The notes beneath the pieces were generated by a model. The model searched no databases, had not been told where the DNA came from, and saw nothing but the letters and a program-made list of their open reading frames with translations. A stretch of 27,528 bases of DNA from the IMG/VR virus record IMGVR_UViG_3300037245_004851, positions 1 to 27,528 of that record, one strand, 5' to 3'. The stretch comes from a virus. The translations under genes and the position numbers were made by a program. Of the stretch, positions 1 through 27,528 are shown piece after piece. Within the stretch, counting starts at the first letter, position 1. Each line of letters opens with the position of its first letter.

Positions 1-2103
1 CTACGACATCCGGGCGTTGAGCCTGAACCGCTTCAGTTCCTCCACCGTGGACGAGGTGGCCACCGGGCGCTGCCAGAAGGCTCGCGCTCCGAAGTCGCCC
101 GCCTTGGTGGCGAAGTCGCCCGTCACGTAGTCGTTGACCATCGCCTCAGTGAAATCCAGATAGGCGGCCTGCACCCCACCCGTGGCGATGGTGCGGTACT
201 CGGTAGCCCCGCCCTCGCCCACCTGCTGCACCAGCACGCTGTCGCCTTGGGTGAAGCCGTCGGTGTCGTCCAGGTACAGCCGGGAGGGCGGTGATTCGGA
301 AGCGCCAGCCGCCGCCGACAGCCTGGTGAACACCGCCGCCTCGACGCTACGGAAGGGAAGGGTGGTGCCCACTATGGCCCCGGAGCCGTAGGAGTTGCTG
401 CCGCTGGTCAGCCCCTCGATCTCGATGGCCCAGGTATCCGCATCCCACTGCCAGCCGTCGCCGTTGGTGTGCCCGGTGGTGGCGGCGAACGTCACGTACA
501 CGTCGTCCTCCAGCAGCTGGGCGCTGCCGGTGATGGCCACCCCGGTGGCCTGCCAGATGCTGCCGCCGTCATTCGACCACTCGAACGTATCGGGTGTGCC
601 GGTGCCGTCGATCTGCACCAGGTACACCCTGTCCTCGCCGCCGTTGAAGTTGCCGCTGTGGGTCAGATCGTCCAACCCGCTGCCACTGAATACGACGGTG
701 CCCTGCGCCCTGGCCTGCACGCTCTTGATGGTGCCCTCGTCGATCAGGGTGCTGTTCATGATGAAGGCTGGGTCGCCCACGTGGTAGTCGGCGGCGTCCA
801 CCTTGCGCACCGGGATCATCTTGGTGGTGGCGTCAATGTCCGCGTCGGCGCTGGTGTGGGTGCGCCGTCCGTTGATGGGCCTCCAGTTGCCAGCGTCCGG
901 GCTGCCTCCGCTGTCGTCTGTCATCTCCACCTGGTCGTTGCTGTCCGCTGGCCAGCTGGTGTCGGTGGTGTTGCCCCGCACGCCAGCCTCCCAGATGTCA
1001 TCGGTCAGGAAGCCCGTCATCGTCCAGGCCGCTGCCGGTATCTGCAGCCCACCCGTGGGCGCGATGAAGGTGGTGGTGATGTCACCACGCCAGGAAGCGT
1101 CACCGTTGATCTGCGGGTGCAGGCTCACGAAGTTGTCCAGGTGCGCCAGCGCCTGTACCTCGAATTGAGTGCTGCTGTAGAACGTCACGTTGTACAGCTG
1201 CGACACCCCACTGTCAGCCACGTCCACGAACACCAGCCTGCCGGTACCAGCACCGCCACGCTGCACCGGCACCTCCCATTCGGGGTGGTCGTCGAACAGC
1301 TCGACGTGGGTGATGTTGCCGCTCATGTTGCGCAGCCACCCCTTGGTTGGCAGCCCGGTCTGCCCGCGCTCAACCGACCCCAAGTAGTACTCGCTGTCGG
1401 GGCTGTCGTCGATGTTAGCCCCCAGGTCAATGTCGCCGCCAGCGTCGGGCTGGTAGAACTCCACCGGGTAGAAGTAGAAGAAGTCCAGCTTGGGCCACTG
1501 GCCCACATTGTTGAATGAGAGGACCACGCTGCCGCTTCCATACGGCGCGAACAGCCACCAGATGTCGGTGTTATCGCGCAGCGCCCGTTCAACTATGGAC
1601 GTGATGTCCATCGTGAACCAGTCGTGGTCAGCGAGCGTCGTCAACGGCGGGGCGTAGGCTGGCGGGTCAGCCACATCCTGCCCCGGCACCGGAGCGTAGG
1701 CGTCACCGAACCACGTCACCAGCCCCGTCTTGTCCATGTAGCGGTTCGTCGCGTTGCCGCCCGCCGACGGGAAGCGCCCGTTGATAAATCGGTACAGCTT
1801 GAGGCCGAGATTCAGGCGTTGTGTTTCGTTGTGGTAGCCGACAAAATCCGCTTTCACCAGTACCGGGATCTGCCCCAGCTTGGCCTTGATCTGGTTCTGC
1901 AGCACGTGGAAGAAGTTCCAGGTGAAGCTCGTGTCGCCGCTCACTTGAGTGCTGAACGAATCTTGTAGAGGATTGTGATCCACAGAGGACTGCTCCTGAT
2001 TGCTGGTTGATTCGGTGACGATAATCGACCGCCCGAATCCGCAGTCCCAGCTTTCCATGTCATCGTGTTCGGCCTGGTACGTTCCGAAGCGCCAGTACCT
2101 CAT
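1..2103 (-). CDS. Large virion protein, probably distal tail or receptor-binding; DNRLRE-like N-terminal region
   Basis: This 700-residue protein is complete: ATG after a GGGAGGGGG ribosome site, and TAG at the very edge of the window. It is the third gene after the tape measure, where siphophages encode distal tail and fibre proteins. Residues about 60-215 look like a beta-sandwich. They include a segment reading MDITSIVERAL, followed by a strand pattern ending in PKLDFFYF, which resembles the DNRLRE/CBM96-type stalk domains of surface proteins; this is my reading of the pattern, not a search result. The rest is rich in Thr, Ser, Gly, Asp and aromatic residues, with no signal peptide or membrane segment, as expected for a fibrous virion protein. 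No catalytic motif is recognised. I am confident that it is a real gene and only moderately confident that it is tail-associated. Confidence 0.75.
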   Translation of the reverse strand: MRYWRFGTYQAEHDDMESWDCGFGRSIIVTESTSNQEQSSVDHNPLQDSFSTQVSGDTSFTWNFFHVLQNQIKAKLGQIPVLVKADFVGYHNETQRLNLGLKLYRFINGRFPSAGGNATNRYMDKTGLVTWFGDAYAPVPGQDVADPPAYAPPLTTLADHDWFTMDITSIVERALRDNTDIWWLFAPYGSGSVVLSFNNVGQWPKLDFFYFYPVEFYQPDAGGDIDLGANIDDSPDSEYYLGSVERGQTGLPTKGWLRNMSGNITHVELFDDHPEWEVPVQRGGAGTGRLVFVDVADSGVSQLYNVTFYSSTQFEVQALAHLDNFVSLHPQINGDASWRGDITTTFIAPTGGLQIPAAAWTMTGFLTDDIWEAGVRGNTTDTSWPADSNDQVEMTDDSGGSPDAGNWRPINGRRTHTSADADIDATTKMIPVRKVDAADYHVGDPAFIMNSTLIDEGTIKSVQARAQGTVVFSGSGLDDLTHSGNFNGGEDRVYLVQIDGTGTPDTFEWSNDGGSIWQATGVAITGSAQLLEDDVYVTFAATTGHTNGDGWQWDADTWAIEIEGLTSGSNSYGSGAIVGTTLPFRSVEAAVFTRLSAAAGASESPPSRLYLDDTDGFTQGDSVLVQQVGEGGATEYRTIATGGVQAAYLDFTEAMVNDYVTGDFATKAGDFGARAFWQRPVATSSTVEELKRFRLNARMS

Positions 2104-2116
2104 AGCAGCCCCCTCC

Positions 2117-3133
2117 CTACACCGTCAGCCCGCGGCCACGTGTCACGAACATCACCATATCGCCAGGCGATGCCGATGCCGGTGCCACCAGCCTGAACCA
2201 GAACGTGGCGTAGCCTGCCGCCAGGATCTCACCTGCCAGCTGCCCGATCTGCGTCAATTCCAGCGGCCCGCTCGTCCAGGTGCCGGGCGTGCCTGCCACA
2301 TCGGGCGCGAACTCAAACCAATCGAAACCACGGCGCACATGCACGTCGAATGTCTTGGCGCTTGGGTCGCCTGGCGTGTCGGCGAAGATCACCGCCAGCC
2401 CCTTGAGCAGATCGGCTGCATCCACGTAGCCGTTGCCCTCGCCGTGCTGGTACAGCTCGTTCCCATCCAGGATGGCGTCCTGGATGCACAGCACCCCACC
2501 TATCAGAACGTCGGCAGTCTCGGGCGGCCCCGCCTGGTAGTCCTCGAATGTCATCACCAGGTCGGCCTCGGTGGCCAGCGCCTGGCGGGCGATGGCGGTA
2601 TGGTTCAGCAGCCGTTCCACGTACAGCTCGACACCCACCCCCTCAATGAAGCGCCCCGGCAGCGCGTACACCTTGGATTCTGCCGAGGTCTGCGTGCCAA
2701 CGTTCACGGCCACGACCTTGCGTTGGGTGCTGGTGGTGCCACCCTCCACAATGCCCACGGCGAAGCGGTCGGTGGTGCTGCCGTCGCCAGCCATCAGATC
2801 GCCGACGGTCACTTTGCACTGCCACCCGCTGACCATCGAGCTGCTGAACACCAGGCCCACCCCTGGCAGCGTCGCCTCATTCACGGTGGTGTTATCGGCT
2901 ACCACCGTCACACCAGTGCGGGCGTGCTCGTTCTTGGGGTCGTCGGCGACGATGTTCACCTGGTTGGAGCTGGTGGCGGTGATGGTGTACACCCCCGCGA
3001 TCTCCTGCCCGTTGGTCAGCCACGTGGCGGTGGCGACGAGCGGGGTGTTGATGGTGTTCTCCGACCGCACCAGCAGGTCGCTGTCAGGGTCGGTGGGTGC
3101 CGCTGCATCGCGGAATCTGATTTGGCTGCTCAT
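2117..3133 (-). CDS. Probable tail/virion structural protein, unknown family
   Basis: The protein has 338 residues and starts at ATG after AGGAGGAGACG. It lies between two other post-tape-measure genes, with gaps of 13 and 9 bases, so it is part of the tail operon. The composition is that of a beta-rich structural protein: many Val, Thr and Gly, few Lys, no Cys-rich motif, no signal peptide and no membrane helix. The N-terminal 100 residues contain a TWLTNGQEIAGVYTITAT-type stretch that resembles an Ig-like strand pattern. The C-terminal 70 residues (WFEFAPDV, then WTSGPLEL and TFWFRLVAP) look like another beta-sandwich. I do not recognise the family. By position it could be a baseplate hub, a fibre or a fibre-attachment protein. 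Confidence 0.7.
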   Translation of the reverse strand: MSSQIRFRDAAAPTDPDSDLLVRSENTINTPLVATATWLTNGQEIAGVYTITATSSNQVNIVADDPKNEHARTGVTVVADNTTVNEATLPGVGLVFSSSMVSGWQCKVTVGDLMAGDGSTTDRFAVGIVEGGTTSTQRKVVAVNVGTQTSAESKVYALPGRFIEGVGVELYVERLLNHTAIARQALATEADLVMTFEDYQAGPPETADVLIGGVLCIQDAILDGNELYQHGEGNGYVDAADLLKGLAVIFADTPGDPSAKTFDVHVRRGFDWFEFAPDVAGTPGTWTSGPLELTQIGQLAGEILAAGYATFWFRLVAPASASPGDMVMFVTRGRGLTV

Positions 3134-3142
3134 CGTCTCCTC

Positions 3143-3574
3143 CTACTCCATGCGGATCAAGAACAGGTCAACCCGGTACTGCGTCAGGGTGGCGTGCAGT
3201 GGCGAGCCGTCCGGTTGGGCGTTGGCGATTGGGTCGTTGAACAGGTGGAACACCTGCTCGCTTCGCGGCCCGAAGATACAGGTGATCACCGTCGCATCAC
3301 CAGGGGTTATCTTTACCTCGACCGCACCGCTGTCGCTCATCAAATCCTCAAGCGTTGCCACCTGCACCGCGTCCAGCAGCCGGAGCCTGATCAGGAGGAA
3401 CGCCTGGTCCTGTGCGCGGGTGTACTCCACCCCGACGGGCTTGCCGTTGATGGCCAGATCGTACACCCGGTCAGGCCCGCCCTCCATGTGACGGCTCAGG
3501 ATGATGGGTGGGTCAGGGAACAGCAGCTGGGTCGCCCCGCGCTCGATACCTGTCTGGTTGATGGTGAAGGCCAC
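3143..3574 (-). CDS. Probable distal tail-type protein, unknown family
   Basis: The protein has 143 residues and begins at a GTG codon, with GGGGG five bases upstream. The start lies just after the stop of the tape measure gene, which indicates translational coupling. The gene immediately after a tape measure usually encodes the distal tail protein or a baseplate component, and the predicted strand-rich make-up (ILSRHMEG near residue 26, YRVDLFLIRM at the C-terminus) fits a small ring-forming tail-tip protein. No named domain is recognised. The function is inferred from position only. Confidence 0.65.
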   Translation of the reverse strand: MAFTINQTGIERGATQLLFPDPPIILSRHMEGGPDRVYDLAINGKPVGVEYTRAQDQAFLLIRLRLLDAVQVATLEDLMSDSGAVEVKITPGDATVITCIFGPRSEQVFHLFNDPIANAQPDGSPLHATLTQYRVDLFLIRME

Positions 3575-3575
3575 G

Positions 3576-5996
3576 TCAGCCCCCAGTAGCAGGCGAGCGC
3601 CCGCTCATGGCGTCCTGCACCGCCTGGTTGAAGTCGGCCAGGCTGTCGATGTCGGGTGTGATGCGCACGTAGATGGTGGTGTCCTGGATGCGCTTCACGA
3701 AGGCGTCCATGGCCACCCCGCCCTCCTGCACGCCCAGCTTGATGCCCTCCCTGAACCCACCCTGCAGTGCGGCCTTGGCCCTGTCACCAGATGACAACCA
3801 GATCGTGTCTAGGATCTTGCCGGTGGCACGGGCGTCAGTATTGAACACCTTCCAATTGTCCACCAGCTTGTTCACCGCGGGGTTAACCTTGCCCTTCAAC
3901 TCCTTGGCCATCTCGCGCATGCCCTCGGGCAGCGCCACGTTATTCTCCTTCGCCATCGTCAACCAGGTGAGCATGTCGTCACTGAATTCGTCGGCCCGCT
4001 GGTTGCGGTCGATGGCCAGGGTTTTCATGTCCTCGTTCTGGCTCACCATGCCCTCAAGCGCCTTCTCGATGTCGCCCTTGGTGTATAGTTCCAGCTCCTC
4101 CTTCAACAGATTCAGCCGCACCTCCTCGGCCTTGCTGCTCTTGTCGATCAGGGCAGGCATCTGCTCCAGCGCCCGCTTCTTGACATCGTTGGCCCGCTCC
4201 TCGGCCGTCTGGACTTTCTCGGCCTCGCCAGCGGCCTCGCGCTGCACCTTGGCCAGCCGCAGCGCCAGGTCCGTCAGGTGCACGATGCGCTCGGCGTTGG
4301 TGCGGGTCTTCTTGTTCACGAAATCCCACTTCTCGCCGGTCAGCCCCAGCTGTTCCTTCAGCTTGTTCAAGGTATGCACCGAGTTGTCAAACGTCTCATT
4401 CGTTTTCAGCATGCCGTCGATGATGTCGCTCTGCAGGTGGGCACCCACCGAATCCATGATCCCGATGAACCGCATGAACTCATTCACGTAGGGCCGCAGC
4501 CCGGTGCCTATCACCGCGCCCAGCGCCAGGGCTATGGCACCCAAGGCGATGACGAACGTGCTGGCGGCGGCAGCGCCTAGTGTGATGGTTGTCGCGAACA
4601 CCCCGAAGCCGGTAGCGGCCCCGGTGGCGGCGGTGGTGGCGGCGGTGGTGGCCACGGTGGCGCTGGACATGAAGGCGGTGTACTCGGCCACGCTGGCGAT
4701 GGCTGCGCCCGTGGCCACTGTGCTGGTGGCCATGGCGGCATTCCACTTCACCACCGCCCCGGTGGCTGCACCGGCAGCGAGTGACACCTTGCTGAATGCC
4801 CAGGCCAGCGGCCCCAGTGCCACCGACATGAGCAGCACGTTGGTCAGCATGGTGCGCTGCACCGGGTTGAGCTTGTTCAGGAAGCCGGTGATGTTCTTCA
4901 TGGCTGTGCCCAGCTGCTCGAACAGCGGGACAACCGTAGGCATCACAACCTCGCCCAGCTCGATAAACGTGTTCTGCAGATCGGCCAGCGCCGCGTTGAG
5001 CTTGAACTTGGCCGTCTTGCTGGCCACCGCGAACGCCTTGTCCAGATCGTCGGTGGTGGTGTCGGCCAGTGACTTGAAGATCTTCACATTGTTTTCGACG
5101 TTCTTGCCCACGATGGACAGCACCCCGTTCAAGGCCCGCACGTTGCGGAACACCTTCTGCATCGACTCTTCGTTATCGCCAAAGGTATCCTTCAGCTTGG
5201 TGAGCAGGGCGATCAGCCCCTGCTCCCGCAGTATGGTTTTCAGCTCGCCCATCGACATCCCGTACTTGCTCATCTCCAGCTCGGCCTGCTTCGTGGGCTT
5301 GAGTATGGTGGCAAGGGTGGAGCGCAGGGCGGTGGCCGACTCGTTGGCGTTGAGGCCCAGCCTGGTCATCACAGCCATGGCCCCGCCCACCTCGTGGAAC
5401 TCCACGCCCAGCTCGGCGGCGATAGGAATGATGCGGCCCAGCACCGGGGCCAGGCTGGCGGCCTCGGCCTTGCCCTCCCGCACGGTGGCCACCAGCACGC
5501 TGACGGCCTGCTCTGCCGACAGGTTGGCCTCGCCGTAGGCGTTCATCGCACTGGTTGCCGCGTCGGCTACGCTCTCCGTCTCGCCCAGGCCAGCGGCTGC
5601 ACCCTTGGCCGATGCCTCCAGCGCGTTGAGTGCGGTGCTGCCCCGCAGCCCTGCCGACGTGATGAAGAACATCGCCTTGCCCAGTTCGGTGGATGTCTTG
5701 CCTAGCGATGGCCCCAGCCGGATGATGGACTCTCGCCACTCGTCCACCTGCTCCTGCGCCACGCCCACCAGGCCCACAATCTGCTGCATCGAGGTTTCGA
5801 AGTCCATCGCCATCTTGATGGCGACCCCACCTATGAGTGCCATTGGCAGGGACAGCTTGGTGGTCATAACCGAACCCACCCTGCCCATCGTCTTGCCGGT
5901 CTTGGTCAGCGTAGCCGACGCCCGCGCCATGCCCTTATCGAACTGCAGGGTGTTGGCCCGCAGGTAGACAACCAGATCACCAACAACGGTCGCCAT
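3576..5996 (-). CDS. Tail tape measure protein (TP901-type core)
   Basis: At 806 residues this fits the TP901-type tail tape measure family. The N-terminus, with its VYLRANTLQFDKGMARAS pattern, leads into a long helical region. Residues about 85-330 carry the conserved core: FETSMQQIVGLVG, then SAGLRG, then a NANESATALRSTLA stretch. This is typical of TP901-like proteins, which set tail length and are ejected with the DNA. A Gly/Ala-rich hydrophobic stretch at about residues 440-500 could insert into the host membrane. The C-terminal part is charged and coiled-coil-like. The ATG overlaps the stop of the upstream chaperone frame as TGATG, and the neighbours are chaperones and tail tube upstream and distal tail genes downstream. 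At roughly 1.5 angstrom per residue it would imply a tail of about 120 nm; this is a rule of thumb. Confidence 0.95.
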   Translation of the reverse strand: MATVVGDLVVYLRANTLQFDKGMARASATLTKTGKTMGRVGSVMTTKLSLPMALIGGVAIKMAMDFETSMQQIVGLVGVAQEQVDEWRESIIRLGPSLGKTSTELGKAMFFITSAGLRGSTALNALEASAKGAAAGLGETESVADAATSAMNAYGEANLSAEQAVSVLVATVREGKAEAASLAPVLGRIIPIAAELGVEFHEVGGAMAVMTRLGLNANESATALRSTLATILKPTKQAELEMSKYGMSMGELKTILREQGLIALLTKLKDTFGDNEESMQKVFRNVRALNGVLSIVGKNVENNVKIFKSLADTTTDDLDKAFAVASKTAKFKLNAALADLQNTFIELGEVVMPTVVPLFEQLGTAMKNITGFLNKLNPVQRTMLTNVLLMSVALGPLAWAFSKVSLAAGAATGAVVKWNAAMATSTVATGAAIASVAEYTAFMSSATVATTAATTAATGAATGFGVFATTITLGAAAASTFVIALGAIALALGAVIGTGLRPYVNEFMRFIGIMDSVGAHLQSDIIDGMLKTNETFDNSVHTLNKLKEQLGLTGEKWDFVNKKTRTNAERIVHLTDLALRLAKVQREAAGEAEKVQTAEERANDVKKRALEQMPALIDKSSKAEEVRLNLLKEELELYTKGDIEKALEGMVSQNEDMKTLAIDRNQRADEFSDDMLTWLTMAKENNVALPEGMREMAKELKGKVNPAVNKLVDNWKVFNTDARATGKILDTIWLSSGDRAKAALQGGFREGIKLGVQEGGVAMDAFVKRIQDTTIYVRITPDIDSLADFNQAVQDAMSGRSPATGG

Positions 5997-6319
5997 CAGT
6001 TACCCCCACACGCCCGCATGACGCCTCCCACCTTGGCCCACACCTCGGCGGGCGATAGGCTGGCACTGGTGGCCGCCTGATCGCGCTCGGCTACCCTGGC
6101 GGCTTCCGACATGCCGGTCAAAGTAAACTCCTCCAGGGTGAAGCTCTCCCGCCGTCGCGTTTCGTCTCGCAGCGACTCGGCGTACAGCATAGGCTGAACC
6201 GCAGCCATGCCCTCCTGCCACCTGCCGTCCACCCGGTGGCGGTCCAGCAGCAGCGAGAATTCGTATGGCGTCAGCGCCCAGAACTGCGCCTCGGTTAGCC
6301 GCAAGTCGTAGCGGGCCAC
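5996..6319 (-). CDS. Tail assembly chaperone, second frame (C-terminal part or separate protein)
   Basis: The frame encodes 107 residues from a GTG. Its N-terminus LRLTEAQFWALTPYEF matches the FW-x-LTP-x-EF signature of the second tail-assembly-chaperone gene in phages and gene transfer agents. It sits directly before the tape measure gene, whose ATG overlaps its stop. The frame stays open upstream of the GTG for at least 20 codons and there encodes a sensible IGWAELWAVA stretch running into the first chaperone gene, offset by -1. The protein may therefore be made as a frameshift extension of the upstream gene, as with lambda G and GT. No classical XXXYYYZ slippery heptamer is visible, so coupled initiation at the GTG remains possible. 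The true N-terminus is uncertain. Confidence 0.75.
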   Translation of the reverse strand: MARYDLRLTEAQFWALTPYEFSLLLDRHRVDGRWQEGMAAVQPMLYAESLRDETRRRESFTLEEFTLTGMSEAARVAERDQAATSASLSPAEVWAKVGGVMRACGGN

Positions 6320-6339
6320 CGCCCACAGCTCGGCCCATC

Positions 6340-6687
6340 CTATTTCACCTCCTCCGTCTTCTGAGGGTCCGCGGCTGCATCGCCGTCGCCCTCCTCGTCG
6401 GCATCAGGCATCGCCTTGTGGTAGGCGCTGATGATCGCGTTGGCCACCTTGTCGGCACCAGCCTCTTCGATCATGTCGCCCACCGCTGCCAGGGTTAGGG
6501 TGGGGTCCTCGTCCAGCAGCCCCGCCCATACGAGCGCCCGCATGACCCGCAGCGAGCTGAAGGTGACTTCGCCCATCAAGAAATTGATGCCAGTCACTTC
6601 TTCAGCAAGGCATAGGGCATTGAACGACAGCACCAGGGTGCGGTCGCGGTCCAGGCGCAGTTGAACCTTCACTCGCGGCAGAGACAT
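6340..6687 (-). CDS. Tail assembly chaperone, first frame
   Basis: The protein has 115 residues and starts at ATG after AAGGAGGGG. It has the length, position (between tail tube and tape measure) and helical, acidic-tailed character of the first tail assembly chaperone, which keeps the tape measure soluble while the tube polymerises around it. The core LVLSFNALCLAEEVTGINFL resembles the TAC families that begin with a short beta hairpin and then a helix. The end is a flexible acidic linker (PDADEEGDGD). It stops at TAG just after a GGAGGAGG sequence; from there the -1 frame continues into the next chaperone part, so a frameshift fusion is plausible. Confidence 0.8.
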   Translation of the reverse strand: MSLPRVKVQLRLDRDRTLVLSFNALCLAEEVTGINFLMGEVTFSSLRVMRALVWAGLLDEDPTLTLAAVGDMIEEAGADKVANAIISAYHKAMPDADEEGDGDAAADPQKTEEVK

Positions 6688-6697
6688 CAGCCCCTCC

Positions 6698-7147
6698 TTA
6701 TGTTGGGACGCCAGGCGTCAGGATCGGCTCGCCGTTGATCACCAGGGTGACGCTCGACTTCAAGATTCCATCCACCGGCACATCCTGCCCGAAGCTGGTG
6801 CAGAACGCCTCGAAATCCCATTGGCTGTCGCTGCCGGTTTCGATGTCGCTATACACCATCTGCCAGTTGCTTGGCGTCTGCTTCTTCAGCTCGCCAATCA
6901 ACCCGGTGGCCTCGCCGTGGGTGGCATCGGTGGGGATGAAGTTCACGTCGAACGTGACATCGCCCGCGTTGAGCAACCCCACCACCCGCTTCATCCAGGT
7001 TGTGTTCTGGTTGGGTGCGTCGTGGGTGCCCTTGGTGATCGACGGCCCGCTGGCGTCAACGATCTCGGCTATCTCGGTGAACACCTCAGGTTCTTCACCG
7101 TCGCCGAGCTTCAGAATCGTACCGTGTGAACTCAGTGGCTGCGTCAT
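6698..7147 (-). CDS. Major tail tube protein
   Basis: The 149-residue protein starts at ATG after GGAGGAATAGC. It has the layout of lambda gpV-like tail tube proteins: an opening that describes a site (TILKLGDGEEPEVFTEIAE), a VTFDVNF strand near residue 64, WQMVYSD near residue 95, and a final strand pair with NGEPILTPGV at residues 138-147. It lies between the connector genes and the chaperone/tape-measure genes, exactly where siphophages place the tube gene. It should polymerise into hexameric rings around the tape measure. A second protein in this window, at 25149-25718, aligns with it along most of its length. Confidence 0.85.
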   Translation of the reverse strand: MTQPLSSHGTILKLGDGEEPEVFTEIAEIVDASGPSITKGTHDAPNQNTTWMKRVVGLLNAGDVTFDVNFIPTDATHGEATGLIGELKKQTPSNWQMVYSDIETGSDSQWDFEAFCTSFGQDVPVDGILKSSVTLVINGEPILTPGVPT

Positions 7148-7148
7148 G

Positions 7149-7463
7149 CTATTCCTCCATGGCGGGTTCCTCCACCCGCCCTATCGGTTGCCCGTCCTCT
7201 GTCACGAGTCCGGTGTCAATGATCTTCGCCGGGGCCTTGGGCTTCGACGTGTGGCGTGTGGTGTAGTGCTCGAAAATTCTCTCGCGGTGCAGGCTGGCGA
7301 AGTTACAGAACAGGCACTGATAATTGTCCAGCCCCTTCCACTTGGTCATCTCGTAGATGGCCCCGTCCTTGCCGGGCTTGGCCAGCTTCACATTGTGCGG
7401 TGCCTTGGGCTGCCCTGCCGGTTGCACCAGGTCGGCTGACTTGATTGTTTTCTTCTTCGCCAT
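7149..7463 (-). CDS. Small C2H2 zinc-finger protein in the tail operon
   Basis: I take the ATG at 7463 (MAKKKTIK) because GAGGGGGTGG lies just before it; an in-frame GTG two codons earlier is less likely. The protein has 104 residues with a Lys-rich N-terminus. It has a clear C2H2 zinc-finger pattern: YQCLFC, then twelve residues after the second Cys, His, four residues, His (C-x2-C-x12-H-x4-H). The C-terminus is acidic. The gene sits between the tail terminator and the tail tube genes, so it is expressed with virion genes. It could be a minor virion or assembly factor, or a nucleic-acid-binding protein. The zinc finger is seen in the sequence; the function is unknown. Confidence 0.75.
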   Translation of the reverse strand: MAKKKTIKSADLVQPAGQPKAPHNVKLAKPGKDGAIYEMTKWKGLDNYQCLFCNFASLHRERIFEHYTTRHTSKPKAPAKIIDTGLVTEDGQPIGRVEEPAMEE

Positions 7464-7473
7464 CGCCACCCCC

Positions 7474-7878
7474 TCACACCGCTTTCGTCACCGCGAAGTT
7501 CACGGCGAAAATCCAGCGGTCGTTCTGATCCCGCTCCAGGAGGAACGGTGGTTGCACTGCCGCCACCTTCAGGTAGAAGGTGCCAAGGATCGTCTGGTTG
7601 ACGATCGCGTCCAGCACACCCAGAATGGATTGAATAAGACTGCGCCCCGCTTCGTAGTCGGTGGCCCTGCACAACAGTTGAACGCGAGGCCGCTCACCGC
7701 CCTGCGCCGACGAATGGGCATGCCCTTCATTCTGTGTCCGCAGCGGTGGTTCACCAGCGTACTCCGCAAGGGCGCAGCACAGCGTAGGATTAGACGGCAG
7801 GGTGCCCAGGAACAGGTCGGCCTCGAGCGTGGCCAAGCCCGCCGCCTCGATCACGGATGCTAGTTCAGGCAGCAACAA
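7474..7878 (-). CDS. Probable tail terminator protein (Minor_capsid_3-like)
   Basis: The protein has 134 residues and appears to start at TTG, overlapping the end of the preceding gene by 14 bases, with AGGAGG ten bases upstream. The central motif RPRVQLLCRATDYEAG followed by a helix resembles tail terminator/minor capsid proteins, which cap the tail tube and dock it to the head. Position supports this: it follows the tail completion gene and precedes the tube gene. A later start, for example the GTG eight codons downstream, cannot be excluded. The exact family assignment is inferred. Confidence 0.7.
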   Translation of the reverse strand: MLLPELASVIEAAGLATLEADLFLGTLPSNPTLCCALAEYAGEPPLRTQNEGHAHSSAQGGERPRVQLLCRATDYEAGRSLIQSILGVLDAIVNQTILGTFYLKVAAVQPPFLLERDQNDRWIFAVNFAVTKAV

Positions 7879-8272
7879 TTGACTTCAACCTCCTGCGCAG
7901 TCGCTCGGCCAGTACCTTGTCCATAATGGCGGCCCGCGCCAGGGCGGGCTTCTCCAGGTACTTGGCCTGTCCGACGGTATGTTTGAAGTGAAGGGACTCG
8001 TGCTGCACCACGGCGTAGGCTGTAGCAGGCCCGCCGAAGCCCAGCACCACCACCGGGCCTTTGGCGTCCATCTCGGGCAGCTGCACGTGGCCGCTGTCCC
8101 GCAGTGGTCCGTGGTCCACCGGCACGAAGAACGCCTTGGACTGGCCCATGATGTGCTCGCCCTCCTGGTACAGTGCCCGCGCCAGCTCCTTGTCAAAGTT
8201 CAGGCCCAGCTTGATGAACGTGGCCTTGAGCTTGTTCACCCCAGTCACCCGCACGTTGACGCCGCCGATCAT
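7865..8272 (-). CDS. HK97 gp10-like tail completion / head-tail joining protein
   Basis: At 135 residues, this protein has the hallmarks of the HK97 gp10-like/minor capsid family. A short N-terminal VNVRVTGVNKLKATF leads into a helix, then VPVDHGPLRDSGHV (the common VPVDTGxLRxS signature), then a GFGGPATAYAVVQHE strand with a conserved HE, and a basic C-terminal helix. These proteins sit at the neck and join tail to connector. The start ATG overlaps the stop of the head closure gene as ATGA, showing coupled translation. Confidence 0.85.
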   Translation of the reverse strand: MIGGVNVRVTGVNKLKATFIKLGLNFDKELARALYQEGEHIMGQSKAFFVPVDHGPLRDSGHVQLPEMDAKGPVVVLGFGGPATAYAVVQHESLHFKHTVGQAKYLEKPALARAAIMDKVLAERLRRRLKSIVAA

Positions 8273-8607
8273 ACGAACACCACCTGGTGGTGCGGCCCGT
8301 CCTCATCCGGGTAGGTGCGCACCTCCAGGATGCTGGGCTGCCTGCCGTCGGGTAGGGTGATCTGATCGCGCAGCCCCCACCCCTCCACCGCCCGGCAGTA
8401 CACCTTCGCCGCCGCTACGATCTCGCGTATGGCCCCGGTGGCCTCACCAGCGCCCCGCCGCCGTATGATCTCGGGCTTGTACACGATGCGACACTGCACC
8501 TTGCTGCTGGCCCCGAACGTGGGCTGCCCGTAGCCGTCCTGCCCGGTGTAGGGCCGCCGCTTCACCTCCTCCGACAGCAGGTCGTCGAACTCTGGATCCC
8601 AGCTCAT
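8269..8607 (-). CDS. Head closure / head-tail adaptor protein
   Basis: The protein has 112 residues and starts at ATG overlapping the previous stop (ATGA). The arrangement is typical of the phage head-tail adaptor (head closure, SPP1 gp16-like) family, a small beta-barrel that plugs the connector: a glycine-rich start (YTGQDGYGQPTFG), a central beta strand region with CRIVYKPE, and a terminal LEVRTYPDEDGPHHQVVFV. It lies between the gp6-like connector and the gp10-like protein, the usual order in HK97-like neck modules. Family membership is inferred from pattern and synteny. Confidence 0.75.
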   Translation of the reverse strand: MSWDPEFDDLLSEEVKRRPYTGQDGYGQPTFGASSKVQCRIVYKPEIIRRRGAGEATGAIREIVAAAKVYCRAVEGWGLRDQITLPDGRQPSILEVRTYPDEDGPHHQVVFV

Positions 8608-9239
8608 TTCACCCGCCTTGACAGCAGCGCACGGGCGGCTGCCGGTAGCGCCAGCGCATCCTCATTCGGGTCGCCGTAGGTGATGCTCAGATCGCCCACC
8701 TTCTTCATCTTCACCCTTGGGTCACGGGCGCTGCCCTTGTACCAGGCCACCACCGTGGTGATGCACGCCTGCTCCACCGCAGCGGGCAGGGTGCGGTCCT
8801 CATCGGTTGGCATCACGTAGCCCGCCTCGTACACCACCGAGAAGTTCAATCCCTCGGTTCCTTGGACGCGGCGGGGTTCGGTGTACCACCCAATCCATGC
8901 GCCCTGCGCCCAGCCCACCTGACGGTATAGCGACCCAACCAGCGCGTCCTGAACAATGAAATCCACCACTGGCGAGCCGCCTGCCGTCACCACTGGGATG
9001 CCTATGATGGGCACGTTGGTGAGCAGCAGCACCGGGTGCCCACTGCCTGCCACCGTCTCGGTGTACGTCTGTTTCGCGTACACGTGCCCAACGTAATCCT
9101 GTATCGCATCTGTGGCCGCGTTGATGAGACGTTCAAGCGCCTTGTCGAACTTGGACGAGCTGACGCCCAGTGCGGCCTTGACGGCCTGCACCTCAGTGAG
9201 CGCGGTGACTGCTGCCGGGGTTGTGACCTGCACGGCCAT
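8604..9239 (-). CDS. Head-tail connector protein (HK97 gp6-like)
   Basis: The protein has 211 residues and starts at ATG after GGGAGGCAGC. The N-terminal half is helical (ALERLINAATDAIQDYVGH), the middle carries strands (VLLLTNVPIIGIPVVTAGG), and the C-terminal part is helical again (PAAVEQACITTVVAWYK). This matches phage connector proteins that form a dodecameric ring under the portal. It has the usual position after the capsid gene and before head closure. Its stop overlaps the next start as ATGA. Confidence 0.85.
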   Translation of the reverse strand: MAVQVTTPAAVTALTEVQAVKAALGVSSSKFDKALERLINAATDAIQDYVGHVYAKQTYTETVAGSGHPVLLLTNVPIIGIPVVTAGGSPVVDFIVQDALVGSLYRQVGWAQGAWIGWYTEPRRVQGTEGLNFSVVYEAGYVMPTDEDRTLPAAVEQACITTVVAWYKGSARDPRVKMKKVGDLSITYGDPNEDALALPAAARALLSRRVK

Positions 9240-9248
9240 GCTGCCTCC

Positions 9249-9530
9249 CTACTTCGTGATGGTGCCCTGCGGCTCGGGCTTGGTCTTCTCGGCCTTGTAC
9301 AGCTTGGCCACCTTCCGCTTCACCAGCTGGGCGGCCACGGCCTTGTCGAAGCCCGCGATCTCGCCTGCACTGTAGCCGCCACTGGAGGCGGTGAACACCA
9401 CCGGCACCAGGTTGGGCGGGCTGGCCCGTAGGTGAGAGTCACGCACCCCATCATTCGGATCTGTTTTCACGGTGGCCGTCTTGGCCTTTACCACCGCAGG
9501 CTTCGGCGCAGCTGCCTTCTTGTTCGCCAT
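9249..9530 (-). CDS. Small Lys/Ala-rich protein downstream of the capsid gene
   Basis: I place the start at ATG 9530 (MANKKAAAPKP) because GGAGGTTGAG precedes it directly; the same frame is open further upstream but without a good site. The protein has 92 residues: a basic Ala/Lys/Pro-rich N-terminal tail of about 30 residues, then a small domain ending in a helix that reads FDKAVAAQLVKRKVAKLY. Short proteins of this shape often follow the major capsid gene in siphophages. They may be decoration, DNA-packing or connector accessory proteins, but no function is established here. Confidence 0.7.
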   Translation of the reverse strand: MANKKAAAPKPAVVKAKTATVKTDPNDGVRDSHLRASPPNLVPVVFTASSGGYSAGEIAGFDKAVAAQLVKRKVAKLYKAEKTKPEPQGTITK

Positions 9531-9540
9531 CTCAACCTCC

Positions 9541-9577
9541 AAGGTAAAGGGCGGGCGGGAGCAGGTAGCCCCCGCCC
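9541..9577 (-). terminator. Stem-loop after the major capsid gene
   Basis: On the minus strand a seven-pair GGGCGGG/CCCGCCC stem (9553-9559 with 9571-9577) extends inward by two more GC pairs across one mismatch, leaving the five-base loop 9563-9567. It is followed by GCCCTTTACCTT. It lies in the 61-base gap right after the capsid stop codon. The U-tract is short, so it may be a partial terminator or an mRNA-stabilising hairpin. Either would raise capsid expression relative to the downstream connector genes. Confidence 0.5.
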
Positions 9578-9591
9578 ACCAGGTTAAAAGA

Positions 9592-10785
9592 TCAGACACC
9601 CCACAGAACGGCCTCGATCACCGAACCCGACAGGTCGTGGCGCAGGCCAATGTCGTGCTCCATGATCGCCCGGATCACGGTCTGGTCGAGGCTGAACGAT
9701 GCCACCACGTTGCTGCCGTCGTGGTAGGCGGCAGTCTCGGAAACGTCGATGCGAATGGTCATCAACTGGCCAATCACCACATCGGCGAAGTCGCAGAAGT
9801 ACACCTCGGACTCGTTGGTGCCAGTGCCCAGGTTCCAGGGGATCTGGGTCGTGACGCCGAAGGGGTAGCCGAACAGACGCCCGGCATCCATCTCGTCCTT
9901 GAAGGCATAGTTGCCGTTCCCGTCCCGGATGGTGCGCAGATACATCTCGGTGCGGGGTGAAAACATCCAGCCGGGCCGCAGGAAGCGCACGTTGGCGTTC
10001 CGCAGCTTCAGGATGCAGGCGGCCAGATCGTCGGTCACGTTGGCCAGGTTGACGGTGCCGTTGGCGTCGAAGATGTTCCCCGAAGCGATCAGGTTCAGCA
10101 GCCCGGTGGGCAGCTGCCCGGAGCCATCGTCACGGATGAACGCCAGGTCCTCGCGCAGCGCCAGGGACGACACGATGTCGTCGCGGATCACCGCGTCGAT
10201 GTTCTGGTTGGACTGACGAATCAGGTCGTTGCTGACCGGAATCAGCGCGGCCAGCTTGTGCCAGTTCAAGACCAGCTCACCGAACACCTGCTGGGTCTTC
10301 ACAATGTTTGCGTTCTCGGCGATGTACGTGGCAGTGGCCCCGGTGGCCAGCTTGGGCACGTGCAGGGTGCCGGACGGCATATCGTAGATGGTGGGGTTGA
10401 GGGAGCGCACCACCGCCTGCGCCTGGAGCAGCTCGATCAGCTCAGTGCTCCATATTTCGGGCACGCTGTAGCCGCCCTCGGAATCGGTACCCGCGCTCAG
10501 CGCCTTGGTGGCGAGGTCATCCTCGCCGAACTTGCTCGTGGCGAACTTGAGCGCCCGTTCCGGGTCGCCCTTGCCCGCCGCCAGGCACCGGATGATGCGG
10601 CCAGCCACCAGCCCCTTGGCGGGCGGCTGCGCAACCACCGGGGCCTGATGCGCCGCGGTGATGGCCCTCACCATATCCTCGTATGCCTTGCCAGGGTCGG
10701 CTGCTCCGACCTCCTTTTCCCTCAGCACCTCAACCGCCACTTCCTTGGCGATCTCAGCGATGCGTTCCTTGGTCAGTTCGGGCAT
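9592..10785 (-). CDS. Major capsid protein, HK97 fold
   Basis: The protein has 397 residues and starts at ATG after AAAGGAGGGGCACC. Residues 1 to about 95 form a helical, charged delta-domain-like region. The core then starts with the typical GTDSEGGYSVP (residues 99-109) and continues through FGELVLNWHKLAALIPVSNDL, a Q-rich E-loop-like segment, and a P-domain with GWMFSPRTEMYLRTI. The end reads TVIRAIMEHDIGLRHDLSG. This is the usual architecture of HK97 gp5-type capsids, whose N-terminal part acts as scaffold and is cut off by the prohead protease encoded just upstream; cleavage near residues 94-98 is my inference. No separate scaffold gene is seen. Confidence 0.95.
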   Translation of the reverse strand: MPELTKERIAEIAKEVAVEVLREKEVGAADPGKAYEDMVRAITAAHQAPVVAQPPAKGLVAGRIIRCLAAGKGDPERALKFATSKFGEDDLATKALSAGTDSEGGYSVPEIWSTELIELLQAQAVVRSLNPTIYDMPSGTLHVPKLATGATATYIAENANIVKTQQVFGELVLNWHKLAALIPVSNDLIRQSNQNIDAVIRDDIVSSLALREDLAFIRDDGSGQLPTGLLNLIASGNIFDANGTVNLANVTDDLAACILKLRNANVRFLRPGWMFSPRTEMYLRTIRDGNGNYAFKDEMDAGRLFGYPFGVTTQIPWNLGTGTNESEVYFCDFADVVIGQLMTIRIDVSETAAYHDGSNVVASFSLDQTVIRAIMEHDIGLRHDLSGSVIEAVLWGV

Positions 10786-10797
10786 GGTGCCCCTCCT

Positions 10798-11835
10798 TTA
10801 CTCCGGCAGCTTGCCGGTGGTTGCGGTGACTACTTCCTCGGTCGCGGCCCGGACGATGGCACGTACCTCATCCTCCGTCATCTCGGCAGCCGGTGCCGCT
10901 GGCTCCTCGCCAGCCTTGGCCTCCATCGCCTCGGTGATCTTGCCCGCTATGGTATCGGGCAGGGCTTCCAGCCCAGCCTCCAGCCCAGCCACGGCCACGG
11001 TGAGCGCCTTGATTGCTTCTTTCATGAGCGCCTCCTCAGTTTCGGTTAGCGTTTCCTCGGCAGGTGGCGCAGCCCCAGCCGGTGCTGGCTCCTCGGTAGC
11101 CTTGGAGGGTGGTGCGGCGTCGCCGGGTGTGCCCGTCTCGATCTGAGTCGGGGCGACAGCACCAGCGGCCTTCCGCATAGCCTCCACGGTTTCCCGTGGC
11201 AACCACAAGGCGACCCGATCAGATGCCGGGTCGTCGAGAATCTTTTCAGCCCATTCGATCATGGGCTGCAGGTCAATGCCTTCAGCCTTGGCGGCCACCA
11301 GCGCTTCGGGGTTGGCAGGCACCGGCACTATGGAGTGCTCCAGCAGTTCCTGCCTGCTGAAATCGAAGCCCTTGTGGTCGTCGTTGTACACCCACTCGCG
11401 TGGGCGGAAGCCCACCGAGGTGGCCCGCAGGAACTTGCCCCGCACCAGCTGGTAGACCATGTATCCGTGTGGGTTGACATCCTGTGGTGTGAAGCGATCG
11501 GTGGCCACCAGCTTATCGCCCTCCACGCCCACCTCCACCGCCTGCGCCACCGGCAGGCCACCGTAGTCGTGGCCGTACAGCACCACCGGGTTCTTCTTGT
11601 ACTGGTCCAGCTCCCACCCATCCACCTGGATGATGTCGTCCTCGCGGTCGATAGTCCCGGTTGAAATTATGAACTTGATATCGGCCATGCCCGTGGTGGG
11701 GTCGGCCTCCTTGGCGATCTCGATCACAGCCGGGAACAGCTTCACCATGCCCGGCACCTCGGGCAGCAGGTCGCCGGGCTGTAGGTTGCCCACCCGCTGC
11801 TTCCACTGGCTCCTGGTCAGTAGCTTGCTCATCAT
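10798..11835 (-). CDS. Prohead maturation protease, S78-type, with long C-terminal extension
   Basis: Residues about 50-185 form a phage prohead protease domain. The probable catalytic His is in VLYGHDYGG (residue 89), the Ser in ATSVGF (residue 140), and a third acidic residue lies in the RQELLEHSIVPVPANPEA segment (163 or 166). The enzyme should cut the capsid delta domain during head maturation. The remaining 150 residues are Ala/Glu/Pro-rich and helical. Such C-terminal tails can act as internal scaffold, but this is an inference here. AGGAGG precedes two consecutive ATG codons; spacing favours the second (11832) over 11835. The gene lies between portal and capsid, as in HK97. Confidence 0.9.
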   Translation of the reverse strand: MMSKLLTRSQWKQRVGNLQPGDLLPEVPGMVKLFPAVIEIAKEADPTTGMADIKFIISTGTIDREDDIIQVDGWELDQYKKNPVVLYGHDYGGLPVAQAVEVGVEGDKLVATDRFTPQDVNPHGYMVYQLVRGKFLRATSVGFRPREWVYNDDHKGFDFSRQELLEHSIVPVPANPEALVAAKAEGIDLQPMIEWAEKILDDPASDRVALWLPRETVEAMRKAAGAVAPTQIETGTPGDAAPPSKATEEPAPAGAAPPAEETLTETEEALMKEAIKALTVAVAGLEAGLEALPDTIAGKITEAMEAKAGEEPAAPAAEMTEDEVRAIVRAATEEVVTATTGKLPE

Positions 11836-11850
11836 CTGCCTCCTATCGTC

Positions 11851-14232
11851 TCACACCAGTATCCGCTCGGTGCACCGGCACCGAATATGAATCTCAGACG
11901 GAATGAATACCGCCCCGGTGGGCGTCTGGTAGGGCTGGTTCATGGGCACGATTGAGATGCCCGGTACCGGCTCGCCCATGGGTGCGCACAGCACGCACAG
12001 CCTGTCGTCGGGCGTCACAATCCACTGCCGCATGGTGCCCGTATCTATCAGCCCTTCACCTACCGCCTGATCCCACAGCTTGCGCTGGCCCGCGTTGCCA
12101 GCATGGGTCAGCTCGTTGTCCGCGATCACCTGCGCCCGGTACTTGATCTTCGCCACCGTCCACTTGTCAATCTCGGTCTGGATCTGCGCCTCGGTTAGCC
12201 CTGCATCGCGCATCTGCCGCAGCAGCCGCCGCCGCTGCTGGATGTCTCGTTCCGTCAACCCCACGCCAGGGTGGTCCGCGATCAGGTCGGCCACCTGCTT
12301 CGATGTCATGCCGTCGGCATACGCCTGCTCCAGCATGCGCCGCAGGGCCGCTATGGTTTCGTCTGACACGTTGGTGACCATCTCCGCACCGAACTCCTGC
12401 AGGAAGGCCACCGACTCAGGGTTGGTCAGATCGAACACCAGCTGCGTCCCGAGGAAGGTGCCCAGCTCAGCAGCCGCCGCATCGCCCACGATCACCAGCG
12501 CCTGGCGCAGCGTCTGCCTGGCGATCTCCAGATCGGCTGACAGGTTGGCCTCGTTCAGCACCTGCACCGCGGCCTCCATGTTGCCAGCCTCGAAGGCGGC
12601 CATGAGTGCCCGGTAGTCGATCTGGTTCTGCATCGCCCTGAAGGCCGCTATGATCTCCTTCTGCATCTGTGGTGACAAGTCCAGCGCCAGCCTGGTGGTA
12701 CTGGCCCCTCCGATTTGCTTGACGTAGCCGGACGGCAGCGCTCGCATGGCCGCCACCTTGTCAAGCTCCTCAACTCCTGCCGGTAGGGTGCACCCACACT
12801 CGGCGGCGGTAGCGGGCGTTGTCAGCAGCCCTACGGCATCCAGCGGATCAGCCGCTGCCAGCTGCAGCACCACGGTGGGCTGCACCCCGGCACCCAAGGC
12901 GGCCCGCACATTGGCCGCTGCCAGCAGCGCGGTGGGCGTCAGATCGGCGACCACCTTCTGGTTGAAGCCCATCACGTACACGTCGCCATCGTCGGTCATC
13001 TCCACACCCGCCTGGCGCTTCCAGTCGTTGGCGGTGAACACCGCGGGGTTGGCCTTCATCACATCCAGCTGGTACTCGCGGTCCTCCTGCACTGGTGACT
13101 GGTACGCAAGTATGAGGCGGTCGTCGTACATCGGCACCAGCTGCTGCTGCAGGAACGCCCGCTGCAGCTCCAGCCGTGGGGCGATCACCCACCGCGACCA
13201 AAGGTAGTCGGCGGCGTCGATGGTGCTGCGGTTCGATGTCTCGGTGATGCCCAGCATCTCGGGTGGCATGCCTATGCCGTGGACGATGATGTCACGCTCC
13301 CACCGCCGCAGTTCGCCCAGCTCCATGTCAGAGAACTTCTGACTGAGCACCTGCACGTCTACCTTGCGGGCGATGAAGAACGGGCGGTGCGCCCTGAAGA
13401 ACCCCTGCAGGCTCTGCAGCCACGTCACCTCCATGCGCCTGGTGTCAGCCTCGCTCATACCCTCGCCGGTTATCAGCAGCCGCGGGGTGGCATCGTTCAG
13501 GAAGAATGATTTAACGTACTGCGAGGCGTACTCGTCGGTGTCGATCTCGTCGCCGAAGGCCCGGAAGATTCCACTGCCCCGCCCGTATGGATTCACCGGG
13601 TCAGGCGTCACGAAGCGCAGCACGGCCTGCTCCGGGAACACACCCTGCCAGCCGGGCGTCTGCACCTCCCAGTATGGGTTCGACGGGGCGGGCATCGCCG
13701 TGATCCAATCGGAGGGCAGCAACCAGAACCGCTCGGGCACAATGCTCCCAGTGGCCGCCTCCTCTGGCCCCAGCAACCAGAACGCTTCACCAGTTAGGTC
13801 CAGGCTGATCTGCGTCTGCGCCCGCCCCACCAGACCCGGGAACAGCGGGTTGGCGTAGTTGAGGAGCCGCAGCAGCGGGTGGTCCAGTATGGGCACCAGG
13901 TCGCCCTCCACGTCCAGGGTGCCCAGCGCCAGCGCCCTGGTGTCCAGGTTGCTGCCCTGCAGGGATGCTGAGCGCACGTACTTGCCGCTGGCGTTCTTCA
14001 ACCCGAACAGCATCCACCTGGTGGCACCCACGGCATCGCTGATCTTCGATTCCACTGCCCGCACCCAAGGGCTGCGGCTGTACGCCGTCAGCATGCCGCG
14101 CACTCCACGGTAGGCTGACGACTTATAGGCACCGGGCAGGATCTTGGCAAGGGTGCCGCGCTCCTCATCGTTCAGTCGCACTGACAGCTTCAGCTCAGTG
14201 CGGGCGCGCCTGAGCAGCTTGGGCATCCTCAT
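11851..14232 (-). CDS. Portal protein fused to Mu gpF-like minor head protein
   Basis: The protein has 793 residues, well beyond the roughly 400-500 of a portal alone. Residues 1 to about 430 look like an HK97-type portal: GEAFWLLGPEE, QAVLRFVTPDPVNPYGRGSG, and a clip/stem region followed by HGIGMPPEMLGI. The C-terminal part, from about residue 560, is helical and then carries the Mu gpF-like signature: DNELTHAGNAGQRKLW, CVLC (Cys 746 and 749) and HIRCRC (His 782, Cys 785 and 787), a probable zinc site. In most phages portal and gpF-like protein are separate genes, so this is a fusion. Its ATG overlaps the upstream stop (ATGA). Portal function is secure; the role of the gpF part is not. Confidence 0.9.
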   Translation of the reverse strand: MRMPKLLRRARTELKLSVRLNDEERGTLAKILPGAYKSSAYRGVRGMLTAYSRSPWVRAVESKISDAVGATRWMLFGLKNASGKYVRSASLQGSNLDTRALALGTLDVEGDLVPILDHPLLRLLNYANPLFPGLVGRAQTQISLDLTGEAFWLLGPEEAATGSIVPERFWLLPSDWITAMPAPSNPYWEVQTPGWQGVFPEQAVLRFVTPDPVNPYGRGSGIFRAFGDEIDTDEYASQYVKSFFLNDATPRLLITGEGMSEADTRRMEVTWLQSLQGFFRAHRPFFIARKVDVQVLSQKFSDMELGELRRWERDIIVHGIGMPPEMLGITETSNRSTIDAADYLWSRWVIAPRLELQRAFLQQQLVPMYDDRLILAYQSPVQEDREYQLDVMKANPAVFTANDWKRQAGVEMTDDGDVYVMGFNQKVVADLTPTALLAAANVRAALGAGVQPTVVLQLAAADPLDAVGLLTTPATAAECGCTLPAGVEELDKVAAMRALPSGYVKQIGGASTTRLALDLSPQMQKEIIAAFRAMQNQIDYRALMAAFEAGNMEAAVQVLNEANLSADLEIARQTLRQALVIVGDAAAAELGTFLGTQLVFDLTNPESVAFLQEFGAEMVTNVSDETIAALRRMLEQAYADGMTSKQVADLIADHPGVGLTERDIQQRRRLLRQMRDAGLTEAQIQTEIDKWTVAKIKYRAQVIADNELTHAGNAGQRKLWDQAVGEGLIDTGTMRQWIVTPDDRLCVLCAPMGEPVPGISIVPMNQPYQTPTGAVFIPSEIHIRCRCTERILV

Positions 14233-17200
14233 GACGCACCTATCGTCGCCGCCACCGCAGCCATGCTCAGCCGGGCGGTGCCGGTCTTGACGATGGCCCC
14301 GGTGCGGTAGCCGGTGATGGGTGGCTCGAAGATCATCATGCCGTGCAGCCGTACCTGCCCCTCGCCGCCTTGATCCCAGATCCGAATGTCGTACCAGAAC
14401 GACCCCTGCCGGTTAGCCTGCTCCGGTGTTATCTCGAACCGCACCTTGCGGGCGGCCAGATCGTGCACCGTGCCCAGCACCTGGAAGGCGTAGTGATCCA
14501 CGTCAGGCCACTGGTCGCTGTGCACCGTCAAGGCGAACGTTGAGCCGCCGATGCTCTCGGCTATGGGGTCGCCGTCGGCGTCCACCAGCTGGATGTCGAT
14601 GGGATTGGTGTCGTACCGGAAGCGTTCTATATCTTCCCGTGTGGTCGTCATCGCGTAGACCTCCACTCTGATCGTATCGTCTGCGATCGCCACCGGGATC
14701 GTATCGTCTGCTATTTCTACCAGGATCGGCAGCGTGAGATCGAAACCTGGCGGCTCGCCGGTTATGTTGGCCGCCTGCCCGCGCAGCACCACGGTGCCGG
14801 TGGTAGCCCCCACTAGAGCGGGTGTGATGATATCAGCCGCCGCTCCTAGCAGCTTCACCGTGCCGGTGCCGCACTGCACCAGCTGCTCGGCGTTGATGTT
14901 GGCGGCCACCCCCAGCAGCTTCACGGTGCCGGTGGTGGTGGTGACGATCTGATGACCGCCGATGACCGCACGGACACCGTTCAGCTTCACCGTGCCTGTG
15001 GTAGCGAACACCGTCTCGTCATGGAGAATGGTCGCGGCGATGCCGCGCAACTTCATAGTGGCGGTTGACGCCTGGACGGTGACGCCGTTGAGGACGGTGG
15101 CCTGAATCCCAACCAGCTGAAGGGTGCCCGTCGCGGCCTCGACGATCTGATCGTTGGATATGGTTGCGGGTACACCTGCCAGCACCAACGTGCCGGTGGC
15201 GGCGGGTACCAGCTGCCCCGCGCCTATGGTGGCCCGTATGCCTGCCAGCGCGAGGGTGCCGGTGGCCGCCTGGACGGTCTGCCCTGCCGCTATGTTGGCG
15301 GCCACGCCGTTGAGCTGCAGCGTGCCGGTGGCGCACACCACTGTCTGCCCGACGAGAATATTGGCCTGCACCCCAGCGAGCACCAGGGTGCCGGTGGCGG
15401 CCACCACCGTCTTGTCGTTGAGCACCGTGGCCTGGACGCCAGCCCACCCGTGGGTGCCGGTGGAGGCACCTACCGTCTGCCCGGTGAGTATGGTTGCGGT
15501 GACGCCCGCCAGCTTCACGGTGCCGGTGGCGGCCACCACCTGGTGGTCGTTGCTGATGGCAGCCTGGACGCCCACCAGCGACAGCGTGCCTGTCGCCGCC
15601 TGTACCAGCGCCTCGGCGTTGATGGTGCTCTGCACCCCGCTGTGCACCAGGGTGGCGGTGGTGGCTTGTACCAGCTGCCCCGCTGCTATGTTCGCTTGTA
15701 TCCCTACCAGCTTGAGCGTGCCCGTGTTGGCAACCACCGTCTGCCCGGCAGCGATGTTCGCCTGCACCCCGCTGAGCGCGAGCGTGCCGGTGCTGCACAC
15801 CACCGTCTGAGCGTTGCTGATGGTGGCCGCGATCCCGCTCAGTACGATGGCCGCGGTGGTGGCCGCCACCTTGGTGGCCGCGTTGATGTTCGCTGCCACC
15901 GGGCTGTGCGCCAGCGTGCCGGTGAAGGCCACGACGTTCGACGCCGCGTTGATGCCAGCCTGCACACCCGCCACTGCCAGCGCCGCGGTGTTACACGCGA
16001 CGGTCTGCCCAGCCTTGATGGTCGCCTGGATGCCATTCAGCTCCAGGGCTGCCGTGAAGCATTCGACAATCGCCCCGCCGATATCTTTGATTGATCCCCA
16101 GGTTAGGAACCCGCTGGTGTTGAGCTGGTTGTGGTAGTTCGCATCCCACCACGCGACTGACCTGCCAGTGGTGTGCAAACGAAACTCTGATATTTCAACG
16201 TCGCTACATTCGCCGGTATCAGCGAAACCAGATCCGAAGCGGAAAACGCGATCTGGTGAGGTGGTTGGAACGGTGGTCTGACTTTCGGCTGCTCCATCCA
16301 TGCGTATATAAGCAACCGTCCCGATTCGATAGAACATCGCATGGTGATAGTTCGTGTTATCGGGCCACGGACTAACAGAATTAACTCCGCTACTCGGCCA
16401 GAATCCGCCATAGTTTGAGCCGCCGCTTCTGACATAGACAGCCGGTTCGTAGGTGCCTGAAGCGGCGTATGAATCCCATGTTCCAGTGTCGCTGACGCGC
16501 TTGATTAGAGCCTCATATGCAAATGGACCTGTACCGATTCCGTGCGTGATCGTTGCCGATGTGCTGCGAATGTCGTCGCCGTCGAAGTAAGCGTGTTCGC
16601 CAAGCGGCCCGCCCGCCTGCCCTACTGTCGGATCGCCCGCCGTGGTGGTATCCACGTCATATTCATTGCTCGTTCTATCAACCCAATCGCGGAAAGGCCA
16701 CACCGCCTCATGGCCGCTGTCATAGGCGTTGTGCTGCCCGTAGGTGTCACCGACGGCAGGCTGCGATGCGCCGGTCATTCCCCACCACATATAGATGATG
16801 GTGTCGCCAGAGGACGAGACGGCTGGCACCTTGACAGCCGCCTCGCAGGTTGCATTCGCCGGGGTGTTGTCGGTAGCCCACGCTCGGATGTCGCAGGCCA
16901 GCCGACTGTTGCCTTCCTCGTCTGACGAGAATCGAATGTCACCACCGCCGTCCAGCGAGGGCCTGGTGCCGTCCGCGTCCAGCGGCCCGTTGGCCTGCGT
17001 CAGTACCGCCGCGAACGCCTGGTCGAGGTTCATCGTCCAGTCGGTGAGGTCGGCAGAGATGTCGTCCTTATTGATCGTGATCGGCAAGCGGTAGAGGGCA
17101 CCAGGGTAGCCGTAGGCGGCAAGCTCGATGTCGTTTGTAACGAGGTGGGTAGTTACTCGGCCCCCCGCCGTAGATGTTTCATTCTGGCTGTCTGTCGCGC

Positions 17201-17555
17201 TAACCTCCTCAACGCCATTAACCTCAACGCTAAGGTCTGGCCCGTTGAAAATAATCCGTACGGTGTATTCAGTGTCATCGACGAATACGCCCGTTGCAAA
17301 GTCTAGCGTTGTCCAGCCGTCTATCGGGTGTTGCTTCTGAAGTTGTATTCTGTCGCTATCCCAATCCGGGGCGCACCCAACACCGAATTTATCGTTCCAA
17401 TTTTCACGACGAAATTCAACTGCTACATCGTCCTCCCCGGAAGTGGCCTCAGTAGTAAAGGTAAACTCAATCACTCCATTAGCGGGGCAATCGAAGTTCG
17501 TGCCGTCCGGGGGTTGACTTAGAACGGTTACGCGGTCAATAGCGCGGAGGGCCAA
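14229..17555 (-). CDS. Giant repeat-containing virion/adhesin-like protein (DUF2341-like + lectin-like + 22-residue repeats + BppU-like)
   Basis: The protein has 1108 residues and starts at TTG with TAGGAG seven bases upstream; that TAG is the stop of the previous gene. Residues 1-145 look like a beta-sandwich (concanavalin-like). Residues about 153-300 match the DUF2341 pattern: YRLPITI, then DIRFSSDEEG, YMWWG and DSGHEAVWPFRDW. Residues about 335-475 look like a LamG-type lectin fold with YEALIKRV, HHAMFYRIGTVAYIRMDG and VEISEFRL. Residues 501-940 are twenty exact-length 22-residue repeats. Residues about 968-1085 resemble a BppU-like baseplate domain, and the last 18 residues are again a partial repeat. 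The likely role is surface or carbohydrate binding. The N-terminal coding DNA is less GC-rich: I count 49 percent at 17341-17460 against 67 percent at 15301-15360 inside the repeats. Confidence 0.8.
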   Translation of the reverse strand: MALRAIDRVTVLSQPPDGTNFDCPANGVIEFTFTTEATSGEDDVAVEFRRENWNDKFGVGCAPDWDSDRIQLQKQHPIDGWTTLDFATGVFVDDTEYTVRIIFNGPDLSVEVNGVEEVSATDSQNETSTAGGRVTTHLVTNDIELAAYGYPGALYRLPITINKDDISADLTDWTMNLDQAFAAVLTQANGPLDADGTRPSLDGGGDIRFSSDEEGNSRLACDIRAWATDNTPANATCEAAVKVPAVSSSGDTIIYMWWGMTGASQPAVGDTYGQHNAYDSGHEAVWPFRDWVDRTSNEYDVDTTTAGDPTVGQAGGPLGEHAYFDGDDIRSTSATITHGIGTGPFAYEALIKRVSDTGTWDSYAASGTYEPAVYVRSGGSNYGGFWPSSGVNSVSPWPDNTNYHHAMFYRIGTVAYIRMDGAAESQTTVPTTSPDRVFRFGSGFADTGECSDVEISEFRLHTTGRSVAWWDANYHNQLNTSGFLTWGSIKDIGGAIVECFTAALELNGIQATIKAGQTVACNTAALAVAGVQAGINAASNVVAFTGTLAHSPVAANINAATKVAATTAAIVLSGIAATISNAQTVVCSTGTLALSGVQANIAAGQTVVANTGTLKLVGIQANIAAGQLVQATTATLVHSGVQSTINAEALVQAATGTLSLVGVQAAISNDHQVVAATGTVKLAGVTATILTGQTVGASTGTHGWAGVQATVLNDKTVVAATGTLVLAGVQANILVGQTVVCATGTLQLNGVAANIAAGQTVQAATGTLALAGIRATIGAGQLVPAATGTLVLAGVPATISNDQIVEAATGTLQLVGIQATVLNGVTVQASTATMKLRGIAATILHDETVFATTGTVKLNGVRAVIGGHQIVTTTTGTVKLLGVAANINAEQLVQCGTGTVKLLGAAADIITPALVGATTGTVVLRGQAANITGEPPGFDLTLPILVEIADDTIPVAIADDTIRVEVYAMTTTREDIERFRYDTNPIDIQLVDADGDPIAESIGGSTFALTVHSDQWPDVDHYAFQVLGTVHDLAARKVRFEITPEQANRQGSFWYDIRIWDQGGEGQVRLHGMMIFEPPITGYRTGAIVKTGTARLSMAAVAATIGAS
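14652..14666 (-). promoter_or_regulatory. Possible internal ribosome binding site in the 1108-residue gene
   Basis: GGAGG at 14660-14664 lies eight bases before an in-frame ATG at 14651. Initiation there would give a separate 140-residue protein beginning MTTTREDIERFRYDT, which is exactly the BppU-like domain plus the terminal partial repeat. The spacing is within the normal range. Whether it is used is unknown. Confidence 0.4.
14736..16055 (-). repeat. Twenty tandem 66-base (22-residue) coding repeats
   Basis: The reading frame here encodes twenty successive 22-residue units with no insertions or deletions, 1320 bases in total. The consensus is roughly TGTLxLxGVxATIxxGQTVxA. The opening T-G/A-T/A and the G-V/I/A at positions 8-9 are the most constant. 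Units differ at many positions, so this is an old repeat under length selection, not a fresh slippage product. The alternation of hydrophobic residues suggests one beta-hairpin or solenoid coil per unit. Confidence 0.95.
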
Positions 17556-17565
17556 CGGTTAGCTC

Positions 17566-18051
17566 CTAAACGTTGAACAGTGAATTCAGAAATTCCGGTG
17601 AGTGGTTGCTGATCTTGACCGGTGCGCCCTCGCCCCTGCGGACGTAGTACGACGCCCAGGCAAGGCCCGATGCACCATCGTCTTCGAGGATCGAATACAC
17701 AACCATCTCCCACCGCTCCGAGACGTAGTGAATCTGGGCGGCCTGGTAGCTGTTGGGGTCCGCGTCGATGGCGGTGCGCATCCAAGAGTAGAGCGCGTTG
17801 GGTGAAACGTTCGGCGTGGTCTGCGGCTCGGCGTCCTTGTAGTACGCCACCTCGCCAGCCCCGCCCTCATCCAGCACGTAGAACGTGATGGACTTCTTGA
17901 GCGCCGCATCACCACGCACCTCCCACACCGCTTGCTGGTACCACAGCACCACACCCACGTCACCGGATGGCGTCACGTCAACGGGGTCGCCCACCAGCGA
18001 CATGATGCCGTCGCGACCCGCCAGGTCAACGAGCAGCTCTGCCTTCGTCAT
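17566..18051 (-). CDS. Hypothetical protein, 161 residues
   Basis: The start is ATG with GGGGGTG upstream; the stop TAG forms part of the ribosome site of the next gene, so the two are coupled. The protein mixes strands and helices, with paired aromatic segments (VVLWYQQAVWEV, then ALYSWMRTAIDADP, then RWEMVVYSILEDD). It has no signal peptide, Cys motif or membrane segment. I do not recognise the family. Lying between two virion-like proteins, it is probably structural or an assembly factor. Confidence 0.7.
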   Translation of the reverse strand: MTKAELLVDLAGRDGIMSLVGDPVDVTPSGDVGVVLWYQQAVWEVRGDAALKKSITFYVLDEGGAGEVAYYKDAEPQTTPNVSPNALYSWMRTAIDADPNSYQAAQIHYVSERWEMVVYSILEDDGASGLAWASYYVRRGEGAPVKISNHSPEFLNSLFNV

Positions 18052-18064
18052 GGCACACCCCCGT

Positions 18065-18508
18065 CTACACGTTCACTTGGCTGGTGAAGATCCCGGTGGC
18101 ACCCCACTGCACTGTCACGTCGCCGGAGATCAGCGACAGCGGCCCGCCTAGTTCGACGAAGGCCACCGCGTTCTTGGAGGCTGCGGTGTCGTCATAGACG
18201 ATGCCCCAATGGGCGTCGTCGAAGCCTGCAGCGTCCTGGCTCCATGTCACATCATCCGCGTCGAAGGTGGTGGTGTCGCCGGAGAGGACCCACGACACGT
18301 TCGCCAGCGCCTGGCCGCCCGCGGTGTAGCCGGTGCCCGACACCTCGTTGCCGCTGTAGTCCGACCACGTAGGTGTGGCGTCGGCAGCGGTGGGTGGCGT
18401 GGTGTCGTCGATCAGGCCCAGGTTGAACGTGTCATTGTCCAGGTCCACCGTGCCGTCTCCGATGATTTCAGATGTCGCATTGAACAGGGTTACATCGCCA
18501 GTCGCCAT
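18065..18508 (-). CDS. Virion-associated protein of the common MATGDVTLFN-type phage family
   Basis: The protein has 147 residues and starts at ATG after TTGGAGGTGAGCG. It opens with MATGDVTLFN, then DGTVDLDNDTFNLGLIDDT, then the NEVSGTGYTAGGQALANV segment and a FDADDVTW segment. This layout (short opening, LDxDTxxxxLxD, NEVxGTGYTxGGxxL, FDADDxxW) recurs in many phages in tail, neck or fibre loci. It is a small beta-rich protein of undefined function. It is the first gene after the terminator-like hairpin, so it would lead the structural transcription unit unless transcripts read through from terminase. Confidence 0.75.
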   Translation of the reverse strand: MATGDVTLFNATSEIIGDGTVDLDNDTFNLGLIDDTTPPTAADATPTWSDYSGNEVSGTGYTAGGQALANVSWVLSGDTTTFDADDVTWSQDAAGFDDAHWGIVYDDTAASKNAVAFVELGGPLSLISGDVTVQWGATGIFTSQVNV

Positions 18509-18534
18509 CGCTCACCTCCAATGGTTGTTCCGAT

Positions 18535-18576
18535 TTATAGAAAGGGCGGCCCCACCGCGCAGTCGGTGTGCCGCCC
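18535..18576 (-). terminator. Terminator-like hairpin between terminase and virion genes
   Basis: On the minus strand GGGCGGC (18576-18570) pairs with GCCGCCC (18550-18544). The enclosed sequence forms a second CACCG/CGGTG stem. The minus-strand continuation is TTTCTATAA. This gives a strong composite hairpin with a short T-rich tail, about 27 bases before the next start codon, consistent with intrinsic termination or attenuation after the terminase genes. Confidence 0.55.
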
Positions 18577-18656
18577 ATTGGGTGGTCGTTGCCATCGTCC
18601 TTCCAGGTGTATCACAGCGGAGGAGGTAGTGCAACCGTGCACGCCTTCGTGGAAGG

Positions 18657-18676
18657 GGTGCAGGTTAACCCGCACC
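18657..18676. promoter_or_regulatory. 20-base near-perfect palindrome
   Basis: The sequence reads GGTGC A GGTTAACC C GCACC. It equals its own reverse complement except at one mismatched pair (A with C). It lies in a non-coding gap next to the CCTC-N5-GAGG repeat cluster. Its form suggests a dimeric protein-binding site or part of a packaging site; no binder is known. Confidence 0.4.
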
Positions 18677-18690
18677 ATTCGACAGGCACA

Positions 18691-18835
18691 CCTCCCAGTG
18701 AGGTGCCATGCCTCCCCGTGAGGTTGCGCGATGCGGGCGGTTAGCCCGCACCTCCCCATGAGGTCGCACACCTCCCGGTGAGGTTGCGTGATGGTTGCGT
18801 GACGGGTGGCAGCTCATGCGCACCTCCACATGAGG
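18691..18835. repeat. Cluster of five CCTC-N5-GAGG inverted repeats
   Basis: Five copies start at 18691, 18711, 18751, 18771 and 18823. Each is CCTC, five bases, GAGG; the fifth central base is always T and the fourth a purine, and most copies extend to ACCTC...GAGGT. Start-to-start distances are 20, 40, 20 and 52 bases, so the first four lie about two or four helical turns apart, on roughly one face of the DNA. A GCGGGC/GCCCGC hairpin with a five-base loop sits at 18733-18749 between copies two and three. The cluster fills most of the 331-base gap between the virion genes and the large terminase gene. It could be a cooperative operator or a terminase recognition (pac/cos-type) site. Confidence 0.7.
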
Positions 18836-18839
18836 TTCG

Positions 18840-20327
18840 CTACCAGGCCACGTTGCCCCCACGCTCCCGCGCCCACCAGGCCAGCACCACGGCGTCGGCC
18901 TTGTCCGGGCTGCGCCCCAGCCGCGCCTTGATGATCTCCTTGGGTTCGATCAGGATCCTGCCGCCCTTGATGCTCCACCTTGGCGACAGCATCTCGGAGC
19001 GCAGCTCGCTGTCCGGTGGCAGCGCCATCGTGCTGTGCCTTGGGTCCAGCGCCTCACGGAACTGCCAGTAGGCACCCGCCCGCACGTTGGCCATCTTGTA
19101 CTTGCCGCTGCGGTCTGTGATCTCAGTACCCGCCCCGAAGTTGACACCATCCACCAGCGCCCCCAGCTCCCGCAGCACATCGTAGGGCGAGCTGCCGACG
19201 CCGATCACGTCCAGCCCAATCACCACCGCCTGCTCGCTGCCGGTGGTAGCAGCCACCACTGCCCGCGCCACGTCCACCCCCTCGGGCGTCTCCTTGCCAG
19301 GTATCAGCTTGATGTTGTCGAACCATGCACCGTGGAGTGGGGCCAGCGTGGTGCTGTCGCGGCCACCACGGGCCACGTCCACGCCCAGCGCAGTCATCGG
19401 GCCTGGTTGTATGGTGCCCGCCTCCCAGCGCAGCACAGCGGCGTCGTACCACTCGCTCGGCACCACCTGCCACTCGTCGTCGTCCACCGACGCATCGAAG
19501 GAGCCGTACAGCATCTGGGAGCGCAGCGGCTCGGGTAGCGACTGGATGACCGCCAGGTAGTCGGCATCGGCTGCCAGGTACGGGTTGTCGGCGAGCAGCG
19601 CAGGGATGAAGGTACGGCTGCGCGGGTACACCACCTCATTATCCAGCTCCACCGGCTGCGGCCCGTCCACCTCGGTGTCCGTCTTGCCGTCCCTGGTGGT
19701 GATGAACCACCGCAGCTCGCCGGGCTTGGCGGGGTTGTGGTGGTTCTTATCGAGCCACGGTGCCCAGTACTCGATGACCCATGCGCCATCGCTGTCAGTG
19801 GGCGGGTTGCCGCAGGCCACCACCCGCACCCGCTGGTCGGGTAGCGCCGTGCGTGCCCACGTCTTCAGGTAGACGAAGATCGGCCTGGTGAAGTGGCATA
19901 TCTCATCGAAGCCTTTCAGATCATGCGGGCGGCCCTGCCAGCGCACCTTGTTCTGCTCGTGGGGGCAGCTGCCGAACTGCACCTGCCTGCCCCCAGGCAT
20001 GGCCAGCCTGCCGGGGCTGCCGCGCTTCAGCTTGCCGGTCGCGCCCACGATCTCCACCACCCGGTCCATGAGGTCAGTTAGCTGCGGGTACTCGCGACGG
20101 AAGATCACCGAGCGGGTGTGCGCCTGCACCCCCAGGCCCAACAGGAGATCGCTCTTGCCACCACCTGCAGCCCCGCCGTAGAACAGCTCATCAGCTTCTG
20201 ACAGGTAGGCGGCAGCCTGCGGCCCCTTGTTTGGTCGCCACAGCACTGGCCCCTCGTCTGGGTCCAGGCCGTCAGCTAGGACCGTCAGGGCCTGCGACAA
20301 GGCACCTGATCTCGTTGGCGATAGCAC
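18840..20327 (-). CDS. terL: Terminase large subunit (packaging ATPase and nuclease)
   Basis: The protein has 495 residues. The start is GTG with AAGGAGG six bases upstream, which decides the start even though it overlaps the small subunit gene by 56 bases. Walker A is GGAAGGGKS (residues 51-59), and the Walker B acid pair is FDE (140-142, in KGFDEICHF). A CGNPP coupling motif lies at 172-176. The RNase H-like nuclease domain shows the expected acids: GVDVARGG (Asp 317), GLDVIGVG (Asp 373) and SPDKADA (Asp 475/478). The enzyme translocates DNA into the prohead through the portal and cuts genome ends. Confidence 0.95.
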   Translation of the reverse strand: MLSPTRSGALSQALTVLADGLDPDEGPVLWRPNKGPQAAAYLSEADELFYGGAAGGGKSDLLLGLGVQAHTRSVIFRREYPQLTDLMDRVVEIVGATGKLKRGSPGRLAMPGGRQVQFGSCPHEQNKVRWQGRPHDLKGFDEICHFTRPIFVYLKTWARTALPDQRVRVVACGNPPTDSDGAWVIEYWAPWLDKNHHNPAKPGELRWFITTRDGKTDTEVDGPQPVELDNEVVYPRSRTFIPALLADNPYLAADADYLAVIQSLPEPLRSQMLYGSFDASVDDDEWQVVPSEWYDAAVLRWEAGTIQPGPMTALGVDVARGGRDSTTLAPLHGAWFDNIKLIPGKETPEGVDVARAVVAATTGSEQAVVIGLDVIGVGSSPYDVLRELGALVDGVNFGAGTEITDRSGKYKMANVRAGAYWQFREALDPRHSTMALPPDSELRSEMLSPRWSIKGGRILIEPKEIIKARLGRSPDKADAVVLAWWARERGGNVAW

Positions 20328-20916
20328 CGCGGGCCTCCTTGCTGGCGACGTGCCGCCGCACTATGTCGATGATGGCGGCCATGAGCAGCATCAGCTTGTC
20401 GATGGTGATGGCCCTGTCCTCGTCCAGTAGCCGCCGCCGCTCGGTGTCGGCCAGCTTGCGCCGCTGCTCCACCAGCCCCAGGATCATGCCCCATGATGCC
20501 GTCTCCTGGCGGGCGCTGTCCATGGCCCCATCCAGCAGCGTCAGCCCCGCCCGCATGGCGGCGGTGTCCACAGCGGCCACCGCCCGCTGCAGCTGCTGGT
20601 GCGCCTCCTGTACCTGGTGCCAGGCTGCCGGGCCTTCGCCGTCCGTATACAGCCGCCCCAGCACGTCCTTCAGCTTGGTGTCCACCAGGGCGATCTCGCT
20701 ATCCAGCCGGGTGATCTCCTCGTCGGCCATCGCCTCCTGGTACTGCGACACCAGGCGCTCGGGCAGGTAGCGGCTGTATCGACCGTGCCTATAATTCGCA
20801 GCCTCTGCCCCTGCCAGCGACTTGCCGCCGTGGTTGTAGCAGACCTGCCTGCCCTTCATGGCCATGCGCCTGCACCGCTGCCCGCTGCGCTTAGACTTGG
20901 CAGTGCACTGCGCCAT
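20272..20916 (-). CDS. Probable terminase small subunit with N-terminal zinc-binding HGG motif
   Basis: The protein has 214 residues, starting at ATG after GGGAGGGGTGCCCC. The N-terminus carries Cys 4, Cys 15, Cys 26 and His 29 in the pattern C-x10-C-x10-C-x2-H-G-G. This small zinc-binding motif is common in phage proteins encoded directly before the large terminase. The rest is almost entirely helical (DSEIALVDTKLKDVLGRL, then ERRRLLDEDRAITIDKLMLL), as expected for a DNA-recognition and oligomerisation subunit. Overlap with the large subunit gene supports a partnership. Its start lies next to two CCTC/GAGG repeats, which would suit a protein that binds close to its own gene. Assignment is by position and motif. 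Confidence 0.75.
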   Translation of the reverse strand: MAQCTAKSKRSGQRCRRMAMKGRQVCYNHGGKSLAGAEAANYRHGRYSRYLPERLVSQYQEAMADEEITRLDSEIALVDTKLKDVLGRLYTDGEGPAAWHQVQEAHQQLQRAVAAVDTAAMRAGLTLLDGAMDSARQETASWGMILGLVEQRRKLADTERRRLLDEDRAITIDKLMLLMAAIIDIVRRHVASKEARGAIANEIRCLVAGPDGPS

Positions 20917-20924
20917 GGGGCACC

Positions 20925-20958
20925 CCTCCCATCATGAGGTCACAGCCTCACCATGAGG
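20925..20958. repeat. Further CCTC/GAGG inverted repeats before the small terminase gene
   Basis: At 20946-20958 CCTC-ACCAT-GAGG has the same geometry as the five copies at 18691-18835. A looser version, CCTC-N7-GAGG, lies at 20925-20939, where the GGGAGG half also serves as the ribosome site of the small terminase gene. Together with the downstream cluster they bracket the terminase gene pair. Confidence 0.55.
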
Positions 20959-21471
20959 TCCGATGATCCTGACTTCGGTTGCCAGTGCCTGCACCAGCCT
21001 GTTCAGTGGTGCGTCCTGGTTGTACGTTGTCTCAGGCAGCGCGTTGTCATACTCGGCCACCAGGCTCACGTTCAGGTAGGCGGTGGCCAGGCACACGAGC
21101 GTCTCACCCGATCCGCTCGGTACCGCCACCTGGTTGTGCTCCCGCAGATCCACACCCGCGCCCACCAGGCGGGTCGCCAGCGCCTGCCCTATGTCACGCA
21201 TCATCCACACGGGCAGGTGGCCGCTGGTAGCGTCGAAGTGATCGGGCCACGCTACTGCGATCTCAGTAGGCGTCCACCAGCGATCGGTCTGCAGCGCTCC
21301 ATACGGCCCCACCTCCACGATGTTCAGGCCGCAGCCCCGCAGCGCCTTGGCCGCGTTGCCACAGGTGAAGCACACCACCCGCAGCGGGCGTTGAGTTTCG
21401 TCCAGGTACTGGGCGATGATGTTAGCCCTCGTCCGCTTCTGCGCCAGGATCGCCGAATTCAGTCTGTACAT
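20932..21471 (-). CDS. Hypothetical protein, 179 residues
   Basis: The frame is open much further upstream, but there it only shadows the methyltransferase gene. I choose the ATG at 21471, preceded by GGGAGG, which leaves a 50-base overlap with the end of that gene. The protein begins MYRLNSAILAQKRTRANIIAQ and has a compact CFTCGNAAKALRGCG segment, which could hold a metal or a nucleotide. A VPSGSGETLVCLATAYLNV stretch then resembles a GxG-type loop followed by a hydrophobic helix. No family is recognised. It lies between a DNA methyltransferase and terminase, so a DNA-related role is possible. Confidence 0.65.
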   Translation of the reverse strand: MYRLNSAILAQKRTRANIIAQYLDETQRPLRVVCFTCGNAAKALRGCGLNIVEVGPYGALQTDRWWTPTEIAVAWPDHFDATSGHLPVWMMRDIGQALATRLVGAGVDLREHNQVAVPSGSGETLVCLATAYLNVSLVAEYDNALPETTYNQDAPLNRLVQALATEVRIIGPHGEAVTS

Positions 21472-22855
21472 CCTCGAATACCTCCCGCACTGCCTTGGGG
21501 TCGCCCTTCCAGAACACCAGCACGTCCTGGTGGGTCTTGGCCATCTTGCGCCACTTCCGCATGGGGCCACCGGCACGGATGGCGGCGCTGCCCACTGGTG
21601 TGATGAGCACCGCCTGGTTGTAGAGGTGCAGGCCCATGTCCGTGAACATGGCATAGGTGTCGGCTGTGAAGCCACGGTAGCCGCCCACCTTGTCTCGGAT
21701 GTCGCCAACCTTGACGACAAGGAAGCGGTTGTCGCGCAGCCTGGCCACCACCTGATCGAACACGCTGCGGTACCACTCAAGGAACTGCGCATAGGTGTGG
21801 TGGGTGCTGCCGTCCCTGGCCTCGTTGCTGTACACCTCTAGGTCATAATACGGCGGGCTGGTGAACACGAGGTCGGCCTTGGCCCGCTTGGGCACCGTGG
21901 CATCGAACACCAGGCTGTCGCCCGTGATCCACTTGGGCTTCGGACCTGCGAACACCCGCGCATCGGCAGCGCCCATCTGCCGCTTGTTAGTGGCCACCTG
22001 ATCGCCCCGCAGCTCCACCCCCAGGTAGGGCATGCCCATATAGCACGCCACCATCCCCTTGGTGCACTCGCCAGCGAATGGGTCCAGCACCGTGCCGCCC
22101 TTGATGTTGAACCACCTGTACACCAGCTCGGCCAGCACCGGGTCGAACACCGAGCCACCAGTGCCTGGCCCGAAGCCGGTCAGGTAGCCTATGGTGCCCT
22201 CGTTGGTGTTGACGGTATCGGGTAGGTTCTCTCGCCCCTCCTCGCCATGCACCCCCACCGCACGCCATGCCCGCTTCCGTGCCTTCCAGTAGCCCTGTCG
22301 AGCATCCAGCGTGGTGAAGGGTGGCACCCCGAACTCCTCCAGCAGCCTGCCCCTGCCCTCCTTGGCCGATATCTTGGCCGCCTCCTTGTCCAGTGCCAGC
22401 ATCAGCGCGTCAACATCATCGCCATCGAAGCCGGTACCCTGCAGGGTATCCTCCTCGGCCATCTTCTTCAGCACCTCAACCAGCGCCGCGTCATCCCAGC
22501 CGCCCAGGTTGGTCAGCCGGTTGTCGGCGATCAGGTATGCCTCGGCCTCGGCATCGTTGGCGAAGGTGATGCCGCACACCACCGGCACCAGCCAATCGCC
22601 ATCGGCTGCCACCAGCACCCGCTCGGGTGGGGGCTGGCCGTCTGCCTTGAGCTGCCGTAGCGCCTCGGCCCGCCCGTGCCCGACCACGATGCGCCCGGTG
22701 GCATCGTTGCGGACACCTGGTGCCACGAACCCGAAGCGATCGTAGCTCTGAATGATGGCTCCAATGTCGTGGTCCTTGGGGTTGCGGGGTGCGCTCTCAA
22801 CCAGCGCCAGCGGGATGCGGTCGATGTAGATCTCGCCCTTGCGTCTCCTCGCCAC
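21422..22855 (-). CDS. ParB-like domain fused to DNA methyltransferase
   Basis: The protein has 477 residues, starting at GTG with GGGAGGG just upstream. Residues about 8-155 form a ParB/sulfiredoxin-like N-terminal domain: VVGHGRAEAL (58-66), then EAEAYLIADNRL (103-114). Residues about 185-450 form a class I methyltransferase with motif I LDPFAGECTKG (257-267) and catalytic motif IV TSPPYYD (332-338). The S-P-P-Y form is most often seen in N4-cytosine enzymes but also in some adenine enzymes, so the target base is open. Such fusions occur in many phages near terminase. They may protect phage DNA from host restriction or mark it for packaging. No cognate restriction enzyme is encoded nearby. 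Confidence 0.9.
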   Translation of the reverse strand: MARRRKGEIYIDRIPLALVESAPRNPKDHDIGAIIQSYDRFGFVAPGVRNDATGRIVVGHGRAEALRQLKADGQPPPERVLVAADGDWLVPVVCGITFANDAEAEAYLIADNRLTNLGGWDDAALVEVLKKMAEEDTLQGTGFDGDDVDALMLALDKEAAKISAKEGRGRLLEEFGVPPFTTLDARQGYWKARKRAWRAVGVHGEEGRENLPDTVNTNEGTIGYLTGFGPGTGGSVFDPVLAELVYRWFNIKGGTVLDPFAGECTKGMVACYMGMPYLGVELRGDQVATNKRQMGAADARVFAGPKPKWITGDSLVFDATVPKRAKADLVFTSPPYYDLEVYSNEARDGSTHHTYAQFLEWYRSVFDQVVARLRDNRFLVVKVGDIRDKVGGYRGFTADTYAMFTDMGLHLYNQAVLITPVGSAAIRAGGPMRKWRKMAKTHQDVLVFWKGDPKAVREVFEDVQTEFGDPGAEADEG

Positions 22856-22864
22856 GTGCCCTCC

Positions 22865-23068
22865 CTATGCTGCCCCGTGTACGGCGGTCAGGAACCTGGT
22901 GCCGCACCGACGGCATTCTACATCGCGCACCCGCTCCATCGTCACCGCCACCCGCACCCGGCTGGCGCACCGCGGACACACCACTGCCACCCGTGCACAT
23001 GCGCGTGCTTCCTGTAGCTCCTCGCGGGCCAGTCGTTCGGCTTCCAGATACGCCATCTGAGTGATCAT
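22865..23068 (-). CDS. Small zinc-ribbon protein
   Basis: The frame is open up to 23200, but the two nearest sigma-54-like promoters lie inside that extension (23129-23188), so I prefer ATG 23068, or ATG 23056 four codons later. The 67-residue product has a helical N-terminus (AYLEAERLAREELQEARA) and a zinc ribbon with CPRC and CRRCG. It is the first gene downstream of the leftward promoter cluster and is followed after nine bases by the methyltransferase gene. Such ribbons bind nucleic acid or RNA polymerase in many phages; the function here is not known. Confidence 0.6.
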   Translation of the reverse strand: MITQMAYLEAERLAREELQEARACARVAVVCPRCASRVRVAVTMERVRDVECRRCGTRFLTAVHGAA

Positions 23069-23128
23069 CCTGGTACAAGTATCGCACCCGATGTCATGGT
23101 GCGCAACCACCAGCAACCTCGGCACCTT

Positions 23129-23143
23129 GCAAGAGCTGTGCCA
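23129..23143 (-). promoter_or_regulatory. Sigma-54-type promoter, leftward (nearest to the operon)
   Basis: The minus strand reads TGGCACAGCTCTTGC followed by A. GG and GC are separated by exactly ten bases, and both halves match the -24/-12 consensus TGGCAC...TTGCW. The expected start point is near 23117, about 50 bases before the zinc-ribbon start codon. The element lies inside a GGCAC-N12-GTGCC inverted repeat (part of 23121-23143). Confidence 0.65.
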
Positions 23144-23173
23144 CCAGGGCATTCTGACCCATTCTGATGGACA

Positions 23174-23188
23174 GCAAGAGCTGTGCCA
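23174..23188 (-). promoter_or_regulatory. Sigma-54-type promoter, leftward (exact copy)
   Basis: This is an identical 15-base copy of the element at 23129-23143, 45 bases upstream of it: TGGCACAGCTCTTGC followed by T, again with GG-N10-GC spacing. The expected start point is near 23162. Tandem copies suggest either two start points or a strengthened binding region. Confidence 0.65.
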
Positions 23189-23238
23189 GATGAGCGTCAT
23201 GCGACCTAATCGCTACCGACCGGTGGAATAGCCCCTTC

Positions 23239-23253
23239 GCAACTCCTGTGCCA
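23239..23253 (-). promoter_or_regulatory. Sigma-54-type promoter, leftward (third element)
   Basis: The minus strand reads TGGCACAGGAGTTGC followed by G. The spacing is again GG-N10-GC, but the inner sequence differs from the other two leftward copies. So the conserved positions are those contacted by sigma-54, not the whole 15-mer. The expected start point is near 23227. Confidence 0.55.
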
Positions 23254-23260
23254 TGGGCTG

Positions 23261-23307
23261 GCACCTACAGAACAGGCCCTGTCGCGTGCCCGGAGGGAGG
23301 TAGGTGC
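23261..23307. promoter_or_regulatory. Inverted repeat between the divergent promoters, possible activator site
   Basis: GCACCTAC at 23261-23268 is repeated inverted as GTAGGTGC at 23300-23307, enclosing the palindrome ACAGG-C-CCTGT (23272-23282). It lies between the leftward promoters (ending at 23253) and the rightward one (starting at 23401), where a shared enhancer-binding activator could sit. It could equally be a structured RNA element. Confidence 0.4.
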
Positions 23308-23400
23308 AAGCGTAGAGGTTGCTCACTGTCAATGTCCGTGACACACCAAAGAATGCTTCTGCCTGATTGCAAAGGGGTTGCAAGGAATCTGAGAAACTTC

Positions 23401-23415
23401 TGGCACGCTCTTTGC
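23401..23415 (+). promoter_or_regulatory. Sigma-54-type promoter, rightward
   Basis: The plus strand reads TGGCACGCTCTTTGC followed by T, preceded by C. This is a full match to the consensus TGGCACG-N4-TTGCW with GG-N10-GC spacing. It points to the right, against every gene in the window, so the transcript would be antisense to 23508-23915 or a non-coding RNA. Like the element at 23129, it sits in a GGCAC-N12-GTGCC inverted repeat. A GGGGC/GCCCC hairpin lies about 20 bases downstream. Confidence 0.6.
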
Positions 23416-23507
23416 TTGGTGCCTGTTTCCGGGGCGAAAAAGTGGCCCCTGGAAGGCGTCGCGACAGCGCCAACCAGAGGCCAGGAGAACACCAGATCAG
23501 TATATGT

Positions 23508-23915
23508 TCAGGATGCTTCGTCGGCAACCCCAGGCCCTGATATGAGGGCGAACTCAGCCTGTAGTCCTGGCGCTCGTTTCTTGTAGAAGATCACCATGGC
23601 CCCAGCCCGTGCCTGTAGCGAATCGTTCTCGGCTGTGAGCCTGTCGCTCCTGGCCTTGCTCGTGGCCAGGGTGTGCCGCAGCCTGGCGTGATCCTTCTTC
23701 GCATCAACCAGCTCTGCCCGCAGCCGCTCGGCCTCCCGCTTCTGTTCATCGAACCCGCCGTCTGATTCTATCCGTTGCAAGAGCAGCTTTTCGATCTCGT
23801 TCAGTGCCTGGCCAACAGCAGTAGCACCACACGATGAGCAGGTGCCGTCGTCGTCGATCTTGCAATTGATCCCGTGCTCAGGACAGAACGTGTACACCCT
23901 GTAGTCGCCGCTCAT
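23508..23915 (-). CDS. Zinc-ribbon plus coiled-coil protein
   Basis: The protein has 135 residues; its start overlaps the previous stop as ATGA, with a weak G-rich ribosome site. The N-terminal 35 residues carry a zinc-ribbon-like set (FCPEHGINC, then CSSCG). Residues about 38-105 form a long coiled coil (EQKREAERLRAELVDAKK and following). The layout suggests a dimeric or scaffold-type binding protein. No known family is recognised. It is the last gene before the sigma-54-like control region, and the rightward promoter would produce antisense RNA across it. Confidence 0.7.
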   Translation of the reverse strand: MSGDYRVYTFCPEHGINCKIDDDGTCSSCGATAVGQALNEIEKLLLQRIESDGGFDEQKREAERLRAELVDAKKDHARLRHTLATSKARSDRLTAENDSLQARAGAMVIFYKKRAPGLQAEFALISGPGVADEAS

Positions 23916-24142
23916 GGCCCACCCCCAGCCGCCACGGCTGGTATGCCTGAGGCGCTCCAGTCGATGTCATCCCAGCCCAGCACCCGGTAGCGGTGCTGTA
24001 TGTCGGTGTGACAGATCACGTTGCCGATGTCCTCTCGCCGGTACACCCGCACCAGCATGGCCACCCGCTCACCACCCGCCAGATTGAGGTGCCCCGATGG
24101 GTCGCTGAACACCACCGCCCCGATGCTGATCTTCTCAGGCAT
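23912..24142 (-). CDS. Small hypothetical protein, 76 residues
   Basis: I use the ATG at 24142 (MPEKISIGAVVFSD), preceded by GAGGTGG; the longer open frame upstream only shadows its neighbour. It overlaps the previous gene by eight bases. The protein looks like a small beta-barrel (VAMLVRVYRREDIGNVICHT, then YRVLGWDDIDW), has no signal or membrane segment, and is not recognised. Confidence 0.65.
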   Translation of the reverse strand: MPEKISIGAVVFSDPSGHLNLAGGERVAMLVRVYRREDIGNVICHTDIQHRYRVLGWDDIDWSASGIPAVAAGGGP

Positions 24143-24431
24143 GGTCCACCTCGGTGCCAGGGTAGGCCACGCCCGACTGGTTGCACAGCCGCACCATGCC
24201 GTGCTCCGATATGCGATCGGCCCTGTACAGGGCGTGGGTGGCTGGCCGCCACGCCAGCGTGCCCTTGGGCAGCACCTGCCCGGTGATGGCGCACTCATGC
24301 TCGTTGTGCATCTTGACGGGGTGCCACACCGCCCGCTGGTTGTGACGCTTGATGGCCGTGTCTTCGTTCTCCAGGGCTACGAGGCCAGGCCCCAGCACAG
24401 CCCCCACTCGATACGTTCCTCGAAATCCCAT
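24135..24431 (-). CDS. Hypothetical protein, 98 residues
   Basis: The start is ATG after GGGAGGGCACA. The middle of the protein reads NEHECAITGQVLPKGTLAW followed by YRADRISEHG. This resembles a small half-zinc-ribbon domain of the C-x-x-TG-x-x-L/I-x-KG type found in accessory phage proteins, but the second Cys pair is missing here. No function can be assigned. It lies in the accessory operon between the resolvase and a 76-residue protein. Confidence 0.65.
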   Translation of the reverse strand: MGFRGTYRVGAVLGPGLVALENEDTAIKRHNQRAVWHPVKMHNEHECAITGQVLPKGTLAWRPATHALYRADRISEHGMVRLCNQSGVAYPGTEVDHA

Positions 24432-24443
24432 TGTGCCCTCCCT

Positions 24444-24920
24444 TCACCAGCCCAGCATGCGGCCAGCGGTTAGCCCTATGAAGGCGGCGTCAATCTCGTC
24501 CTGCTCCCACATGGGTGCAGTGGGCCACCACTTGCCAGCAGCCGCCCGCACGGCGTCCTTGCTCGCGTTGCCCTTGCCGGTGGCGAGCTTCTTCCACGTG
24601 CCCACCGGCACGCCCGTATAAGTCACGCCGACCTCCTCGCAGATGCGGGTCACGGTGGCGGTGATGCCACCGTACAGCTGGGCCGCCATCGTGCCCTCGT
24701 GGCGCTTCACGTCCTCGATGGCCACCAGGGTGGGCAGCTGCGCCATCACCTCTAGCAGCCACGTTTCCAGGCGCACGAACATCATCCCGCCGCCTTCGAG
24801 CCGCCCATGCTGCAGGGTCCAGACGCCGCCCTGTAGCAGCGCACTGCCAGGGAACCCCACCTTGGCCCAGCCGAACGCCGAGCCGGGGTCCAGCCCCAGC
24901 ACGACGCGCTCAGTTGTCAT
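24444..24920 (-). CDS. RuvC-type Holliday junction resolvase
   Basis: From the ATG at 24920 the protein has 158 residues, close to the 173 of E. coli RuvC. The RNase H-fold catalytic acids appear at the expected places: Asp 11 in VLGLDPG, Glu 69 in LVAIEDVK, and Asp 141 and Asp 144 in EQDEIDAAFIGL. A GKGNASKDAVRAAA segment (115-128) matches the RuvC region before the last acids. The enzyme would resolve branched DNA during recombination or before packaging. A stretch of Met codons upstream (to 24941) offers alternative starts. It overlaps the 80-residue gene by 11 bases. Confidence 0.85.
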   Translation of the reverse strand: MTTERVVLGLDPGSAFGWAKVGFPGSALLQGGVWTLQHGRLEGGGMMFVRLETWLLEVMAQLPTLVAIEDVKRHEGTMAAQLYGGITATVTRICEEVGVTYTGVPVGTWKKLATGKGNASKDAVRAAAGKWWPTAPMWEQDEIDAAFIGLTAGRMLGW

Positions 24921-25152
24921 CGGCAGGCTCATCATCATCACCCACGGCCACCATGGCGGTGTGCTTCACTTCCACCTCCAGCTGCAGCATGATCAGCCGG
25001 TCGCCGAACGTGTCACCTGCCTGGTCCGCTATGGCGTCGATGATCTGGATAGAGATCCGCTGCAGCATGGCCTCGCCTGATGCCCCAGGTATCATCACCG
25101 CCGTCTCGCCGGGCTGTATGTCGCGGATCTTCCTCGTGATCTTATAGCTCAT
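24910..25152 (-). CDS. Small hypothetical protein, 80 residues
   Basis: The start is ATG after GAGGAGGAATT, overlapping the upstream stop as ATGA. The protein begins MSYKITRKIRDIQPGET and ends in an acidic tail (DDDEPADDN), with a strand-helix-strand core. It has no recognised family. The overlap with the Tat-signal gene upstream and the resolvase gene downstream puts it in the same transcript. Confidence 0.65.
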   Translation of the reverse strand: MSYKITRKIRDIQPGETAVMIPGASGEAMLQRISIQIIDAIADQAGDTFGDRLIMLQLEVEVKHTAMVAVGDDDEPADDN

Positions 25153-25718
25153 AATTCCTCCTCGTTGGTTCGGTCATGGGCGTCCACGCCAGGGTAGAAC
25201 AACGGCTCACCGATGATGTCGATTGCCACCGCCGTGCCGTTGATACCATGCGGCCCCACCGTCTCCTCAACGTTGGTCACGAACCCCTCGAACACCCACC
25301 TGGCATCGGGTAGCCCAGCCATGTAGTCCTCGGAGTACACCAGCCTGAACATCGTTGGGTTCTTGGTCACCAGCAGCTGGAAGATGTCACGGTTGATGGG
25401 TGCCGGGCAGTGGAACGTGATGCTCGTATCGACCATCACCGCCACCCGCTCAACCCATGCCGCATGGGTGTCGAGATCTGTCATCGGGCCGACCGCCGAC
25501 TGCACCTCACCCACCCGGTGCCACTTGCCGTCCACCTCGTACTCCAGCCGGGTGTCGTGGTGCCCGCCGCCAGTAGGCTGGACGGGTGGGTCGAACTCGG
25601 GCTGCTCCGATTCGTACACCCCGTGCTTCATGACGCGCCCGCTGATCGCTGCCGGTGCCGCGCCTATGGCCGCCAGCATCCCCAGGAACCCGCGCCTGCT
25701 CAGCCCCTTGCTCGTCAT
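25149..25718 (-). CDS. Tat-signal protein with a tail-tube-like body
   Basis: I start at ATG 25718, four bases after GGGAGG; the frame's four earlier codons contain that ribosome site. The protein has 189 residues. Residues 1-28 are a twin-arginine signal: SRRGFLG (7-13), a hydrophobic Ala/Ile/Leu stretch, then AAPAAISG. Residues about 68-178 align by eye with this phage's tail tube protein (6698-7147). Shared positions include E/GP/TH/W/RV, then TF, KNP-VYS, W-FE-F-T, P-GI and I-GEP...PGV, and the W-to-GEP distance is 29 in both. A tube-like domain behind an export signal is not something I know from phages. It may act outside the cytoplasm, for example at the cell surface. The signal and alignment are seen; the role is inferred. 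Confidence 0.8.
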   Translation of the reverse strand: MTSKGLSRRGFLGMLAAIGAAPAAISGRVMKHGVYESEQPEFDPPVQPTGGGHHDTRLEYEVDGKWHRVGEVQSAVGPMTDLDTHAAWVERVAVMVDTSITFHCPAPINRDIFQLLVTKNPTMFRLVYSEDYMAGLPDARWVFEGFVTNVEETVGPHGINGTAVAIDIIGEPLFYPGVDAHDRTNEEEL

Positions 25719-25960
25719 AAATCCTCCCATCTCTTGCGCAGTGGTGTCAGCCGGTGCATGTAGCCATCCTCATCCCAGACGCACAGGGCCATGCCGTGCT
25801 CGTCAGCCTCGTCACATTGGCCGTCGCCCTCGGTGGGGAACGATACGGTGAACATCAGCGGCTCGCCGCTGCTGACCTCAGTGGTGGGGGCGGCGGGTTG
25901 CTTCACGAGCGGGGCAGCACCTACCGCCGCCACTGCCGCCAGGAACCTGCGCCTGTTCAT
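25715..25960 (-). CDS. Small Tat-signal protein, 81 residues
   Basis: The start is ATG 25960, with AGGA seven bases before it and an ATGA overlap with the upstream stop. The N-terminus MNRRRFLAAVAAVGAAPLV is a textbook twin-arginine signal (RRRFL plus an Ala/Val hydrophobic core), followed by a Pro/Ala linker. The remaining 55 residues are acidic with two Cys (GDGQCDEADEHGMALCVWDE) and may form a small beta domain. The signal is very similar to that of the next gene, with which it overlaps, so the two are probably co-exported or derived from a duplication of the signal. The function is unknown. Confidence 0.75.
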   Translation of the reverse strand: MNRRRFLAAVAAVGAAPLVKQPAAPTTEVSSGEPLMFTVSFPTEGDGQCDEADEHGMALCVWDEDGYMHRLTPLRKRWEDL

Positions 25961-26205
25961 TTCGGTTTCCTGCGGTGCCGGTCGGCATGCGGGCACGTGG
26001 CGAAGTGGCTCACCCCCACCTTGGCCAGCGGCTCATCGGTTGGCACCTGCACCACGATGGCGGGCTTGCCGTACACCTTCAGCACCACCAGCTGCCCCGG
26101 CAGCGGGCACCATGTGGGGCGAGGCTCGCGGTCGATGGGCATGCTGGACCCGGTGTCCATCTCCACCCAATCAATCAGCGCCCCGCAGCTCTTACACGTC
26201 GCCAT
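25957..26205 (-). CDS. Zinc-ribbon protein, 82 residues
   Basis: The start is ATG after GGAAGGAGGCTGGCG. The protein opens with CKSCGALIDWVEMDTGSSMPID, the common CxxCGxxIxW...GxxMPxD form of small phage and bacterial zinc-ribbon proteins. A later Cys/His set (WCPLPG, and HFATCPHADRH near the end) could complete the metal site. It overlaps its neighbours on both sides. Function is unknown; nucleic-acid or protein binding is plausible. Confidence 0.75.
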   Translation of the reverse strand: MATCKSCGALIDWVEMDTGSSMPIDREPRPTWCPLPGQLVVLKVYGKPAIVVQVPTDEPLAKVGVSHFATCPHADRHRRKPK

Positions 26206-26458
26206 CGCCAGCCTCCTTCCACCGCCCGGTGGCTGCCTCGATCACCTCCAGCAGCGCAGCCACCTGGCTCCAGTCCAGCTCCCAGCCACCCACCTCCAGC
26301 CCTTGCCTGCCGCCGTGGCCGTCCAGGTTGATGACGCTCATGTCGTCGCCGCAGCCGTCGTCGGTGCCGCCTATGGTGTACGCCTCCTCAATCTCGTCCT
26401 CTGACTGCCGCCTGGTGAACGACCAGTCGCCCACCCGTGCGCTCATAAGGTGGGCCAT
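26192..26458 (-). CDS. Hypothetical acidic protein, 88 residues
   Basis: I use the ATG at 26458, which overlaps the previous stop as TGATG and follows GGAGGCAGGG; an ATG four codons later is possible. The protein is acidic (SEDEIEEAYTIGGTDDGCGDD) and ends in a helix (LDWSQVAALLEVIEAATG). It has no Cys motif beyond a single Cys, and no signal peptide. No family is recognised. Confidence 0.65.
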   Translation of the reverse strand: MAHLMSARVGDWSFTRRQSEDEIEEAYTIGGTDDGCGDDMSVINLDGHGGRQGLEVGGWELDWSQVAALLEVIEAATGRWKEAGDGDV

Positions 26459-27021
26459 CACCCTGCCTCCAGCGCCGCCTTGGCGATGGCCCGCATGCCC
26501 TGCACCACCAGCCGCACGTCGTGCACGTCGGCGCACATGGTGGCAGGTTGCACGTCGTAGGCCATGACAGCCCGCAGGGCGGCCCGCAGCCGGTTGGCCT
26601 CCCTGCGGTGCCCTCCGTAGGTTGCCTCGGGTGACGGCCAGCCTGGCCGCTTGTCAGCCCAATCCATCGGGGCCAGCGCCTGGTACACCGCGGCAGAGCA
26701 GCCCGAGCGGGTTTCACGTACCGCTCCAGTCTTGCGGATGCGGCCTTGCGTGCGCAGCTCACCGACGCGGGTCGAGCAGCTTGAACGGGTCATGCCCAGT
26801 GCCACCTCGCATTCCTCGCTGGTTTGCCCCAGGCTCCAGGCCCGGCTGATGTGCTCCCATATCCGCTGACGCTGGTTCTTGGATTCGCCCACCATGCTCT
26901 CGGCGGCGGCCTTGCTGGTGCCACTGCCCACCGAGTACGGCAGGCCCACCCGCCCGTGCGCCTTGCTGTCAGGTTCCGGCTGCCTGGGCATGCCCGGCAG
27001 TACCGGCTGTCTCTCATCCAT
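26458..27021 (-). CDS. Winged-helix DNA-binding protein
   Basis: The start is ATG 27021 after GGAGGAACACA; the longer open frame upstream shadows the coiled-coil gene. The protein has 187 residues. After a Pro-rich start (LPGMPRQPEPD), residues about 53-120 form a winged helix: RIWEHISRAWSLGQTSEECEV, then LGMTRSSCSTRVGELRTQG, then a wing with IRKTG. The C-terminal 60 residues are helical with a VMAYDVQPATMCADVHDV segment. It could be a replication initiator or a regulator. The DNA-binding fold is a good reading; the target is unknown. Confidence 0.75.
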   Translation of the reverse strand: MDERQPVLPGMPRQPEPDSKAHGRVGLPYSVGSGTSKAAAESMVGESKNQRQRIWEHISRAWSLGQTSEECEVALGMTRSSCSTRVGELRTQGRIRKTGAVRETRSGCSAAVYQALAPMDWADKRPGWPSPEATYGGHRREANRLRAALRAVMAYDVQPATMCADVHDVRLVVQGMRAIAKAALEAG

Positions 27022-27304
27022 TGTGTTCCTCCTGTTCTTGCTGTGCCTCCCAGTGGGCTTCCTCCTCATCGCGCTGCTGCTGCTGGCGCTCCTGCCGTTG
27101 CCGCTCCATGTCCAGTTCGTGTTCCTCCTCCTCCCGCCTGGCATCCTCGGCCACCTTGTTCCACCGCTTGGTGTTGATGCGGCTGGTGATGCACCGCTCG
27201 GCCTCGTATCCCATGTCGTACTTGTGCCGCCTGTGGTGTTCCTCAAGATCGCCCAGTGAGCAGCGGCAGGTGTAGCTCATACAGCGTGGGCACTCACAAT
27301 TCAT
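27014..27304 (-). CDS. Cys-rich N-terminus plus Glu/Gln-rich coiled-coil protein
   Basis: The start is ATG 27304, four bases after GGGAGG, overlapping the previous stop as ATGA. The first 20 residues hold six Cys in MNCECPRCMSYTCRCSLG, a compact metal-binding cluster. The rest, from about residue 45 to the end, is a highly charged helix rich in Glu, Arg and Gln. The protein has 96 residues. No family is recognised. The gene continues the run of metal-binding accessory proteins. Confidence 0.65.
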   Translation of the reverse strand: MNCECPRCMSYTCRCSLGDLEEHHRRHKYDMGYEAERCITSRINTKRWNKVAEDARREEEEHELDMERQRQERQQQQRDEEEAHWEAQQEQEEHNG

Positions 27305-27528
27305 GCATCCTCCCATCTGATGCCAAGGGTGGCGAACAGGGCCGCCTCCCTGGCGTCCGCGTAGTTGACGATGCCCACCGGCACATCGGGCTTCCAGTCG
27401 CCAGGGTAGACCCCAGCCATGAAGGCGTAGCCCCCGCACCCCCCGGCACACCGCACCCACAGGCAGACCCCGCGGTTGCCAGTCAAGTCGCCCTCGCTGA
27501 TCGGGTAGCGCACCGCCCACCCGCACAT
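27301..27528 (-). CDS. Hypothetical protein, possibly truncated at the window edge
   Basis: The frame runs to the right edge, where an ATG happens to be the last codon; the true start may lie outside. At least 75 residues are encoded, with Cys residues in GVCLWVRCAGGCGGYAF and the sequence PVGIVNYADAREAALFATLG. It ends in an ATGA overlap with the next gene. It is not recognised. Confidence 0.55.
   Translation of the reverse strand: MCGWAVRYPISEGDLTGNRGVCLWVRCAGGCGGYAFMAGVYPGDWKPDVPVGIVNYADAREAALFATLGIRWEDA

Follow-up and report, generated by a model that had tools for sequence, protein, structure and literature searches.

Gene layout and control gap

The window, meaning the whole stretch of DNA that was analysed, is a 27,528-bp virus record from IMG/VR in which every gene, as called by a coding-score method, lies on the minus strand. 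A non-coding control gap of about 440 bp lies between the upstream (early) and downstream (late) gene blocks and holds four short elements of the sigma-54 type. The features of the window are, from left to right:

1..18508, minus strand: remaining leftward late block, with portal/head morphogenesis, protease, major head, connector, tail and tape measure genes
18840..20327, minus strand: terminase large subunit
21422..22855, minus strand: ParB-N / DNA methyltransferase fusion, the next gene in the leftward block
22865..23068, minus strand: 67-aa ORF with two CxxC pairs, zinc-ribbon-like, the first ORF downstream of the leftward elements
23069..23507, no strand: non-coding control gap, about 440 bp, separating the early block (upstream) from the late block (downstream), both on the minus strand
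23129..23143, minus strand: sigma-54-type element 1, TGGCACAGCTCTTGC, with the C of -12 at 23129
23174..23188, minus strand: sigma-54-type element 2, TGGCACAGCTCTTGC, the same 15-mer as element 1 and 45 bp upstream of it
23239..23253, minus strand: sigma-54-type element 3, TGGCACAGGAGTTGC, 65 bp upstream of element 2
23401..23415, plus strand: sigma-54-type element 4, TGGCACGCTCTTTGC, rightward
23499..23527, minus strand: sigma-70-like promoter match TTGCCG-17-TATACT at the gap's right edge, a consensus match only
23508..27528, minus strand: upstream block of small genes, including a RuvC-like resolvase at 24444-24941

The original prediction placed four such elements at these positions and on these strands in one long non-coding gap, and this was confirmed, with all four being exact matches to TGGCAC-N5-TTGC. 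The 67-aa ORF gave Pfam zinc-ribbon matches under the cut-off, and its alternative longer start, ATG 23200, would overlap elements 1 and 2. A search of positions 22700-24000 of the window against Rfam gave no match. Two other places in the late block drew attention. At 5996-6338, just before the tape measure, two overlapping minus-strand ORFs may be a frameshifted tail assembly chaperone pair, and the 1,108-aa protein at 14229-17555, between the terminase and portal genes, had no PHROG match and only a sub-threshold match to Pfam DUF2341.

Relatives and host

Searched with the window's terminase and capsid, IMG/VR gave no close relative, only three distant loci. Among the terminase relatives are phages of Acidovorax, Limnohabitans, Bordetella and Caulobacter, with 41-46% identity, and cyanobacterial phages near 37-43%. 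Capsid relatives with E <1e-60 were found three times in 399 genomes of a betaproteobacterial MAG's order and once in 398 genomes of its phylum, in a genome shared with the order set. The sequences give hints of a host that may be Burkholderiales-like. An exact cluster was found neither in Acidovorax AP1 (first 50 of 55.7 kb) nor in Limnohabitans DC33, both terminase relatives. Although PQ492659.1, the record of Limnohabitans phage DC33, is 39 kb long and encodes at 5132-6664 a hypothetical protein matching the terminase large subunit of the window, it is filed under Inoviridae.

The four elements and chance expectation

The GG and GC pairs stand ten bases apart in all four elements. The published sigma-54 consensus is YTGGCACG-N4-TTGCW. 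Measured against the extended form YTGGCACR-N4-TTGCW, the window has TGGCAC-N5-TTGC in 4 of 4 elements, R at position 7 also in 4 of 4, W after TTGC in three (element 3 has G there instead of A/T) and Y before TGG in two. Three of the four are aimed at the late block; the window has the head-to-tail form plus one opposed copy, and contains no facing dyad. From the -24/-12 geometry, element 1 would start transcription near 23117, 49 nt before the ATG at 23068, and starts are predicted near 23162 for element 2, near 23227 for element 3 and near 23427 for element 4, whose transcript would be antisense to the gene at 23508-23915. At 23367-23381, in the stretch that separates elements 3 and 4, TTGCAAAGGGGTTGC comes within two mismatches of the motif on either strand.

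Under a trinucleotide Markov model, 0.15 exact matches to TGGCAC-N5-TTGC are expected per window, and four are seen in the 440-bp gap. The Poisson probability of this is about 1e-12, a figure that ignores possible duplication of copies 1 and 2, which are identical over 15 bases and so need not have arisen independently. Such a duplication would favour chance similarity in a GC-rich phage, an explanation that is nevertheless very improbable given the expected count and given that controls with N4 and N6 spacers are far rarer than N5 in the virus collection. It had also been claimed, from a scan by eye, that the window holds no comparable match elsewhere. Both searches bear this out: no exact match occurs elsewhere in the 27,528 bases, and a sigma-54 weight matrix, proposed earlier as a check, ranks the four elements as the top four (15.7-18.1) above everything outside the gap, where the best score is 12.9. 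Matches with at most two mismatches are not enriched in the whole window (65 against 66 expected), which confines the signal to the four sites.

Tandem clusters in other viral contigs

IMG/VR was scanned for two head-to-tail TGGCAC-N5-TTGC elements 25-55 bp apart. Such pairs occur in at least 120 contigs, compared with 14 for an N6 spacer and 11 for an N4 spacer in the same scan, and three elements in a row, as in the window, occur in 90. Among the matches listed, 114 of 129 N5 clusters (about 88%) lie mainly between genes, against a coding density of 0.82; the N6 control clusters, all except one or two, lie inside genes. By shared DNA or flanking proteins the loci listed form about 52 groups. 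A profile of the positions that the search left free, weighted over 46 groups among the matches listed, has T/C before TGG at 79%, G/A after TGGCAC at 99% and A/T after TTGC at 84%. At L101:1964-2251, ten head-to-tail elements, mostly 26-28 bp apart, stand before a rightward block that includes a tail-fibre-like gene.

Taken together, the N5 counts against N4 and N6, the intergenic placement and the consensus-like free positions are good evidence, at the level of sequence, for a widely shared host factor with sigma-54 specificity, and the sigma-54 identity of the elements seems likely. The original -24/-12 reading holds up in this respect, as the class fits that specificity (exact spacing, Y, G/A, W) in dozens of unrelated phage groups and Pseudomonas phages keep the GG and GC pairs. 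The elements might instead be repeats for another protein, such as origin iterons or terminase pac/cos sites, that resemble -24/-12. Like such repeats, they adjoin terminase and replication genes, are arranged repetitively and are neutral in orientation, and two of the window's copies are identical 15-mers. Even so, this seems unlikely: about 46-52 groups among the matches listed, differing in neighbouring genes and G+C, share the same 10 fixed and 3 preferred positions, and the five-base middle is free within families, which is typical of sigma-54 sites and usually not of iterons.

Facing dyads

Facing elements were sought with the pattern TGGCAC-N5-TTGC-N3..20-GCAA-N5-GTGCCA, and such dyads were found in at least 120 viral contigs. 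Their gap is narrow: among the matches listed, it measures 3-7 bp in 133 of 145 dyads, and the mode, weighted over 43 groups, is 4-5 bp. Gaps of 0-2 bp were seen at one locus in the entire collection. The same pattern had six matches in bacteria and archaea (one genome for each of 85,000 prokaryote species), and at least three of the six (L237, L238, L234) differ from the phage dyads in being perfect or near-perfect palindromes. Elements also occur as alternating facing arrays with a period of about 43-54 bp, at L098:55-227, L187:61-243, L091:418-596, L076:3661-3779 and L174:16-160.

Two other explanations of the dyads were considered and rejected. The facing pairs do not form an RNA hairpin, because their two N5 parts are not complementary and match at chance level, about 1.5 of 5. 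Nor are they the SrpA palindrome of phage K5, whose site is NTATC-N-GATAN (PMC5945682). The preferred gap of 4-5 bp would suit repeats bound by another protein, but a range of 3-7 bp would rotate the half-sites of a dimer.

Counting from the -12 position, two facing elements 3-7 bp apart each have their predicted start inside the other's spacer, and we infer what this geometry may mean. The two sites of a facing pair overlap so tightly that simultaneous occupancy by two polymerases is hardly feasible. As a tentative proposal, tailed phages of rpoN-bearing hosts may repeatedly have evolved sigma-54 control regions, including phage-specific facing sites 3-7 bp apart, which would form a compact, mutually exclusive, activator-gated bidirectional switch tied to a host enhancer-binding protein.

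Pseudomonas phages and PAK_P4

The dyad is carried by Pseudomonas phage vB_PaeM_C2-10_Ab02, a Pakpunavirus (locus L158), and 135 Pseudomonas phage records match the dyad region. Pseudomonas, the host of these phages, carries rpoN. Fourteen Pseudomonas phages were aligned, some of them distant ones from P. putida, P. protegens and P. plecoglossicida. In 14 of 14, each half of the dyad keeps its GG and GC unchanged, the spacers vary, and the allowed change is C to T at position 6, giving TGGCA(C/T). Directly to the right of the dyad, at L158:10200-10290 and in the 13 other Pseudomonas phages, a block of non-coding sequence (CTAAATC..CAGGCTCCCTCCGTGTTTGTCTCCGGTGCTCGG..) shows strong conservation and may be an RNA or origin element.

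In the 93-kb genome of PAK_P4 (NC_022986) there are only five exact elements, at 55671, 55823, 55842, 67531 and 68012, of which the first stands as an extra element beside the dyad at 55823-55856. Each of the five falls wholly or partly inside one of two antisense RNAs annotated from RNA-Seq, as16 and as17; PAK_P4as16 is a minus-strand RNA annotated at 55650-55850, overlapping the dyad. A review gives the function of as16 as undetermined (PMC12197685). A second sigma-54-type cluster, between 67500 and 68700 (67531, 67733, 68012, 68465), coincides with as17 around an HNH endonuclease gene.

This overlap bears on the alternative that sigma-54 polymerase does bind the sites, yet that they are not late-operon promoters: they could be decoys tying up host sigma-54 polymerase, or the starts of short antisense or regulatory RNAs. 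The location of all five exact elements in or over as16 and as17 favours such a role. It carries little weight, however, since the RNA ends are given only to the nearest 50-100 nt, as16 itself contains an annotated promoter (promoter_03), and the minus-strand element closest to the start of as17 is more than 600 nt away. The overlap shows only minus-strand transcription of the element regions.

Gap type, orientation and activators

Clusters favour divergent gaps. Among the matches listed, 119 of 179 gaps with at least two elements are divergent, compared with 176 of 767 among all gaps of at least 100 nt, and by length the divergent share is 66% against 41%, also among the matches listed. In L023, the representative of the largest group, the cluster lies between a replication block (primase/helicase to thymidylate synthase) and a terminase-portal block, as expected of a control region.

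Orientation tells a different story. In co-directional gaps among the matches listed, where a promoter would be expected to follow the direction of the genes, 82 elements point with the genes and 83 against them, a count that includes dyads, which are balanced by construction; by gaps the figures are 16 and 15. Purely unidirectional clusters in the first set, among the matches listed, number 9 with and 6 against the genes. An earlier co-orientation count of 50:16 was dropped as support because divergent gaps make co-orientation trivial, and 82:83 is the fairer test. The random orientation in co-directional gaps weakens a simple promoter model and favours decoys or antisense starts.

Neither the window nor the 50 records searched contained a gene for an enhancer-binding protein, and no RpoN gene was found in the 50 phage records searched, so that host proteins would be needed. 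The search for a shared upstream activating sequence or enhancer motif returned none, only homopolymer tracts and a -35-like GCTTGAC. The lack of an activator gene and of a common enhancer site in these searches also suits decoys or antisense starts, as do the near-perfect consensus and the sometimes high copy number, such as the ten head-to-tail copies at about 26 bp in L101. On the other hand, decoys need not favour divergent control gaps beside terminase and replication genes, nor hold a strict local geometry, and overlapping facing sites make a poor sponge because one occupant excludes the other. Decoys or antisense starts are serious though less probable alternatives, and an origin or packaging site unrelated to sigma-54 is less likely than these.

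Proposed mechanism

There is about an even chance that the gap in the window is a cluster of genuine sigma-54 (RpoN) holoenzyme sites, fired by a host activator into the late block. Host sigma-54 RNA polymerase would bind the elements as silent closed complexes, which a host enhancer-binding ATPase would then fire. Leftward transcription would then read into the methyltransferase, terminase and structural genes, and a single transcript would run rightward, antisense to the early block. The sequence itself, its departure from chance, its position and its place in a class that fits sigma-54 specificity in many phage groups are established. We infer sigma-54 binding, transcription, the identity of the activator and the timing; that the elements function as promoters at all is moderately likely.

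The original prediction went further and held that the late operon is run by the host's sigma-54 system. For the window this is plausible, given that all elements but one are directed towards the late block, and the gap does lie between early genes with a RuvC-like resolvase and late genes for terminase, portal, capsid and tail. The class as a whole does not demand it: orientation is 82:83, and the searches gave neither an enhancer-binding protein gene nor a common activating site. The tight overlap of facing pairs, the lack of an exact cluster in DC33 and in the first 50 kb of AP1, and the G after TTGC in element 3 also count against the sigma-54 promoter reading. The predicted link to a nitrogen, stress or surface signal is speculation.

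Significance and comparison with known systems

Among bacterial sigma factors, sigma-54 alone awaits an activator that is powered by ATP and linked to signals from nutrients, the envelope or a surface. If clusters of its sites are present in the control gaps of phages from many groups, virus production may be gated by a host signalling pathway, or the phages may sequester that pathway. The question whether transcription depends on rpoN can be put directly in common laboratory phages, with a Pakpunavirus and P. aeruginosa PAO1 or PAK as host. The facing dyad is a searchable sequence signature, frequent in virus contigs and near-absent from bacterial genomes.

Sigma-54 sites as such are known. 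In the literature searched, which covered few subscription papers, no description of clustered or facing sigma-54 promoters in tailed phages was found; the original prediction had likewise been aware of no standard tailed-phage model of this kind. The element class looks real and, within that literature, undescribed.

The closest likeness is to bacterial sigma-54 promoters such as those of glnA, nif and psp, which share the GG-N10-GC core and TGGCACR-N4-TTGCW, are intergenic and are sometimes tandem. The phage clusters differ in having no encoded activator, in reaching up to ten copies and in often facing each other 3-7 bp apart. The late-promoter systems of phages T4 (gp55/gp33/gp45), lambda (Q) and P2 (Ogr) are alike in that a gap between early and late genes governs the virion genes. 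Those systems use phage-encoded sigma factors, activators or antiterminators, whereas none such was found here and the host sigma-54 pathway would serve.

The as16 region of the Pakpunavirus PAK_P4 has a facing dyad, a further element and an overlapping minus-strand RNA based on RNA-Seq, but it precedes SprT-like and small genes rather than structural genes. Phages and sigma-54 have also met in two other settings. Salmonella rpoN mutants resist FelixO1 and Aji_GE, which was explained by glutamine and RpoS (PMC8744999). Infection by filamentous phage switches on a sigma-54 promoter through the psp (PspF) response (PMC11720261); the promoter in that case belongs to the host's psp operon and is not on the phage, while in the window the elements lie in the virus's own control gap.
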